A DNA stretch of 64,000 nt from Malonomonas rubra DSM 5091 (GCF_900142125.1 NZ_FQZT01000001.1:372001-436000), one strand, 5' to 3'. Counted from the stretch's first letter, positions 1 through 64,000 are shown. Program-made: numbers and translations. The notes: generated from the sequence alone by a model not told the origin.

Positions 1-1139
1 AGCCGCTCACCCTCCTCCCTGACCAATTGCAGATGCTCTTTAAACTCTGCTTCCGAGAGCTTTTCATAGAAGGTCAGCGACAGGTCAACATAGCCCATGA
101 TCGATGTCAGTGGCGTTTTCAGTTCGTGAGAGAGGTTGCATACCAGGCGGGTCCGGGCACGGTTCATCCGCACCAGTTCATCGTTTGTCCGCTCAAGAGT
201 TGCCGCTTGTGAACGCAAACTGTTAACCAGTTCGAAGTTTTCCATTGCCAGGGCAACCTGATTGGCAATCGCCACAAGCAAATTCTGATCTTCAAGGTCG
301 AACGACCCGCCGGAACGCTTGTTGTTAACGTTGATAACACCGACGATCTCGTCCCGCACCACAATCGGTACCGACAACAGTGACTGGTCCTTGTAGCGTT
401 TCCCCCCGACATGACCTTCAAAGCGGCTGTCGTGATCGATGTTAGAGATCAACACAGGCTCACGGCTGGCGAAAACGTGTCCGGAAATACCTTCACCCGA
501 CGCGACACGGACAGTATTAACAATTTCTTCAGACAATCCACGCGCAGCAGCGATGTGTAACAAACCATCGTCTTCTACCAGCATCAGCGATGCGACCTCA
601 ACATCTGCAGAATCGACAATTGAGTCCAGAATCAGATCGAACAACTCCTGCAGATCACTGCCAGAGCTGGCCGTCTCACCGATCTTTTTCAGCAGAACCA
701 GGTCTCCCATGCGGCGCTGTGCTTCCAGGCGAGCCCTGCTCTGGTTGACCGCGTGCCGATAAGCATCCAGCCCCTGATTGACAGCTTCCAGCACTTCTTC
801 CTGGGTAAACGGCTTGACCAGGTAATCGAGAGCTCGCTCACGCAGCACTTCACGGGCGATATTAAAATCTTCCTGCCCCGAAATCATGATCACTTGTATT
901 TCCGGGGTGTGCTGTTTGATCATCCGCAAGACTTCAACACCGTTGATATCCGGCAGCGCGACATCACAGAAAACCAGAGCGATATCTTCCCGGTCCAGAA
1001 TCTCCGTCACCTGACCACCAGTTTCCGAGCGAATAACCCGATAGCCTCGACTTTCCAGAATATCCTGCAGCAAATCGAGAATCAGCGGAACGTCGTCGAT
1101 CAACAAGATGGCTTGTTCAATCTGTGCTTGCTCTGTCAT
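1..1139 (-). CDS. Hybrid response regulator / GAF / histidine kinase (C-terminus cut by window edge)
   Basis: Reading from the ATG at 1139, an open frame runs off the window start, giving about 379 visible codons. The first ~120 residues are a receiver domain: acidic pair Asp15-Asp16, probable phospho-acceptor Asp59 in FCDVALP, and the conserved Lys in VKPF. A GAF-like domain follows (about 150-300), and then a HisKA dimerisation box NLSHELKTPL with the phospho-His near residue 338. The ATP-binding domain must lie outside the window. An N-terminal receiver followed by GAF and kinase suggests a phosphorelay intermediate. The gene starts 22 nt after secA with no visible terminator, so co-transcription is likely. 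The ligand is unknown. Confidence 0.85.
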   Translation of the reverse strand, partial: MTEQAQIEQAILLIDDVPLILDLLQDILESRGYRVIRSETGGQVTEILDREDIALVFCDVALPDINGVEVLRMIKQHTPEIQVIMISGQEDFNIAREVLRERALDYLVKPFTQEEVLEAVNQGLDAYRHAVNQSRARLEAQRRMGDLVLLKKIGETASSGSDLQELFDLILDSIVDSADVEVASLMLVEDDGLLHIAAARGLSEEIVNTVRVASGEGISGHVFASREPVLISNIDHDSRFEGHVGGKRYKDQSLLSVPIVVRDEIVGVINVNNKRSGGSFDLEDQNLLVAIANQVALAMENFELVNSLRSQAATLERTNDELVRMNRARTRLVCNLSHELKTPLTSIMGYVDLSLTFYEKLSEAEFKEHLQLVREEGER

Positions 1140-1160
1140 AAGTTCTTATCCGTAGCGAGG

Positions 1161-3851
1161 CTATTTACCGCAACATTTTTTGTACTTCTTGCCACTCCCA
1201 CAAGGGCAGTCATCATTTCGCCCAATTTTATCTTCATCGCGTTTCGTCGGTTTGCGCCCCTCGTCTTCACCACCAACTCGATTTAACGCAACCTTCTGTC
1301 TACGTTGTTCAGCTTCCATTTGCTGGACATCTTCTTCACGCGCCAGCTGGATGTGGAACAGCTTCTGCACAACGTCTTGGCGAATCCGTCCCATCATCTC
1401 CATGAAGAGGCTGTAAGCTTCACGCTTATATTCTTCTTTCGGGTTCTTCTGGCCGTAACTTCTCAGGCCAATACCCTCTTTCAGATGATCGACAGCAAGC
1501 AGATGTTCTTTCCACTTAGCATCAATCGCCTGCAACAACAGAACCCGCATCAAGTGAGTCATCAGAGGCGGGGTAAAATCTTCTTCCTTGTACTCAAAGC
1601 GGCCCTCAACCTGTTGTTTCAGAAATTGCTCCAGATCAACCCGCTTAACGCTGGCTTGATCGATCTGGCCAAGATCTAGAAGGAAAGCAAACTGGTTACT
1701 GAAGTCTTCCACCAACCGCGGCCAATCCCACTCGCTCGCAGTTGTTTTCTCGGGGCAGAAGGTCGCAACGATATCTTCAACCATTTCGTTACAGATGCCG
1801 AAGATCGTCTCTTTAAGCTGTTCACCGCCAAGCACTTCACGGCGCTGAGTGTAAATAACCTCACGCTGACGGTTCATGACATCATCATATTCGAGCAGGT
1901 GTTTCCGAATGTCAAAGTTGTGCGCCTCAACCTTCTTCTGCGCGTTTTCGATCGCTTTGCTGATCATGCCGTGCTCGATCGGCTCTCCTTCCGGTATTTT
2001 CAGCTTATCCATGACAAAAGCAACTCGCTGAGAACCGAAAATCCGCAACAAATCATCTTCGAGACTCAGGTAAAAACGACTTTTCCCTGGATCGCCCTGG
2101 CGGCCAGAACGGCCACGCAGCTGATTATCAATACGACGAGACTCATGCCGTTCGGTACCAAGGATATAAAGGCCACCCGCCTCAAGGACCTCCTGCTTTT
2201 CCGCTTTGCAGCGTTCCTCGTAAAGAGGCAATAACTCCTGAAACCGGGACTCCGGATCGGCGGCATTGGCTGCCTCTGCACGCGCCATCATCTCGGGATT
2301 ACCGCCGAGAACAATATCGGTACCGCGACCTGCCATGTTTGTGGCAATGGTGACAGCTCCTTTGCGGCCTGCCTGGGCAACGATAAACGCTTCTCGCTCA
2401 TGCTGCTTAGCGTTCAAAACATTGTGCGGAACACCACGTTTTTTCAGCAGCGTAGAAAGGACCTCCGATTTATCGATGGTGATAGTACCGACCAATACCG
2501 GCTGGCCATTTTTATGGCACTCGGCGATATCTTCGATTGCTGCGAGAAACTTCTCTTTCTCAGTCTTGTAAATCACATCCGACATGTCTTTGCGTTGCAA
2601 CGGCTTGTTGGTCGGGATAACCGCAACTTCGAGGTTGTAAATCTCATTGAACTCGGCAGCTTCGGTATCTGCAGTACCGGTCATTCCCGCTAACTTTTCG
2701 TACATGCGGAAATAATTCTGGAAAGTGATACTGGCCAGCGTCTGATTTTCACTGGCGATTTTTACTTTCTCCTTGGCTTCTACCGCTTGATGCAGACCAT
2801 CGCTCCAGCGCCGTCCCGGCATCAAACGTCCGGTAAACTCATCAACGATCTGCACTTCCCCTTCCTTGACCACATAATCGACATCACGTTTGAACAAAGA
2901 ATGCGCTTTCAGCGCCTGGTTGATGTGGTGCAGCAGGGTCATGTTTTGCGGCTCGTACAGATTCTCGATCTTGAGGATCTTCTCAACCTTGGCCACACCG
3001 GCCTCGGTCAACGCTGCAGACTTCGCTTTTTCATCGACGGTGTAGTCGCCGGTGTGGGTTTTAGTTGCCTGGCCAATTTTGCCGTCGCGCGATTCTGTCG
3101 TTTCACCTTGTTGCAAGCGCGGAATAACCTGATCTGCCAAGAGATAAAGATCACTGGAAGTTTGACTGGGGCCTGAGATAATCAAGGGAGTCCGTGCTTC
3201 GTCAACCAGAATGGAATCGACCTCGTCGACGATGGCATAATGCAACGGCCGCTGCACATACTCCTCAAGGTCGAACTTCATGTTGTCACGCAGATAATCG
3301 AAACCAAACTCATTGTTTGTGCCGTAGGTGATGTCGGCGTTATAGGCGGCTTTGCGCTGCTCGTCGTCTAACCCATGAACGATGCAGCCGACTGTGAGGC
3401 CAAGGAAGGTGTAAAGCTTACCCATCCATTCAGCATCACGCTTAGCCAGGTAATCGTTGACGGTAACAACGTGAACCCCTTTGCCGAGCAGGGCATTCAG
3501 GTATACAGCCAGGGTCGCCACCAGGGTTTTACCTTCACCTGTCTTCATTTCCGCTATTTTGCCAGCATTCAGCACCATGCCACCGATCAACTGAACATCG
3601 AAATGGCGCATGCCGAGAACCCTTTTACCGGCCTCTCTGACGACGGCAAAGGCTTCTACCTGAATTTTTTCCAGGGTTTCTCCAGCAGCAAGGCGCTGAC
3701 GGAAATCAACCGTTTTCTCTTTTAACTGAGTATCACTAAGGGTTTCAAACTCCTGTTCAAGCGCATTGATTTTTTCAACCAGCGGCTGAAGCCGTTTCAA
3801 TTCACGGTCATTTTTACTACCAACAATTTTTTTTACCAGAGCACCGATCAT
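1161..3851 (-). CDS. secA: Preprotein translocase ATPase SecA
   Basis: This is the motor ATPase of the Sec translocon, driving export of unfolded preproteins through SecYEG. It has Walker A (GEGKT), the DEVD box ([13 protein letters not shown]), the helicase-like motifs NMAGRGTDI and [11 protein letters not shown], and a C-terminal zinc-binding tail [13 protein letters not shown] typical of SecB-interacting SecA. I chose the ATG at 3851, giving 896 residues, because the [11 protein letters not shown] start matches the family; an extension to 3890 only adds 13 unlikely residues. GGAG lies 12 nt upstream, slightly long spacing. The neighbouring cytochromes and lipoproteins all depend on Sec, but the gene is housekeeping and not specific to them. 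Confidence 0.98.
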
Positions 3852-3957
3852 ATTCGAAGATAACTCCACGGCCCGTAGAAACAGGCACATGCTAAAGGTT
3901 TGGAATGGATTGCATCAGAGTAAACCTGCAGAAAAACTACTGGCTACAATGGCCGGC

Positions 3958-3987
3958 ATAGTAGCACAGTAAAAGTCGGACTCACAA
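3958..3987 (-). promoter_or_regulatory. Candidate sigma70 promoter for secA
   Basis: On the minus strand, TTGTGA (3982-3987) and TACTAT (3958-3963) are separated by 18 nt. Each hexamer matches 4 of 6 consensus positions. It lies about 110 nt before the secA start. This is a weak pattern match only. Confidence 0.3.
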
Positions 3988-4071
3988 GCGGAATGAACGC
4001 TAATATGCCGAGTTTATGGGGTTTACAGGGAAAGGCTCAGAATAAAAGAAAGGGAAAGAAAAAGTGTAAAA

Positions 4072-4938
4072 TTAAAGACTCTTGCGTGGATTGATCGGCA
4101 CACCGTTTAGCTGAACTTCATAATGCACATGTGGGCCGGTTGAAACACCAGTGTTACCAACCTCAGCTATCTTGTCGCCGCGCTTGATACGCATTCCTCG
4201 CTTGGCCAGGTTTTTGGAATTATGCGCATAAAGAGTCCGGTAGCCATAACCATGATCGATAATAACCGTTTTTCCGTAGCTTCTGGAGAACTCGACACGC
4301 GCAACGACACCATCAGCCGTGGCAAAGATTGGCGTGCCAGTATTTGCTGCAATATCAATACCTTCGTGGAAACGACGACCGTGTCCAATTGGGGCCTGGC
4401 GCATACCGAAATAGGAGGTAATCCAGCCTTTGGTCGGCCACCCGTTCGGAGTTGCCCGACTCACGGAAACCCGATCAGACAGCAGGCTCCGAACATCTTC
4501 CTGACTCTTACGCCTCAACTCAATAGCAACCTGCAACTGGCTGATCTGCTTCTGAAGCTCGTCAATGGCGAGGTCAGAGTCTTGTTCTGGGATACCGCCC
4601 ATTGCAATCGGGACAGCTTTTGGCTCAATGTCGAAGTCAGCCAACTGCAAAACACGCGCTTCGCTTTCAGCAAGGCCAGCCAACTCCTCACGCATCAGCT
4701 CTACATCGGTGGCTAGCTGCTGAAGGCCATGTCGTTGCTCAGCATTCGCTAAGCGCAAACGGCGCAATTCTTCAGCATCAATCTGGAAATTGAAGTAGGA
4801 ATAAACAAAAAAAGAAAGGATACCCAAAAAGACCAGACATGTCGTCAAAACAAAACCTACTGTCCCACGTCGCACCTTTATGCGATGGGCTTTTTCCCCA
4901 TTTTCTGGGATAACCATGACAGTAAAACGTTTAGACAC
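4072..4938 (-). CDS. Membrane-anchored M23 peptidase (murein hydrolase-like)
   Basis: This 288-residue protein has a short cytoplasmic N-terminus, one membrane helix (about residues 28-50), a coiled-coil stretch (about 55-150) and a C-terminal LytM/M23 domain. The zinc-binding motifs are intact: HEGID with upstream RRF, and HVHYE near the end. Enzymes of this family cleave peptidoglycan cross-bridges in the periplasm or activate other hydrolases, and coiled-coil M23 proteins often act in cell separation. The start is GTG at 4938 with GGAG six bases upstream. The gene stands alone between secA and an AT-rich gap. Substrate and division role are inferred from the family. Confidence 0.88.
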   Translation of the reverse strand: MSKRFTVMVIPENGEKAHRIKVRRGTVGFVLTTCLVFLGILSFFVYSYFNFQIDAEELRRLRLANAEQRHGLQQLATDVELMREELAGLAESEARVLQLADFDIEPKAVPIAMGGIPEQDSDLAIDELQKQISQLQVAIELRRKSQEDVRSLLSDRVSVSRATPNGWPTKGWITSYFGMRQAPIGHGRRFHEGIDIAANTGTPIFATADGVVARVEFSRSYGKTVIIDHGYGYRTLYAHNSKNLAKRGMRIKRGDKIAEVGNTGVSTGPHVHYEVQLNGVPINPRKSL

Positions 4939-5255
4939 AATCGCTCCAATCTTTAAGATTTTTTTAATTTAAAGAAGGCAAATTAAAAAGTCAAGTGTTT
5001 TCCAAATGTACTATGCTGAAAAACCAGCATCTCAAACCCCTAAAAAACTGATCAAACTTGTGCCAATTTTCGAGAAGTTTAAGCAAACGAACGTTGCAAT
5101 GGACATTTGTCAAACAAAAAGGAAAAGCGAGACTGAAAACTCAAGAAACTCCTCAGAAGTTCGAAAAACTCTTTTACACTGACCACTTCCTTCAAGGCAA
5201 CCAATTTTTCAACTCATAAAACAAATCAACCTTATATGCCTGCAAACTCGGCGAA
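4939..5255. other. AT-rich intergenic region, no gene seen
   Basis: No credible gene is seen in 317 bases. A small inverted repeat, ATGCTG/CAGCAT (5013-5030), is present without a T-run, so it is not a clear terminator. The stretch presumably holds the promoter of the M23 peptidase gene and the 3' end of the HAMP-protein transcript. I could not identify a convincing promoter. Confidence 0.5.
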
Positions 5256-5807
5256 TCAGGTGATTAACTTTGCAATCAGTTCCTTCTGGCGCTGCATCAA
5301 TTCTGAAACTTTTGCATCATCATTGTCGAGATAGGCCTTCTCCAACTCCATGCAAACAGCCTTTGCCTCATGCACCTGGACACGCAGCGAGAACGTTGCC
5401 TTATTCACATTTTCCGCTAGATCTTTCAGTCTATCTTTGTCACGCAGCTTGATATTAGTCGTCAGATCTCCGTCACCGATTTTCTCCAAAGACTGCTCAA
5501 TACGATAGATCGGACCAGCAATTTTCTGTGGAAGAAAAAGTGAGAGCACTACGCCAACCACCAAACTAACTACTGAACCGGCAAAGACAACTGGCAGGAG
5601 CAAGTCACTGACACGACGAATTTTGACATGTGCGGTAAAAAAGGAGTCAACCACTTCCTGCCTGGCGTAAAAATAAAGAATAATCGCTGCAACGACAGAG
5701 CTGATCGCAACAGCGAGCAAAACCTGTTTCAGCATCCAGCTTTGGAATTCTTTTTTTACCTTCAGGTTTAATTTTTTCCGGTCTTTACGAGAGCCATTTT
5801 CTGCCAT
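5256..5807 (-). CDS. Two-TM HAMP-domain protein without an output domain
   Basis: This 183-residue inner-membrane protein has a basic N-terminus, a first membrane helix (about residues 30-46), a short periplasmic loop (about 40 residues), a second helix (about 72-92) and then a HAMP domain (IAGPIYRIEQSLEKIGDGDL region), ending in a short helical tail. There is no kinase, cyclase or methyl-accepting domain. HAMP normally relays a signal to an output module, so the partner must be another protein or the protein acts by dimerising. The start at 5807 was chosen for its GGAGG five bases upstream; an upstream Met at 5822 is possible. It begins 35 nt after the pentaheme gene, so the two are probably co-transcribed and may be functionally linked to it. 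Confidence 0.8.
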   Translation of the reverse strand: MAENGSRKDRKKLNLKVKKEFQSWMLKQVLLAVAISSVVAAIILYFYARQEVVDSFFTAHVKIRRVSDLLLPVVFAGSVVSLVVGVVLSLFLPQKIAGPIYRIEQSLEKIGDGDLTTNIKLRDKDRLKDLAENVNKATFSLRVQVHEAKAVCMELEKAYLDNDDAKVSELMQRQKELIAKLIT

Positions 5808-5842
5808 CAGAACCTCCGGCATCCAATTGATAAGTTCCTACT

Positions 5843-7045
5843 TCAATAGTTCGTATGACATCCTCTGCACAAGTCCGATCTTTTAGATTTGCGCAAACGA
5901 TACTCGTTATCTGAGGCATGCGGCACATGGCATGTCATGCAACTCATAGTTCCATCGGGCAATAGCTTATACTCTGCCGGGATAACCATACCTGAGCGCG
6001 CCCTCACCTTAATGGGGTGAGAATACTCTTCCTGCACGTCATAATGACATGTTCTGCAGACAGTTATGTTGGTTTCAAACGCACTCTTCAATATAGGATG
6101 CGAAAAACCACCCCCGACATTAACTTTTCTGGTCGCTTGAGTTTTATCGCTTACCTTGCCCTGACGACCCAATGATACCGAAACTGGCCGATCAGCCTTT
6201 ATAACGAAGAGGAAATCTTCAGCCAGGCGAAAAAGCGTCCAATCAAGGTTAATATCAGTAGATGAAGCACTATACCCGCTCCTGACAACCGAAGTATCCC
6301 AAAAAGATTTATCGGTCGAGAAAGTCATTACCGGGGATGCAGTTTCGTTATCAAACAGATCACGCGAAATTATTTGATACCGGTAAGTTTTACCGGAAGA
6401 CAGGCCAAGAAGATTGCTACTGTGGTGTGTCGCCAATTGGCGCACAACCTCGACGGAATCCAAAGAACCGACACCATAGCGGATCTCCGCGTCGGTATAT
6501 TCATCGGTCTCCCACTGCAATGTTACAGTAGTGCTTATGCTACGACGGACCCCACTCACCCGGATGTTCATCTGCTTGGGTGGTTTCTGTTCAGGATCTT
6601 TTTGGGGCAACTTTGAAAGAACAGGAGTAGCAACCTCCAGCAATGAACTGCGACGGCGGCCATCAGACGCGTTCAAAAAAAGGTTACCATTTAGCTCCTC
6701 TGATGACATGCGAAACCAATGCTCCTGCATCCGCCCAGGGCTTTTCCAAAACCAGTTTATCTTCTGTTTTTTCTTTTTTTTCTCAACGAGAGGTGATTTT
6801 TTTTCCGGAGTCTCTATCTTCGCATTGACTAAATGGCATTTCTCACACCCGTCTTTAACAACAGGTCGATGCACAACATCCCGTTGCCGACTACCGGCAA
6901 CAATATCTTCATGACACCCGACACATCTACTGGCAGCAGAAATTTCAGAGCCGAACGACAAAACAAACAAGACAACAACAAAAAAATGCAATCCACTCTT
7001 TTTGCTCAATTGCATCTCCAAATCGGCAACAGCACAAGCAGACAT
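5843..7045 (-). CDS. Pentaheme c-type cytochrome with fibronectin-III-like domain
   Basis: A 400-residue exported protein with five CXXCH motifs: CVGCH and CEKCH near the N-terminus, CRTCH, CMTCH and CRGCH near the C-terminus. Between them lie a Lys-rich linker and a beta-sandwich segment (about residues 165-245) with fibronectin-III-like patterns (TTVTLQWETDEYTDAEIRYG). The signal peptide ends near SEISAAS. The ATG at 7045 has GGAGG three bases upstream; a TTG at 7009 also has well-spaced GGAG and would trim the n-region. It sits behind the OmcS-like pair but has its own promoter candidate and an upstream terminator. A periplasmic electron carrier with a protein-binding domain is the likely role. 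Confidence 0.85.
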   Translation of the reverse strand: MSACAVADLEMQLSKKSGLHFFVVVLFVLSFGSEISAASRCVGCHEDIVAGSRQRDVVHRPVVKDGCEKCHLVNAKIETPEKKSPLVEKKKKKQKINWFWKSPGRMQEHWFRMSSEELNGNLFLNASDGRRRSSLLEVATPVLSKLPQKDPEQKPPKQMNIRVSGVRRSISTTVTLQWETDEYTDAEIRYGVGSLDSVEVVRQLATHHSSNLLGLSSGKTYRYQIISRDLFDNETASPVMTFSTDKSFWDTSVVRSGYSASSTDINLDWTLFRLAEDFLFVIKADRPVSVSLGRQGKVSDKTQATRKVNVGGGFSHPILKSAFETNITVCRTCHYDVQEEYSHPIKVRARSGMVIPAEYKLLPDGTMSCMTCHVPHASDNEYRLRKSKRSDLCRGCHTNY

Positions 7046-7097
7046 CCCCCTCCGCTTGCATCAGAAAATTTAAAATCAACCAAGGAACCTTAAAGAT

Positions 7098-7114
7098 AGC
7101 AAAGCAGGAACCAG
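7098..7114 (-). promoter_or_regulatory. Candidate sigma54 (-24/-12) promoter for the pentaheme cytochrome gene
   Basis: On the minus strand CTGGTTCCTGCTTTGCT has the invariant GG-N10-GC geometry with good TTGCT at -12 and CTGG at -24; the middle of the -24 box (CAC) is poorly matched. It lies about 53 nt before the ATG at 7045. RpoN control of cytochrome genes is known in Geobacter. This is pattern reading only. Confidence 0.45.
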
Positions 7115-7144
7115 CGTACAAGCAGTGTTGTCAATCATAGCAGG

Positions 7145-7180
7145 CAAAAAATTGGCCAGCTGAAATTCAGCTGGCCAATT
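7145..7180 (-). terminator. Rho-independent terminator after the OmcS-like pair
   Basis: Perfect 15-bp inverted repeat arms (7150-7164 and 7166-7180, built around GGCCAGCTGAA). On the minus strand the stem is followed directly by a T-run (the A-run at 7145-7150 read in reverse). It lies 26 nt after the stop at 7206 and closes the OmcS-like transcript. Confidence 0.9.
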
Positions 7181-7205
7181 CCCCACAGAACAAATAAGTA
7201 GAACC

Positions 7206-8327
7206 CTATTGGGTATTATCACCATCTTTTGCGGTGTGGCAGCGGAAACAGCCAGTGTTTACAAGGCTTGCACCCGCTTGACCTACTGTCATATTGGTCG
7301 TGTAATCCCAACGCAGCAGATCATCATTGTTCGATCCGTGCGCACGATGGCAGGAAAGGCAGGTCACAATCTGCTCAGTATAATCCCCAACCGCAGCCGT
7401 TTCATCCATACCAGTGAGGGTGTTTACGCCAATCGGCGCCTCAACATCATACACATACAGCGCGTACTCACCACCGAGGCCCTTCATGTCTATATCTGTC
7501 GGGTGCCGTAACCACGGGCTTGCTGTGCCACCCGCAGAGATACCATCATCAGCACCTTCACCGTCACGCAAGTGGAAGTTACCGTGACACTGAGCACAAA
7601 GCTCACTGATTGTCGTGTTATCGGTATCACCGACAGCACCATAATAAACATTATGGTTAGAGTTAGTTTCAACCCAGGTGCTCGAACTATCCATCTCAAT
7701 ACCCTGGATAGTCTTAAGGAATCTGTAACTCTCACCGACAGATGCAGTGCTACCGCCTACCGCGGTGCCATCGTTACCCGCGTTTGTATGATGAGCCCCC
7801 TGCAAAGCATCAAACTTATCAGCGTAATCGTGATCGCCATGGCAACCATACGTTCCAGCACAAGTAAGTTGATTAGTTGCCCAATCGGTGCCGAGAGTAC
7901 CAGTATTAGCGTTACCTGCAGTGGTCGTGGTCCAGCCCGGAGGAGTTGTCAAAGTGACATCCGCATCTATCCCCAAGTCCGAAACGTTGTGTCCCTTGGG
8001 ATCGTCTTCCGTACCGTTTCCAGCAACCCAGTAAAAGGAACCACCGGGCAGCACATTAGCTGCAACCGACACATTAACCTGCGGGATCGCGCCACCAAGA
8101 GCAGTATTTGCAGTTGCATCCGCGTGACAACCACCACAGCTCGCACCGCGCAGCAGCATACCACCAGCAGTAGCACTGGAGTTGAAGGTCATCACGGCAT
8201 TGTCCTGGCTGTTGTGCATGGTGTGGCAGTTAACACATGCACCAGTAACAGCAAAAACATTGCCGGCTGCAAACAGTAGCGCAGCTAGCCCAAACATGGC
8301 AGCAAACAACTTCATTCTCAATTTCAT
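7206..8327 (-). CDS. OmcS-like hexaheme extracellular cytochrome (paralog A)
   Basis: The 373-residue secreted protein starts ATG at 8327 with GGAGG seven bases upstream and a clear signal peptide ending near NVFA. Five CXXCH motifs (CVNCH, CGGCH, CAQCH, CLSCH, CFRCH) plus one CX5CH (CAGTYGCH, followed by GDH) line up in order with the six hemes of Geobacter OmcS. Shared landmarks are CHTMHNS at heme 1, PGGSFYWV, KGHNV, SYRFL, LRHP and CLSCHRAH. OmcS polymerises into heme-stacked extracellular nanowires; assignment here is by motif order recalled from memory, not alignment. It follows paralog B by 80 nt and ends before a strong terminator. The atypical CX5CH is shared with the paralog at 11345-12424. 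Confidence 0.85.
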   Translation of the reverse strand: MKLRMKLFAAMFGLAALLFAAGNVFAVTGACVNCHTMHNSQDNAVMTFNSSATAGGMLLRGASCGGCHADATANTALGGAIPQVNVSVAANVLPGGSFYWVAGNGTEDDPKGHNVSDLGIDADVTLTTPPGWTTTTAGNANTGTLGTDWATNQLTCAGTYGCHGDHDYADKFDALQGAHHTNAGNDGTAVGGSTASVGESYRFLKTIQGIEMDSSSTWVETNSNHNVYYGAVGDTDNTTISELCAQCHGNFHLRDGEGADDGISAGGTASPWLRHPTDIDMKGLGGEYALYVYDVEAPIGVNTLTGMDETAAVGDYTEQIVTCLSCHRAHGSNNDDLLRWDYTTNMTVGQAGASLVNTGCFRCHTAKDGDNTQ

Positions 8328-8407
8328 CTCCTTACCTCCGTTTCTGGTCTTGCCAAAACCTCCCGCCGACCACCCGTTGGCCTGCGGCTTTACCTCCAAA
8401 AAGTTTA

Positions 8408-9547
8408 TCAATCAGCGATTCCATCTTTCGCTGTATGACAAGCAAAGCACCCACATTCACTGTCTGTCGACCCATTCACACAGGTATCATAATTCCATCT
8501 CAGCATATTTGGTTGAGACGAACCATGTGGTCGATGACAAGAAATACAGGTAACTATACCCTGGCCAGCAGCGGTTACGTCTTCATAGGCAACCGGCGCA
8601 AGCGCGGTATAAATGTAATTTGCATACTCTCCGGTTTCCGGCAGCACAACATCTGACGGATGGCGTATCCAGGCACCAGAAGCATCCATCATCCCACCGT
8701 CCGAATCGTTCTTTTCGTGATGAAAATTTGAATGACACCCGCTACAAAAAGCTCCGATGCTGTTATAAGGAACATTGCCGTTACCTGTTGCAGACATATA
8801 CTGAACCGTTGTTCCCTTATAGGTATTGTGGCTGGCTCCTGGACTTTGCTCCCAATTAGGATCTTCCAGGCCAGTCACCCCTTCTAAAGACATCAATGAA
8901 TCACGGGACAGGTCCGGATTGCGAGCCGCTGTCATTGCTGCACCGCTAAGAAAACGGTACCAACCATCGCCACTGTCAACAGCATCAGTCGAATTTCCAT
9001 CGTCCTGGTGGTGAGCCGGGTAATGGCAACCCCGACAACCGCTTGTTGATGTCGCCAGTGTTCCGTGACAATCATCACAGCCTGCTCCACCAACACCACC
9101 TCCAGGAGCAAAGCTCAAAGTACTATCTGCAGGGTTCGCTCTCAGCCCATAAACATTGTGACCCTTGTCATCATCACCGTCAGCAACCCAGAAAAAGTTA
9201 CCGCCAGCCAAAACATTCGAACTGCTACCACCTGGCTCGGGCGGGTCTGTTGGCTCAGAGCCTGTCAGCACAATTGGAATCCGAATAGCCCCAGACTCAA
9301 CGATCGTGGAACTACCTTCCATATTGCTATGGCATCCCAAACAATCAGAATTCAGCAAAGTCACCTGAGCAGTTCCCAAAGGGTCTCCATCTTTATCCCG
9401 GGCAACATCTTGCCCATCCTGGCTATTGTGTATTGTATGGCAGTTAACACAGTCACCAGTAACAGCTGCAGGGGCAATATCAACGCACAAAGCCCCCAGA
9501 ACAAGCAGCACCAAGCCTAGTACCACTCCCCCTTGTGACGTTTTCAT
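8408..9547 (-). CDS. OmcS-like heptaheme extracellular cytochrome (paralog B)
   Basis: This 379-residue secreted protein carries seven CXXCH motifs: CVNCH, CLGCH, CDDCH, CRGCH, CSGCH, CISCH, CFACH. Its landmarks (CHTIHNS, GGNFFWV, KGHNV, WYRFL, IRHPSD, CISCHRPHGS, CFACHTAKDG) match paralogs A and C. Where these have a single CX5CH, this protein has CDDCH plus CRGCHYPAHH, so the central heme region differs. Start ATG 9547 has AGGG about nine bases upstream; a TTG at 9556 is less likely. It is the first gene of a two-gene transcript with paralog A. Predicted site is the cell exterior, and the probable role is filament subunit or terminal reductase. Confidence 0.85.
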   Translation of the reverse strand: MKTSQGGVVLGLVLLVLGALCVDIAPAAVTGDCVNCHTIHNSQDGQDVARDKDGDPLGTAQVTLLNSDCLGCHSNMEGSSTIVESGAIRIPIVLTGSEPTDPPEPGGSSSNVLAGGNFFWVADGDDDKGHNVYGLRANPADSTLSFAPGGGVGGAGCDDCHGTLATSTSGCRGCHYPAHHQDDGNSTDAVDSGDGWYRFLSGAAMTAARNPDLSRDSLMSLEGVTGLEDPNWEQSPGASHNTYKGTTVQYMSATGNGNVPYNSIGAFCSGCHSNFHHEKNDSDGGMMDASGAWIRHPSDVVLPETGEYANYIYTALAPVAYEDVTAAGQGIVTCISCHRPHGSSQPNMLRWNYDTCVNGSTDSECGCFACHTAKDGIAD

Positions 9548-9938
9548 TTTAACCAACCCTAAATAAAATTACTAAAGAAAAATAAAATAAACACGACCAT
9601 TCTAGCGCGATAACGAAAGGCAACCCATAACATAATCGGCCTCACCCCTTGAAGCATCCTCGCCGATCTCGCGCAAACAGCCTACTTAATTAAAACAACT
9701 ACTACATATTACAGCAAAAAACACTCCAACAAAATTGCTTTTATCGGTTTTAGAAAAAAAAAACAAACAACCAACTCTTACATAGTATATTCAAAGACTT
9801 ACAGGAAAAAAATGAAAATGTTACCAAGGAACCATGTCGCCATTTGGCCGTTTTTCATAAAAATATAAAGCCATTTAGCGGCATCCGATTACTAATATAT
9901 TCCCCTAATAAGATTAAGCGATTCGATGAGATTGCCGA
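9548..9938. promoter_or_regulatory. 391-bp AT-rich leader between the two cytochrome transcripts
   Basis: No gene is seen. The region separates the long operon (ending at 9939) from the OmcS-like pair (starting at 9547) and must contain the pair's promoter and leader. It contains the sigma54-like element listed at 9713-9729. I looked for a cyclic-di-GMP GEMM riboswitch, common before Geobacter cytochromes, and did not find its conserved core. Confidence 0.55.
9713..9729 (-). promoter_or_regulatory. Candidate sigma54 promoter for the OmcS-like pair
   Basis: Minus strand TTGGAGTGTTTTTTGCT shows GG-N10-GC spacing, TTGG at -24 and TTGCT at -12, with a poorly matched CAC. It would give a leader of roughly 155 nt before the ATG at 9547. 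Supported by spacing and by the similar element at 7098-7114, but the AT-rich context raises chance matches. Confidence 0.35.
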
Positions 9939-11336
9939 TTAAAATTTAGTCTCCAAAAGAGCCAAGCTTTTTGGCTGGCCACCGTAGTTGATTGACCGAA
10001 CAATCTTCTCTGTTCCCTGGTCAATAACAGTCAAATACGCACTATTTTTTGCCACAACATAAAGCAGGCGCTTTCTCGAAGAGTGAATCATTTCCGCTGG
10101 GCTTGAAACTGATCCGATTCTCCTGAAGGCAACATTTTGGCCCGCGGTAAGAACGGAGAGCGACTGGCCTATAGAATTACTGACGTAGGCCGTCTCTTCA
10201 TCAACGGACAACAAGAAAAGAGGCCCCATATCAACACTGATTCTTGCTATTTGACGACCGGACTGGGGGCTATAAACAGACACCGACTGGCTTGCAGATT
10301 CAGCAACATAAAGAGATTGGGCAAAGTAAAGCAATCCGTGTGGCTTTGCTCCCACCTGAATTGCCTGATTCAACTCCAATGTATCAGAATTAAGTATAAA
10401 CACCTGACTCGACGAAGCAGAACTCACTGCCAACAAATTTAGCTCATCGATTTCAAGTAAATATCCAGGACGATGCCCAAGCCTGCGTTGGACGGTCATC
10501 CTTCCTTCAGACAAGTTGACTTTATATACCGACCCTGCAGTCGGATCGGAGACGTAAGCATAGCGGCCACCGGCCGACAAAATCATATATTCAGGAGAAA
10601 CAGATGAGGATAGCAGGATTTGATCCAGAAGGCGCTCGTTTGCACAGTCATAAACATAGATGGAGCGGCGGCCTTTACTCAATACGTACAGTCGCTGGCG
10701 CACATCATCCAGACAGATTTCCGCCAGCGGGCCAGGAATGCCAAACGCTGCGACAACTTCACTGTTATCAATTCGAGTGACATAAACAGTGTTCAACTCA
10801 CCACAAGCAACGTAAAGCAGGTTACCCCCCAAGACAGGTCTTTGTCCCCAAGCCTTAAAAGCAGGGACAACCATTCCATTCCCCTGCCCCTCGCGAAGCA
10901 TTTCCCACTCTATGAACAGGCACTTGCTATCTCCCCTGTTCAGGTCAAGAGTTTCCGGTAGGGTAAGATGAAAATTGCGTAGTTCGCCTTCTTCTCCCAA
11001 TCCACGGACAAGCAAACGTAAACTACGGTGCTGACCGAGAGGAGCCACAGAGGCTCCAAGCAAAAGTTGGCGCCCCTTTTGTTGCTGAAAATCGACACTG
11101 GCGGGAGGAAGGTCAAGGTCGATCCAGATATCATCAACCTGCACAGAAAGGCCTACAAACTGTAGAGGTGCTATCTCCTCAACCACACCTCTACTTTTTA
11201 AATAGACGGTCAAAAGCGCCTGCTGGTCGCTGAAAGACAAAGGGGCTCTTGCATCAGGAGCACTCACCGAGCATCCAGAAGCAAGCAAGAGCAAGAAAAC
11301 CAGAACTGACAATATAATCTTAACGTTACACCCCAT
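9939..11336 (-). CDS. Beta-propeller (YVTN-type) lipoprotein
   Basis: A 465-residue lipoprotein: signal peptide with lipobox ending ASGC (Cys about 22). It is followed by a ~140-residue N-terminal domain and then about seven repeats of the YVTN/NHL type (LLYVACGELNTVYVTRIDNSE, RLYVLSKG, YAYVSDPTAGSVYKV and so on) predicted to form a beta-propeller. I place the start at ATG 11336, eight bases after the upstream cytochrome stop; the longer frame from 11375 would overlap that gene. It is the last gene of the long cytochrome operon. NHL/YVTN proteins also accompany omcS in Geobacter; a scaffold or assembly role is inferred. Confidence 0.82.
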   Translation of the reverse strand: MGCNVKIILSVLVFLLLLASGCSVSAPDARAPLSFSDQQALLTVYLKSRGVVEEIAPLQFVGLSVQVDDIWIDLDLPPASVDFQQQKGRQLLLGASVAPLGQHRSLRLLVRGLGEEGELRNFHLTLPETLDLNRGDSKCLFIEWEMLREGQGNGMVVPAFKAWGQRPVLGGNLLYVACGELNTVYVTRIDNSEVVAAFGIPGPLAEICLDDVRQRLYVLSKGRRSIYVYDCANERLLDQILLSSSVSPEYMILSAGGRYAYVSDPTAGSVYKVNLSEGRMTVQRRLGHRPGYLLEIDELNLLAVSSASSSQVFILNSDTLELNQAIQVGAKPHGLLYFAQSLYVAESASQSVSVYSPQSGRQIARISVDMGPLFLLSVDEETAYVSNSIGQSLSVLTAGQNVAFRRIGSVSSPAEMIHSSRKRLLYVVAKNSAYLTVIDQGTEKIVRSINYGGQPKSLALLETKF

Positions 11337-11344
11337 TTGCGAAT

Positions 11345-12424
11345 TTACCTTTTGCTCGTATGGCAGATGCCACATCCGGCGACACTGTTCGGATAATCCC
11401 AGCGAAGAATTTTGTAATACGGGCTCCCATGGGCTCGATGGCAGGACACGCAGGTCAAAATCTGCTTGTCGTAATTCCCAAGCACAGATGCTGAGGTCAT
11501 TGACGCTAATACAGTGGCTGCAACCGGAGCCTCAAGAGAATAGGCTGAGGAATTAACAGGTTCTATGGTATCGCCGTAATAAGTGAACTCGCCTCCAAGG
11601 GTGCTCATGTCAATATCAGTCGGATGGCGTAGCCATGGGCTGCTCGTTCCTCCAATTTCAGTGCGTGTGTGAAAATCACCATGACACTGGGCACAGAGAG
11701 CGCTAATCGTACTGCTATCACCATCCCCGACAGAACCGTAATAAACATTATGGTCACTTGTCGTTTCAGCCCAGCCATCGGAGCTGTTCAATTCGATCCC
11801 TTTAACACCTTTAAGAAATCGATAACTAGAGCCAACTGTGCTGCCAGAGAGAACGGTCGAGCCATTATTTCCTGCATTGGTATGATGAGCCCCCTCCATT
11901 GCGTTGAATTTATTATTTTCACCATGATCCCCATGACAACCGTAGGTTCCGGAACAGGTGAGCGGAGTCGAAGCCGAAAAGGTCCCTATATCACCTGACG
12001 TAGAGGAGTTAAAGCCAGGAGGAAGGCCGTCAAAGGCTAACCCGAGGTCCGCAACATCATGGCCAGTTGTTTCACGTGCGGGGGTTTCAGGCGTTGCTGG
12101 CGAGGCCGCCCCAAGAACCCAGGCGAATGAGCCACCAGCGAGGACATCGGACGAGGTCGAGATGTTCACCTTTGGTACGGAAAGAGTGGTCGAATCAGCA
12201 TGGCAGCCGCCACAACTGGTCCCCCTTAGCAGCATGTTCCCAGCAGTAGCACTACCATCAAAGGTCATCACAGAGCCGCCCTGACTGTTGTGCATGGTGT
12301 GACAATCGACACAGGCCCCGGTAAGAGCCAGCGCAGCCACTGCCTGGCAAACAAAGATCAAGGCCAACCCCAAGACGCGAAACAGTCTATACTGCTGACG
12401 GTATTTTATTTGTGGAGATTTCAT
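11345..12424 (-). CDS. OmcS-like hexaheme extracellular cytochrome (paralog C)
   Basis: A 359-residue secreted cytochrome, start ATG 12424 with GGAGG four bases upstream and signal peptide ending near ALA. Five CXXCH (CVDCH, CGGCH, CAQCH, CVSCH, CGICH) plus CSGTYGCH, a CX5CH followed by GDH, appear in the same order as in paralog A. The stretches CHTMHNSQ, TAGNMLLRG, SYRFLKG, GAHHTNAGN and SPWLRHPTDIDM are nearly identical to paralog A, showing a recent duplication. It lies inside the long operon between an NHL protein and a propeller lipoprotein, whereas paralogs A and B are on a separate transcript. Likely a filament subunit or a cap/adaptor. Confidence 0.85.
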   Translation of the reverse strand: MKSPQIKYRQQYRLFRVLGLALIFVCQAVAALALTGACVDCHTMHNSQGGSVMTFDGSATAGNMLLRGTSCGGCHADSTTLSVPKVNISTSSDVLAGGSFAWVLGAASPATPETPARETTGHDVADLGLAFDGLPPGFNSSTSGDIGTFSASTPLTCSGTYGCHGDHGENNKFNAMEGAHHTNAGNNGSTVLSGSTVGSSYRFLKGVKGIELNSSDGWAETTSDHNVYYGSVGDGDSSTISALCAQCHGDFHTRTEIGGTSSPWLRHPTDIDMSTLGGEFTYYGDTIEPVNSSAYSLEAPVAATVLASMTSASVLGNYDKQILTCVSCHRAHGSPYYKILRWDYPNSVAGCGICHTSKR

Positions 12425-12447
12425 AAGCCTCCGTTACCGCTAAAATA

Positions 12448-13338
12448 CTATCGGGTCAGAATATCGACCCGGCCGTTCCCCTCGTCAACCACACAAAGCC
12501 GCTCATCCCAGTCAAATACCAGCTCCTCAGGGAACCAGAGTTGCCCCGGCCGCTTCCCTTTACCGAGAAACTCAAACCGCTTATCTCCAGCAGGTCCATA
12601 AACAGCAACAATACCTGCGTGCCGATCCAGTACATAAAAACGTCCCGCACTATCAACCTCGAGAGAAACAGGAAACTCCAGCCCAGACACCGAGACAGGC
12701 GCACTTGCAACTCCGGAATTGTCAAAATGGTAGATCTGAGCCTTACGTCCGTCCAACGCCCAAATCCCATCAGATTTAAGCTTGAAATCAACGAAGCCAG
12801 CAAAAGCCTCCCCCCCACGGAACTGCCTTTTCACACTCAAATCATCGTCCAGCTCCAGAACAGATCCACGCAACTGATCAAGAACAAAAATACGATTTTT
12901 CGGATCAATTGCAATTTTCCCGAGCCTGACCCATGAACCGTCCGGATATTTCACCCTGAATCGCTGAACTTTCTGTAGCCTGGGGTTGATTTGCAGAAGC
13001 CTATTATCCGCCCTATCGACAACCCAAAGAACGCCTTTCTGACTGCGCGCCAAAGAAATCGGCGTTTTCAGTTCCCCACCAGCATTAAATGCAGCAAGGA
13101 ACTTGCCAGTATTATCAAATGATACCAGCTGTCCTCCTTGCGCATCGACCAGGTAGTAGCGTTGCTTGTCAAAATCAACATACAGAGCAGTAGCTAAATC
13201 AATCTTCACCCCAGCTTTTCTATCCGGTAGTTGCCTGTCATAATTCCAAGGGCCTGCAGCCAGCACAGAAGAGGCAAAAACCCCTGACAAAAAGATGGCC
13301 AGAGCGCCCAACCACATTTGTTTCAAACGCGCATTCAT
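12448..13338 (-). CDS. Periplasmic NHL-repeat beta-propeller protein
   Basis: This 296-residue exported protein has a signal peptide (ending SSVLAAG) and six or so NHL-type repeats, each with a [WFY]VLD-like strand (GVLWVVDRADNRLL, RIFVLDQLRGSVL, GIWALDGRKAQIY, RFYVLDRHAGIVAVYG, RLCVVDEGNGRVDIL). Such propellers bind proteins or glycans; none of the blades carries a heme motif. ATG 13338 was chosen: signal peptide follows directly, GGGGG is six bases upstream, and it clears the previous stop by 10 nt. The longer frame to 13434 overlaps the 16-heme gene. It neighbours the OmcS-like paralog C, as the NHL gene does next to omcS in Geobacter. Confidence 0.85.
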   Translation of the reverse strand: MNARLKQMWLGALAIFLSGVFASSVLAAGPWNYDRQLPDRKAGVKIDLATALYVDFDKQRYYLVDAQGGQLVSFDNTGKFLAAFNAGGELKTPISLARSQKGVLWVVDRADNRLLQINPRLQKVQRFRVKYPDGSWVRLGKIAIDPKNRIFVLDQLRGSVLELDDDLSVKRQFRGGEAFAGFVDFKLKSDGIWALDGRKAQIYHFDNSGVASAPVSVSGLEFPVSLEVDSAGRFYVLDRHAGIVAVYGPAGDKRFEFLGKGKRPGQLWFPEELVFDWDERLCVVDEGNGRVDILTR

Positions 13339-13348
13339 TCCAGCCCCC

Positions 13349-14524
13349 TTAATAACCCTGATGGCACTGAACACAGAGCCCTCGCTCCGCGCTGCCACGC
13401 AAATAGTAACGATAATCGGTTCCGTCATTGGCATTGTGACACGTCAGACAATCCATCGCCTGATTATTGCGTGGGTCTATTGCGCTCTCCCCTATTGGAT
13501 GGGTAAATCCCTTATGCTGATCATGGCAGAGGTTGCAGACCTTCTGTCCTTCGATCAGCATGGCGACATGGTTACTGCCATGAATATTGTGGCAATCGTT
13601 GCAGTTCTCCCAGTTTTCATGCTTATGCAAACTCTTCCGACGTCGCTCAAAGGTGTCGGCATGACAATCCTTACAGACATTGCCGAGCACACCAGGCAAA
13701 AGTCCCTTGCGATCGCCCACATGCGGGTTATGACAGCTGGTACAGGGATTCCCCGAACCACTGACACCCAAATGGTTGTGGGCATAATTGAAACTTCCCA
13801 AAACAGCTTCATGGCACTGCAGGCAGTTATCGAAGTCGTTTTCGCCATCATGACAGGCGCGGCAATTCTTATCTGCAAAGGGTTTATGGCTGAAAGCCCT
13901 TAACAAGTTCTGAGACTCGCCACCATGAGGGTGGTGACAACTCAGACAATCAACACCGCTTAGATCTTTACCCAGATGCTTACTGCGCAGCTGCTTGTTA
14001 TCCTGATGGCAGGAAAAACAGAGTCCGCCAGCGTCGGCCTTCAACAGACGAGAATCACTCCCGCCATGTGCAGCGTGGCAGGCACTGCAATCTCCGTCAA
14101 CATAGGGTTTATGGCTATACGTGAAAGTCTTGTGCGTCTCTTCGTGACAGCTAAAACAAAGATCACCACCTGTTTTACTCAACAGCTTTCCGTACTCCGC
14201 AGCATGAGGATCATGACAACTTGAGCACTCACCTTTCCTCACGGGTTCATGCAAAACCATTCCCCCCCCAAGTTCGCTACTCAGTTCCTGATGACACTCA
14301 AGGCACAATTCGTGGCTCTTTTTTTTCAGCAGCTTTTCGAAACGGGAAACATGAGCGCCATGACAAACCAGGCAATTCGCTTCTGCCACAGGCTTGTGAA
14401 CCACCTCCCCCTTAAACTTTCCGGCATCGTGACAGTCGAAGCACTCCATCGCGCCAACAGAAAAAGGGACACACAGAAGCCAGACAAGGACAAAACCCTG
14501 AAGGATCCTAAAAATTGACATCAT
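13349..14524 (-). CDS. 16-heme c-type cytochrome
   Basis: A 391-residue protein with signal peptide (cleavage near SVGA-M) and 16 CXXCH motifs, many in the doubled CXXCH pattern with CHxPH or CHxxH giving the distal His. Roughly one heme per 24 residues implies a largely heme-wired chain. The start ATG at 14524 overlaps the stop of the 26-heme gene in an ATGA arrangement, with GGGAGGGAG just upstream, so translation is coupled. No lipobox is seen, so it is probably periplasmic or inside an outer-membrane barrel. It is a strong candidate for the wire between periplasm and cell surface together with the barrel at 20816-22912. Confidence 0.9.
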   Translation of the reverse strand: MMSIFRILQGFVLVWLLCVPFSVGAMECFDCHDAGKFKGEVVHKPVAEANCLVCHGAHVSRFEKLLKKKSHELCLECHQELSSELGGGMVLHEPVRKGECSSCHDPHAAEYGKLLSKTGGDLCFSCHEETHKTFTYSHKPYVDGDCSACHAAHGGSDSRLLKADAGGLCFSCHQDNKQLRSKHLGKDLSGVDCLSCHHPHGGESQNLLRAFSHKPFADKNCRACHDGENDFDNCLQCHEAVLGSFNYAHNHLGVSGSGNPCTSCHNPHVGDRKGLLPGVLGNVCKDCHADTFERRRKSLHKHENWENCNDCHNIHGSNHVAMLIEGQKVCNLCHDQHKGFTHPIGESAIDPRNNQAMDCLTCHNANDGTDYRYYLRGSAERGLCVQCHQGY

Positions 14525-16473
14525 TCACTCCCTCCCTTGTGACAGGAGCGACACTCTCCCTTGGCAAAAGGTTCGTGCTTTACAGGCAAGGTGAGGGACG
14601 CATCCGGCCCACCATGAGGGTCATGACACTCGAGACAACTATCCTTGCCAGGAGCGATCTGCCGGTGGACTGCCGACATGGTTTGCGGATCGACATCATG
14701 ACAATCAGCACAAAGAGTGACCACACTTCCAGCTGTTTTGAGCTGTTGTGGCTGGTGTGGATCATGGCAACTGCTGCACTGACCCTCGGCAGCAGGAGCA
14801 TGAGCGACTCCCTTTTCCCAGAAGCGATCGATGTCGTGACAGTTCAGACAAAGATCGGGTGGTGGCTTTAACAAGAAGGCATTCTCATCGTTGCCATGGG
14901 AATAATGGCAAACGGAGCAGTTCTGATGGCCTCCCGGTGTCCCCGCAATAGGTTTCCGCTCGCGATGGCATTCAACACAGACCTCCTGCACCGGACGTTC
15001 AAGTAAAAACGGCTGCTGGCTTCCATGCGAACGGTGACAAAGCTCACAGCGCCCCTGGTTGAAGGGTTGATGGCGAGCATTCTCTCGTTCGGTTTCAATC
15101 GTTCCGTGACACTGGCCACACCCTTGCGCACCGGTTGTTCGCAGCAATTGTTTCTTTTCCCCACCGTGCGGATCATGGCAGGACGAGCACTTCCCGTCGA
15201 CAAAGGGCCGGTGCAGGCTCTGCAAGCCAAGGTCTTCTCCAACCTGCTGATGGCATTCAGCACAAAGCGGACGCTGCGGTTTCACGAGAACACCTGGCTG
15301 GGTGCTCTCGTGAGGAACATGACATCCAAGGCATTCCAGATCTGCAACGGGTTGATGATTCACCTTTTGCCGCTTCGCTTTTTCTGCATGGCAATCGATG
15401 CAGAGTTTTGACGCATCCTTGCGCAAAAGATTCGATTGCCCTTTGCCGGGCAGATGTGGACCGTGACACTTCAGGCAATCACCTGTTCCGGCTGGGGCAT
15501 GCACGTGGCCGATCGGGGCATTTTCTTTTTGTGTCGGGAAGAATTTGAAGCTATGGCACTCGAAACAGATATTCTTCGGATCTGCCTTTGCGATCCCCTT
15601 GAAGTCACTGGCATGAGGACTGTGACAGGCAAAGCAATCACCATCTGCAACTGGGGCGTGCGTTTGCGACGCTGAAAAATCGGTTTTCAGATCTGCATGA
15701 CATGTGTAGCAAAGCGCTGCTGCATTCTGAGTCACTGCAAAGGGGGCAGTATCAGTCGCCGCAGCGTGACAAGATGCACAGTTCAGACTTGTGACAGGCT
15801 GATGAGTGAATTCTTTCAACAATTTCGGATTGTCGGCAGAGTGGACACTGTGACAGTCAGAACAGCCACTTTCTACCGGATAGCCGCCGTGGGCTTTCTC
15901 AAAAGCCTTGCTGCCGACAGAGTGACAATCCTTGCAAAGCGCAGACTCGTCTTTTATTAACAGACGACCGACTTTAGCGCCGTGAGGTTCGTGGCATGTA
16001 CGACAGCCTTTTTCCAGCGGGGCATGAACATACTGACGTGTAAACTTTTTCTCTTCATGACAGCTGAAGCAGAGCTGCTCATCCGGTTTCGTCAGCAAAT
16101 TTTCGTTGGGCGAGTTGTGAGGTTGGTGACAAAGGGAACAAGCCCCCTTATCGACAGGATCGTGGTGCAGTTTCTTTTCCGTTAGTTCTTTCGCCAGTGC
16201 CTGATGGCAGGTAAAACAAAGAGCAGCACCTTCACGTTTCAGATATGCACCACCGACCAGGCCGTGTTTACGGTGACAGCCGAAGCAGTCGCCTGTTTTG
16301 ACCGGCTTATGAACCACTCCGGCAGAATAAAGCGAGCGGTAATCTTCATGGCAATCCAGGCAGGACTTGCCGTCTCCCCCCTGCTGTCCACTCGGCACAC
16401 AGGCTGCCCCGGCCAGTAACAGCAAAGCCGACAACAGCGCCAACAGACTTCTCAGAACGGCCCTGTGGATCAT
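14521..16473 (-). CDS. 26-heme c-type cytochrome lipoprotein
   Basis: This 650-residue protein has a signal peptide with lipobox ending GAAC and then 26 CXXCH motifs spread over the whole chain, alternating as pairs roughly every 25 residues (doubled CXXCH repeats). Lipidation suggests outer-membrane attachment, either surface-exposed or periplasmic. I chose ATG 16473: it overlaps the upstream TGA as ATGA, has GGAGGAGAAGG upstream, and begins the signal peptide. The heme number is in the range of the large multiheme proteins of Geobacter but exceeds OmcB (12). It is coupled with the parvulin upstream and the 16-heme cytochrome downstream. The terminal electron acceptor is unknown. Confidence 0.9.
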   Translation of the reverse strand: MIHRAVLRSLLALLSALLLLAGAACVPSGQQGGDGKSCLDCHEDYRSLYSAGVVHKPVKTGDCFGCHRKHGLVGGAYLKREGAALCFTCHQALAKELTEKKLHHDPVDKGACSLCHQPHNSPNENLLTKPDEQLCFSCHEEKKFTRQYVHAPLEKGCRTCHEPHGAKVGRLLIKDESALCKDCHSVGSKAFEKAHGGYPVESGCSDCHSVHSADNPKLLKEFTHQPVTSLNCASCHAAATDTAPFAVTQNAAALCYTCHADLKTDFSASQTHAPVADGDCFACHSPHASDFKGIAKADPKNICFECHSFKFFPTQKENAPIGHVHAPAGTGDCLKCHGPHLPGKGQSNLLRKDASKLCIDCHAEKAKRQKVNHQPVADLECLGCHVPHESTQPGVLVKPQRPLCAECHQQVGEDLGLQSLHRPFVDGKCSSCHDPHGGEKKQLLRTTGAQGCGQCHGTIETERENARHQPFNQGRCELCHRSHGSQQPFLLERPVQEVCVECHRERKPIAGTPGGHQNCSVCHYSHGNDENAFLLKPPPDLCLNCHDIDRFWEKGVAHAPAAEGQCSSCHDPHQPQQLKTAGSVVTLCADCHDVDPQTMSAVHRQIAPGKDSCLECHDPHGGPDASLTLPVKHEPFAKGECRSCHKGGSE

Positions 16474-18104
16474 GATGCCTTCTCCTCCAAGAGCTCTTTG
16501 CGTAATGTCTGCCACTTCCCGTTGTTGAGCTTGATCGTCGAACGCTCACGCAAGCGGCGGACGAAATCATCACGAACAGCTTTAAAGTGCTGCTTTTCCA
16601 ATGTTTTTCTAATCATCTCACGAACGTGCTCTAAAGGCATCACTTTTGTTTCCACAGCCCGCACCACTTTAATGAAGTGAGTATTGGCACCATCAGGGAT
16701 AACCGTAACCTGCCCCGATGCCAAGGATTTAACGGCTTCTTGAACAACCGGTTTCAAATGAACCAAAGGCTCTTTTTTCACCTGCACTCCAGACGGAGAG
16801 ATCGGTTCCATCACGGAAAAAAATTCGGCACCGTTCTTCAACTTCTCGGCAATATCTTCCGCCAGAGCTTCTTCGTTTGTCGTCACCTGGGCATATTCGA
16901 TCATCCCCTGATCTGAAAACTGTTCTCCGTTTTCGTTATAGTAGTTTTCAATATCGGCATCGGTCACCTGAACCTCCGGCTGCACTACGACCCGCTCAAA
17001 CTCTTTGAGCAAGCGGTATTGCCGATAAAAATCATATACCGGCTTCAGCGGCGGCACCTCTTCGTAGTTTCGATCCAATGCCGCTTTTTCTGTCAGCACC
17101 TGAACCAGGATATCGTTAACCACCCGCTTCTTTGTTGCCTCAAAGGATTCAGCGTTACGTCTCGCAGTTCCTCTGAGCTTTTGTCCTTTTTCAATTGATG
17201 CATAAACAAAACTGGCTGGAATTTTCAAATCCTCGATCGTAATGGCAATTTTATCCGCGTCCGCAGAGGGAACTCCATCAACAGTGATAGTATCGATCAA
17301 TGACTGATTGATCTGCACTGCATATTCTTTCTTCAGCTGATCAAGCAACTGCGCTGTCAAGTCAAGCTCCTGCTGTTTCAAACTATTGCGAATCAGCTTC
17401 TGTTTGAGCCCAGCAAAATCTTCCTCGTTACCATCCTGCCGCTGTAAAACCTCCAGAAAGTACCAGACATGACCATATTTGACCGGCCCGGCGACATCCC
17501 CCTGCTGCAGTGGCAACACAGCGGCACGCAAGACCTCCGGAATACGGGTAAAACGCATCAAGCCCGTCGACTCGAACTGTTCAGCTTTCCCTTCCAACCC
17601 TGCTGTCTCTACCAGTTTTTCAAAAGCCACACCCTGGGCGATCAATTCCTGCAACTGTGCAGACTGATTATCGTCCTGCACTGCGATCATGCGGAGGTCA
17701 AGCAACGGCGTGTATTCTTCCTGATAGGTTTGCCAAAGCTCCTCCTGGGGCGGAATAACCTTCTTCGCATCCACCTCTTCGGCCTTGAGCTGCATCAGCG
17801 AACGAACCTTGAGAAAAACATCCAGCTTTTTTTTGTAGCCGGGATTTTCAAACAGCTGCATGGCGTCTGCTTCACCTGACAGGAGAAGAAAGTCAATATA
17901 GGGGTCGAGCGATTCATGCACCGCCATCCCCGGCTCCTGCCATTCTTTCCACCAGTGACGATAGTCCTGTTCCGTATATTCCTCACCGTTTATCTGTAGC
18001 AGATAGCTCTGTCCCCAGAACGCGCAGCTCAACTGCGGCAACAGGCACAGAAGCAACAAAACCCACAACGGGGTCAAACAGGTTTTCAAACCACTCATCG
18101 ACAT
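16470..18104 (-). CDS. Exported parvulin-type peptidyl-prolyl isomerase / chaperone
   Basis: A 544-residue exported protein; the signal peptide ends near LSCAFW, possibly a lipobox-like LSC. It has SurA/PpiC architecture: an N-terminal helical chaperone part, a parvulin-like region around residues 120-230 (LRMIAVQDD, VAFEKLV, PVKYGHVWYFLEVL), and a second weaker one around 400-500. Such proteins help fold outer-membrane and exported proteins in the periplasm. A PPIase gene is also near omcS in Geobacter, so a dedicated foldase for cytochrome filaments or the barrel is plausible. ATG 18104 has AGGG six bases upstream and overlaps the upstream gene by 10 nt; ATG 18098 gives an ATGA overlap and is nearly as good. 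Confidence 0.8.
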   Translation of the reverse strand: MSMSGLKTCLTPLWVLLLLCLLPQLSCAFWGQSYLLQINGEEYTEQDYRHWWKEWQEPGMAVHESLDPYIDFLLLSGEADAMQLFENPGYKKKLDVFLKVRSLMQLKAEEVDAKKVIPPQEELWQTYQEEYTPLLDLRMIAVQDDNQSAQLQELIAQGVAFEKLVETAGLEGKAEQFESTGLMRFTRIPEVLRAAVLPLQQGDVAGPVKYGHVWYFLEVLQRQDGNEEDFAGLKQKLIRNSLKQQELDLTAQLLDQLKKEYAVQINQSLIDTITVDGVPSADADKIAITIEDLKIPASFVYASIEKGQKLRGTARRNAESFEATKKRVVNDILVQVLTEKAALDRNYEEVPPLKPVYDFYRQYRLLKEFERVVVQPEVQVTDADIENYYNENGEQFSDQGMIEYAQVTTNEEALAEDIAEKLKNGAEFFSVMEPISPSGVQVKKEPLVHLKPVVQEAVKSLASGQVTVIPDGANTHFIKVVRAVETKVMPLEHVREMIRKTLEKQHFKAVRDDFVRRLRERSTIKLNNGKWQTLRKELLEEKAS

Positions 18105-18688
18105 GTAATTCCCTTATTGAACCAATCTTCGATTATTTCCTGTGACATTTTTTCAGTTAAACCACTCAGGGTCGTTTCGACGCCAAAGTGCATCAGTTTA
18201 CGGAAATCATCCCCTTTGCGCTGATGAACTGTATTCAGCACCAGCGCTCCGGTATCAGCATCGTAAACATTGAACGCTAAAGACAAAAAGGGCACTTTTT
18301 CATCACCAGATCGCCGGACGGAACCTGCATCAACAACACGTCCCTGGATAACCACATCAACTTCAAGCTGACTGGCCATATCAGTCAGATGCCTTTTAAA
18401 CAGCGATGACCCGGGGCGAAGCCGCTGGCGTAAAAAAAACATGCCGACATCGCCAGCCTGAACAAGGTTGAACTCGCCCGTCTGCAGCAACTGTGAAGTA
18501 AACAGACGCTCAGTCAGCAAAGCCACCTCCTGCTTCCTCGTCCAGTTTTCAAAAGGCAACAGAACCACACTGCAAATATTGGTGTCAGCACCAGCCATTA
18601 TTCTGGTCTGCAGCCCATGGTGATTTGAACAGCCCAGTAATGTTAAGCAAAGGCCTAACAGCAAAAAATAGGTTATCTTCTTTTGCAT
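18095..18688 (-). CDS. Small lipoprotein with LpoB/CsgG-like N-terminal fold (copy 3)
   Basis: A 197-residue lipoprotein (lipobox LLGC, Cys20). After a short spacer it has the pattern VVLLPFENWT-x-RLFTSQLLQTGEFNLV-DVGMFFLRQRLR and later a DVVIQGRVVDAGSV strand, as in LpoB/CsgG/TolB-N-like domains. Its start ATG overlaps the stop of the upstream gene by one base (TGATG), a sign of coupling. It is one of three consecutive genes with this motif pattern. The role is unknown; the fold family includes secretion-channel and activator lipoproteins at the outer membrane. Confidence 0.7.
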   Translation of the reverse strand: MQKKITYFLLLGLCLTLLGCSNHHGLQTRIMAGADTNICSVVLLPFENWTRKQEVALLTERLFTSQLLQTGEFNLVQAGDVGMFFLRQRLRPGSSLFKRHLTDMASQLEVDVVIQGRVVDAGSVRRSGDEKVPFLSLAFNVYDADTGALVLNTVHQRKGDDFRKLMHFGVETTLSGLTEKMSQEIIEDWFNKGITCR

Positions 18689-20184
18689 CAGAAATCCGGC
18701 ACCCAGGATTCAGCTTCCTGCTTCTCGATTTTCTTCTCTCCCGCAACAACCTGCAGCTTTACTTTTTTCCCGCGCAAACGATTGCCGAGAGGATCGACAC
18801 CATCAACTGTCAAATAAGCCCATTTTTCACCTTCAACCGGTAAAAAATCAAAGGTTGCCGGCAATTCTCGGCCCTTCCCTTTTACCAGCAAAGCCCCGGT
18901 CATTGAGCGCAATTCAACTCGCCAGTTACTCAGCGGAAATTCGTAAAAGCCTGCCGCATGCAGCGTTAGACTTGCTTCTCCCTCAATGTTTTTGATTTTC
19001 CCCTCAACTTTCGGAGGATAGGCCTGTAGAACAATTCTCTGCTCTGCCGCGGATCTGTTGCCGGCCAAATCCCAAACTTCAAGACCAACGGTGTATACTC
19101 CGTTATCTAAACGGAAACCGTCGCCGCCGCGCCCCTCCCAGATCATCCGTTCCGGCAGATCAGTATCGTATTCTTCATACGCAACAACCTGCCCTCTTTC
19201 GTCTTTAATGGACAAAGCCCAGCCGGCCATTGGGCGCAGATTGTCAACCCGCGGCAAAATCAGGACATGGTTACGAAAGGCCAACCGCTGTCCAATTTTG
19301 ATTGTTTTCTTGATCTCCATCTCCAGGCCGGGAGCGTCGTTGATGACTTCGTAGCTGGCAACCGATTCCAATCGCTCGACTGTTCTCTCACGCCCCCACT
19401 CGAAACGCAAATCAACGTCATAACGGCCATCTTCTCGCGGAGCAAACCATTCCCCTTGGTAGCTGTCAGTGCGGCGGTCATATTGCAGATAACTTTTCCC
19501 GATTTCGCTCTCGGCGGCAATAAAAGTTGGCCGTTTGCCCAAAAAAAGGATTTTTAAATCTGCTTTTACCAGCTGACTTCCTCGAACATAGCCAGGGTAG
19601 AGAGAGAGGCCAACCAACTGGTAATCCCGGCTTTCCAGTGATGATGCATTATGGGCAATGTCTGCCAGCGGAGACAAAATATCCTTCAGTACTGGGCGAG
19701 CCAGATCAACAACCGACTTCGCTTCCCCAACCCCCAGTATCGGTGCCTGTTCTTTGACGCTGGTCGCTTCAGATGCCGACCAGACAGGAGCACCATCGAC
19801 AGTATCAAGCGCAGTAAAGGTCAAACCGATACTTGGCGTTTTTTCATCCATTTCGGTCACGGTACCGAGCAGGACCAAAGAGGAATCGAACTCAGCACCG
19901 ATTTTTTTCACCAGATAACTATCGAGGAAACGAAAACTCCGCACCTTGTTACGTGCCATAAACAGCATCAGATCATTACGGGAAACCATCTCGACACCTA
20001 GCTGCTTCAAACTGGTTTCTACCGCCTTGGTCAGTTGCAGGTTTACGCCGTTTTCCCCTTTGCTGAAATCAGACATTGGCAGTAACGCGACTTTCTGCGC
20101 ACTGACAAAATCAGCATGCAGAAGCAGGCAAAAAGCCAGAGCTAATATCAGGGAAAATCGGTATAAGGTTCGGATACAGCTCAA
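18688..20184 (-). CDS. Exported protein: LpoB/CsgG-like domain plus FlgD-type Ig-like domain (copy 2)
   Basis: A 498-residue exported protein. The N-terminal part (residues ~30-150) repeats the KVALLPMSDF / AVETSLKQLGVEMVSRNDL / DSSLVLLGTV pattern of its two neighbours. A central beta-rich region follows, and then an Ig-like domain with NGVYTVGLEVWDLAGNRS, typical of FlgD-type Ig domains (about 350-395). The start is TTG at 20184, four bases after the upstream stop, with GGGGGA eight bases before; an in-frame TGA at 20200-20202 prevents any longer start. It follows closely the lipoprotein at 20189 and is coupled with that at 18095. Confidence 0.75.
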   Translation of the reverse strand: MSCIRTLYRFSLILALAFCLLLHADFVSAQKVALLPMSDFSKGENGVNLQLTKAVETSLKQLGVEMVSRNDLMLFMARNKVRSFRFLDSYLVKKIGAEFDSSLVLLGTVTEMDEKTPSIGLTFTALDTVDGAPVWSASEATSVKEQAPILGVGEAKSVVDLARPVLKDILSPLADIAHNASSLESRDYQLVGLSLYPGYVRGSQLVKADLKILFLGKRPTFIAAESEIGKSYLQYDRRTDSYQGEWFAPREDGRYDVDLRFEWGRERTVERLESVASYEVINDAPGLEMEIKKTIKIGQRLAFRNHVLILPRVDNLRPMAGWALSIKDERGQVVAYEEYDTDLPERMIWEGRGGDGFRLDNGVYTVGLEVWDLAGNRSAAEQRIVLQAYPPKVEGKIKNIEGEASLTLHAAGFYEFPLSNWRVELRSMTGALLVKGKGRELPATFDFLPVEGEKWAYLTVDGVDPLGNRLRGKKVKLQVVAGEKKIEKQEAESWVPDF

Positions 20185-20188
20185 GAGG

Positions 20189-20785
20189 TCAATCCCCCGT
20201 CATCGTTGCCAATAAGCGTTTTGCCAGGCGGAAACCAACCTGGTTGACATCTTCCCCGGCAAAACCGAACAAACGATCAAATGTACGATAGCCCGTTTCG
20301 CTGCCGCTCGCCTGCCAGATAATCTGTCCGCTGTTGACATCAACCAGGCGCAGGGTTGCAGCAATGACCGGGTATGAGTAACTGCCGTTTTGTTCTTCTC
20401 GAAAATCCTCAACGGCCCCGGAGAGGTAAGCCTGAACATTCAGCTCCTGCCCCAGTCGCATTGCCGTCGCCATATCGAGAGAGCCCTGATCTTTCTGGAT
20501 CAACTCCTCCTGCAGGAAACGTTGTGATTCCCCCTTTTCAACAACCTCAAACAATCCGCGACTGAGGATTTCTGTCACTACAACATCAGAAAATCTCAAC
20601 TCAGCAAATTTGAAATCGGTATGATTTTCAAACGGAAGCACAGCAACCCGGGTTACATAGCCCAGCCCTAAACTCTCTGCAGCATAATGCCGTGGTGCAC
20701 TGGAGCAGCCACAGAGCAGCCCGATACTGAAAAGTAGAATTATTATCCGGTATCTAAGCACGATAGCACCTTTCTCTTTTCGCAT
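20189..20785 (-). CDS. Lipoprotein with LpoB/CsgG-like domain (copy 1)
   Basis: A 198-residue lipoprotein with lipobox LCGC. Visible motifs are RVAVLPFENHTDFKF, VVTEILSRGLFEVVEKGE, LNVQAYLSGAVEDF and ATLRLVDVNSGQIIWQASGS. These match LpoB/CsgG/GNA1162-like outer-membrane lipoproteins, which assist peptidoglycan enzymes or form export channels (CsgG for curli). The ATG at 20785 has AGG six bases upstream. It follows the barrel gene with a 30-nt gap and is followed by TTG-start copy 2 after four bases. Confidence 0.75.
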   Translation of the reverse strand: MRKEKGAIVLRYRIIILLFSIGLLCGCSSAPRHYAAESLGLGYVTRVAVLPFENHTDFKFAELRFSDVVVTEILSRGLFEVVEKGESQRFLQEELIQKDQGSLDMATAMRLGQELNVQAYLSGAVEDFREEQNGSYSYPVIAATLRLVDVNSGQIIWQASGSETGYRTFDRLFGFAGEDVNQVGFRLAKRLLATMTGD

Positions 20786-20815
20786 TTCTACCTACCGACA
20801 ATTGACGTCTAAAAG

Positions 20816-22912
20816 CTAAAAAACCATATTCAACGAGCCGTTAAAGTTCCAACTCGAGGCATCATCTGTAATCGTATAATTACCATTCGACTGCAGGGAC
20901 AGGTAGCGACTGATCATCCAGCTTAGCTGAGCATTGTAAGTCTGCTCGATTTCATCTGCAAACTCATAGGTAAAACCAAATCGTGATTGCAGTTTACGGC
21001 TCCAGAGCCAGCTCGTATAACCGGTCAGTGTTGATGTATTATCTTCGATTTCACCGTCATAGCTAACATCGATCAACAACATATCGGAAGGGCGATAACC
21101 CAAATCTATTCCGTAAGTTGTCGCGGTTGTCGTATCTCCGCCAGTCGATTCTGACTCTGAGTAACCAAGATCGAAATCGAGATCAGCTTTAGGCGACAGC
21201 CGCGCGGTCATCCGCACAGTTGTTCCGTAACTGCTACTTTTGGTCTCTTCATAGGAGTTTTTGTTTTGCGACCAGTGGACACTCCAGGACGCTGTCAGGT
21301 CCGGATAAATTGCCGCTGTCAATGTTGAGCTGACCGAATCGCTGGTCGTATCCCGACCATCATCTGAACTGTTGTCAGTATGCGTGTAAGCAAGGGAGTA
21401 GTTCAGTGTCGACAGAGGCAGAGCATTCATCGAGAGAGAATATGAGCGGCTTTTCCTGTCCGCTGAATTGTCTGCTTCATCAATGTTATCTGTGACCGCC
21501 AGGCTGAAACCGACCGTGCCGTTCAATCGATATGAACTGGTCAGCGACTGATTCAGCTGCAGGGTATCACCGGTATCATACTGATTCTCCACCCTTCTCA
21601 GGCTATAAGAAACCGTCCAGCGATCGGTCAGGTTGACTGTTGTACTAAACTGGCTTTGGATAGATGTCGTATCTCGCGTGAGCTCAACGTTATCCAACAA
21701 AGACACGGTAGAATTGTAGGCAACAATATCGTCTACGTAGGCGTGATAGGTTGCATTTTGTGACAGCGACACCACCTTGACATAATCAGCAGAGTAGCTG
21801 CTAGACAAGGACAACGTGACAACAGTACGGAAATTACCGTTGAAATAATCCCCACCGACAGTCACGTTAAAGTTGCTGGCAGGAATTTCAGTCCACGAGC
21901 TGTCACCCACATTGAAATAATAAATTTCCCACTCGGCATCAGAATCCAGCAGGTCGGCGACAGAATCCTGCAACGTTGTCCGCTCCGAACCAATCAATCG
22001 GTACAAGCCAACTTTCAACACATCGAATTCACCATTGATCGGCGCAGCGTCGTTCAGCGGGCTGTCAATCTGGATCGTCATATTCTGATCGGTTTGTTGA
22101 AAAACATCTTCCCCGACAAAAGACCCTGTCCCTAATGAAGCGGCCGCATCATCTGGATCTGCGTCGATCTTGTAGTAACGTCCACTGGTCACAAGTGCGC
22201 CATCAGGATTTTTTGTCGTGCTTTCAGCAACTTTATACTGCTGCGAAGCTGAAACTGCGACCCGGCCGTTCCAAAAAGTGTCGGCATAGCTGACCTGACC
22301 TGTCTGGTCCAGTGTCTCACTCTCAGTCAGCTCGATATTATTGGTCGACTGTGAATAATTGGCATCGTAAAGCATTTCAAAAGGGCCGTAGTTGTAATCG
22401 ACACTCACCCCGGCAGAATCGGATTGCGTATCAGTCAAGTCCTCGTCATCGGTTGCAGTACTCTGGCTGATATACAACCTGACACCGGGCCAGCCCTCTG
22501 CCAGATTGCTTGACAGGTTCGCCCCCCAAGCGTCGTTTGTCCGGGTTGCCGAACCTTCGCTCTCCGATTTGGTTTCAGAGGCATTAAGGTTCAGATTAAA
22601 TAGATCGTTACGCAAATCAAAAGATAGCCTGGGGCTGAGAGTACTGCTGTCACGTCCTTCAGAAGGGCTGCTCTCGCTGTAGCGCACCGAACCGGAAAAC
22701 GACATGGCAGCGCTCAGATCCTTGCTATAAGTCAGATTGTAGTTCTGACTGACTGTTGAGCTATCCTGATTATCCCCGCCAGCTTCCTGATAATTCCAGC
22801 TGCTATTAAAACCGAAAGGGTCGCCTGCATGTACTGGTGCAACAACCAATAACGGCAAAAATGCCAGGCCGATTAGCAGCCAGAAAAATTTATGTCGTCC
22901 CGTCAGCAGCAT
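20816..22912 (-). CDS. Outer-membrane beta-barrel protein (putative porin of a porin-cytochrome conduit)
   Basis: This 698-residue exported protein has a signal peptide (ending PVHAG) and a long run of alternating amphipathic strands with many Ser/Thr/Tyr residues (SFSGSVRYSES, YGIDLGYRPSD, LSWMISRYLSLQSNGNY), ending in a C-terminal Phe, the BamA recognition signature. Residues ~250-400 (DDAAASLGTGSFVGED to VDDIVAYNS) look like a non-barrel insert, perhaps a surface or plug domain. In Geobacter, porin-cytochrome (Pcc) and ext conduits pair such a barrel with a multiheme cytochrome inside it; 12-, 16- and 26-heme candidates flank this gene. No good ribosome site is seen before ATG 22912, but an in-frame stop upstream and the signal peptide fix the start. 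Confidence 0.82.
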   Translation of the reverse strand: MLLTGRHKFFWLLIGLAFLPLLVVAPVHAGDPFGFNSSWNYQEAGGDNQDSSTVSQNYNLTYSKDLSAAMSFSGSVRYSESSPSEGRDSSTLSPRLSFDLRNDLFNLNLNASETKSESEGSATRTNDAWGANLSSNLAEGWPGVRLYISQSTATDDEDLTDTQSDSAGVSVDYNYGPFEMLYDANYSQSTNNIELTESETLDQTGQVSYADTFWNGRVAVSASQQYKVAESTTKNPDGALVTSGRYYKIDADPDDAAASLGTGSFVGEDVFQQTDQNMTIQIDSPLNDAAPINGEFDVLKVGLYRLIGSERTTLQDSVADLLDSDAEWEIYYFNVGDSSWTEIPASNFNVTVGGDYFNGNFRTVVTLSLSSSYSADYVKVVSLSQNATYHAYVDDIVAYNSTVSLLDNVELTRDTTSIQSQFSTTVNLTDRWTVSYSLRRVENQYDTGDTLQLNQSLTSSYRLNGTVGFSLAVTDNIDEADNSADRKSRSYSLSMNALPLSTLNYSLAYTHTDNSSDDGRDTTSDSVSSTLTAAIYPDLTASWSVHWSQNKNSYEETKSSSYGTTVRMTARLSPKADLDFDLGYSESESTGGDTTTATTYGIDLGYRPSDMLLIDVSYDGEIEDNTSTLTGYTSWLWSRKLQSRFGFTYEFADEIEQTYNAQLSWMISRYLSLQSNGNYTITDDASSWNFNGSLNMVF

Positions 22913-22932
22913 ACAATCAGATTCGTCTCAAA

Positions 22933-23709
22933 TCAGTTGATCAAGAGGTGCGGACCACCGTGGCAATCGACGCACTTCGGAAATTGTTCATGCATACCAG
23001 CATCATGCGGTTTGAAATGACAAGTTTCACAAGTCGGAATCCTTTTGTGCTGACTCTTATGGCAATAAACACAAAGGAGCAAACCATGCTTGGTCACAGT
23101 TTGCTGTAAACGTTTACCTGGACCAGGATGACATGCCTCGCAATGGCGCGAATCAAGAGTATTCAGGTAGACGACCTTAAGTGGCGAATGGGGCTGATGA
23201 CACAAGCGACAGTCGGCATAACTCTGACCATTCAAATGGGGCTCGTGACATTCCAGGCAATCGAGGTACTGACCATGCTCAAGGTGGCAGTCTTTACAAT
23301 CGAGAATACTGTGGTTGCTTGGATAATCGAACAGCTCACCCCCCTGCGCCGGGTGGCAACTACTACAGGCTTCATTGGTACGTGATGCCCGCCGAAAATC
23401 GATCTGCGTAGGGCTGTGGGGTTTATGGCAGCCAAGGCAATTGCTCACCTGGTAGTGGTCTTTGTCCTGCGGTTCATGACACAGGGAACAGGCCGGTATC
23501 GCGTTGGTTCCCCGAGGCGGATGTTCCTGATGACATTCGATACAGGTCACCGCATCACGGTGTTTGCCACCGAATTCGGCAACTGTCGCGAGTATATCTG
23601 TATGACACATTTGGCAGTCATCAGCCTGCAGCGGAGGGGCCTCAACAGCAAAAGCATTCAGACAATGGAGCATAAAAACCAAGAAGCAGAGAAACGCAAG
23701 CGGGCGCAT
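22933..23709 (-). CDS. 12-heme periplasmic c-type cytochrome
   Basis: A 258-residue cytochrome with a signal peptide (ending AFAVEA) and 12 CXXCH motifs, most as CHxPH or CHxEH pairs: one heme per ~20 residues. There is no lipobox. Size and heme density match the periplasmic cytochrome of Pcc-type conduits (for instance 8-heme OmaB is about 230 residues). It begins in a TGATG overlap with the NHL-SPOR gene; GGAGGTGA lies nine bases upstream, and a GTG at 23712 is equally spaced. The neighbouring gene downstream is the barrel. Confidence 0.9.
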   Translation of the reverse strand: MRPLAFLCFLVFMLHCLNAFAVEAPPLQADDCQMCHTDILATVAEFGGKHRDAVTCIECHQEHPPRGTNAIPACSLCHEPQDKDHYQVSNCLGCHKPHSPTQIDFRRASRTNEACSSCHPAQGGELFDYPSNHSILDCKDCHLEHGQYLDCLECHEPHLNGQSYADCRLCHQPHSPLKVVYLNTLDSRHCEACHPGPGKRLQQTVTKHGLLLCVYCHKSQHKRIPTCETCHFKPHDAGMHEQFPKCVDCHGGPHLLIN

Positions 23710-25103
23710 CACCCTTCACCTCCTTCGTCCACATTCGGGAGCTCCAGCTCAAAAGCTTCGCCGCGGGTGCGCATTATTGCTGGCACACGCTCTTCCTTGC
23801 GCAGTTGCTCACTGACATGGTACCCCTCTAAAGGATCAAGGTAAGGTCCGACAAGTACTTGAAACCAGATGCCGCTTCTGCTTCGCTGAAGCTCCCGCAG
23901 AATCACCGGGTATCCTTTTCTTGCCAGATCAAGCTTGATCATCTCAGCATCAGCTTGATTCTTGGTGATAACAGCAACCACAAGAAAATCACCTTCGCTC
24001 TCGAGTTGCAGTTCATCTTTGAGCCGACGAATATAGGTAAACTCTTTCGGTTGCTGTGTTTCCTCTTGAACCGCCTCTTCAACAAATTCATCCTGAGCCA
24101 GCAGATAGGGCTGTTCAGGCTGTTCCTGTTGGCCGAAGCCCTTGCCACTGATGAATTCAAAAACCTGCACACGATGATTAAAGGTGTCCGCTACGATCAC
24201 CCGTCCACGGCCGTCAACAACAACATCACTCGGGTAATAGAACCATCCCCGCCCGGCACCCAGACCACCAACTTCAAACAGAAACTCACCGGTTTTCGCA
24301 AAAACAGTCATGGTGTGGCGCTGATAATCGACCAGGTAAACCTGACGTCGCACATCATCGACAGCAATACCGCGCGGACGTGAAAGTTTACCGACCTCAC
24401 CGCCCTTTTCTCCGAATTGATACAGCAGTCGCTCATTCCGGTCATAGACAAACACCCGCCCCATCGACTCACTCAGCATATAGAGTCTGCCATCCAGGCC
24501 GATTTCAATCGCCAGAATCGGAGCCCTTTCGGAAACTCCGAGAACCTGACCTTTCGGTCTGATCCAGCGAAGAAAGTTCCCCTCATTATCAAGAACCATG
24601 ACGCCAGTGCCGTTCATGCCAACGACATAAATTTTACCGTCATCGGAAACAACCAGATCCAGTGGCGAAAAATGTTCAAAGTCGGGGAAAAAAATATTCC
24701 GTACCGGCATAAAAGCCATATCGTAGACAGCGATATGCGGGCGCAGTTCTTTATCACTTGCGCCTACGCAAACGTACAGATAGCCATTACGGATATAGGT
24801 TTTGCTGATACTATGCAGTCCGCGGCCCGAACCGATCGACAAGTAGGGAAAGTAATCAGGAGTCAGAACAACCAGCTTGTTGGTCTGAGGGCTGGTCACA
24901 TAGATTTCATCACCATCACGGTCGTAGCTGACACCGGATGGAAAACGCAGATCTGTGCCACTCTCGTCGACCTGTAAGGCTTCGACTGAACGCATAACCT
25001 GAACATGCGGCATCTGCGCTTGAGTTAGCTGAGGCAACAACTGCACAGCCAGAACAAACAGCACCAGATAAATTATTCGTGCAAAGCTAACCGCAGCAGA
25101 CAA
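23709..25103 (-). CDS. NHL-repeat protein fused to a C-terminal SPOR domain
   Basis: This ~464-residue exported protein has a signal peptide (QLTQAQ), NHL/beta-propeller repeats (residues ~40-320: EIYVTSPQTNKLVV, GRLYMLSESMGRVFVYD, QVYLVDYQRHTMTVF, GRVIVADTFNHRVQVF), an acidic Gln-rich linker and a SPOR domain (~385-455, FLVVAVITKNQADAEMIKL to FQVLVGPYLDP). SPOR domains bind denuded glycan strands of peptidoglycan, often at division sites. It may anchor the electron conduit to the cell wall. The start is uncertain: no ATG; TTG at 25103 has GAGG nine bases upstream and gives a good signal peptide; TTG at 25127 is the longest. First gene of the long operon. Confidence 0.8.
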   Translation of the reverse strand: MSAAVSFARIIYLVLFVLAVQLLPQLTQAQMPHVQVMRSVEALQVDESGTDLRFPSGVSYDRDGDEIYVTSPQTNKLVVLTPDYFPYLSIGSGRGLHSISKTYIRNGYLYVCVGASDKELRPHIAVYDMAFMPVRNIFFPDFEHFSPLDLVVSDDGKIYVVGMNGTGVMVLDNEGNFLRWIRPKGQVLGVSERAPILAIEIGLDGRLYMLSESMGRVFVYDRNERLLYQFGEKGGEVGKLSRPRGIAVDDVRRQVYLVDYQRHTMTVFAKTGEFLFEVGGLGAGRGWFYYPSDVVVDGRGRVIVADTFNHRVQVFEFISGKGFGQQEQPEQPYLLAQDEFVEEAVQEETQQPKEFTYIRRLKDELQLESEGDFLVVAVITKNQADAEMIKLDLARKGYPVILRELQRSRSGIWFQVLVGPYLDPLEGYHVSEQLRKEERVPAIMRTRGEAFELELPNVDEGGEG

Positions 25104-25302
25104 CAAACATTCCCTCAAATATTGCAATAATTGAATATATTCGACAAGTTAGATGACAAAGAATAACGCTGTGACAAATAAAACACAAGATTTCAAGTTA
25201 ATCACACAAGAAAAAATGATGAATCTAATGAAAAAAGAAGTGTTTCTTCACAATGCAGAAGACAATAAACGAATTATTGTCAAAGGGCAGGACATCAAGA
25301 AA

Positions 25303-25330
25303 AACTATTTATTTTGAAATAGTTAGGAAG
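25303..25330 (-). terminator. Probable AT-rich rho-independent terminator after the acetyltransferase gene
   Basis: 8-bp inverted repeat AACTATTT / AAATAGTT (25303-25324). On the minus strand it is followed by TTTCTTG, giving a T-run of five. It lies 31 nt after the stop at 25355. A weak stem, but well placed. Confidence 0.5.
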
Positions 25331-25354
25331 AAAAACCGGTTACTGAAGAAGCAA

Positions 25355-25810
25355 TCAATCAGTCAGATCGATCGCCAATGCCAGCTCATCGCAATCGGGA
25401 AATTTAACGCAGTTCAAGCATGCTCCCCAAATTTTTTGTGGTAATTCCGATTTTTCGATCTCAGAAAAACCAAGCTTCTGAAAAAACTCCGGCTGGTAAG
25501 TCAGGGCAAAGACCCGTTTTATCCCCAACTGGCGCGCCTCATTCAAACAACTCTCAACGATCAGTCGACCAATTCCTTTACCAGCCTGCCCCTTGGCAAC
25601 GGCCAGTGAGCGTACTTCCGCCAGATTTTCCCAGCTGATCGCCAAAGCACCGGTTCCGAGCACAACGCCATCTTCTTCAAAAACATAAAAATCGCGAATA
25701 TTCTCGTAAATATCAGCTAGAGAGCGCCCTAGCAGCTGGCCTTCATTCGCATATTCAAGAAGCAGTTGATGTATCGCACGGGCGTCCGGAATGCGAGCAT
25801 GTCGAATCAT
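25355..25810 (-). CDS. GNAT N-acetyltransferase, probable N-acetylglutamate synthase (short type)
   Basis: 151-residue GNAT-fold protein with motif A (SLAVAKGQAGKGIGRLIVE, acetyl-CoA pyrophosphate loop) and a C-terminal segment LPQKIWGACLNCVKFPDCDE that I recognise from the short, kinase-lacking ArgA-type synthases. This would catalyse the first step of arginine biosynthesis (acetyl-CoA plus glutamate). The family also includes proteins annotated only as N-acetyltransferase, so substrate is inferred. It begins eight bases after the recN stop, probably in the same transcript as recN and nadK. Confidence 0.78.
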   Translation of the reverse strand: MIRHARIPDARAIHQLLLEYANEGQLLGRSLADIYENIRDFYVFEEDGVVLGTGALAISWENLAEVRSLAVAKGQAGKGIGRLIVESCLNEARQLGIKRVFALTYQPEFFQKLGFSEIEKSELPQKIWGACLNCVKFPDCDELALAIDLTD

Positions 25811-25818
25811 ATTTATCC

Positions 25819-27501
25819 CTAACCTGCTACCTTTGCAGCTGTTTGTGAGCGAGCAATCAATTCACGTGCATGTTCCAGTGTACTTCCACTGACATGCGCT
25901 CCCCCAAGCATCCGGGCCATTTCGGCAACCCTCTCGTCAGCTGCAAGCCGTTGCAGCCGCGTACTGGTTCTGCCGTCCAATTCCTGCTTGGCGACCTGGT
26001 AATGCTGATCGGCAAAGGCTGCAACTTGCGGCAGGTGAGTTACGCACAGAACCTGCAGCTGCCCGGCCAAGCGACCAATTTTCTCACCTACAGCAGTCGC
26101 CGCTTCACCACCAATTCCAGCATCGACTTCATCGAATATCAACGTGCGCACACCATCAGCTTCCGGAGCGCTACGCTTAAGTGCCAACATAATCCGCGAC
26201 AGCTCACCACCTGAAGCGATTTTCGCCAAAGGCTGAGCCGGCTCACCGGGATTAGCCGCCAGATAAAACTCGCCCCGCTCCAAACCATCTGCCGATGGGG
26301 TCTGAAGCGCAGCCAGCTGCAACGAAAATTCCGCTTTCGGCATCGCCAGATCAGCCAGTTCTCGCTCAACCGCTGCTGACAGTTTCTCTGCTGCCTGCCT
26401 CCTGAGCTTACTCAACTCCCCGCCCCTGGTCATAACTTGCTGCTCTGCGACGGAGAGTCTCTGCAGCAACTGGTCACGATGTCCTTCGACATCACTCAAT
26501 GTCGCCAATTCCGTTTCGATATCGACCTGATAGCTTAACAACTCGTCGATTGTCGGAGCATATTTTCGTTTCAAGCTGGTCAACAGCGCCAAGCGTTCTT
26601 CAACCTGCTCCTGACGATGCGGTTCAAATTCCAGCTTCTCGGCATAACTGCGCAGCTCGGCTGCGACATCTTCAAGATTGAACAGACTACTGCGCACCCG
26701 CTCAGACAGGTCAGCCAGCTGCGGATCAACGCCCTGTAAAGCTTCAAGCTGATCAGCGACAAGACCAAGCTGGCTGCAGACCGCTTGCTGACCGGCGTAA
26801 AGGACCTCGTAGCCTCCAGAGGTCGCAGCAGTCAGCTTCTCCGCATTCTGCAGCAGGCTGCGCTCCTGTTCCAGTTCCTGATCTTCATCAACAACCAGTT
26901 TTGCTGCCGCCAGCTCCTGCTGCTGAAAAGTCAGCATATCAAGCCGCTGTTGACGTTCACGCTCAGCCAAGTTCAGACTGTCGAGCTGCTGCTGTAGCTG
27001 TTGCCAGTTTTGTAATGCATCACGGTACTCATCCAGCTGGGGACCGAGTCCGGCAAAATCATCGAGAAACGGCAGATGGGTCTCGATCCGCTGCAGATTT
27101 TGATGCTCATGCTGGCCGTAGATATTCACCAATTTGCTGGTCAGTTCACGCAACTGAGCCAGAGTGACCGTTGAACCATTGACAAAAACACGGTTCTTGC
27201 CGGAACGGGAAACGATCCGCCGCACCAGCAGTTCATCATCATTCTCCAGCCCCTGTTCGGCCAATTTGTCTTTCACCGAAGACTCGCCGACGAGATCAAA
27301 AATTGCCTCAACCGTTGCTTCATCGGTCCCGGTACGAATCACCTCGCCGCGGGCACGACCGCCGAGCAGCAGGTTGACCGCATCGATAACAATCGACTTG
27401 CCGGCCCCGGTTTCCCCGGTCAAAACATTGAAACCCGCACCAAATTGGACATGCAGGTTTTCAATAATGGCAAAATTTTTAACGATTAAATCCGTGAGCA
27501 T
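25819..27501 (-). CDS. recN: DNA repair protein RecN
   Basis: A 560-residue SMC-like ATPase for double-strand-break repair. It has an N-terminal Walker A GETGAGKS (about residue 30), long coiled coils, a signature LAKIASGGELSRIMLA and Walker B TLIFDEVDAGIGG near 450-480. The length is normal for the family. The gene begins only seven bases after nadK, so the two are co-transcribed; nadK-recN is a common pair in many bacteria. No LexA-type box was searched for reliably. Confidence 0.97.
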   Translation of the reverse strand: MLTDLIVKNFAIIENLHVQFGAGFNVLTGETGAGKSIVIDAVNLLLGGRARGEVIRTGTDEATVEAIFDLVGESSVKDKLAEQGLENDDELLVRRIVSRSGKNRVFVNGSTVTLAQLRELTSKLVNIYGQHEHQNLQRIETHLPFLDDFAGLGPQLDEYRDALQNWQQLQQQLDSLNLAERERQQRLDMLTFQQQELAAAKLVVDEDQELEQERSLLQNAEKLTAATSGGYEVLYAGQQAVCSQLGLVADQLEALQGVDPQLADLSERVRSSLFNLEDVAAELRSYAEKLEFEPHRQEQVEERLALLTSLKRKYAPTIDELLSYQVDIETELATLSDVEGHRDQLLQRLSVAEQQVMTRGGELSKLRRQAAEKLSAAVERELADLAMPKAEFSLQLAALQTPSADGLERGEFYLAANPGEPAQPLAKIASGGELSRIMLALKRSAPEADGVRTLIFDEVDAGIGGEAATAVGEKIGRLAGQLQVLCVTHLPQVAAFADQHYQVAKQELDGRTSTRLQRLAADERVAEMARMLGGAHVSGSTLEHARELIARSQTAAKVAG

Positions 27502-27508
27502 AACCCGG

Positions 27509-28366
27509 TTAACGCTCGCCCCAACTCAGCTTGGTCCGCAAAATTTCGAAATAATCCTTACTCGGGCTACTGACCAGTCGGGTGCGCGCTTCAGAGCGCC
27601 GAACCTCGACGACATCCCCCGGCAGAAGTTTGCGGCCGACTTGACCGTCAGCAGTGAAAAAGACGACATCGTCCTCGAATTTCACTTTAATCTCGATCTT
27701 CGAACGACTCCAGACCACGATCGGCCGGTTTGTCAGCATATGCGGGCAGATCGGCGAGATAACAAGACTGTTGATTTCCGGATAGATAATCGGCCCGCCT
27801 GCGGCCAGGTTGTAGCCGGTCGAACCGGTCGGTGTCGAAATGATCAGGCCATCCGCTTTATAAGTACTCAGGTGACGACCATCGACGCAGGTCTCCATAT
27901 CGATAATCCGCGCCAGCGCTCCCTTGTTGATAACGACATCGTTGAGCACGGTGTAGCGACCAACCTCCTGGTCGCCACGATGTATGATGGCATCGAGCAT
28001 CATTCGATCGGAAATCTGGAACTCGTCGCGGGCGATCAATTCGAGCATGCCGGGAAGTTCATCACGAGTCACCTCGGTGAGAAAACCGAGCCGCCCCAGG
28101 TTGACGCCGAGAATCGGCACCGTCAATTCACCGATCTGGCGGGCGACTGAAATCAGGGTCCCGTCACCGCCAAGAACAATGATCAGGTCGACCTGACCGG
28201 GAATGTCTTCTCCGGAAAAACCATTCACCTGACCAATCTGTTCAGCCAGACCGTCTTCCAGCAGAACCTCGATATTTTCTTTCTTCAACCGCTCACAAAT
28301 CATCAAAGCCAGCTGTTCCGCATCTGGATGATTTTTTTTCGCGTAAACCCCTACTTTTTTCAACAC
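27509..28366 (-). CDS. nadK: NAD kinase
   Basis: ATP-dependent NAD kinase making NADP. The GGDGT motif (VVLGGDGTLISVAR) and the downstream NE/D-like and GSTGYNLAAGGPI sequences are intact. The GTG start at 28366 (285 residues) is preferred: GAGGA lies eight bases upstream and VLKKVGVYAKKNHPDA is the conventional N-terminus; the longer frame to 28426 adds 20 unusual residues. It is divergent from rarA with about 186 nt between starts and is followed after seven bases by recN. Confidence 0.95.
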   Translation of the reverse strand: MLKKVGVYAKKNHPDAEQLALMICERLKKENIEVLLEDGLAEQIGQVNGFSGEDIPGQVDLIIVLGGDGTLISVARQIGELTVPILGVNLGRLGFLTEVTRDELPGMLELIARDEFQISDRMMLDAIIHRGDQEVGRYTVLNDVVINKGALARIIDMETCVDGRHLSTYKADGLIISTPTGSTGYNLAAGGPIIYPEINSLVISPICPHMLTNRPIVVWSRSKIEIKVKFEDDVVFFTADGQVGRKLLPGDVVEVRRSEARTRLVSSPSKDYFEILRTKLSWGER

Positions 28367-28552
28367 GTCAGCATCCTCAAAAAAAGCATGAAAAGTCCAT
28401 GGTAACGGCTTTTGCCGCTTTTTCAAGACGTCCTCTTCAAATCCCAGACAGATACCATATGCGGACGTTCAAGTCTATCGGATTTAGCGACCTGGGGAGT
28501 TGTTATAACGCTCCCGAGCATGCTACATTTAGCCGCTTGCAAAGGAAGGTTT

Positions 28553-29860
28553 ATGGATCTTTTTGAACAATCTGCTCAAAACAACAGCAACACACCACTG
28601 GCTGAACGGATGCGGCCACAAAACCTCAACGAGGTCGTCGGTCAGCAGCACCTGCTCGGTGAAGGCAAGTTGCTAAGACGCCTGATAGAAAATGATCAGC
28701 TTTCATCGGTCATTTTCTGGGGGCCGCCAGGTACCGGGAAAACCACTCTCGGACAGGTCATCGCCGGCAGCACCCAGAGCCGTTTCGTTTTTTTCTCCGC
28801 TGTTCTCGGCAGCATCAAAGACGTGCGTGAAATCGTTGCTGAAGCAAAACAAGAACGCGCTTATCACGGCCGCAAAACCCTGCTGTTTGTCGATGAAATT
28901 CACCGCTTCAACAAAGCTCAGCAGGACGCCTTTCTGCCATCAGTGGAAAAAGGCGAAGTCACCCTGATCGGCGCCACCACCGAAAATCCCAGTTTCGAAG
29001 TCAATTCAGCGCTGCTTTCGCGTTCTCGCGTTTTTGTCCTGGAGTCGCTGGCAGCAGAAGATCTGGCAACCCTTATCCACCGGGCACTAAGTGAAGAACG
29101 CGGCCTCGGCGACCGCGACTTACGGATCGATGAAGATGCGTTGGAATTTTTAGTACAACAGGCGGACGGCGATGCCCGCATTGCCCTCGGCAGCCTCGAA
29201 GTAGCAGCCGCAGCGACCAAAGATCGCATCAGCCTGCAGACGGTGCAGGAAGCGGTACAGAGAAAAGCCCTGCTGTACGATAAAGGCGCAGAGGAGCACT
29301 ACAATGTCATCTCCGCTTTCATCAAAAGTATGCGTGGCAGCGATCCCGATGCTGCCCTCTATTGGCTGGCGCGGATGCTCGAAGCGGGTGAAGATCCACT
29401 GTTCATTGTCCGCCGCATGGTGATTTTTGCCTCGGAAGATATCGGCAACGCCGACCCACGGGCCCTGCAGATGGCTCTGGCGGTTCAGCAGGCGGTCCAC
29501 TTCATCGGCCTGCCGGAAGCACGCATCAACCTCGCCCAGGGAGTCACCTACCTGGCCACGGCCCCCAAAAGCAACGCCAGCTACCAGGGAATCAACCAGG
29601 CCCAGGCCGAAGTCCGTCAATCGGGCGCGCTGCCGGTGCCGAAACATATCCGCAATGCTCCAACCAAGTTGATGAAAGAACTCGATTACGGCAAAGGGTA
29701 CAAGTATGCCCACAACCACGAGGGGGGCGTTGCCGACCAGCAGCATCTACCGGACCAGCTCGCCGGCCGCACATTCTACCAGCCGACCGATCGCGGCTAC
29801 GAGAAAACCATCAGCGAACGGATGGCGTATCTGGATCAGCTGAAAAAATCGGGGCACTGA
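28553..29860 (+). CDS. rarA: Replication-associated recombination protein A (AAA+ ATPase)
   Basis: A 435-residue RarA/MgsA-family clamp-loader-like ATPase acting at stalled replication forks. Walker A GPPGTGKTT, Walker B LLFVDEIHRF, sensor GATTENPSFEVN and the C-terminal tetramerisation part (LPDQLAGRTFYQPTDRG) are all present. The start at ATG 28553 has GGAAGG four bases upstream, and MDLF is the standard N-terminus; a longer frame from 28412 is rejected. Its stop overlaps the yidD start by one base (TGATG), so the two genes are coupled. Confidence 0.96.
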   Translation: MDLFEQSAQNNSNTPLAERMRPQNLNEVVGQQHLLGEGKLLRRLIENDQLSSVIFWGPPGTGKTTLGQVIAGSTQSRFVFFSAVLGSIKDVREIVAEAKQERAYHGRKTLLFVDEIHRFNKAQQDAFLPSVEKGEVTLIGATTENPSFEVNSALLSRSRVFVLESLAAEDLATLIHRALSEERGLGDRDLRIDEDALEFLVQQADGDARIALGSLEVAAAATKDRISLQTVQEAVQRKALLYDKGAEEHYNVISAFIKSMRGSDPDAALYWLARMLEAGEDPLFIVRRMVIFASEDIGNADPRALQMALAVQQAVHFIGLPEARINLAQGVTYLATAPKSNASYQGINQAQAEVRQSGALPVPKHIRNAPTKLMKELDYGKGYKYAHNHEGGVADQQHLPDQLAGRTFYQPTDRGYEKTISERMAYLDQLKKSGH

Positions 29861-30273
29861 TGACAAAAACATTTATTATCATCCTGATGTTACTGATAGC
29901 AGCCCCCGCCTGTGCCGAAAACTGGGGACCATGGGAAGCGCCAAAGCAAAAACGATCAACATCGACCCCTCAAGCGAATCCACTCGAAGTAGCAATCAAA
30001 CTTTTTCAAAAACACATCTCCAGCGTCGACGGGCCCCGCTGCCCCATGTATCCCACCTGCTCGGGGTACGGCCTGCAAGCGGTCAAAAGACATGGTCCTC
30101 TTCTCGGCACTTTTCTTTTGGTCGATCGCCTCTTCCGGGAGCAGGACAGCGAACTCATCAGCCAGCGAAAGATAGTCAAATACGGCTATATCCGCTTCTT
30201 CGACCCCGTGGATGATAACGACTTCTGGCTACAGCGAATGTCTAAAGAAAATCCCCATCCAGAAAACCGATAA
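29860..30273 (+). CDS. yidD: YidD-like membrane protein insertion efficiency factor with signal peptide
   Basis: A 137-residue protein whose core (IKLFQKHISSVDGPRCPMYPTCSGYGLQAVKRHGPLLGTFLLVDRLFRE) is the YidD family pattern with conserved cysteines CPMYPTCS. YidD normally is a small inner-membrane-associated protein encoded between rnpA and yidC. Here it carries an additional N-terminal signal-like helix (TFIIILMLLIAAPACAEN, possible cleavage after CAE) and is coupled to rarA by a TGATG overlap. So it is probably a second, exported or membrane-anchored form. Function inferred from the family only. Confidence 0.85.
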   Translation: MTKTFIIILMLLIAAPACAENWGPWEAPKQKRSTSTPQANPLEVAIKLFQKHISSVDGPRCPMYPTCSGYGLQAVKRHGPLLGTFLLVDRLFREQDSELISQRKIVKYGYIRFFDPVDDNDFWLQRMSKENPHPENR

Positions 30274-30362
30274 AGCTGTTCGCCAACATCAATATTATCA
30301 ATTTGCTATTTCCCCCGGCCATCAGCAGAATACGCTGAAAAAACTTGCCAAAAAGGAATTTA

Positions 30363-32204
30363 ATGTCTGCCGACGCCATACCATCTACACGCCTGCGCGC
30401 TCCATTACAAAAGCAGCTCAATTCGATCTCCAGTGATTGCACTCAATGCGGTCTTTGCGTGCGTGAATGCGCTTTTTTGGAAAAATATGGTGACCCGAAG
30501 AAAATGGCGGACAACTACTCGGCAGATAGCAGCTTTCACCTCGGTCTCGCGTTTGAGTGCAGCCTCTGCGGTCTTTGCGCTGCGGTCTGCCCACACCAAC
30601 TCAACCCGGAAACAATGTTCCTGGAGATGCGTCGGGAAACTGTCGATCGTGGAGCTGCCGATTACCCGGAGCACAAAGGGTTGCTGAATTACGAACGCCG
30701 GGGCACCTCGAAAAGTTACAGCTGGTACAGCCTGCCGGCGGATTGCGACACCATCTTCTTCCCCGGCTGCGCTCTGACCGGAAGCCGACCGCAGCAGACA
30801 CTGAAAACTTTCGAACTGCTGCAACAGAGACTTCCGACGATCGGTATCGTCCTCGATTGTTGCACCAAGCCATCTCACGACTTGGGACGGGAAGATTACT
30901 TCTATGCCATGTTCGGCGAGATGAAAGCCTACCTCCAGCAGCAGGGCATCAAAACCGTACTGGTCGCCTGCCCCAACTGCTATCAGGTTTTCACAGAATA
31001 CGCCCCGGACTTCCGCACACTCACAGTCTACGAGCAACTGGCAGAGATGAATCTTCCGGCAGTGGAGATGGCAGAGTCCACAAAAATCAACATCCACGAC
31101 CCCTGTGTAGCCCGTTTTTCAGTCGGTATGCAGGACGCTGTTCGCGACCTCGCAAGAAAGCAGGGGCTGACGATCGAAGAAAGTAAGCATCATCGGCAAA
31201 CCACCCTGTGCTGCGGGGAAGGCGGCGCTGTTGGGGCAATGGCTCCGGAGCTCGCAAAAAGTTGGACCGAAAAACGGGCCAGTGAAAGCACCGACCGGAC
31301 CCTGACTTATTGCGCTGCCTGCTCACACAAACTGTCCGACCATCGGCCGACCAGCCACATCCTCGATATGGTTCTCGAACCGGCGGCAGCGCTCAACGAC
31401 AAAAGTAAAGTGTCCAAAGCGCCAATGACCTACTGGAACCGGATTAAGGTCAAGCGGCAGATACAGAAACAGCATCACGCTGCGGTCACACGAGAACGGA
31501 CTTTCACGGCCGACAATGCATCGAACTCTGGCGCTTGGGGCAAGGTTGCCCTGTTGGCTCTGGTTGTTGCAGCGATTGTGGCGGTTCGAACGACCGGAGC
31601 GATGGAGTACCTGGAACAGGAAAGATTACGTGAGTTGATTGCCGGATACGGGCTGATCGCCCCGCTGGTCTACATGGCTATTTTCTGTCTTGCCCCGGTG
31701 CTGCTTCTACCAGGGCTGCCGATCGGTATCGCTGGGGCGATCCTGTTCGGCCCGATCTGGGGCGTTATTTACACCATCACCTCGGCCACGGTTGGCGCCG
31801 GGTTGGCATTTCTGGTTTCACGCTACCTGGCACGGGACTGGATCGAAAGCAAGCTGAACAGCCCGCGCTGGCGACAACTGGATGAGAAAGTTGAACTGCA
31901 CGGCTGGAAGATGGTCGCTTTCACCCGACTGATCCCCCTTTTCCCGTTCAATTTACTGAACTACGCTTTCGGCTTGACCAAGGTGAAGTTCAGTCACTAC
32001 CTGGTTGCCAGCTTCATTTTCATGCTGCCGGGCACCATCGCCTTTATCACCTTTTCCAGTTCACTGCTCGAACTGATCCGCGGAGAGATTTCCCCAACCT
32101 TCCTGACAGGTTTTGCCCTGATGCTGTTGATGTCGGCCCTGCCACTGATTCACCGGCGATACCAGAGCAGCAAACAAAAAATCAGAACGACAACTAGAAC
32201 ATAA
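30363..32204 (+). CDS. Fusion of [4Fe-4S]/CCG-domain oxidoreductase and VTT (DedA/TVP38-like) membrane domain
   Basis: A 613-residue two-part protein. The N-terminal ~370 residues resemble HdrD/GlpC-type proteins: two ferredoxin-type [4Fe-4S] motifs (CTQCGLCVREC and CSLCGLCAAVCP), then two CCG domains with CC/C-x-x-C elements (LDCCTKPSH with ACPNCYQ; TLCCGEGGAV with YCAACSHK). The C-terminal ~220 residues are a VTT/SNARE-associated transmembrane domain (GAILFGPIWG, FTRLIPLFPFNLLNYAFGLTKV). ATG 30363 has AAGGA six bases upstream. Heterodisulfide-type chemistry coupled to a membrane domain is inferred; the exact substrate is unknown. Its 3' end overlaps rodA, convergent, by 11 bases. Confidence 0.85.
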   Translation: MSADAIPSTRLRAPLQKQLNSISSDCTQCGLCVRECAFLEKYGDPKKMADNYSADSSFHLGLAFECSLCGLCAAVCPHQLNPETMFLEMRRETVDRGAADYPEHKGLLNYERRGTSKSYSWYSLPADCDTIFFPGCALTGSRPQQTLKTFELLQQRLPTIGIVLDCCTKPSHDLGREDYFYAMFGEMKAYLQQQGIKTVLVACPNCYQVFTEYAPDFRTLTVYEQLAEMNLPAVEMAESTKINIHDPCVARFSVGMQDAVRDLARKQGLTIEESKHHRQTTLCCGEGGAVGAMAPELAKSWTEKRASESTDRTLTYCAACSHKLSDHRPTSHILDMVLEPAAALNDKSKVSKAPMTYWNRIKVKRQIQKQHHAAVTRERTFTADNASNSGAWGKVALLALVVAAIVAVRTTGAMEYLEQERLRELIAGYGLIAPLVYMAIFCLAPVLLLPGLPIGIAGAILFGPIWGVIYTITSATVGAGLAFLVSRYLARDWIESKLNSPRWRQLDEKVELHGWKMVAFTRLIPLFPFNLLNYAFGLTKVKFSHYLVASFIFMLPGTIAFITFSSSLLELIRGEISPTFLTGFALMLLMSALPLIHRRYQSSKQKIRTTTRT

Positions 32205-33294
32205 AACGACGCATACTAACGTTCATCAGCAGGCCAACACCAATCATCGTCGTCACCATACTGGTGCCACCGTAGGAAAATAGTGGCAACGGCACGCCTA
32301 CGACCGGCAACAGGCCGATGACCATGCCGAGGTTGACGACAATGTGCCAGAAGATCATCGCCGTAACGCCGATGGCGAGAAACATTCCGAAACGATCAGC
32401 GGCCCGCCGGGCGATGTAGAGGCCCCAGAGAATCAGGAACATGTAGCCGAAGAGCAACAGGCTGCAGCCGAAGAAACCCCACTCTTCGGCAAAAACGGAA
32501 AAAGCAAAATCGGTGTGGCGCTCGGGAAGAAAAGAAAGTTGCGACTGGGTTCCCTGCAGAAATCCTTTACCGAAAAAACCGCCGCTGCCAACCGCGATTT
32601 TCGACTGGATGATGTGATATCCGCTGCCAAGGGGATCAGCTTCCGGATTAAGGAATGTCTGAATCCTAGCGCGTTGGTAATCGTGCAGTCCGAACCAGCC
32701 GACAACCGCTGTCACCAATCCGAGCAGAAAGAGCGACCAGAAGGTCGAGCGCCGCAATCCGGCAAAGATCAGCATTGAGACCGAAATAAAAACCAGCATC
32801 AGGGCGGTCCCCAAATCGGGCTGTTTCAAAATCATCCCGACCGGCAGCAGCAGCAAGAGCGCCGGTTGCCACAATTCGGACAGCGTAAATCCTTCCGGCT
32901 GGGCGGTTCGCCCGAAAATCCGCGCCAGAAGAATAATCATTATGATTTTAATAACTTCGCTCGGCTGCAGGTTAAAAAAACCAAGATTGATCCAGCGCGT
33001 CGCCCCCATTGAGGTTTTCCCCATCACCAGCACGAACACCAGCATGCCGAGAGTAACGATATAGCCCAAGAATGCGAAATGCTCCAGATGGCGGTAATCG
33101 AAACAGCAGATCAAGGAAACCAGTAACAGGCCACCACCAAGCCAGATCAATTGCTTCATATAAATCGGTGCGGTGCTCTGATGCCAGTTGGCGGTCGCAC
33201 TGTAGAGATTGAGGATGCCAATACCCGCCAGCACACAGACTGCCAGTAGAAGAATCCAATCGAAGTTGACCACCAGACGTCGATCAAACATCAT
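32194..33294 (-). CDS. rodA: Rod shape-determining glycosyltransferase RodA
   Basis: A 366-residue SEDS-family membrane protein with about ten helices. Typical motifs are AIGVTAMIFWHIVVNLGMVIGLLPVVGVPLPLFSYGG and QPDLGTALM. RodA polymerises lipid II into glycan strands during elongation with PBP2. Start ATG 33294 overlaps the upstream mrdA stop (33291) by four bases (ATGA), so the two are coupled. Confidence 0.96.
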   Translation of the reverse strand: MMFDRRLVVNFDWILLLAVCVLAGIGILNLYSATANWHQSTAPIYMKQLIWLGGGLLLVSLICCFDYRHLEHFAFLGYIVTLGMLVFVLVMGKTSMGATRWINLGFFNLQPSEVIKIIMIILLARIFGRTAQPEGFTLSELWQPALLLLLPVGMILKQPDLGTALMLVFISVSMLIFAGLRRSTFWSLFLLGLVTAVVGWFGLHDYQRARIQTFLNPEADPLGSGYHIIQSKIAVGSGGFFGKGFLQGTQSQLSFLPERHTDFAFSVFAEEWGFFGCSLLLFGYMFLILWGLYIARRAADRFGMFLAIGVTAMIFWHIVVNLGMVIGLLPVVGVPLPLFSYGGTSMVTTMIGVGLLMNVSMRRFMF

Positions 33295-35141
33295 TCCTCC
33301 TCGGTTTCTGTCTGTGGGTCGGCAAAATATCTTTCCATGATCGTCTTGGCAATCGGACCTGCGGCACTGCCGCCGTGCTGCCCATGTTCAACGACCACGG
33401 CGACGGCAATCTGCGGGTCCTCCGCGGGGGCGTAGGAGACAAACAACGCATGCGGCCGAAAACGATAAGGCACATCGCCATTATCATCCTCTTCTTCTTC
33501 CTCGTCCGACTTGCGCCGCACCACCTGAGATGTCCCGGTTTTCCCGGCCACCACCACCTGCTCCAGTTTCGCGACCTGACCGGTGCCACGCAACTCGTTC
33601 ACCACCGCCACCATGCCTCGTCTGATCTCTCTCCAGGCTGATGCCGAGTAGGAGATTTGCCGCACGATATCGATGCCTGTTTCCATCAGCAGGTTCCCCT
33701 GCCAGTCCTCGATCCGATCGATAAGCTGCGGCTTGAGAACTTTGCCACCGTTGGCAAGTGCCGCTGTCATCACAGCAAGCTGTAGCGGTGTGCTGAGAAC
33801 AAATCCCTGGCCAATCGAAGCGTTGACCGTTTCGCCGGCATACCAGGGCAGATTATAACGAGCGCGTTTCCATTCGCGCGACGGCATAATGCCACGCTTC
33901 TCCCCCGGTAGCGGGTAACCCACTGGTGCCCCGAGGCCGAACTCTTTCGCGGCCGCCGACAGCTTATCAATACCGAGCTCAAGCCCGACCTGATAAAACC
34001 AGACATCGCAACTTTCACGCAGGGCTTTTTTCAGATCGGTCGGACCGTGGCCAGCCTTTTTCCAGCAACGAAAACGCATACCGCCTAACTCGAAATCGCC
34101 GTCGCAGTTGATAGTGCGCTGGCTGCCGGCGATCCCTTCTCGCATCGCGGCGAGCGCTACCACCATTTTGAACGTCGAGCCCGGAGGATATTGCCCGGCC
34201 ACCACCTTGTTCTGCAGCGGATGACGCTTATCATTGAGCAGTGCGGTCCACTCATCACTGGCAATACCACGGGCAAACAACGCCGGATCGAAGGTTGGCC
34301 GACTCACCATCGCCAGAATGTCACCACTTTTAACATCGATCGCCACGGCTGCGCCTGACTGGTCACCGAAAGCCTCGTCGGCAGCTCGCTGCAATTCACG
34401 ATCGAGTGTCAGGTAAACTTTATTTCCAGGGAGAGCTCGCTCTGCCTGCAGTTGACGCAACAGCTTGCCCTTGACATCTACTTCGACCAGCCGTTTTCCC
34501 TTGATCCCTTTTAGATAGGTTTCGTAGGAACGCTCCAAGGCGATCTTACCGACGAAATCACCTGCCTGATAGCCCTCAAATTCTTCGCTGCGCAGCTCAC
34601 TGTCAGTAATTTCTCCCAGATACCCGACCAGATGGGCAGCAGATCCCTTTTCCAGGTAATCGCGTACCGGTCGTACTTCGGTCAGGACCCCCGGCAACTC
34701 AACGCTATGCTCCTGCACTCGTTCCATAAGTTCACGACTGACATCGTGAGCCAACGGCACAGGGCGGTAAATCGGGTATCGACGTCCATCTTGCCAGCGC
34801 TTCTCCAGCACTTCGAGGTCGATTTCAAGCAGCTTCGACAAGCGCAGCAGCAGAGCATCTTTATTTTCAACATCCTGCCGCATGACTGAAATCTGAAACG
34901 AAGGACGATTGCCGACCAGCAGGTGCCCGTTTCGATCAAAAACCGGTCCGCGTGGAGCTTCGAGAGAGAGCATCCGCGTCCGATTACGCGTGGAGCGATC
35001 CTGGAATTCTTCGTAGTTGATGATCTGCAGATACCATAAACGCAGGCAAAGCAGAAGAAAGATGATAGCCACAGCGGCAGTAAAAAGCAGAAAGCGACGT
35101 TGCACCGAGGGAAGCTCGGCCCATTTGGCATCAAGTCCCAT
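33291..35141 (-). CDS. mrdA: Penicillin-binding protein 2
   Basis: A 616-residue class B PBP with one N-terminal membrane helix, the pedestal domain and a transpeptidase domain: STFK (active serine in PPGSTFKMVV), SCD as the SxN/SxD motif, and KTGT in VAGKTGTSQV. A short acidic insert EEEEEDDNGD near residue 550 is unusual. It cross-links peptidoglycan in the elongasome with RodA and MreB/C/D. Start ATG 35141 overlaps mreD by 11 bases. Confidence 0.96.
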   Translation of the reverse strand: MGLDAKWAELPSVQRRFLLFTAAVAIIFLLLCLRLWYLQIINYEEFQDRSTRNRTRMLSLEAPRGPVFDRNGHLLVGNRPSFQISVMRQDVENKDALLLRLSKLLEIDLEVLEKRWQDGRRYPIYRPVPLAHDVSRELMERVQEHSVELPGVLTEVRPVRDYLEKGSAAHLVGYLGEITDSELRSEEFEGYQAGDFVGKIALERSYETYLKGIKGKRLVEVDVKGKLLRQLQAERALPGNKVYLTLDRELQRAADEAFGDQSGAAVAIDVKSGDILAMVSRPTFDPALFARGIASDEWTALLNDKRHPLQNKVVAGQYPPGSTFKMVVALAAMREGIAGSQRTINCDGDFELGGMRFRCWKKAGHGPTDLKKALRESCDVWFYQVGLELGIDKLSAAAKEFGLGAPVGYPLPGEKRGIMPSREWKRARYNLPWYAGETVNASIGQGFVLSTPLQLAVMTAALANGGKVLKPQLIDRIEDWQGNLLMETGIDIVRQISYSASAWREIRRGMVAVVNELRGTGQVAKLEQVVVAGKTGTSQVVRRKSDEEEEEDDNGDVPYRFRPHALFVSYAPAEDPQIAVAVVVEHGQHGGSAAGPIAKTIMERYFADPQTETEEE

Positions 35142-35667
35142 GGCGTTTACTCTGGTAGATCAAACCGGCCAAACCGGCGCGGTAACCAAACAGGTGTTGA
35201 AGGCGCAGAATCAATATGAGCAGCAAAGTATAGGCAACCAGATTGGTGAGCAGCTGCTCTGCCAACGTTGGCAGCATGATCTGCAGCACCGCCCCGGCAT
35301 CGGCAAACAGAACCAGGCAGGTAGCGAGCAAAAATTGTTGCACAAAAGTTCCACCGAGAATCAGCAGAATCAGCAAGGGAGGACTTTCAACGTTCAAATG
35401 TTCTGAAAGAAGCCGCACCAGCAACAAAATCGACAGACAAACGAAAACAGAAAGACCAAGACTGCTGCCGCTGAAGCTATCCTGCATCCCACCAAGCAGC
35501 AGGGCCAGCAAAACTGCGCGCAACATATTTTCACTCAGGCCGAGATAAATGATCAATCCGAGCAACAGGTCCGGACAGAATCCCGGAGAGAAGAACAGTG
35601 GGAAAACGCTGGTTCGAAGCAGAACAGCCAGCATGCCGAGGAAGAGGTAGAGGAGGAAACCTCTCAT
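35131..35667 (-). CDS. mreD: Rod shape-determining protein MreD
   Basis: A 178-residue inner-membrane protein with about five helices, Leu-rich, between mreC and mrdA. MreD has little sequence conservation; the call rests on the topology, length and position. It overlaps mreC (stop at 35664) by four bases and mrdA by 11. Confidence 0.9.
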   Translation of the reverse strand: MRGFLLYLFLGMLAVLLRTSVFPLFFSPGFCPDLLLGLIIYLGLSENMLRAVLLALLLGGMQDSFSGSSLGLSVFVCLSILLLVRLLSEHLNVESPPLLILLILGGTFVQQFLLATCLVLFADAGAVLQIMLPTLAEQLLTNLVAYTLLLILILRLQHLFGYRAGLAGLIYQSKRHGT

Positions 35668-36482
35668 CGATCTTCTCCCAGCACCACCATGACCTCTTCG
35701 AGGTGCGAAAAATCGACGGTCGGCACAAGCTCAACCCGCTGGAACAGCCCGAATTCGTCTTTTTCTGCAGAAACGACCCGCGCCAAAGGAAGACCTTTGG
35801 GGAAAACACCACCCATGCCGGAAGTCACCAGCAGGTCATCGATCTGAATATCAGCTTCGCGCAAAGCATAATCCAGAGTCAGCTTTGCGCCCTGCCCTCG
35901 CGCGACACCACGCGTTCGGGTACGTTGAACCAATGCCGCGATAGCGGACGAAGCATCGGTCACAAGCAACACCCGGGAACTGTTCGGTGCAACCTTGATA
36001 ACCCGGCCTACCACACCCTCTGCGGCTACAACCGGAAACCCGGCTCGCAATCCCGCCCGGGTCCCCTTGTCGATCGTGATGGTTCGTGCCCAGCTGCTGA
36101 CGTCCTCGCCGATGACCTGTGCAGGCAGCGCCGGGCGATCGAGATCATCGACAAAAGCAAGCAGTTGCCGTAATCGCTCATTCTGCAGTCGGAACTCTTC
36201 GACCTGCTGCAATTCAGCGCGAAGCTGCCGGTTTTCCTGTTCCAGCATGCTGTTGCGCTGTTCTGTTTGAACCAGCCAGAAATAGTGCTGCCACCAGTCG
36301 TTGACAACATCAGCAGCACCATCGATAGCAGCCTGGAAGGGGGCGGCAAAGGTTAGAACAGCACGCTCAAAAAAGGTCGTCGCCGTACGCTGGCGCAGAT
36401 TGTAGGAATAGAGCAGCAGAATCGACAGCAGCAAAGCTACTGCCAGAAATAGATTGCGATAGCGTTTCAGCAGATCTCGCAT
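35664..36482 (-). CDS. mreC: Rod shape-determining protein MreC
   Basis: A 272-residue periplasmic scaffold anchored by an N-terminal helix. It has a coiled coil (RNSMLEQENRQLRAELQQVEEF) and a C-terminal beta-sandwich domain (VVAAEGVVGRVIKVAPNSSRVLLVTD, LVTSGMGGVFPKGLPLARV). ATG 36482 has GAGG five bases upstream; a longer frame to 36548 is rejected. It follows mreB after a terminator. Confidence 0.96.
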   Translation of the reverse strand: MRDLLKRYRNLFLAVALLLSILLLYSYNLRQRTATTFFERAVLTFAAPFQAAIDGAADVVNDWWQHYFWLVQTEQRNSMLEQENRQLRAELQQVEEFRLQNERLRQLLAFVDDLDRPALPAQVIGEDVSSWARTITIDKGTRAGLRAGFPVVAAEGVVGRVIKVAPNSSRVLLVTDASSAIAALVQRTRTRGVARGQGAKLTLDYALREADIQIDDLLVTSGMGGVFPKGLPLARVVSAEKDEFGLFQRVELVPTVDFSHLEEVMVVLGEDR

Positions 36483-36519
36483 GCCTACCTCTAGGCTGCC
36501 ATTGAGGCAACGAATACAA

Positions 36520-36556
36520 GAAGAAAGGGGGTGGGCCCTAACGCCCATCCCCTTTT
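36520..36556 (-). terminator. Rho-independent terminator after mreB
   Basis: Stem AAAGGGGGTGGGC (36524-36536) with GCCCATCCCCTTTT (36543-36556), loop of six bases. On the minus strand it is followed by TTTCTTCTTG. It separates mreB from mreC, so partial read-through or an additional promoter is needed for mreCD. Confidence 0.75.
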
Positions 36557-36591
36557 AAGTGTACCTTCAAATCTTTTTATCGACAAAACGA

Positions 36592-37809
<1,218 letters not shown>

Positions 37810-37840
37810 TCACATCAAGAAAATCAAGGAGTTCCCTGCA

Positions 37841-39796
37841 ATGCTCGACTTTGTCAGAAACAAGCAGAAATCGATCCTGATCAAAATCGCTTTCGGCTTG
37901 ATTATTCTCAGTTTCGTCATCGGCTACACTATGCTGACCGCACCCACCGATGGCGGTAGTGGCGCACCAAGTGATGTTGCCGCCCGCGTTAACGGCAACG
38001 ACATCAGTTACACTGCTTTTCAGAGTAGCTACAGCAATCTGTACAACCTGTACCAAAGCATTTACCAGGGGAACTTCAACGCAGAGGTTGAAAAGCAACT
38101 GAACCTGCCGCTGCAGGCGATGCAGCAGTTGGTGCAGGAAGTCCTGCTGATAGAAGAAGCAAACAAGCTTGGGCTTGATGTCAGCAAAGAAGAACTGGTT
38201 GCCGCCATCGCCCAGTACGATGCGTTTAAGGAAAATGGCGTATTCAACCGCAACCGCTACCTGCAGGTTCTCAACTATCAGCGCATGACCCCGGAGCAGT
38301 TTGAAGCTGCACAAGAGCGGCAGCTGCTGACCGAAAAGGTCCGCACCCGGCTACAGGCAGGCGTCACCGTTTCCGAAGAGGAACTCAAAGAAGCCTTTCA
38401 CAAAGAAAACGACAAAATCAACCTGAACTATTGCTGGCTGACCCCGGCACTGGTCGAAAGCAAGGTGAAGGTGACCGATGACGGCCTGGCCGAGTTCTTC
38501 GCTGCCAACAAGGAACTGTTCCGCATCGAAGAGAAGGTTTCCCTGCGTTACCTGCAGTTCGACCCGGCCCGTTACGAAGCTGAAGTCGCCAACTTCAGCG
38601 ACGACGAACTGGACCGTTTTTACCGCCGTCACCTCGACCTGTACGAGACAAAGGAAGAGGTCAAAGCCGCGCACATTCTGCTACGCGTCAGCGAAGACGC
38701 CACCGACGAAATCAGAGGCAAGCGCAAAGAACTGGCTGCCGACCTGCTGAAACAGCTGCAGGAAGGAGCAGACTTCGCGGAGCTGGCAAAAGCCCACTCG
38801 GATGATAAAGGGACTGCGGAAAACGGCGGTGATCTTGGTACCTTCGGTCGCGGCATCATGGTTAAAGCTTTTGAGGCAGCAGCCTTCGCCCTGAAGCCGG
38901 GCGAATTGAGCGATATTGTCGAAACCCCTTTCGGTTACCACATCATCAAGGTTGAAGAGGCGAGTGAAGCTGGCGTCAAACCGCTGGTTGATGTCATCGA
39001 CGACGTCAAAGCCGGCCTGAAAATCGAAAAAGCGCGGCAGCTTGCTTACGAAAAAGCGATGGACGCCTACAATATAAATCGTAAATCCGGCGATCTGGAT
39101 GCCGCAGCGAAAGCCAACGACCTCGGCATCAAAGAAACCGGGCTGTTTGACCGTAATGGCGCTATCGACGGCATCGGCAAAGTCCCTGCCATCGTCCAGG
39201 CCGCTTTCGATCTGAAATCAGGAGAACTCGCTCGTCCGGTTCAAACCACCCAGGGTATCTTCCTGATCGGCCTGAAAGAGCAGCAACCAAGCCGGTTGCC
39301 AGAACTGAGCGAAGTCAAGGCTCAGGTTGAAGCGGCATACCGCGTGGAGCAAGCACAAACCTTCGCCAAAGAACTCGCTGACCGCCTGCTGGCGAAAGCA
39401 CAGGAAATGAAGAGCCTGCGTAAAGCTGCTGCAGAAGAGAACATCAGCGTCGAAGAATCGGGTGAATTCCCACGCAGTTTCGGCAGTTTTATTCCGAAAA
39501 TCGGTAAAGCCGATGAATTGGCGGAGGAGGCATTCTCGCTGACTGCAGACACGCCAATTGCAAGCAAGGTTTATGAAATCGACAACAAGTTTCTGGTCGC
39601 CAGCCTTAAAGAGTCAAAACCAGCAGATTTTGCTAGCCTTGAGACTGCCGGATTGGCTCAACTCAGAGATCAGCTTCTGGCAGCCAAAAAAGAAAATGCT
39701 GTCGCCGACAAAGTGAAAGAGCTGCTGGAATCGGCTGAAATCGAAGTGCTGATCCCGGAGCTTGCCAACTCTTTTAATAAAGGGAGCAACCAATAA
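37841..39796 (+). CDS. PpiD-like membrane-anchored periplasmic foldase
   Basis: This 651-residue protein has an N-terminal membrane helix (ILIKIAFGLIILSFVIGYT), a SurA-N-like helical domain and a parvulin domain (EEVKAAHILLRVSEDATDE to GELSDIVETPFGYHIIKVEEAS, about residues 265-375). PpiD assists folding of proteins leaving the Sec translocon. The start at 37841 is supported by GGAG 11 bases upstream and by the conventional MLDFVRNKQKS N-terminus. It directly abuts purC (next base), so the two are probably one transcript. Distinct from the cytochrome-operon parvulin. Confidence 0.88.
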   Translation: MLDFVRNKQKSILIKIAFGLIILSFVIGYTMLTAPTDGGSGAPSDVAARVNGNDISYTAFQSSYSNLYNLYQSIYQGNFNAEVEKQLNLPLQAMQQLVQEVLLIEEANKLGLDVSKEELVAAIAQYDAFKENGVFNRNRYLQVLNYQRMTPEQFEAAQERQLLTEKVRTRLQAGVTVSEEELKEAFHKENDKINLNYCWLTPALVESKVKVTDDGLAEFFAANKELFRIEEKVSLRYLQFDPARYEAEVANFSDDELDRFYRRHLDLYETKEEVKAAHILLRVSEDATDEIRGKRKELAADLLKQLQEGADFAELAKAHSDDKGTAENGGDLGTFGRGIMVKAFEAAAFALKPGELSDIVETPFGYHIIKVEEASEAGVKPLVDVIDDVKAGLKIEKARQLAYEKAMDAYNINRKSGDLDAAAKANDLGIKETGLFDRNGAIDGIGKVPAIVQAAFDLKSGELARPVQTTQGIFLIGLKEQQPSRLPELSEVKAQVEAAYRVEQAQTFAKELADRLLAKAQEMKSLRKAAAEENISVEESGEFPRSFGSFIPKIGKADELAEEAFSLTADTPIASKVYEIDNKFLVASLKESKPADFASLETAGLAQLRDQLLAAKKENAVADKVKELLESAEIEVLIPELANSFNKGSNQ

Positions 39797-40678
39797 ATGA
39801 CACCGATCATCACGCAAACGAACTGTCCCGAGTTGAAGCTCGTCAATCGCGGAAAAGTCCGTGATATTTATGACCTCGGCGAGCATTTGCTACTCGTAGC
39901 TTCCGACCGAATTTCGGCGTTTGATGTTATCATGGACGAAGGCATCCCGCAGAAAGGGTATGTCCTGACCGAGATCTCCAAATTCTGGTTCGACCAGATG
40001 AGCGATCTGGTTCCGCATCATTTGATCTCTACAGAAGTGAGCGACTTTCCGAAAGTCTGCCACCAGTACCGTGATCAACTCGAAGGCCGCAGCATGCTGA
40101 CTAAAAAGGCCAACCCTCTGGCGATCGAGTGCATCGTTCGCGGTTACATTTCTGGCAGCGGCTGGAAAGAGTACCAGCAGCAGGGCTCGGTGTGCGGCAT
40201 CAAACTGCCTGAAGGGCTCAAACAGAGCGACAAGCTGCCCCGGACTCTGTTCACTCCGTCGACCAAAGCTGAACTGGGGGAGCACGACGAGAACATCTCC
40301 TTCGAGCAAGCGGCAGAAATCTGTGGACTTGAGCTGACCCAGAAAGTCAGCGACATCAGCATCGCGATTTACGAGCGGGCACGGGCATTGGCCGACACCA
40401 AAGGGATCATCATTGCTGACACCAAGTTCGAGTTCGGCATGATGGGCGACCAACTGATCTGGATCGACGAAGCCCTTACTCCTGACTCTTCCCGCTTCTG
40501 GCCTAAAGATCAATACAACCCCGGCAGCGCGCAGCCGAGTTTCGACAAACAGTTCTTGCGCGACTACCTGGAAACACTTGACTGGGGCAAAGTCGCTCCG
40601 CCCCCAAAACTGCCGGAAGAAATCGTGCGCAAAACCGGGGAGAAATACCTCGAAGCGCTGCAAAGACTTACCGCCTAA
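39797..40678 (+). CDS. purC: Phosphoribosylaminoimidazole-succinocarboxamide synthase
   Basis: A 293-residue SAICAR synthetase: purine biosynthesis step joining CAIR and aspartate with ATP. Conserved elements: [39 protein letters not shown] and [12 protein letters not shown]. The length is that of the long (~300-residue) subtype rather than the ~235-residue short one. Starts immediately after the ppiD-like stop. Confidence 0.97.
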
Positions 40679-40686
40679 AAAACATA

Positions 40687-40727
40687 GCGGGCCGTCCGAA
40701 ATTCGGGCGGCCCGAATTCATTTTATA
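40687..40727 (+). terminator. Terminator after purC
   Basis: Inverted repeat CGGGCCGTCCGAA (40688-40700) / TTCGGGCGGCCCG (40702-40714) with one G-T pair, followed by AATTCATTTTATAC. The T-run is short, but the stem is strong and it is 9 nt from the purC stop. Confidence 0.7.
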
Positions 40728-40896
40728 CTTGTCTACTCCCACTTCTGTGGCACACTTTCTACAGATCCAGCTAACATATGCTTGCAGAGAGAATTTTTAC
40801 CAAAAGGGTATCAATCAAAAGTAAAACTGCGTTATTATCTTGAGGTTTTCGTCTCCATTCGACTTTTTTTGTGACGCAATATTTTTTGGAATCGAC

Positions 40897-43050
40897 ATGA
40901 AGCCTGCGGTTAAATACTGGATATTCCTGAGCGCAATAATTTTTGTCGTCTTTAGCGTTATCTTCCTCAGTTTCTCCGGCGCCTGGTACAGCCTGAGCCC
41001 GGAAGAGCAGGCATCAATCGCAAAAATTTCCGAAAAACTGCTCCCCTTCCCTTTTGTCGGTGGACTGATTCTCTGTGCCATCCTCAGCCTACTGGTCAGC
41101 TTCCTGTTCCACAATTACGTTATTCCGATTCTGAAACTGGGCGAGAGCACACAGCTGATTTCAGCCGTCAATCCAGATCATAGAATCGAAATCAAGCAGG
41201 CGGCAAAAGAGATTCATTACCTGACCGATATCATCAACCAGTCAGGCGAGGCCTTCGCCAAACTGCAGCGGGACGTCGATGAACAGATCGCCGATGCAAA
41301 TCGAAAACTGGAAGAAGAGCGTACCCGGTTAGCAGCTTTGATGTCGGAACTGCCACACGGAGTCATCGTCTGCAACACAGACGGCCAGATTCTGCTCTAT
41401 AACCAGCAGGCGCAACAAGTACTGGAAACAGATCAACAACAAAACCAGGAAGAGGTCAGCGGAATCCTCGGCCTCAGTCGTTCGATTTTCAGTATTCTCG
41501 ACCGCGGCCCGATTATCCACGCCCTGCAGATGCTGCAACGTTGCCATCAGTCCGGCCGCAAAGGCCTTGTCAACAATTTCATGACAACCTTGCGCAGTGG
41601 ACTTTGCCTCAGGGTCAACATGGCTCCCTTCTTTGTTGAACAGGAAGGGGCGAAACATATCTCCGGATTTGTCCTGACGCTGGAAGATATGACCGCGCAA
41701 ATCGAGTCTGACGCGCGTCGCGACATGCTGATCCAGTCACTGACCGACGATCAGCATAGTGCCCTGCAGGAGATCCGGGCTTCCATCACTACGATTCTCA
41801 ACCAACCGAACCTGACAGCAGATCAGCTGCACAGCTACAGGCAGAATATCGACGAGGCCTCAAGGCGGCTGCAGGAACAGATCACGCTGGCCAGGGCAAA
41901 TTATGTCAGCCACATGCATTCTCTGCAGCGGACTGAAAATGTTCTCGGTGAAAGCCTGCTGGAGGTCATCAGCAAAAATATTTATGATCGTTTTTTCCTC
42001 GGTGTCACCACGCAGGCAGCTGACTCGATCTGGCTGCAACTCGACAGTTACTCGATCGTCCAGGCGATATCACAACTGGTCAGCACACTGTTGCTGAACA
42101 GTGAAATTCAGGAATTGCTGATAACCCTGACACTCAACGAGGAACAAAAAGCCGAGCTGGTTATCGCCTGGCCGGAAACCTATCTCGATCCACAATTATT
42201 GATAGACTGGAAACAGACCCCTTTCAGTTCTGATTCACAGGGCAGCCTGCTGACATTCAGTGATCTTATCAAGCAGATGTCAGGCAGGATTCAACCCTTG
42301 TCACACGCGTCTGGTGCTTGCAACGGCGTCCTGTTCGAGTTCCCGCAATGGCAGGAGGAAACCCACCTGGCGATGCCGGTCGAGCTGGAGCACCGCCCGG
42401 TTTCCTACGAGTTTAACCTTTTCCAGCAGGAAGACCTGCAGCATCTTGGAGAGTTGGCACTGGAGAAATTGACCTACGTGGTTTTTGATACCGAAACAAC
42501 CGGTCTGCACCCTTCGGAAGGGGATGAGATCATCCAGATAGGCGCTATCCGCATCGTCAACGGCCGCATGCTTTACCATGAAGCGATCGATCAACTGGTC
42601 GACCCGCTACGGCCTGTGCCGCAGACATCGGTCGAAATTCATGGGATCCAGCCGGAATTGTTACCGGGACAACCGACTATCGACAAGGTCTTGCCACATT
42701 TCCACAAGTTTGCCGAGAACTCGGTGCTGGTCGCTCATAATGCGGCCTTTGACATGCGCTTTCTGCAGCTCAAAGAAGAAAGTACCGGAATCAAATTCGA
42801 GAATCCGGTCATCGACACTCTGCTGCTGTCGTCAATCATCCACCCAAATCAGGACAGTCATTCACTGGAAGGGTTGGCCGAACGCCTCAACGTTACCATC
42901 GTCGGCCGTCACACAGCGCTCGGGGATGCCATCGTGACTGCAGAAGTTCTGCTGAAGATGATACCGCTGCTCAAAGCAAATGGTATCAACACGCTGGCCG
43001 ACGCCTTGGCAGCATCGGCCAAATCACCTTTTGCCAAATACACTTACTGA
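40897..43050 (+). CDS. Membrane PAS / degenerate kinase / DnaQ-like 3'-5' exonuclease fusion
   Basis: A 717-residue protein. Two membrane helices (about residues 10-30 and 55-75) are followed by a HAMP-like stretch, a PAS domain (~145-270, MSELPHGVIVCNTDGQILLYNQQAQQVL), then a region resembling DHp (DDQHSALQEIRASI) and a kinase core lacking clear N and G boxes. The C-terminal ~180 residues are a DEDDh exonuclease: FDTETTGL, AHNAAFDMRFL and GRHTALGDA. This exonuclease family proofreads or trims DNA/RNA; its tether to a membrane sensor is unusual. ATG 40897 has GGA six bases upstream. Similar long DnaQ proteins are known in other proteobacteria, so the architecture is not unique. Confidence 0.85.
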   Translation: MKPAVKYWIFLSAIIFVVFSVIFLSFSGAWYSLSPEEQASIAKISEKLLPFPFVGGLILCAILSLLVSFLFHNYVIPILKLGESTQLISAVNPDHRIEIKQAAKEIHYLTDIINQSGEAFAKLQRDVDEQIADANRKLEEERTRLAALMSELPHGVIVCNTDGQILLYNQQAQQVLETDQQQNQEEVSGILGLSRSIFSILDRGPIIHALQMLQRCHQSGRKGLVNNFMTTLRSGLCLRVNMAPFFVEQEGAKHISGFVLTLEDMTAQIESDARRDMLIQSLTDDQHSALQEIRASITTILNQPNLTADQLHSYRQNIDEASRRLQEQITLARANYVSHMHSLQRTENVLGESLLEVISKNIYDRFFLGVTTQAADSIWLQLDSYSIVQAISQLVSTLLLNSEIQELLITLTLNEEQKAELVIAWPETYLDPQLLIDWKQTPFSSDSQGSLLTFSDLIKQMSGRIQPLSHASGACNGVLFEFPQWQEETHLAMPVELEHRPVSYEFNLFQQEDLQHLGELALEKLTYVVFDTETTGLHPSEGDEIIQIGAIRIVNGRMLYHEAIDQLVDPLRPVPQTSVEIHGIQPELLPGQPTIDKVLPHFHKFAENSVLVAHNAAFDMRFLQLKEESTGIKFENPVIDTLLLSSIIHPNQDSHSLEGLAERLNVTIVGRHTALGDAIVTAEVLLKMIPLLKANGINTLADALAASAKSPFAKYTY

Positions 43051-43084
43051 CGCCACATCGGCTCTGCAGACACTGAAGAATCTG

Positions 43085-43115
43085 CCCCGCTACCTGGGCT
43101 AGAGGCGGGGTTTAA
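43085..43115 (+). terminator. Possible terminator after the exonuclease fusion gene
   Basis: CCCCGC (43085-43090) / GCGGGG (43105-43110) stem with a 14-base loop that can itself pair (CTA/TAG), followed by TTT then A-rich sequence. 35 nt after the stop. Moderate T-run. Confidence 0.45.
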
Positions 43116-43171
43116 AAACACAGCAATCCTCTTGATTTTTCAGACTAAACCTAAACAACAAAACAGCCATA

Positions 43172-44218
43172 TCAGTCGGCCAAAAGAATCCGTCCACAGT
43201 GTTCGGCAACAACTTCCCCGATGGTGAAAGCGGGTACCTGTTCGGCTTGCAAACGCTGAAGCAACAACCCAAGCTTATCTTTGGAAACGGCAATCAGCAA
43301 GCCACCCGATGTCTGAGGATCGCTCAAAAGATCGAGCGCGAACTGGTTGCATTCTCGGGCACCATCGACTCGCTCGAAATAATAATCGCGATTGCGGTAT
43401 GCCCCCTCCGGCAGCAAGCCGATCTCGGCCATCTCCCGCGCCTGCGGATACGCCGGCAACTGCGAAGGATAAATCTGCAGGCCGACATTGCTGGCTTCTG
43501 CCAATTCCAGTCCGTGCCCGACCAAACCAAAACCGGTGATATCTGTACAAGCGGTAACTCCCAGCTCTGTCATCACCTGTGCAGCAGTATTGTTGAGCAT
43601 GATCATTCCCTCAACCGCTTCCTGCACTTCGTCCTCGGTCAGCACTTCACCCTTCAATGCAGTGGCAATAATCCCCGTACCAAGCGGCTTGGTCAGGACC
43701 AGCCGGTCGCCAACACGACAGTTACAGGGAGAAAACATCTTGTTCGGATCGACCATACCGGTGACGCTCAAGCCGTACTTCGGCTCGTCGTCCTCCACAG
43801 AATGGCCACCAACAATTAATGCGCCCGCCTGCTGCACACGCTCAGCCCCACCCTGCAGAATCTGCAGCAACACATCAGGGCCAAGCTGGCAGAGGGGAAA
43901 GCCGATGACGTTCATCGCGGTCAGTGGCTTGGCACCGACGGCAAAAACATCCGACAGAGAGTTGGAGGCCGCAATCTGGCCGTACTTATAGGGGTCATCC
44001 ACCACCGGGGTGAAGAAATCGACCGACTGCACCATCGCTTGGTTTTCGTTCAGGCGATATATGGCCGCATCGGCAAAGGGGATCTCCTGCGAGAGCAGGT
44101 CGGGATGATTATGTTTCGGCAACTGCCCCAGTACCTGGGCCAGGGTCTCAGGACCTATCTTGGCCGCTCAACCTGAGCTGCGCGACAAAGACGTCAGCCG
44201 TGGTTTTTGCTCCGACAT
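43172..44218 (-). CDS. selD: Selenide, water dikinase; itself a selenoprotein (UGA = Sec17)
   Basis: SelD makes selenophosphate for tRNA-Sec charging. The gene starts ATG 44218 with AAGGAG five bases upstream and reads MSEQKPRLTSLSRSSG, then UGA at codon 17 (44168-44170), then AAKIGPETLAQVLGQLP and the rest of the family (GGHSVEDDEPKYG, TGFGLVGHGLE, DPQTSGGLL). The UGA lies where SelD has its catalytic Cys or Sec, just before the conserved Lys (AAK). A SECIS-like hairpin follows immediately. Ordinary ORF calling starts at TTG 44122 and loses 32 residues. Read through, the protein is 348 residues. It sits downstream of selB (gap 68 nt) in one selenium cluster. Confidence 0.93.
44138..44165 (-). 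promoter_or_regulatory. SECIS-like hairpin inside selD
   Basis: Starting three bases after the UGA, GGCCA(A)G pairs with CTGGCC (lower stem, one bulged A), a 5'-side AUA bulge follows, and an upper stem GGUC/GACC is capped by CUGA. A bulged U and a small apical loop about 16-20 nt from the UGA fit the bacterial SECIS element bound by SelB. The structure was folded by hand, not computed. Confidence 0.75.
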
Positions 44219-44286
44219 CCGGGCTCCTTTCAAAAGGCCAAAACGGTCAAGGAATGATCGCTGTTGGCCGTATCACGTTGAATGTC

Positions 44287-46194
44287 TTATTCCGGCAAAT
44301 TCCAGGCAACCCGTTCCTCACCGGTTCGGCGGGTATACTTGCAACCGTCGAAATACTCCAGCAACGCCTGGATCAACTTGCGGTTACTGTCCAGCCGGTC
44401 ACGGAACTGGGCAAGGGTGAAGGAATCCTGCTGTTTGAACATGCCTTTAAGAACCTGCAATGCCTGCGCATAATGCTCAGCGTGCAAGTAACTCTCCGGG
44501 TTCAAGCGCACCAGTTTCTTTTCCAGAACCAGGTAAGAAAAATAAAGCTCAGTATCAATCCCATCCAAACCGATCTGGCTGATCACCTCGTTCTGATTTT
44601 TCACCTGAAAGCCACGCTGACGATAATGCTGTTCAATCTTGTCGAGCGTCTGTATATCTTTATCGGTTGGCTGCGGTTGCCATCCGGGCGTCATCACCAA
44701 GTCTCCCGAAACAGCAATTTCGCCAGTTTCGACCGAGCGTTGCAAAAGAATTTCAAAACCCTTCGGCGCCAGTTTCGATGCGATTTTAGCCTGCAAGGTA
44801 GCGCGTGGAATCCCGTGGCTCAAATGATTGTCAGCCTGGTAAGTTGCGACCTGTTGAGGCAATTGCTGCATCCAGCTTCGCACCCGCTCACTGACGACCC
44901 ACTGGTCAGCAAGAGCTTCCACCTGTCCCATTTCAGCCAACTTTTCCAAGCCACTACGCAGTTCTTCGCGCCCCGTACCCGTATGTTTTTCCATGTCTTT
45001 CAGGCGGGAAATTTCGAGTTGATCAAGTTTCTGCAGCCAGAAGCCAAGGTTCCCGGAAGAAAGATCTTCCAAGCGCTTAATGACATCATCCCGGAAGCGC
45101 TTATGTTTCTGCGGTTCGACATCGACAACCATACCGCCGCCGATGGTCAGCATCGGCGAATAGGAGCGGATAATAAAACGGTCACCACGATGTGACAGTA
45201 ACGGTTGGTCAAAAGTAAGTTGGACGAATGCTTCCTCTCCCGGTGCCAGCTCATCTCGATCAAGCAGAATGGCCCGGGCGACAGTGCGCGCGGTACCAAG
45301 ATGGAAATGCAGCGGATCGCGGAACTTCACCGGGCGGGGTGCCTCTTTCAACAACTGCATGCGGACATCAATCCGCTGACTGGCACGAAACAGACCAGGA
45401 GAACCGATGACAGAGCCATGCGGTACCTGCTCGCGTGAAACACCGGAAAGATTAAGCGCAACCCGTTGACCGGCTAACGCTTCCTGTGCAGGCTTACCAT
45501 GCACCTGGATTTCCCGGATGCGGGCCTGAACTCCTGCCGGGAGGAGTTCAAGGCTGTCACCAACAACAATTTTACCGCTATTCAATGTCCCGGTGACAAC
45601 CGTCCCGAAACCACTGATAGAGAAGCAACGATCGACGGGTAAGCGTACAGCACCGGTGGTTTCCCGCCCAGGCACGCGCTGCAGCTGCTCACGGATCGTC
45701 TCCAGCAAACTATCGAGACCTTCACCAGTAATCGACGAAACCCGGCAGCAGGGAGCCTTGTCAAGAAAGGTCCCGGCAACTTGCTCACGGATTTCCTCTT
45801 CGACAATATCAAGCCAGTCCGGCTCGACAAGATCGCATTTCGACAGCACAAGAATGCCACGCTTGACCTGCAGCAACTCCATAATCTGCAGGTGCTCACG
45901 GGTCTGCGGCATAACGCCTTCGTTGGCATCGACCACCAGTAGGACCAGATCGATCCCAGCAATACCACTGAGCATCTGCGGGATGAATTTCTCGTGACCA
46001 GGAACATCGACCACACCGGCGATCTGGCCGTTTCCCAGATCGAGGCGAGCGAAACCAAGCTCAATAGAAATACCGCGCTTTTTCTCCTCCGCCAGGCGGT
46101 CGGTCTCGGTTCCTGTCAAGGCACCGATCAGGGCAGTTTTACCATGGTCAACATGGCCGGCGGTACCGACAATAAAATTTCCAAGTTCCGCCAA
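44287..46194 (-). CDS. selB: Selenocysteine-specific elongation factor SelB
   Basis: A 635-residue GTPase delivering Sec-tRNA to UGA codons that carry a SECIS. G-motifs: GTAGHVDHGKT (P-loop), DVPGHE, SKCDLV. Following the EF-Tu-like domains is a C-terminal winged-helix array (residues ~400-635), which binds SECIS RNA. The start is TTG at 46194: GGGGAGG lies six bases upstream, two bases after the selA TGA. This context makes it more credible than the longer TTG at 46221. Encoded between selA and selD. Confidence 0.95.
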   Translation of the reverse strand: MAELGNFIVGTAGHVDHGKTALIGALTGTETDRLAEEKKRGISIELGFARLDLGNGQIAGVVDVPGHEKFIPQMLSGIAGIDLVLLVVDANEGVMPQTREHLQIMELLQVKRGILVLSKCDLVEPDWLDIVEEEIREQVAGTFLDKAPCCRVSSITGEGLDSLLETIREQLQRVPGRETTGAVRLPVDRCFSISGFGTVVTGTLNSGKIVVGDSLELLPAGVQARIREIQVHGKPAQEALAGQRVALNLSGVSREQVPHGSVIGSPGLFRASQRIDVRMQLLKEAPRPVKFRDPLHFHLGTARTVARAILLDRDELAPGEEAFVQLTFDQPLLSHRGDRFIIRSYSPMLTIGGGMVVDVEPQKHKRFRDDVIKRLEDLSSGNLGFWLQKLDQLEISRLKDMEKHTGTGREELRSGLEKLAEMGQVEALADQWVVSERVRSWMQQLPQQVATYQADNHLSHGIPRATLQAKIASKLAPKGFEILLQRSVETGEIAVSGDLVMTPGWQPQPTDKDIQTLDKIEQHYRQRGFQVKNQNEVISQIGLDGIDTELYFSYLVLEKKLVRLNPESYLHAEHYAQALQVLKGMFKQQDSFTLAQFRDRLDSNRKLIQALLEYFDGCKYTRRTGEERVAWNLPE

Positions 46195-46195
46195 T

Positions 46196-47605
46196 TCAGG
46201 CCTCCCCGCGGATAGCGGCAATCAGCAGTTGTGCCAGCAAAAGCTCTTCCTCTTCCGCCACAGCACGCATATTGATCAGCAGTGAATCATTCTGCACGCG
46301 TGGAACAACTGCTGGAATAAAGTTCCGCAACCGTCTGCCCAATGCATCAACCGAGGCAGTATCCGGTTTGATTTCAACCCCCCAGCCGGGAAGTTGAATC
46401 TGCGGCATGGACCCTCCGCCTACTTGGGCAAAATCTTCCACCAGCTGTAAACTGATCGGCAACCCTTCTGCCTGCAAACGATCGAGCAAACGCTGGCACC
46501 GCGTCTGCTGCTCTTCCGGTGTTGCATTGAACATACGCATAATCGGCAGCCTTTCGACCACCTGCTCAGGCTGCAAATAAAGACGCAAAGTACTCTCGAG
46601 CGCTGCTAGGGTTAACTTGTCGATGCGTAGAGCGCGGGCCAGCGGATGCTTGCCGATTTTCTGCAACAAATCTTTCCGACCGACAACAATCCCGGCCTGC
46701 GGACCTCCAAGCAACTTGTCGCCGCTGAAAGTAATGACATCGACACCAGCTTTGACTGTCTCTGCAACAGTCGGCTCGTATGGCAAACCGAATTTGGTCA
46801 GATCAATCAGCATGCCACTACCGAGGTCTTCCATCAGAATCAGATTTTTTTTCTCGGCCAAAGGCTTCAATTCGGCCGCCGGAACATCACTGGTAAAACC
46901 TATAATGCGGTAATTGCTGGTATGGACTTTCAGCAGAATTTTGGTTTCTTCGCTGATCGCGCCTTCGTAATCACGCAAATGCGTACGGTTGGAAGAACCA
47001 ACTTCACGTAATTTCAAGCCGCCTGCTTCCATCACCTCAGGGATACGAAAAGCCCCGCCGATCTCCACCAGTTCGCCACGCGAAACAATCGCTTCACTCC
47101 CCTTGCCAAGAGCGGTTAACGCCAACAGTACAGCCCCGGCATTGTTGTTCACAACCAAAGCATCTTCAGCCCCGGTCAGATGAGTGAGCAGGCGACGAAC
47201 ATGACTGTAGCGGTGCCCACGCTGACCGGTATCCATATCGATTTCCAGTGTTGAGTAGCCCTCGGAAATAGTCTGAATCGTATCAAGCGCTTCTTTAGAC
47301 AGAGGAGCCCGGCCAAGGTTCGTGTGCAACAGCGTGCCGGTAGCGTTAATCACTTTACGTAAAGACGGCTGCAAATAGGGCTGGCAAAAAGCCACTGCGG
47401 CATTTGCAACCGATACCGGATCCAACTGCTCGGCTGAAACCTCGGCACCCGCCAGGATGCGTTTGCGCAAATCGGCGACAGCCTGTTGAGCTGAAGAAGT
47501 CAGAATCTCTTGCGGTAATCGGGAAACAAGGTCCTGCAGAACATCAGCACGCAAAACCCGGTCAACAGCAGGAAGGGAACGCAACAATTCGTGTTGCCCA
47601 CTCAT
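46196..47605 (-). CDS. selA: L-seryl-tRNA(Sec) selenium transferase
   Basis: A 469-residue PLP enzyme converting Ser-tRNA(Sec) to Sec-tRNA(Sec). PLP-Lys lies in TFSGDKLLGGPQAG; further hallmarks are GTLLHTNLGRAPLS, VNNNAGAVLL and GSSNRTHLRDYEGA. ATG 47605 has GAGGG five bases upstream. It overlaps the region just before selB, and selA-selB-selD are all in the same direction, so this is a complete selenium operon apart from selC (tRNA-Sec), not found in the window. Confidence 0.97.
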   Translation of the reverse strand: MSGQHELLRSLPAVDRVLRADVLQDLVSRLPQEILTSSAQQAVADLRKRILAGAEVSAEQLDPVSVANAAVAFCQPYLQPSLRKVINATGTLLHTNLGRAPLSKEALDTIQTISEGYSTLEIDMDTGQRGHRYSHVRRLLTHLTGAEDALVVNNNAGAVLLALTALGKGSEAIVSRGELVEIGGAFRIPEVMEAGGLKLREVGSSNRTHLRDYEGAISEETKILLKVHTSNYRIIGFTSDVPAAELKPLAEKKNLILMEDLGSGMLIDLTKFGLPYEPTVAETVKAGVDVITFSGDKLLGGPQAGIVVGRKDLLQKIGKHPLARALRIDKLTLAALESTLRLYLQPEQVVERLPIMRMFNATPEEQQTRCQRLLDRLQAEGLPISLQLVEDFAQVGGGSMPQIQLPGWGVEIKPDTASVDALGRRLRNFIPAVVPRVQNDSLLINMRAVAEEEELLLAQLLIAAIRGEA

Positions 47606-47715
47606 AAAAACCCTCTTCGGCAGTTATAAATATCAGTGATAATTCAGCGCAGAAGTTTAGCACGGTCTTTAATTATTGACCATATTTTCGAACAGATGGG
47701 AAATGCTTCTAATTT

Positions 47716-47916
47716 TCAGGAGTGTTTTGCGCCCAGTTGAACGATTTCAACACTGCGTGGCTCGCTCAATTTCGCCGCAACAAACGTCATGCCACCAGCC
47801 AGAATCGCCAACAAAAGCAAGATGGGAAACACATCGACACAGAGAGTTTGCAGCAAGGATTTAATAAATGAATGATACCCATGAGATGTTTTTTTACCGA
47901 TCAAAACCGTTTTCAT
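47716..47916 (-). CDS. Small single-span membrane protein (66 aa), function unknown
   Basis: 66-residue protein starting MKTVLIGKKTSHGYHSF, with one hydrophobic helix (about residues 27-50, VFPILLLLAILAGGMTFVAAK) and a short charged tail. The ATG at 47916 has a perfect GGAGG five bases upstream, which is the main reason to believe it is real; the longer frame to 47958 is unlikely. It lies 110 nt upstream of selA in the same direction, and its 5' side faces the tRNA-Ala promoter. I do not recognise the family. Confidence 0.6.
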   Translation of the reverse strand: MKTVLIGKKTSHGYHSFIKSLLQTLCVDVFPILLLLAILAGGMTFVAAKLSEPRSVEIVQLGAKHS

Positions 47917-48012
47917 GGCAACCTCCGATCGATCCAAGGATATCTGTCTTATCGGCATTTCTCTTTAAATCATTAGGAAAAAGGGAAACTCGTAGGTTCT
48001 ACAACTTTCCTG

Positions 48013-48041
48013 TTGACACTCCAAAGTCGGTTTGCTATAAA
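48013..48041 (+). promoter_or_regulatory. Consensus sigma70 promoter of tRNA-Ala
   Basis: TTGACA (48013-48018), 17-bp spacer, TATAAA (48036-48041). The region from -10 to the tRNA is C-rich (ACGCCCACC), as expected of a stringently controlled stable-RNA promoter. Start is expected near 48048. Confidence 0.9.
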
Positions 48042-48055
48042 ACGCCCACCTGAAC

Positions 48056-48131
<76 letters not shown>

Positions 48132-48140
48132 ATAAAATCA

Positions 48141-48174
48141 AAAGGATACGTCGGAAATGACGTATCCTTTTTTT
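48141..48174 (+). terminator. Terminator of tRNA-Ala
   Basis: 12-bp perfect stem AAAGGATACGTC / GACGTATCCTTT with a GGAAAT loop, followed by a T-run reaching 48174. 10 nt after the tRNA. Confidence 0.92.
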
Positions 48175-48196
48175 GTGCCAGTTTCTCTATATCCTC

Positions 48197-48421
48197 TTAA
48201 GCCCGACGCTCCCTGTCCGTCAGTCCGTCTATCAATGAAACTTGATCCAGATCGGGGTCTCCAGCCGAAATCCCGCCAACCTTAATCCAGGATGAGAGTG
48301 TTTTGGGACTGATTTGGAGCTCAAAGCAGATCTCCGCAGCAGAACACCCTTCCCTGTTCATCCGCAGAGCTTTTTCCCGACAGAGGCAAAAGCCTGGTTT
48401 ATTTTCGAAAAGCAGATCCAA
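48197..48421 (-). pseudogene. Possible remnant of a transposase-like helix-turn-helix protein
   Basis: A 74-codon frame starting at TTG contains REKALRMNREGCSAAEICFELQ and ISPKTLSSWIK, the pattern of the HTH in IS3/IS911-type orfA or other DNA-binding proteins. There is no ribosome site, the 5' side is closed by an in-frame TGA, and no orfB or terminal repeats were seen nearby. It may be a decayed mobile-element gene or a chance ORF in a 440-bp region otherwise without genes (48175-48617). That region also holds a hairpin CCTCTCT/AGAGAGG at 48512-48530. Confidence 0.3.
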
Positions 48422-48617
48422 ATGAAACCCATTCCATCAAGCAACATGAAACAATTCTCAACTTTCCACATCCTAACCAATCTCTTTGAATTATTGAACA
48501 GATATTTTTCACCTCTCTAAAGAAGAGAGGCATACCAAGGCGATCGCAACTTGCTTTTGTTTTCACTGCTGCTTATTGTGTCAGGCATCCTGATTTCAAA
48601 TTACCTGGAAAGACAAT

Positions 48618-49247
48618 ATGATGATATCACTGGAAACCTTTATTACTTTTTTTACTGCCTCTCTGCTTCTCGGGCTGGCGCCGGGACCGGATAATATTTT
48701 TGTCCTCACACAATCAGCCCTGCGTGGCCGAGGAGCAGGGATCGCTGTCATGTTCGGTCTCTGCACTGGACTGGTTGGCCATACCTTAGCTGTTGCTTTT
48801 GGTGTCGCGGTTATTTTTCAGACTTCTGCAACGGCCTTTTCGTTACTGAAGTATATTGGAGCCGTGTATCTGGTTTATCTCGCATGGATGTCGTTTCGTG
48901 CATCGGCGAATGACCTTGCAACAAACGGTAATGGCGACCTAAGCCGTTGGAAGCTTTATCGGCGTGGCATTATCATGAACATCACAAACCCGAAAGTATC
49001 GATCTTTTTCCTCGCCTTTCTGCCACAGTTTGCGGACCCGGCCCGCGGACCAATATGGATTCAGCTGGTCCTGCTTGGAAGTCTTTTCATTGTTGCCACT
49101 TTTTTGGTCTTCGGGACAATTGCCCTACTTGCAGGAACCCTCGGCCAATGGCTGAATCGTTCCCCCCGGACTCAAACAGTAATGAATAAACTGGCCGGCA
49201 CTGTTTTTCTTGGTTTGGCTTTGAAGCTGGCAACTACCGAAAGATAG
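48618..49247 (+). CDS. LysE/RhtB-family amino-acid exporter
   Basis: A 209-residue inner-membrane protein with about six helices. The N-terminal hallmark LLGLAPGPDNIFVLTQSALRGRGAGI and GAVYLVYLAW / RRGIIMNITNPKVSIFFLAFLPQF identify the LysE/RhtB/threonine efflux family, which exports amino acids or derivatives. Substrate unknown. ATG at 48618 (or 48621) with GGA about nine bases upstream. It stands alone, convergent to icd, with a shared terminator region. Confidence 0.9.
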   Translation: MMISLETFITFFTASLLLGLAPGPDNIFVLTQSALRGRGAGIAVMFGLCTGLVGHTLAVAFGVAVIFQTSATAFSLLKYIGAVYLVYLAWMSFRASANDLATNGNGDLSRWKLYRRGIIMNITNPKVSIFFLAFLPQFADPARGPIWIQLVLLGSLFIVATFLVFGTIALLAGTLGQWLNRSPRTQTVMNKLAGTVFLGLALKLATTER

Positions 49248-49297
49248 GCCCCAACCGCAATCAATTTCAAGGGAATGCCACACCCCACAACTGCGCA

Positions 49298-49335
49298 TAA
49301 AAAAAGCCCGCCGGGTTATCCCGACGGGCTTTATA
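49298..49335. terminator. Bidirectional terminator between the LysE-type gene and icd
   Basis: AAAGCCCGCCGGG / CCCGACGGGCTTT (49303-49315 and 49320-49332, one mismatch), TTAT loop. On the minus strand it is followed by seven T; on the plus strand by TTATAG. Located 20 nt after the icd stop. Confidence 0.88.
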
Positions 49336-49354
49336 GCATCGCAGCTACATAATT

Positions 49355-51577
49355 TTACATAGCGTCGATAATAGCGTTCAGAGTTGCACTCGGACGCATA
49401 GCGGCATCAGCCTTGACCGGGTCGAACTTGAAGTAACCACCACAGTCAACAGCCTCACCCTGGCAGTCGATCAGCTCCTGATCGATCTTGTCAGCGTTCT
49501 TGCGCAGTTCAGCAGCAACCTCGCTGAAACGTGCCTTCAGTTCTGCGTCCTGATCCTGAGCGGCCAGAGCTTCTGCCCAGTAGAGAGCCAAGAAGAAGCT
49601 AGCGCCGCGGTTATCAATTTCTTTAACCTTACGGGAAGGCAGCTTCTGGTTCTCAAGGTACTGACCGATACCGGCGTCGAGGGTCTCGGCAAGGATCTTG
49701 GCCTTCGGGTTGTTGTCAGCAGCTGCTGCTTGCTCCAGAGACGGAACCAGTGCGCAGTACTCACCGAGGGAGTCCCAACGGATGTGACCTTCACGGAGGA
49801 ACTGCTCAACGTGCTTCGGAGCCGAACCACCAGCACCTGTTTCAAACAGGCCACCACCAGCGATCAGAGGAACGATCGACAGCATACGTGCCGAGGTACC
49901 CAGTTCGAGGATCGGGAACAGGTCGGTCAGGTAATCCCGCAGAACGTTACCGGTCGCTGCGATGGCATTCTTGCCTTCACGAACCAGCTTGAGAGAGAAC
50001 TTCATTGCGTCGACAGGTGCCATGATCTGGATGTCGAGGCCGGTGGTGTCATGATCCGGCAGATACTTGTTGACCTTAGCAATGATCTGCTGATCGTGGC
50101 CACGCTTCTCGTCAAGCCAGAAAACACAAGGCTCACCCGATGCCTTAGCACGGTTAACAGCCAGCTTGACCCAGTCCTGAATCGGAATGTCTTTAGCCTG
50201 GCTGGAACGGTAGATGTCACCAGTGGAAACCGGCTGCTCCATCAGAACAGTACCGTTAGAAGCAACAACCTGGAACTTACCGTTGGACGGTGCTTCGAAG
50301 GTCTTATCGTGGGAACCGTACTCTTCAGCTTTCTGAGCCATCAGACCGACGTTAGCAACGCTACCCATGGTGGACGGGTCGAACTGGCCGTTCTTGTTGG
50401 CGTCTTCACAGATCTCGCGGTACATGGTGGCGTAGCAGCGGTCAGGAACCATTGCGATGGTGGTCTGAAGCTCGTCAGCCTTGTTCCACATGCAACCACC
50501 GTCACGCACGACGTTCGGCATGGAAGCGTCAACGATGACGTCGTTCGGGACGTGCAGGTTGGTGATGTTTTTGCGGGAGTCGACCATGGCCAAGGCAGCC
50601 TGGCCTTCGTAGCAGGCGTTGATGTCGGCTTCGATTTCAGCCTTTTTGTCAGCCGGCAGCTTGTCGAGCTTATTGAGGATGTCGCCCAGACCAAGATTCG
50701 GGTTGGCACCGATCTCTTTCAGGGTCGCAGCATGCTTCTCAAGAGCGTCCTTGAAGTACACCTTGACAGCATGACCGAACATGATCGGGTCGGAAATCTT
50801 CATCATGGTTGCTTTGAGGTGCAGGGAGAGCAGTACGCCCTTCTCTCTGGCTTCTTTCTCGGTAGCTGCGTAGAACTCCTGAAGTTCAGCAACCTTCATG
50901 ACCGAGCTATCGAAAACTTCGCCAGCCTGCAGAGCAACTTCTTTCTTCACCTCGACGTTGCCAGCTTCGTCAACAAACTGGATCTTGACGGTGTCAGCAG
51001 CGTCCATGGTCACGGACTTTTCGGTCTCGTAGAAGTCACCACTGTCCATGTGAGCAACGCGACACTGGGAGGTGCCCGGAGCCGGCCACGGCTTCATCAT
51101 GCGATGCGGATTTTTCTGAGCAAATTTCTTAACCGAAGCAGCAGCGCGGCGGTCGGAGTTACCTTCACGCAGAACCGGGTTAACAGCGGAACCGAGGCAC
51201 TTTGCGTAGCGAGCTTGCAGCTCTTTTTCAGCGTCGGTCGTTGCTTCTTCCGGGTAGGTCGGAACATCGTAGCCCTTTTCCTGCAGTTCCTTGATGGCAG
51301 CCTGCAGCTGAGGAATCGAAGCACTGATGTTCGGCAGCTTGATGACGTTGGCTTCCGGCTTCTGTACCAGATCGCCCAACCAGGACAACCAGTCTTCCAC
51401 CTTCTGCTCAGGCTTCAGGTTCTCAGGGAAGTTTGCCAGGATACGGCCGGACAGGGAAATATCCTTGGTCTCGACTTCAACGCCGGTACCCTTGGTGAAC
51501 TTCTGCACGATCGGCAGGAAAGCGTAAGTTGCCAACGCCGGTGCTTCATCAATCTCGGACCAGATAATCTTTGCCAT
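49355..51577 (-). CDS. icd: Monomeric NADP-dependent isocitrate dehydrogenase
   Basis: A 740-residue type II (monomeric) enzyme converting isocitrate to 2-oxoglutarate with NADP in the TCA cycle. Length and sequence blocks ([102 protein letters not shown]) are characteristic. It differs from the dimeric ~420-residue Icd. ATG 51577 has GGAGAGAGAAG upstream. The coding strand gives a 623-codon antisense open frame (49730-51601) that I treat as a codon-bias artefact. A palindromic operator lies 120 bp upstream. Confidence 0.97.
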
Positions 51578-51694
51578 TCTTCTCTCTCCTTAAAGTGTTA
51601 ATGCTAGTATTACTAGTGGCCTGAAAAAAAACTGAGATCGTTTTTTTAGGACCAGTCTCCAAAAATCAGACACAAAACATGGGTTCCATGAAGT

Positions 51695-51709
51695 TGTATA
51701 CAGTATACA
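51695..51709. promoter_or_regulatory. Palindromic operator TGTATAC-A-GTATACA upstream of icd
   Basis: A perfect 7-1-7 palindrome. The -10 candidate TATACT of the icd promoter (51702-51707, minus strand) lies inside it and TTGACA (51723-51728) is 15 bp away, so a bound dimer would block the promoter. The shape fits GntR-type or other winged-helix repressors; the protein is unknown. Confidence 0.75.
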
Positions 51710-51728
51710 GAAGGCCAATTACTGTCAA
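51702..51728 (-). promoter_or_regulatory. Candidate icd promoter
   Basis: Minus strand TTGACA (51723-51728), spacer 15, TATACT (51702-51707). A perfect -35 and five of six for the -10; the spacer is short by 2 bp. About 125 bp from the icd start. Confidence 0.5.
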
Positions 51729-51956
51729 GAAAAAATGGACGTTCAGAGCCTGCCTAACGGACTACTCACAAAAGCGGACTCATTTTCGTTAAGAGTGCGC
51801 TAAGCGCGCGAGGCAATACAATCTAACAGCCTGTTTTAACTTGGACTCTGGCTGATTGAGAAAAAAAATGGTAAAAGTTTCATTCAGGGAGTGAGGTAGC
51901 CTTTCAAGCAGCAAAATCAAACATTCAGTGGTTCGACAAAGAAGACCATAGACCCC

Positions 51957-52508
51957 ATGAATAATTTCGAATTTATCATCCTGTTTGCATCCTTTGCTGT
52001 CTGCCTTTCGCTTGTCTGGAGTTCCTTGCGCAGCGGCATTACCCCGGTGCCGAGTTCCAACAAAGCGAAGCGAACAATTTTGCAGGCAGCAGATCGATCT
52101 TCTTTTGGGACAATCATCGAACTCGGTTCCGGTTGGGGTACCCTTGCCCTCGCACTAGCAGAAAAGCATCCGCATCGGCAGGTGATCGGATATGAAATCT
52201 CGCCGATTCCATGGTTTGTTTCCTGGTGTCTGAAAAAGATCAAACGGCTGGACAATCTCAACCTGCGGAGACAGAATTTTATCAGCGTCGAGTTGCCGCC
52301 ATCGACCCTCCTGGTGTGCTACCTTTATCCAGGCGGGATGAGCAAACTGGCTGAGAAAATTGAAAAAGAGAAGCCTCAGGTCGAAATACTGATCAGCAAC
52401 ACTTTCGCTCTGCCCGGCGTCGAACCGGAGCAGGTTATCAGGCTGCGCGATCTCTACAAATCACCGATCTATGTGTATCGATTGGTTGGATCAGATATCG
52501 AGAAATGA
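51957..52508 (+). CDS. Membrane-anchored class I SAM-dependent methyltransferase (FAM173-like)
   Basis: A 183-residue protein: N-terminal helix (FIILFASFAVCLSLVWSSL), then SAM motif I IELGSGWGTLALALA, the TPVPSS lead-in, an acidic GYEISP after strand 2 and CYLYPGGM. This resembles FAM173/ATPSCKMT-type small methyltransferases that methylate lysines of membrane proteins in eukaryotes; in bacteria the substrate is unknown. Its start lacks a good ribosome site. The 3' end overlaps the convergent ThiF/MoeB-like gene by 18 bases. Confidence 0.75.
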   Translation: MNNFEFIILFASFAVCLSLVWSSLRSGITPVPSSNKAKRTILQAADRSSFGTIIELGSGWGTLALALAEKHPHRQVIGYEISPIPWFVSWCLKKIKRLDNLNLRRQNFISVELPPSTLLVCYLYPGGMSKLAEKIEKEKPQVEILISNTFALPGVEPEQVIRLRDLYKSPIYVYRLVGSDIEK

Positions 52509-53156
52509 GATGTGAAAATCGCTCAGGCTGACCACGAGGCAACGATTCAACAATTTCGGCTGTCCATCTATCAGGGCAAACAGTTCGTTGCACATCAACC
52601 CGGCGATCACAGTTGCGGTATCGCCAGTTACCGGGATAGGCCCATCCGGTTGTTCCGCCCCGGCATAAAACTGTCGCAAAAGCTGCGACCGTCCTTTCTG
52701 CAATGTAAGAACCTGTCCTTCCTCCCCCTGCAGCCCAGCGTGGACCAGATAAGTTTCATCAGGGATGGCTGCCTCTAACTGAAAACGGCTCAGGTAATTA
52801 TCCAGGCAATCGGCAACTATCTGCACATCGGCTGGCAATGAAAAATCGCTATCGATGCTACCAGACAAAGGGTTTATCTCAACACTACTGTTAATCCGCC
52901 GTAAACGGTCGCAGGCCAGCATCAGTTTTGAACTACCGATATCCTCTTCACTGTAAAGCAGCTGCCGGTTCAGGTCGGGCGCATCAACAAAACCATCATC
53001 CACCAGGTAAATCTTGCCAACACCGGCCCGCACCAGCAATTGAGCGACAGTTGCACCGAGCCCCCCGACTCCAGCCACCAGCATCACCGCCGTTTCTATT
53101 TTCTGTTGCTTTTCCTGGCCCCAATGCAGCAATTGCCGGGAGTAACGATTTTCCAT
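52491..53156 (-). CDS. MoeB/ThiF-family adenylyltransferase in the AOR operon
   Basis: A 221-residue E1-like enzyme: nucleotide-binding GVGGLGATVAQLLVRAG, DD and NRQLLY motifs, and the CLDNYLSR segment. It activates the C-terminal GG of a MoaD-type sulfur carrier. The zinc CxxC pair of full-length MoeB is not seen, so it is a short form. Encoded directly after the MoaD-like gene with a TGATG overlap, in the AOR operon, where such pairs supply the tungsten pterin cofactor. Assignment to W-pterin synthesis is by context. Confidence 0.85.
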   Translation of the reverse strand: MENRYSRQLLHWGQEKQQKIETAVMLVAGVGGLGATVAQLLVRAGVGKIYLVDDGFVDAPDLNRQLLYSEEDIGSSKLMLACDRLRRINSSVEINPLSGSIDSDFSLPADVQIVADCLDNYLSRFQLEAAIPDETYLVHAGLQGEEGQVLTLQKGRSQLLRQFYAGAEQPDGPIPVTGDTATVIAGLMCNELFALIDGQPKLLNRCLVVSLSDFHISFLDI

Positions 53157-53437
53157 CAGCCGCCTGCCCCCGGAGGGAAAAAGGCAACCACATCACCGTC
53201 AGAAACTTTACTATCGAGCATATCGAGATGACGGATGTTATATCGATTAATCAAAATGATGGTACCGGCATGCAGCTGCCCGTCACAATCGAGCATTTTA
53301 TCCAGAAAAGGCGTGTCGATACTCTGCTGAGCACGGTCGAGCAGTTGCCCGACCGTCTCGTTCTCCACCGCAGGAAGTTCCAGTTTCTCCTGTTTCAGCA
53401 GCAGGCGTAGCAGACTGTAGAACTGAATCTGAACCAT
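53156..53437 (-). CDS. MoaD/ThiS-like sulfur carrier of the AOR operon
   Basis: A 93-residue beta-grasp protein ending FFPPGAGG; the terminal Gly-Gly is the site that becomes a thiocarboxylate. It would give the dithiolene sulfurs of molybdopterin/tungstopterin. ATG 53437 with GAGGGGG upstream. Starts 10 nt after the oxidoreductase gene; TGATG overlap with the adenylyltransferase. Confidence 0.88.
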   Translation of the reverse strand: MVQIQFYSLLRLLLKQEKLELPAVENETVGQLLDRAQQSIDTPFLDKMLDCDGQLHAGTIILINRYNIRHLDMLDSKVSDGDVVAFFPPGAGG

Positions 53438-53446
53438 TTAGCCCCC

Positions 53447-54673
53447 TCAACAGGCCAGGCGCAACTGGACTTGCGCGTAGTTGGCGGTCCCGGCAAGCAG
53501 CTGTTCTCCCGGATAAAAGCTGCGCGTCTTCACCAGCTGGTAATACAGGCCGGAATCGTTGGTTTCACCAATCATCGTCGCACCGATCACCCGCTTTTGC
53601 TCATCGAGAAAAACCTTGCGGAAACGCCTGGTCGCAGCATTGTAGTTACACGCAGTCGCGGGTGCGTCATCCTGACAATAGCCAACGGCGGCAACATCAA
53701 TCCCGAAAATCTCGGTGATGTTATTCTTCAGACTGCCCTCGTAGGCAGTCTCCAGCCCGAGCATGTTCAGCGCCGCGTTTTCGCCCTGTTCCACCGCCGT
53801 CATCCAGTTGCCCTGAATGGTCGCCTCGCCGCTGATGAAATCGGCCCCTTCCGCGACATCACCGGCAGCATAAATATCTGGATGGCTGCTACGGCAGAAG
53901 CGATCAATACAGACGCCATCATTGACCTGCAATCCGGCATTTTTTGCCAGATCGGTGTTCGGCTGCACGCCCTTGCCGACAATCAACAGATCCGACTGCA
54001 ATTGATCCCCCGACTTCAGCGACAGGGTCAAACGCTCGCCTTCGGCGATATCGGTAACATCATTCTCTTTGAACAGCTGCAGTCCCTTCGCCGTCAGCGC
54101 TGTCTCCAGAATTGCCGCCGCCTCGGCATCGACCACGCGGCTGAAAATCCGGTTGGAACCGACAATCAGGTGCTTTTCCATACCGTCATCCGCATGCGAC
54201 AAGAGCGGCAGGCTGACCAGTCCGGCACCAATCGCGGTGACCGCCTTCGCTCCCTGCAACAAGGAGATGATTTTTTCAGCATCCGCGGCATGGCGCAGCA
54301 CCGTCGTTTTTTCCGAATTGACACTCAGGGTTCTTGCTTCAGCGCCGATGGCCAAAAGCAATTTCCCGAAACCGACCTTTTCTCCATCGGAGAGTTCAAT
54401 AAAAGGCCCATCCGGGTTCAACGCAACAGCCACCTGCCCGAACAGTGTCGTCACGCCAAGTTTCTGATAAAAAGCATGATCAACGATATTGATTCCATCA
54501 CGACCGATATGGCCGCCAACATAGTAGGGAGTCAGCACCCGCGAATAGGCCGGACAATCTTCGCGATCGATGATAGCGATGGTTTTATTGCGCTCATGCT
54601 TGCGCAGGGTGCGTAGCGCCTGCAGGCCTGCCGCGCTGTTGCCGAGGACAACAAAATCATAATACTCTGGCAT
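53447..54673 (-). CDS. FAD/NAD(P)-dependent oxidoreductase of the AOR operon
   Basis: A 408-residue two-dinucleotide-fold flavoprotein related to nitrite/NADH-rubredoxin oxidoreductases: VVLGNSAAGLQAL (FAD), AIGAGLVSLPLLSH (NAD), IYAAGDVAE (FAD ribityl). No redox-active CXXC pair is seen near the FAD site. In tungsten AOR operons of anaerobes such an enzyme links ferredoxin-like proteins to NAD(P), the probable electron route here. Preceded after 51 bases by aor, with a hairpin between. Confidence 0.88.
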   Translation of the reverse strand: MPEYYDFVVLGNSAAGLQALRTLRKHERNKTIAIIDREDCPAYSRVLTPYYVGGHIGRDGINIVDHAFYQKLGVTTLFGQVAVALNPDGPFIELSDGEKVGFGKLLLAIGAEARTLSVNSEKTTVLRHAADAEKIISLLQGAKAVTAIGAGLVSLPLLSHADDGMEKHLIVGSNRIFSRVVDAEAAAILETALTAKGLQLFKENDVTDIAEGERLTLSLKSGDQLQSDLLIVGKGVQPNTDLAKNAGLQVNDGVCIDRFCRSSHPDIYAAGDVAEGADFISGEATIQGNWMTAVEQGENAALNMLGLETAYEGSLKNNITEIFGIDVAAVGYCQDDAPATACNYNAATRRFRKVFLDEQKRVIGATMIGETNDSGLYYQLVKTRSFYPGEQLLAGTANYAQVQLRLAC

Positions 54674-54694
54674 ATCGAGCCTCTTGCAGAAATA

Positions 54695-54717
54695 GGGGCG
54701 ACCAATGCGGCCGCCCC
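54695..54717 (-). terminator. Hairpin between aor and the oxidoreductase gene (possible attenuator)
   Basis: GGGGCGACC / GGCCGCCCC (9 bp with one wobble) with an AATGC loop, followed on the minus strand by TATTTCTG. The T-run is weak. It may lower downstream expression. Confidence 0.4.
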
Positions 54718-54724
54718 GTGATGA

Positions 54725-56527
54725 TCAGGCTAATCCAAGTGCCTGCAGTTTCTCGTCGGTCGGCACCCCTCCTGCGCTCCAACCACGTTCCTGGTAATAG
54801 GCCGGAAGCATCTCGTCAAGGCGAGCCACTTCCCCCTTAAGAGGTCCATCCGGTATGCCTTCTTCCAGCAAACGTTTCGGTAGAGTATCCTGCGCCGGGT
54901 CAACCCCCGCCTTCAGGTTGAACACTCTTTCAAGGTTATAAATCCTGTCCCCCAGCTCCAGCAGGACCTCGTCGCTATAGCCGAGACCGGTCGCCGCACT
55001 ACAAAAAGCAGCGAACTCGGGAACGCCCAGGGCAAAGGTGGTAAACAGGCAGGTGCCGGAAGAATCGACCACGGCAGTGAAGTCCTGGAAGATCTTCAGC
55101 CAGGTCGCCTTGCCTTCTGTTTCCTGCGGATTGGTTTTTTCCGGCAGGCCAAGAATTTCCGGCGAAATCAGGTAGCCCCGCACGTGACAAGCGCCCCGGT
55201 TACTGGTGGCGTATTCCAGCGCCATCCCCTGAACTCCGCGTGGATCGTAGGCCGGGAACTCAAGTTTTTTGACCGACATGGAAAGTTCAGGCGCACCGTA
55301 ACTTTCCGCCAGCCGGTAGGAACCGAGGGCCAATTTCTTGCCGAACCCTTCCCCCTTACCAGTCAGCTCAGTCAGCTTGACCAGCGCGTCGGCATCACCA
55401 AAGCTCAGCGGCATGCCGATTTCTTCTTCAGTAACCAGCCCCTTCTCGGCCAGTTCCATGGCACAGGCGATAGTGCCACCCATGGTGATGGTATCCAGAC
55501 CGTACTCGTTGCAAATGTAGTTAGCCTTGGTCACCGCGGCCAGATCGTCGACACCACAGGTCGCGCCGAGTGACCAGAGGGTTTCATATTCCGGCCCTTC
55601 ACCGACACCATCGAAGCGGCTGCCTTTCAGGCTGGTCACCCGGCCGCAACCGATGGCGCAGCCCAGGCAACCCTTGTTACGCCGGAGATAGGTTGAGGCC
55701 AAGGTTTCACCAGAGATCGCTTCAGCGCCGTCAAATGTACTTTGCTTGAAATTGTTGGTCGGCAGGGCACCGAACTGGTTCATCACGTTGACCAGCACGG
55801 GTGTTCCAAGAGCCGGCAGCCCCTGGCTGGTAACCGGGTTCTGCTTCAACAGACCGTAGGCCCCCATCGCCGCATCACGGAAAGCTTTGGCATCGGCAAC
55901 TTTAACGCTGCCGGTACCTCGAACAGCAACCGCCTTGAGGTTTTTGCTGCCCATCACCGCACCAACACCACTACGGCCGGCTGCACGATGTTCTTCATTG
56001 ATGATGTTGGCGAAAAGCACCTGACTTTCACCACCCGGTGCGATACAGGCAACCTTGGCGTCACCATGAAATTCAGCCTTGATTGCCGCCTCGGTTTCGC
56101 GGCTGGTTTTGCCCCACAAGTGCATCGCCCCGACCAGCTGCACCTGATCATTATGAATCTGCAGGTAGACCGGATGTTCCGACTTCCCCTCAAAAATGAT
56201 CATGTCGTAACCGGCGTAGCGTAACTGGCTCGGAAATTCCCCGCCCGAGTTGGAGCAAGCCATAGTGCCGGAAAGCGGCGACTTGGTAATCACCATGTAA
56301 CGACCATTGGCAGCTCCATAGGTTCCAGTCAACGGGCCTGCGGCCATGATCAGCTTGTTCTCGGCGGAGAGTGGATCCACTCCCGGATCGACTTCTTCGA
56401 CAAAGTATTTCGTACCCAGTCCACGGCCACCGAGGAACTTTTCAGCCCATTCCTCATTCAACGCTTCAACATTGCAGGTGCCAGCGGACAGATCGACGCG
56501 TAATAGTTTCCCATGCCATCCCTTCAT
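54725..56527 (-). CDS. aor: Tungsten-containing aldehyde:ferredoxin oxidoreductase
   Basis: A 600-residue AOR-family enzyme oxidising aldehydes to acids, or in reverse, with a tungsto-bispterin and a [4Fe-4S] cluster. Hallmarks: [46 protein letters not shown], the cluster ligands [10 protein letters not shown] and the later cysteine in DSSGTCLF, and the N-terminal [16 protein letters not shown]. The stop of the upstream ferredoxin gene is two bases away, so the two are co-transcribed. Length is as usual for the family. Confidence 0.96.
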
Positions 56528-56528
56528 C

Positions 56529-57008
56529 TTAAGCCTCCATCTGTCCGTCTTTCATGGTGTTGACGAAACGCAGAATCTTCTGCCGCAGCGGCTTATCCTC
56601 TTCATCCAGCGTTAAACAACCGGTTGGACAGAAAGCAACACATTCCGGCATATCTCCATTGCACAGGTTGCATTTATCAACCTTGCCGGTAGTAGCGACA
56701 TACTTGATCATGCCGAAAGGACAGGCGCTGACGCAGGTACGACAACCGACGCATCGATTTTCATCGACATAAACCACGCCAGAGGGCATCTCTTTGCTGA
56801 TCGCCCCTTTAGGGCAGGCCTTTTCGCACCAAGGTTCGTCACACTGCATGCAGGTAACGGTAATAAACTTGGCCTCGTCCATGAAGATTTCGTTGTAGAT
56901 GCGTGTTCTGGCGGGAGCGAACTCGCCGGTATTCTTGAATGAACAGGCCAGCTCACAGGTTTTGCAGCCGATACACTTCTCCGGCTCGATACGGATCAAC
57001 TTCTGCAT
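56529..57008 (-). CDS. Four-cluster polyferredoxin of the AOR operon
   Basis: A 159-residue protein with 16 cysteines in four [4Fe-4S] motifs: [35 protein letters not shown] and [15 protein letters not shown]. It resembles the electron-transfer subunits of oxidoreductases such as AorA/HycB. It would carry electrons from AOR to the FAD/NAD protein. ATG 57008 has GGAGG seven bases upstream. First gene of the operon. Confidence 0.94.
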
Positions 57009-57020
57009 AAAGCAACCTCC

Positions 57021-57039
57021 TGAAACGTGATAGGTTTCA
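57021..57039. promoter_or_regulatory. Inverted repeat TGAAAC-N7-GTTTCA just before the AOR-operon ribosome site
   Basis: A perfect 6-bp inverted repeat (57021-57026 and 57034-57039) adjacent to the GGAGG (57016-57020). It could be an operator or a stem that masks translation start. Function is unknown. Confidence 0.4.
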
Positions 57040-57182
57040 ACCAACAGGCGATCTCAGCTATAGTAGTCACTGCAGCAAACAGCAGTCCGCCGCAGAGAAG
57101 GGCAACAAATTAAATTTATAGCAGTTTTTTAGAGTTTGGCAGCAACCATACGAATATTTTCCGACCCGGGAGAACAGCAACC

Positions 57183-57578
57183 ATGAACGGAAACGACACT
57201 CATCTGAAAAGCATCGGCTACATCCTCTGGATTTTCGGCTTTACCGGCTCGCATCGGTTCTATTACGGCAAACCGGTTTCCGGCACCATCTACTTTTTCA
57301 CCCTCGGGCTGCTCGGCATCGGCTGGCTGATCGATCTTTTCCTGATCCCGGGCATGGACGCACAGGCGGATGAAAAGTACAATTCCGGCCCCCTCGACTA
57401 CACGGTCGCTTGGGTGCTGCATACCTTCCTCGGCATTTTCGGTATACACCGCATGTATATGGGCAAGTGGATCAGTGGCATCATCTATTTTCTCACCGGC
57501 GCAGTTTTCGGCATCGGCTACCTGTACGATTTCTGGACACTGAATGATCAGGTTTCAGAATTGAATTCTCAGGCTTAA
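57183..57578 (+). CDS. Tandem TM2-domain membrane protein
   Basis: 131 residues containing two repeats of the TM2 unit, each with two helices and the GxHRFYxGK pattern (GFTGSHRFYYGKPVSGTIYFFTLG and GIFGIHRMYMGKWISGIIYFLTG). TM2 proteins are small membrane proteins of unknown biochemical role. The ATG at 57183 has GGAG about 11 bases upstream. Divergent to the AOR operon. Confidence 0.85.
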   Translation: MNGNDTHLKSIGYILWIFGFTGSHRFYYGKPVSGTIYFFTLGLLGIGWLIDLFLIPGMDAQADEKYNSGPLDYTVAWVLHTFLGIFGIHRMYMGKWISGIIYFLTGAVFGIGYLYDFWTLNDQVSELNSQA

Positions 57579-57604
57579 AATCTCATGGGCGCATAAAAAA
57601 GCGT

Positions 57605-57632
57605 TAAATTCATTGGCACTTCTGGTCGAAAG
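57605..57632 (+). promoter_or_regulatory. Weak sigma28-like element before the 397-aa gene
   Basis: TAAA-N16-GTCGAAAG. Only five of eight -10 bases match and spacing is one base too long. It is listed because the nearby YjfB-type gene has a similar element. Confidence 0.2.
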
Positions 57633-57742
57633 GTAGAGATAGTCGCCTTATCGACTAAACTCTCCTATGAGCGACGAGATTGAAAGGCCACGCAAACCTG
57701 TCTTTGCCTGTCCATAAATGAAAAAGCGATCAGGAGCTGCCA

Positions 57743-58936
57743 ATGAGTGAGGAAATCAATCAGATCATCCCAGTGATCCAACGTGCCCCCCTGCCCGACC
57801 TGAAACAGGAAAGCACCCGTCCCCAACAGGCCCCACAAACCTTTCAGCGGCCAGAACAAAGCGAATCAAAAACCGAAACCGCGCTGCGTACTTCGCTGGA
57901 AAAACTGTCTGCCGGCCGGGAATACTCCGACGACAAGAGCTTCAAAGCATTCACAAAGCTCAGTCGCACCCTGGAAAAAATGTTCGGGGATGCAGATAAA
58001 GTTGATCGGGATGATGGCGAAAGGGAGCTGAAACAAGGCGGCCTGCGTCGCATCGACACCGACCTGCGCAAACTCTTTAAAGGACTGGGGATGCCGCCTC
58101 AGCTGGCAAAACATTTTTCCCGCAGTCTGACCGATGCCATGCGCGACGAAGATGTTGAGCAGGTCAACTACTCTTTTACCAGCAGTCGCTCCTTCAGCCT
58201 GGAGATGCAACAGGAGCAGCTCGGCTACCTGGCCTCAGGTGATGGCAGCATGGCGGCTACCGGAATCAGCAGTCGTTTCCAGATCGAAGCGGTACAGACT
58301 CATAGCCTCGACATTTCGATCAATCTTCGCACCGGTGAATTCAGCCTCAACCGCAGCAGCAGCGAATCACTGTCGATCTCTGCTTCGCAGACATCTGCGT
58401 TGGCCAGCTTTACCCCGGCAGCAGAACAGCTGACGGAAGAACCCGGTCAGGAAGCTGCTGTCCCGGCAGCGGAAACCCCGGCCGAAGGAACTGTCTCGGC
58501 AGAAGAGGCAGCCATAACCCCGCAGAACGACATCAGTGCCATTGTGCAAAGTGACAGCACACTGCTCCAGATCAGCCGGACCATTCAACAATCTGCGGTT
58601 ATGCAACTGACCCCGGCAAGTGGTAGTGAGGATCCTGAAGAGGCTACAGAAGAAATGTTCAACCAGGGTGTCGGCGAACTGCAGCAATTGGTTGAACAGA
58701 TGGAAGCGCTGCGCGAAGCGACTCAGGACCTGTTTGAATCCCTGGCAGCGATCAGCAATCTACGCATTGAACGCAATCCACAAGACGGGGATGATTACCT
58801 CAACTTCACCCTTGATGCCCAGGCCCCGGTCGGACTGACTGCGATAGATGATGATGGCCGCAGCACAACAATCTACCCCCGCGACGATGGCAGCCTCGGG
58901 AAAATTTCCGAGGAAGAATTAAACATTTCAGCATAA
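57743..58936 (+). CDS. Protein of unknown function, 397 aa
   Basis: A cytoplasmic-looking protein with no signal peptide. The N-terminus (1-60) is Gln/Pro-rich and unstructured. A helical block follows (45-145, LRTSLEKLSAGREYSDDKSFKAFTKL), then a mixed part (140-210), an Ala/Glu/Pro-rich linker (220-275), and a Ser-poor helical segment (285-335) before a short beta-rich end (LNFTLDAQAPVGLTAIDDDGRSTTIY). I recognise no family. ATG 57743 has AGGAG six bases upstream, and the gene ends at a strong bidirectional terminator. The proximity of a YjfB-type motility gene is weak evidence for a flagellar link. Confidence 0.7.
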   Translation: MSEEINQIIPVIQRAPLPDLKQESTRPQQAPQTFQRPEQSESKTETALRTSLEKLSAGREYSDDKSFKAFTKLSRTLEKMFGDADKVDRDDGERELKQGGLRRIDTDLRKLFKGLGMPPQLAKHFSRSLTDAMRDEDVEQVNYSFTSSRSFSLEMQQEQLGYLASGDGSMAATGISSRFQIEAVQTHSLDISINLRTGEFSLNRSSSESLSISASQTSALASFTPAAEQLTEEPGQEAAVPAAETPAEGTVSAEEAAITPQNDISAIVQSDSTLLQISRTIQQSAVMQLTPASGSEDPEEATEEMFNQGVGELQQLVEQMEALREATQDLFESLAAISNLRIERNPQDGDDYLNFTLDAQAPVGLTAIDDDGRSTTIYPRDDGSLGKISEEELNISA

Positions 58937-58942
58937 AACAAC

Positions 58943-58970
58943 AACGGGGCCGGAATTTCCGGCCCCGTTT
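58943..58970. terminator. Bidirectional terminator between 397-aa gene and the M24 gene
   Basis: AACGGGGCCGGAA / TTCCGGCCCCGTT, 13 bp perfect arms with a one-base centre. Short T/A runs on both sides (GTTTATAT; GTTGTTTTATG). Convergent genes flank it. Confidence 0.88.
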
Positions 58971-58975
58971 ATATC

Positions 58976-60142
58976 TCAAACAGAAATCAGCGCATCGGAC
59001 AAAACACTGATCTTCTCACCGCCCTGCTGCGTCACAACATAGGTATTTTCAATCCCGATCGGCCCCTGCTTTGGAAAAACAAACTTCGGCTCAATGGCGA
59101 TCGTCTGCCCGGCAATCAGCGGCATATCGAACCCCTGGGCCAGCACCGGGAACTCATCCAGTTCCAAGCCGACCCCGTGGCCTACGAATCTTGCCTGCTC
59201 CCCCGGCGGGCCCATGTAGCAGCCATCAAGTCCAGCTTCTTCCGCCATTTTCAGCGATCGTTCGAACAGTTCAGAGCAGATCGCACCCGGCTTCAGCTCA
59301 GCGGCAACACAATCCTGAATCCGGCAGGAAACATCGAAAGCATTCTGCAGCTGTGCATCCAGCTCGCCACAAACAAACATCCGTGTCATATCGACGATAT
59401 AACCATCGAAAACACCTGCATAATCGATCAGCACCGGTTGGCCCGGCTCGATGGTTTTGGTCGATGCACCGAAAGGCACAGCATTCGACATCCCCTGGCC
59501 AGTCACCGCCCCATCAAAAAAACCGCCCTTGCTGCCACTGCGGCCGGAAACCACCAGGCCCATGAACATCTCCTGGTTGAAAGCACGCATCCGCACCAGG
59601 CCTTCACCGCCAATTTTCCGCAATACCGACTCGAACTCGGCCGCCAGATCGATCTCGCGCATTCCCGGCTTTAATAGATCCGCGATGGTAGCAAAAGCAC
59701 GACTGAGCTGGACACCACCGTGACGCATTCGCTCCAGCTCCCAGTCAGATTTCACCGAACGCAATTCGCGGTTGATCATACTGATATCAACAAACTCAGC
59801 CTGCGGCAGCATCTTTTGATAGAAGTTGTACTGGTCGACCGGCAGCACATCGAATGTCATACCGATCTTCTTGTTTCCATCGAAGAGTGAAGCGAAATCT
59901 TTGCTGCGTGGAAAGGGGCGCAACTGATCAAGGCCACTTTCCTGTTCAGCACGGGCAAGACTTTTGCGCACCATCAGCATCGGGTCGCCTTGCGTCGGAA
60001 CCCAGAGGGCAGCGTTTTGACGGGTTGCGCTATAGTAGTAAATATCGATCGGGTAAAGAATAAAAGCGCCGTCCAGCTCAGCCTGCTGCAATCTCTCCTG
60101 CAAGCAAGCGATACGGGCCTGACATTCCTCTTTCATTGACAT
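58976..60142 (-). CDS. M24 metallopeptidase (Xaa-Pro aminopeptidase/creatinase-like)
   Basis: A 388-residue two-domain protein: creatinase-type N-terminal domain, then the M24 pita-bread fold with the dimetal ligands in LIDYAGVFDGY (Asp), IVDMTR (Asp), VGHGVGLELDEFP (His), AIEPKFVF (Glu) and GIENTYVV (Glu). The ligand set is complete, so it is probably active as a prolyl dipeptidase/aminopeptidase. ATG 60142 with GGAGGAG six bases upstream. Substrate cannot be read from sequence. Confidence 0.9.
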   Translation of the reverse strand: MSMKEECQARIACLQERLQQAELDGAFILYPIDIYYYSATRQNAALWVPTQGDPMLMVRKSLARAEQESGLDQLRPFPRSKDFASLFDGNKKIGMTFDVLPVDQYNFYQKMLPQAEFVDISMINRELRSVKSDWELERMRHGGVQLSRAFATIADLLKPGMREIDLAAEFESVLRKIGGEGLVRMRAFNQEMFMGLVVSGRSGSKGGFFDGAVTGQGMSNAVPFGASTKTIEPGQPVLIDYAGVFDGYIVDMTRMFVCGELDAQLQNAFDVSCRIQDCVAAELKPGAICSELFERSLKMAEEAGLDGCYMGPPGEQARFVGHGVGLELDEFPVLAQGFDMPLIAGQTIAIEPKFVFPKQGPIGIENTYVVTQQGGEKISVLSDALISV

Positions 60143-60229
60143 GATTCTCCTCCGCCGCACAGTTGAAAAAAACAAAATGATAACGGAGGCGACGGAAGTT
60201 AAAAAGAGCTTTTTCGCGTGAGATGAGAA

Positions 60230-60424
60230 TCAGGCGTAGATATCGATATTTTGCCCCATGTTGGGATCGATCGGGATGGCGGCAGATTCCAGTAGTTTGA
60301 GAGCAGCCTGTCCTCGCAATTCCTGCTGGTCGAGCCCGCGCTTTGCAGCTGCAACCTGGACAACAGCGGAGAGATCTCTGATGTTATATTGATTAGCGAT
60401 GCTGACAACGGAATCGATCGACAT
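60230..60424 (-). CDS. YjfB-like putative motility protein
   Basis: A 64-residue protein with AAAKRGLDQQELRGQAALKLLES and the ending PNMGQNIDIYA, the characteristic tail of the YjfB (putative motility protein) family. The family is named for its association with flagellar genes; function unknown. ATG 60424 with AGGAG six bases upstream and a sigma28-like element 37 bases upstream. Confidence 0.8.
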   Translation of the reverse strand: MSIDSVVSIANQYNIRDLSAVVQVAAAKRGLDQQELRGQAALKLLESAAIPIDPNMGQNIDIYA

Positions 60425-60460
60425 GGTCTACTCCTGAGAAAAAACAGGGCTGGTAAATGC

Positions 60461-60488
60461 TTATCAACGACTACCGACAAGATCTTTA
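60461..60488 (-). promoter_or_regulatory. Candidate sigma28 promoter of the YjfB-like gene
   Basis: Minus strand TAAA (60485-60488), 16 bases, GTTGATAA (60461-60468). Consensus is TAAA-N15-GCCGATAA; -10 matches six of eight. The spacer is one base long. Placement 37 bases before the ATG is good. Confidence 0.4.
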
Positions 60489-60566
60489 GCAAAAAAGGCG
60501 GCGTTGACGAATTTACAGAAAAAAGGAAATAATCCTGACAATTATCCCCGCAAAAGGAGTTCACAC

Positions 60567-60893
60567 ATGTTCGCAAAAGCTTCTGCTGACAACTACCAAC
60601 AGGTTCTCGATAAAATCGAAATGAAAACTTTGATTCACGGCAATAAAACCCTGATGAGCGAGTTCCGCCTGGAAAAAGGTGCGGAGCTCCCGCCTCACTG
60701 CCACCCCCACGAACAGACCGGGTACCTGGTCAGCGGACGGATGAAGCTGACTATCGGCAATGAAACATTCAACGTGGAACCCGGCGACAGCTGGTGTATC
60801 GGCGGAGATGTCGAACACCGGGCAACTGCACTGGAAGATTCGATCGCGATAGAAGTGTTCTCACCTGTACGGGAGGACTACTTGCAAAGCTGA
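60567..60893 (+). CDS. Small cupin-fold protein
   Basis: A 108-residue single-domain cupin with metal-binding motif 1 PPHCHPHEQTGYLVSGRM and motif 2 PGDSWCIGGDVEH. Such proteins bind metal and small ligands; many are regulators or isomerases. ATG 60567 has GGAG nine bases upstream. It ends six bases before the convergent NDH-2 gene. Substrate not known. Confidence 0.87.
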   Translation: MFAKASADNYQQVLDKIEMKTLIHGNKTLMSEFRLEKGAELPPHCHPHEQTGYLVSGRMKLTIGNETFNVEPGDSWCIGGDVEHRATALEDSIAIEVFSPVREDYLQS

Positions 60894-60899
60894 TACGAC

Positions 60900-62207
60900 T
60901 TAGTCTTCGGCTACCCTGCCCAACGCCGACTTTACCTGCATTTTTCTTCGGCCGGTGATCAAACGGGCATTTTTGCTCAAAGAGAAATAGCTCCAGACCC
61001 AGGAGAAGATAACCGAGAGTTTGCTGCGAAAATCGATTAGCGGAATGATATGCACCAGGCTCCAGACCCACCAGGCAAAAATCCCACTGAAATTCAATCC
61101 GGCAATGGTTGCCACCGCGCGATTGCGACCGATGGTGGCCATGCCGCCCTTATCGCGATAGCGAAACAGCTGGCGGGCGGAGTTCGACTTTTTCAGCTCA
61201 CGCTTGATCTGGTTCGCCACATGTCGGCCCATCTGCATCGCGGCAGGAGCAACGCCCGGCACCGGCGCGCCGGTTTTCGGATCGACAATGTGGGCCAGGT
61301 CACCGGCGACAAAAACGTTGGGATGCTTCGGCAGAGACAGGTCATTTGCCACCTTGATCCGACCGGACCGATCCAGCTCAGCATCGAACTTTTCGGCAAT
61401 CTTCGAACCACGGACTCCGGCCGCCCAGATCACGTTTTCCACCGGCACCACCTGCTCGCCAATATGTACCGAACCAGCACAGATTTCGGTCACTGCACTG
61501 TTTAACTTCACCTGCACACCCATCTTTTCCAGATCGCGCTGGGCGCGGCGGCCCAACTTCTCCGGCAAGGCCGCCAGTAGCCTGTCACCGGCCTCAACCA
61601 ACATAACCTGAGCGGTCGTGGTATCGATATGACGAAAATCTTTCGGAATCGCCTGCAGAGCAATTTCTTTCAGCGCACCCGCTAGCTCGACTCCGGTCGG
61701 CCCACCACCAACAACGACAAAAGTCAGCTTCGCTTGGCGCGATTGCTCATCCGCCTCCCATTCAGCCGCCTCGTAGGCCAACAGCACTTGGCGACGAATC
61801 TCCAACGCGTCATCAATAGTCTTCAGGCCTGGTGCCAGTTCAGCCCAGTCATCACGACCGAAATAAGAATGCGTCGCACCAGTTGCCAGCACCAGGTAAT
61901 CGTAAGGGAGTTCGGCATTTGGGAAAAACCCCCGTTGATTGTCTAGATCGACATCAGTTAGTTTGGCCAGCACCACGCGTGTATTGCTCTGGTTACGAAG
62001 AATGCGGCGAATCGGCGATGCAATATCGGCCGGCGAAAGGACAGCGGTAGCAACCTGGTAAAGCAAAGGTTGAAAAAGATGATGATTCTGCCGGTCGGCC
62101 AGAGTGATGTCGACATCTGCCTTGGCTAATTCCTTGGCACAATGCAGGCCGGCAAAACCGCCGCCAACGATCAGCACGTGTGGTTTTCCGGATGGTTCTG
62201 CTGCCAT
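60900..62207 (-). CDS. ndh: Type II NADH dehydrogenase-like FAD oxidoreductase
   Basis: A 435-residue NDH-2-type flavoprotein: FAD fold GGGFAGLHCAKEL, NAD fold VVVGGGPTGVELAGAL, FAD end VFVAGDLAH, AMQMGRHVANQIK, and a C-terminal amphipathic/hydrophobic stretch (GIFAWWVWSLVHIIPLIDFRSK) for membrane attachment. It would pass electrons from NADH to quinone without pumping protons. Divergent close relatives include sulfide:quinone reductases but their Cys residues are absent. ATG 62207 has GGAGG five bases upstream. Confidence 0.92.
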   Translation of the reverse strand: MAAEPSGKPHVLIVGGGFAGLHCAKELAKADVDITLADRQNHHLFQPLLYQVATAVLSPADIASPIRRILRNQSNTRVVLAKLTDVDLDNQRGFFPNAELPYDYLVLATGATHSYFGRDDWAELAPGLKTIDDALEIRRQVLLAYEAAEWEADEQSRQAKLTFVVVGGGPTGVELAGALKEIALQAIPKDFRHIDTTTAQVMLVEAGDRLLAALPEKLGRRAQRDLEKMGVQVKLNSAVTEICAGSVHIGEQVVPVENVIWAAGVRGSKIAEKFDAELDRSGRIKVANDLSLPKHPNVFVAGDLAHIVDPKTGAPVPGVAPAAMQMGRHVANQIKRELKKSNSARQLFRYRDKGGMATIGRNRAVATIAGLNFSGIFAWWVWSLVHIIPLIDFRSKLSVIFSWVWSYFSLSKNARLITGRRKMQVKSALGRVAED

Positions 62208-62271
62208 TCACGCCTCCTGAAAATTGATTTCAGGCAGCATACATCAAATCAAAACAATTTTGGTTATATTT

Positions 62272-62769
62272 TTACTTCCGGTAAATAGCCAGTTCCCGCT
62301 GCACGCGTTGCTCATCCGCATCATCGACAGCAGCAACAGATTTTATGGCAGAAACGTATTCGTCAGGCAGAGCATTTTCCAAGGCCCCGCGCAGCACATG
62401 TTCTTTATACCAATGGAAAGGCTTCAGAAGTGGATTGGGGTTGGTACCATAATAGATAAGCGCTTTAATAACGTCCCCATTCGGCGCTTCAACAGCAACG
62501 AAAGCATCCCGATACTCCACGCCGACACCCTCGTAGCCATCCAGCACCGGTTTCTCAAGCGGATCAAAACGATACAGGACGGCAAACACTTTGTCAGCGG
62601 GGTCATCTGTTAGTAAGGCATCGCACTTGCCTGAACCATCTTTTGTACTGGCGTTATCGAAAGTCAAACGATGCCCGGTTAATGTCACCACCCCCAAGGG
62701 GCGAGCCGAAGGAATCCGCTGCTGTAACCGCGCAGCAGCCATGTTAGAGCCGTAAGCCAGGTAGTACAT
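62272..62769 (-). CDS. Gamma-glutamylcyclotransferase-fold protein
   Basis: A 165-residue GGCT-like protein: YLAYGSNM (the binding loop) and catalytic Glu region GYEGVGVEYRDAFVAV. The family converts gamma-glutamyl peptides to 5-oxoproline or acts on gamma-glutamylamines. ATG 62769 chosen: MYYLAYGSN is standard and GAGGTGAG is upstream; a longer frame from 62793 is rejected. Confidence 0.88.
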   Translation of the reverse strand: MYYLAYGSNMAAARLQQRIPSARPLGVVTLTGHRLTFDNASTKDGSGKCDALLTDDPADKVFAVLYRFDPLEKPVLDGYEGVGVEYRDAFVAVEAPNGDVIKALIYYGTNPNPLLKPFHWYKEHVLRGALENALPDEYVSAIKSVAAVDDADEQRVQRELAIYRK

Positions 62770-62872
62770 TTCACTCACCTCAAAAGCAATCAATTAGCCA
62801 CTATAGAATTGACAAGATATGTGATAACTGCAATATTCTTAAAGTCCTCTAACGCCAACTTCTCGAGGAAAC

Positions 62873-64000
62873 ATGGAACGATTTATCGCCCGACAGCCAA
62901 TCTTCGATTGGGAAAAAAATATTTTCGGCTACCAGCTGCTGTTCCGCAACAGCTTGGATAATTATTTTTCCGGCTGCAATCTGGATGAAGCCTCATCCGA
63001 AGTCATCGCCAACAGTTTTTTGCTTTTCAGCATCGAGGAGATGACCGACGATTCCCGGGCCTTTTTGAAAGCTACTCATCACACCATCAAAAGTGGCTAT
63101 ATCAGTGCCCTGCCACCGCAGGCTGTTGTTATAGAAATCATGCAGCCGCTTGTCCCCGACCCTGAACTTGTCATCGCCTGCGGACACTTAAAGGCAGCTG
63201 GCTATACCCTGGCATTGGACGATTTTATCTTCGATGACAATATCGAGTCGTTGCTGAACTACATTGACATCGTCAAATTCGATACGACAAGCACCAGTTT
63301 AGAGGATTGCCAGGATATTTCTGATGAACTACATCCGCGGGGGATCAAACTTCTCGCCACCAAGGTGGAAAGCTACGAAGCATTTCATCAGCTCCAGAAC
63401 AGTGGCGTCGACTATTTCCAAGGCTACTTTTTCAGCAAACCTACGGTGTTAAGCCGCAAAGACATTCCCGCAAATACAATGAAATACGTGCAGATTCTCC
63501 AACAGGTCAACGCCCCGGAGATCGATTACGAAAAACTGGCGGACACAATTCAGGGCGAGATGTCTGTTGCGTACAAGCTGTTGAAACTGATCAATTCTGC
63601 CGCTTTCGGTCTGCCGAAACCGGTCCATTCGATCAAGCAGGCGCTGGCATTGCTCGGAGGTAAAGAGCTGCGCAAATGGGTCTCGCTGATTTCGATGACC
63701 GGGATGGCATCAGACAAACCGAACCAGTTGGTGATCAACTCACTGGCGCGCGGGAAATCCTGCGAGTTGCTGGCACCGCACGTCGGTATGGTCAGCCGGG
63801 CTCCCGACCTGTTTCTGATGGGGCTTTTTTCGATGCTCGACGGCATCATCGACCGTTCACTCAACGATGTCCTGAACGACATCCCCTTCGAGGAGGATTT
63901 AAAGGACGCCCTCCTCGGCAAACCGGGCCATCCACGAAAAGTGCTCGATCTGGTTCTAGCCCAGGAAATGGGCCTGTGGCGGGTGCTCGGCTACATTGCG
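62873..64000 (+). CDS. EAL-HDOD (YuxH/CdgJ-type) signalling protein, 3' end outside window
   Basis: Open from ATG 62873 (GAGGA five bases upstream) to the window end, 376 codons. The first ~200 residues are an EAL-type fold (RQPIFDWEKNIFGYQLLFR, LALDDFIF, VDYFQGYFFSKP), and residues ~200-376 are an HDOD domain (YKLLKLINSAAFGLPKPVHSIKQALALLGG). The EAL signature is replaced by QLL in GYQLLFR and metal-binding acidic residues are missing, so c-di-GMP hydrolysis is unlikely; the protein probably binds a ligand or partners. Proteins like CdgJ affect motility. The gene is truncated by the window. Confidence 0.88.
   Translation, partial: MERFIARQPIFDWEKNIFGYQLLFRNSLDNYFSGCNLDEASSEVIANSFLLFSIEEMTDDSRAFLKATHHTIKSGYISALPPQAVVIEIMQPLVPDPELVIACGHLKAAGYTLALDDFIFDDNIESLLNYIDIVKFDTTSTSLEDCQDISDELHPRGIKLLATKVESYEAFHQLQNSGVDYFQGYFFSKPTVLSRKDIPANTMKYVQILQQVNAPEIDYEKLADTIQGEMSVAYKLLKLINSAAFGLPKPVHSIKQALALLGGKELRKWVSLISMTGMASDKPNQLVINSLARGKSCELLAPHVGMVSRAPDLFLMGLFSMLDGIIDRSLNDVLNDIPFEEDLKDALLGKPGHPRKVLDLVLAQEMGLWRVLGYIA

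Follow-up and report, generated by a model that had tools for sequence, protein, structure and literature searches.

A predicted second lineage of the osc/Oet cytochrome conduit and filament assembly machinery in Malonomonas rubra

The window analysed here, a 64,000 nt stretch of the Malonomonas rubra DSM 5091 genome, carries twelve consecutive minus-strand genes between positions 9939 and 25103, with gaps of 30 nt or less and five overlaps, as determined from the ORF listing, inspection of the start codons and spacing. The genes are transcribed in the order L, K, J, I, H, G, F, E, D, C, B, A, with spacings, from L to A, of -1, 20, 30, 4, -1, -10, -4, -4, 10, 23 and 8 nt. A 391 nt gap (9548-9938) separates A from the downstream gene s2, so the genes downstream of A may have their own promoter; scans for promoters and terminators gave match numbers about the same as those of shuffled sequence. 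The system probably extends past 9939 to include s2 and s1 (7206-9547) and M and N (5256-7045), because in other loci homologues of these genes lie within the same cluster or at its end. In the following list heme numbers are counts of CXXCH motifs, and the Osc and Oet names refer to described systems that are compared below.

23709-25103, minus strand: L, secreted NHL-repeat propeller, 464 aa (Pfam NHL, 1.9e-19)
22933-23709, minus strand: K, 12-heme c-type cytochrome with signal peptide, 258 aa (12 CXXCH)
20816-22912, minus strand: J, predicted outer-membrane beta-barrel, OscE/OetI counterpart (AlphaFold2, Foldseek, synteny)
20189-20785, minus strand: I, LpoB/PelC/CsgG-family lipoprotein, OscF counterpart (Pfam LpoB, 1.3e-10, and CsgG, 5.5e-5; lipobox)
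18688-20184, minus strand: H, secreted protein with an Lpo-like N-terminal part and a FlgD-like Ig domain (FlgD_ig, 6.4e-4, below cut-off)
18095-18688, minus strand: G, Lpo-like lipoprotein (lipobox LLGC; relation to I)
16470-18104, minus strand: F, periplasmic PPIC-type peptidyl-prolyl isomerase (PPIase), OscH counterpart (Pfam Rotamase_2, 2.2e-19)
14521-16473, minus strand: E, 26-heme lipoprotein cytochrome, OscI/OetB counterpart (26 CXXCH; lipobox)
13349-14524, minus strand: D, 16-heme periplasmic cytochrome, OscJ/OetA counterpart (16 CXXCH; without lipobox)
12448-13338, minus strand: C, secreted NHL propeller, OscK counterpart by position (Pfam NHL, 1.5e-11)
11345-12424, minus strand: B, OmcS-like cytochrome, candidate filament subunit (5 CXXCH and the CX5CH motif CSGTYGCH)
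9939-11336, minus strand: A, YVTN/YncE-type propeller lipoprotein, related to OscD (NCBIfam propeller, 4e-20; lipobox)
8408-9547, minus strand: s2, OmcS-like cytochrome with 7 CXXCH (42% identical to seven-heme proteins of loci L059 and L060)
7206-8411, minus strand: s1, OmcS-like cytochrome (5 CXXCH and the CX5CH motif CAGTYGCH; match to OmcS 6ef8)
5843-7045, minus strand: M, pentaheme cytochrome with a fibronectin-like insert (5 CXXCH)
5256-5822, minus strand: N, membrane protein paired with M (HAMP, 0.0033, below cut-off)

The first-pass annotation had proposed the packed run of twelve genes, and most of the parts that it named were borne out, Pfam and NCBIfam being consistent with most of the assignments (J and G gave no Pfam match). 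The CXXCH counts of 12, 16 and 26 in K, D and E were exact, F contains the PPIC domain expected of the parvulin, and the three propellers were present, as NHL repeats in L and C (Pfam) and as a YVTN/YncE-type propeller in A (NCBIfam, with a sub-threshold Pfam match). The C-terminus of L also has a weak SPOR-like Pfam match (0.0029, below cut-off), and a homologue of L opens the operon in L053-L058. Orthologues of K have 11-12 hemes and adjoin the barrel gene, and C comes after D in nearly every locus of this lineage. A PROSITE-like lipobox pattern was found in E, I, G and A; in B and s1 the pattern falls on a heme cysteine and so is no evidence for a lipoprotein.

Three LpoB/CsgG-like proteins had also been claimed, and this was upheld in part. 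For I it was supported by curated models and by structure matches (PDB 5t11, 1.8e-9; PelC 9h80_C, 2.6e-5), the pass against the CsgG model being weak (23 bits against a cut-off of 20.8) and LpoB and PelC matching better. G was linked to the family by BLAST, in which its orthologues match I at up to 5e-12, whereas H has weak Lpo similarity only; its place between I and G is kept across this lineage. In two other loci the second LpoB-like gene is part of larger proteins of 1136 and 1152 aa (L153, 5296-8706, and L155, 6319-9777). The matches of I to LpoB, CsgG and PelC would also fit a curli- or Pel-like device that secretes a non-redox polymer, with the cytochromes as passengers, but the neighbouring genes examined included no polysaccharide synthase or curli subunit, and few parts of the cluster are better conserved than the 26- and 16-heme proteins, so that we regard such a device as very improbable. 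At the position of F the mapped relatives have PPIases that are 22-68% identical. A separate SurA/PpiD-like PPIase of 678 aa lies away from the operon (window 37760-39796, plus strand).

The barrel J has no sequence family, in that no Pfam porin family was found and an NCBIfam model was matched only below threshold, yet AlphaFold2 predicted a beta-barrel with confidence (pLDDT 84); the model has 28 long strands, and a further domain is inserted at roughly residues 239-405. Many barrels matched this model in Foldseek, and the top TM-score among the matches listed, a moderate 0.42-0.44, was that of MtrB (6r2q_B), which favours reading J as part of a conduit. The same reading is favoured by the matches of E (3e-22) and D (3.9e-15) to MtrA of the same MtrAB structure (6r2q_A; the entry is titled 'Structure of the Mtr complex' and its chain A carries a different molecule name). 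A large barrel together with an MtrA-like multiheme wire, as in MtrAB and Pcc, was therefore found here (28 strands vs about 26). The cluster differs from MtrABC in that its wires have 16 and 26 hemes vs 10, no MtrC-like gene was recognised in the window cluster, and a PPIase, Lpo-like proteins and OmcS-like subunits are added. The heme-motif residues of E were invariant among 11 aligned relatives. E and D are fused in a single ORF of 1012-1096 aa with exactly 42 CXXCH in 11 loci (L068, L082, L107, L115, L116, L119, L120, L121, L122, L124 and L127); 10 of the 11 fusions align as E then D, L122 being less clear. These 42-heme fusions, which are possibly a new feature, suggest that the 26- and 16-heme cytochromes act as a single wire.

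ORFs were mapped in eleven relatives and 79 named loci, and a constant core was apparent, J - I - [H/I] - [G] - F - E - D - NHL, with OmcS-like cytochromes nearby and the M-N pair inside the cluster or at its end in many loci (N follows M in L062, L063, L075, L078, L084, L098, L113 and L141). The loci span Thermodesulfobacteriota, Myxococcota, Nitrospirota, Acidobacteriota and several candidate phyla; most come from metagenome assemblies, which calls for care with claims about single genomes, and one labelled Heimdallarchaeota is probably a binning error. Since this order is kept in dozens of loci from many phyla, the arrangement is not due to chance. In searches of 41 relative genomes the barrel was detected in 15; PPIase matches came from 33, many of them weak and to ordinary parvulins. 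The genome tally was at most 68 of 226, an upper bound, since some of the matches counted are partial ones to other multiheme cytochromes.

A Geobacter-type cluster is present in the same genome as the window (L062, G000:C26:8000-27900). Its contents include two six-CXXCH OmcS-like cytochromes and homologues of M and N, and it too begins with a 12-heme homologue of K. In a tree of the 26-heme proteins, made by a quick method with SH-aLRT support and without bootstrap, the window protein fell in a clade of 29 rows (SH-aLRT 99), and that of L062 in one of 21 rows (SH-aLRT 100) with Geobacter, Geomonas and Anaeromyxobacter. Because the two proteins lie in separate supported clades, the window operon would represent a second lineage of known machinery. 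OmcS-like cytochromes were present in 26 of the 29 loci of the window clade and in 18 of the 21 of the Geobacter clade, the stretches behind these counts often being cut by contig ends.

The OmcS-like cytochrome proposed for B in the first-pass annotation was confirmed as OmcS-like, its sites being five CXXCH and one CX5CH. B and s1, which are 57% identical, both have CX5CH in place of the third CXXCH of OmcS, within the motif C-[AS]-G-x-x-G-C-H-G. The OmcS-like profile A2 matches OmcS (6ef8) at 3e-24, and s1 alone does so at 2.4e-11, making it the best candidate for a filament subunit; its gene overlaps that of s2 by 4 nt. An apo AlphaFold2 model of s1 had a pLDDT of 48 and speaks neither for nor against the OmcS fold. 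A profile search gathered 106 OmcS-like proteins, of which 58 have CXXCH at the third-heme position, 47 have CX5CH and one has another spacing. Counted by locus, CX5CH occurred in 25/26 of the window clade, 0/18 of the Geobacter clade and 4/5 of a Nitrospirota group, and on a fast tree the label required 4 changes vs about 35 in shuffles, a contrast that kinship among the sequences inflates. The alignment places the first Cys of CX5CH over the first Cys of the OmcS CSSCH, and its His over a His that is conserved further downstream in OmcS (H141, as numbered in the fragment used). Two further conserved His residues (HH) are found in the CX5CH group and not in OmcS, and these could take the ligand role. 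By sequence, CX5CH in B and s1 would thus be a site of heme attachment, and with B, s1 and s2 the cluster would encode the OmcS-like hexaheme kind of cytochrome found in osc, a hexaheme status that for B and s1 assumes that CX5CH binds heme. As a full-text search of openly accessible papers for the spelling 'CX5CH' gave none, the motif is possibly unreported in OmcS-like proteins. We tentatively suggest, at slightly under an even chance, that subunits of this type bind their third heme via CX5CH and form a class of nanowires with its own osc-type exporter. If CX5CH does bind heme, hexaheme nanowire subunits have been under-counted, because searches that require six CXXCH skip these proteins.

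The closest described system is the osc (OmcS companion) operon of Geobacter sulfurreducens (GSU2504-GSU2493; Shen et al., 2025, doi 10.1016/j.chembiol.2024.12.013), as it is presented in PMC13194489 and PMC12977616. The set reported there comprises omcS, omcT/oscC and an eight-gene block, GSU2500-GSU2493, and the proposed roles are folding of OmcS for OscH and secretion for OscE, OscF and OscG. We assigned Osc letters to the window genes from gene order and from the anchors named in these accounts, namely OscH, OscI (GSU2495), OscJ (GSU2494) and OscE-G. The Geobacter-type reference locus L148, whose OmcS is 72% identical to PDB 6ef8 (the best OmcS match among the genomes searched was 73%), fits the reported order, with OmcS, a second OmcS-like protein, a propeller, the barrel, two LpoB-like proteins, the PPIase, the 26-heme protein, a protein with 15 heme motifs, and NHL. 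The window operon shares these classes of protein with osc as so described, and the ordered core of barrel, LpoB-like, PPIase, 26-heme, 16-heme and NHL is present in the window, in L148 and in dozens of loci. It differs in that the OscD-like propeller, A, lies at the 3' end (in Geobacter-type clusters the propeller that precedes the barrel is retrieved by the profile of A with scores of about 100-140 bits), that K and L are added in front, that OmcS-like proteins carry CX5CH, that the 26-heme protein belongs to a separate clade, and that H and G stand where the reported operon has OscG, a replacement that is possibly new. Thus the OscD-OscK block as reported, with OscD ahead of the barrel and a single OscG, was not matched in the window; the position of A, the two genes in place of OscG and the gap after A make the operon a variant and not a simple copy of osc, nor an osc operon in the strict sense.

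Earlier accounts cover other parts. The OetABI system of syntrophic sulfate reducers, with the barrel OetI and the cytochromes OetA and OetB (Murali et al., 2023, PMC10553843), resembles the window in having an outer-membrane barrel, a lipoprotein cytochrome (here E), a periplasmic cytochrome (here D) and OmcS-like genes nearby, a likeness at the level of description and not gene by gene. C00003106, from which that paper took its OetI query, gave L087, whose 26-heme protein falls outside the half of the tree that holds the window protein. An operon of 26-heme, 16-heme, PPIase and propeller genes has been described, one of its clades including Desulfuromonas and Desulfurivibrio alkaliphilus having two copies (Skennerton et al., 2017, PMC5539420), as there are two clusters in the present genome; the barrel, the Lpo-like genes and a filament role went unrecognised for that operon. 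The first-pass annotation had suggested that the whole set may be undescribed, and this idea is ruled out by Skennerton et al. (2017) for the core, Murali et al. (2023) for the barrel-cytochrome conduit and, as far as the accounts cited describe it, Shen et al. (2025) for the assembly machinery. Close homologues in a studied conduit were, for the most part, found, and by gene content and order we judge that the operon is a diverged, largely syntenic second lineage of the known osc/Oet machinery and not a new system.

We consider it likely, from homology, that the cluster encodes an MtrAB-like conduit and, coupled to it, a set of PelC/LpoB-like lipoproteins and a PPIase for the folding, export and anchoring of OmcS-like filaments. 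B, s1 and s2 would enter the periplasm and take up their hemes, one probably via CX5CH, and the isomerase F would help to fold them. Lipoproteins I and G, with H, may form a PelC/LpoB-like assembly beneath barrel J, PelC being a ring-forming lipoprotein, and this assembly would pass the subunits outward to polymerise outside. D and E would meet end to end, either through J or alongside it, linking the periplasmic carriers K and M to the base of the filament, and the propellers A, C and L would be scaffolds or assembly factors. This proposal is favoured by the synteny across dozens of loci, by the match of I to PelC and of the OmcS-like profile to OmcS, by the 42-heme fusions, which tie D to E physically, and by L148, in which OmcS lies upstream of the same ordered core, including the Lpo-like gene. 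The joint role claimed in the first-pass annotation stands to the extent that the same role has been proposed for osc, in the accounts cited, and for OetABI plus OmcS, and those accounts assign the homologous block to OmcS folding and secretion. Against it, Skennerton et al. (2017, PMC5539420) report no expression of these cytochromes while several species, Desulfuromonas acetoxidans among them, respired metals, and whether Fe(III) oxide reduction needs cytochrome filaments is a matter of dispute (PMC11077965).

The genes might instead encode an OetABI-type electron conduit only, working in either direction with metal oxides, electrodes or a syntrophic partner, in which the OmcS-like proteins would serve as surface cytochromes in monomeric form and the PPIase and Lpo-like proteins would do no more than help to build the conduit. 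The barrel and MtrA-like wires are clear, uptake of electrons from methane-oxidising archaea is proposed in the OetABI paper (PMC10553843), and filaments of this lineage are a prediction. We nevertheless think this unlikely, given the OmcS-like cytochromes that accompany most loci of both clades, as counted in stretches often cut by contig ends, and the reported part of the homologous OscE-H genes in OmcS folding and secretion, as given in the accounts cited. Read as a coupled conduit and filament apparatus, the operon bears on how bacteria build and anchor cytochrome nanowires. A deeply separate second lineage beside the Geobacter-type one in the same genome offers a natural comparison, which could tell the essential parts (barrel, PelC-like lipoprotein, PPIase and 26-/16-heme wires) from those that are swapped.

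Elsewhere in the window, selA- and selB-like genes adjoin each other (44287-47605); the organism therefore probably makes selenoproteins, and selenocysteine may be inserted at some TGA codons.
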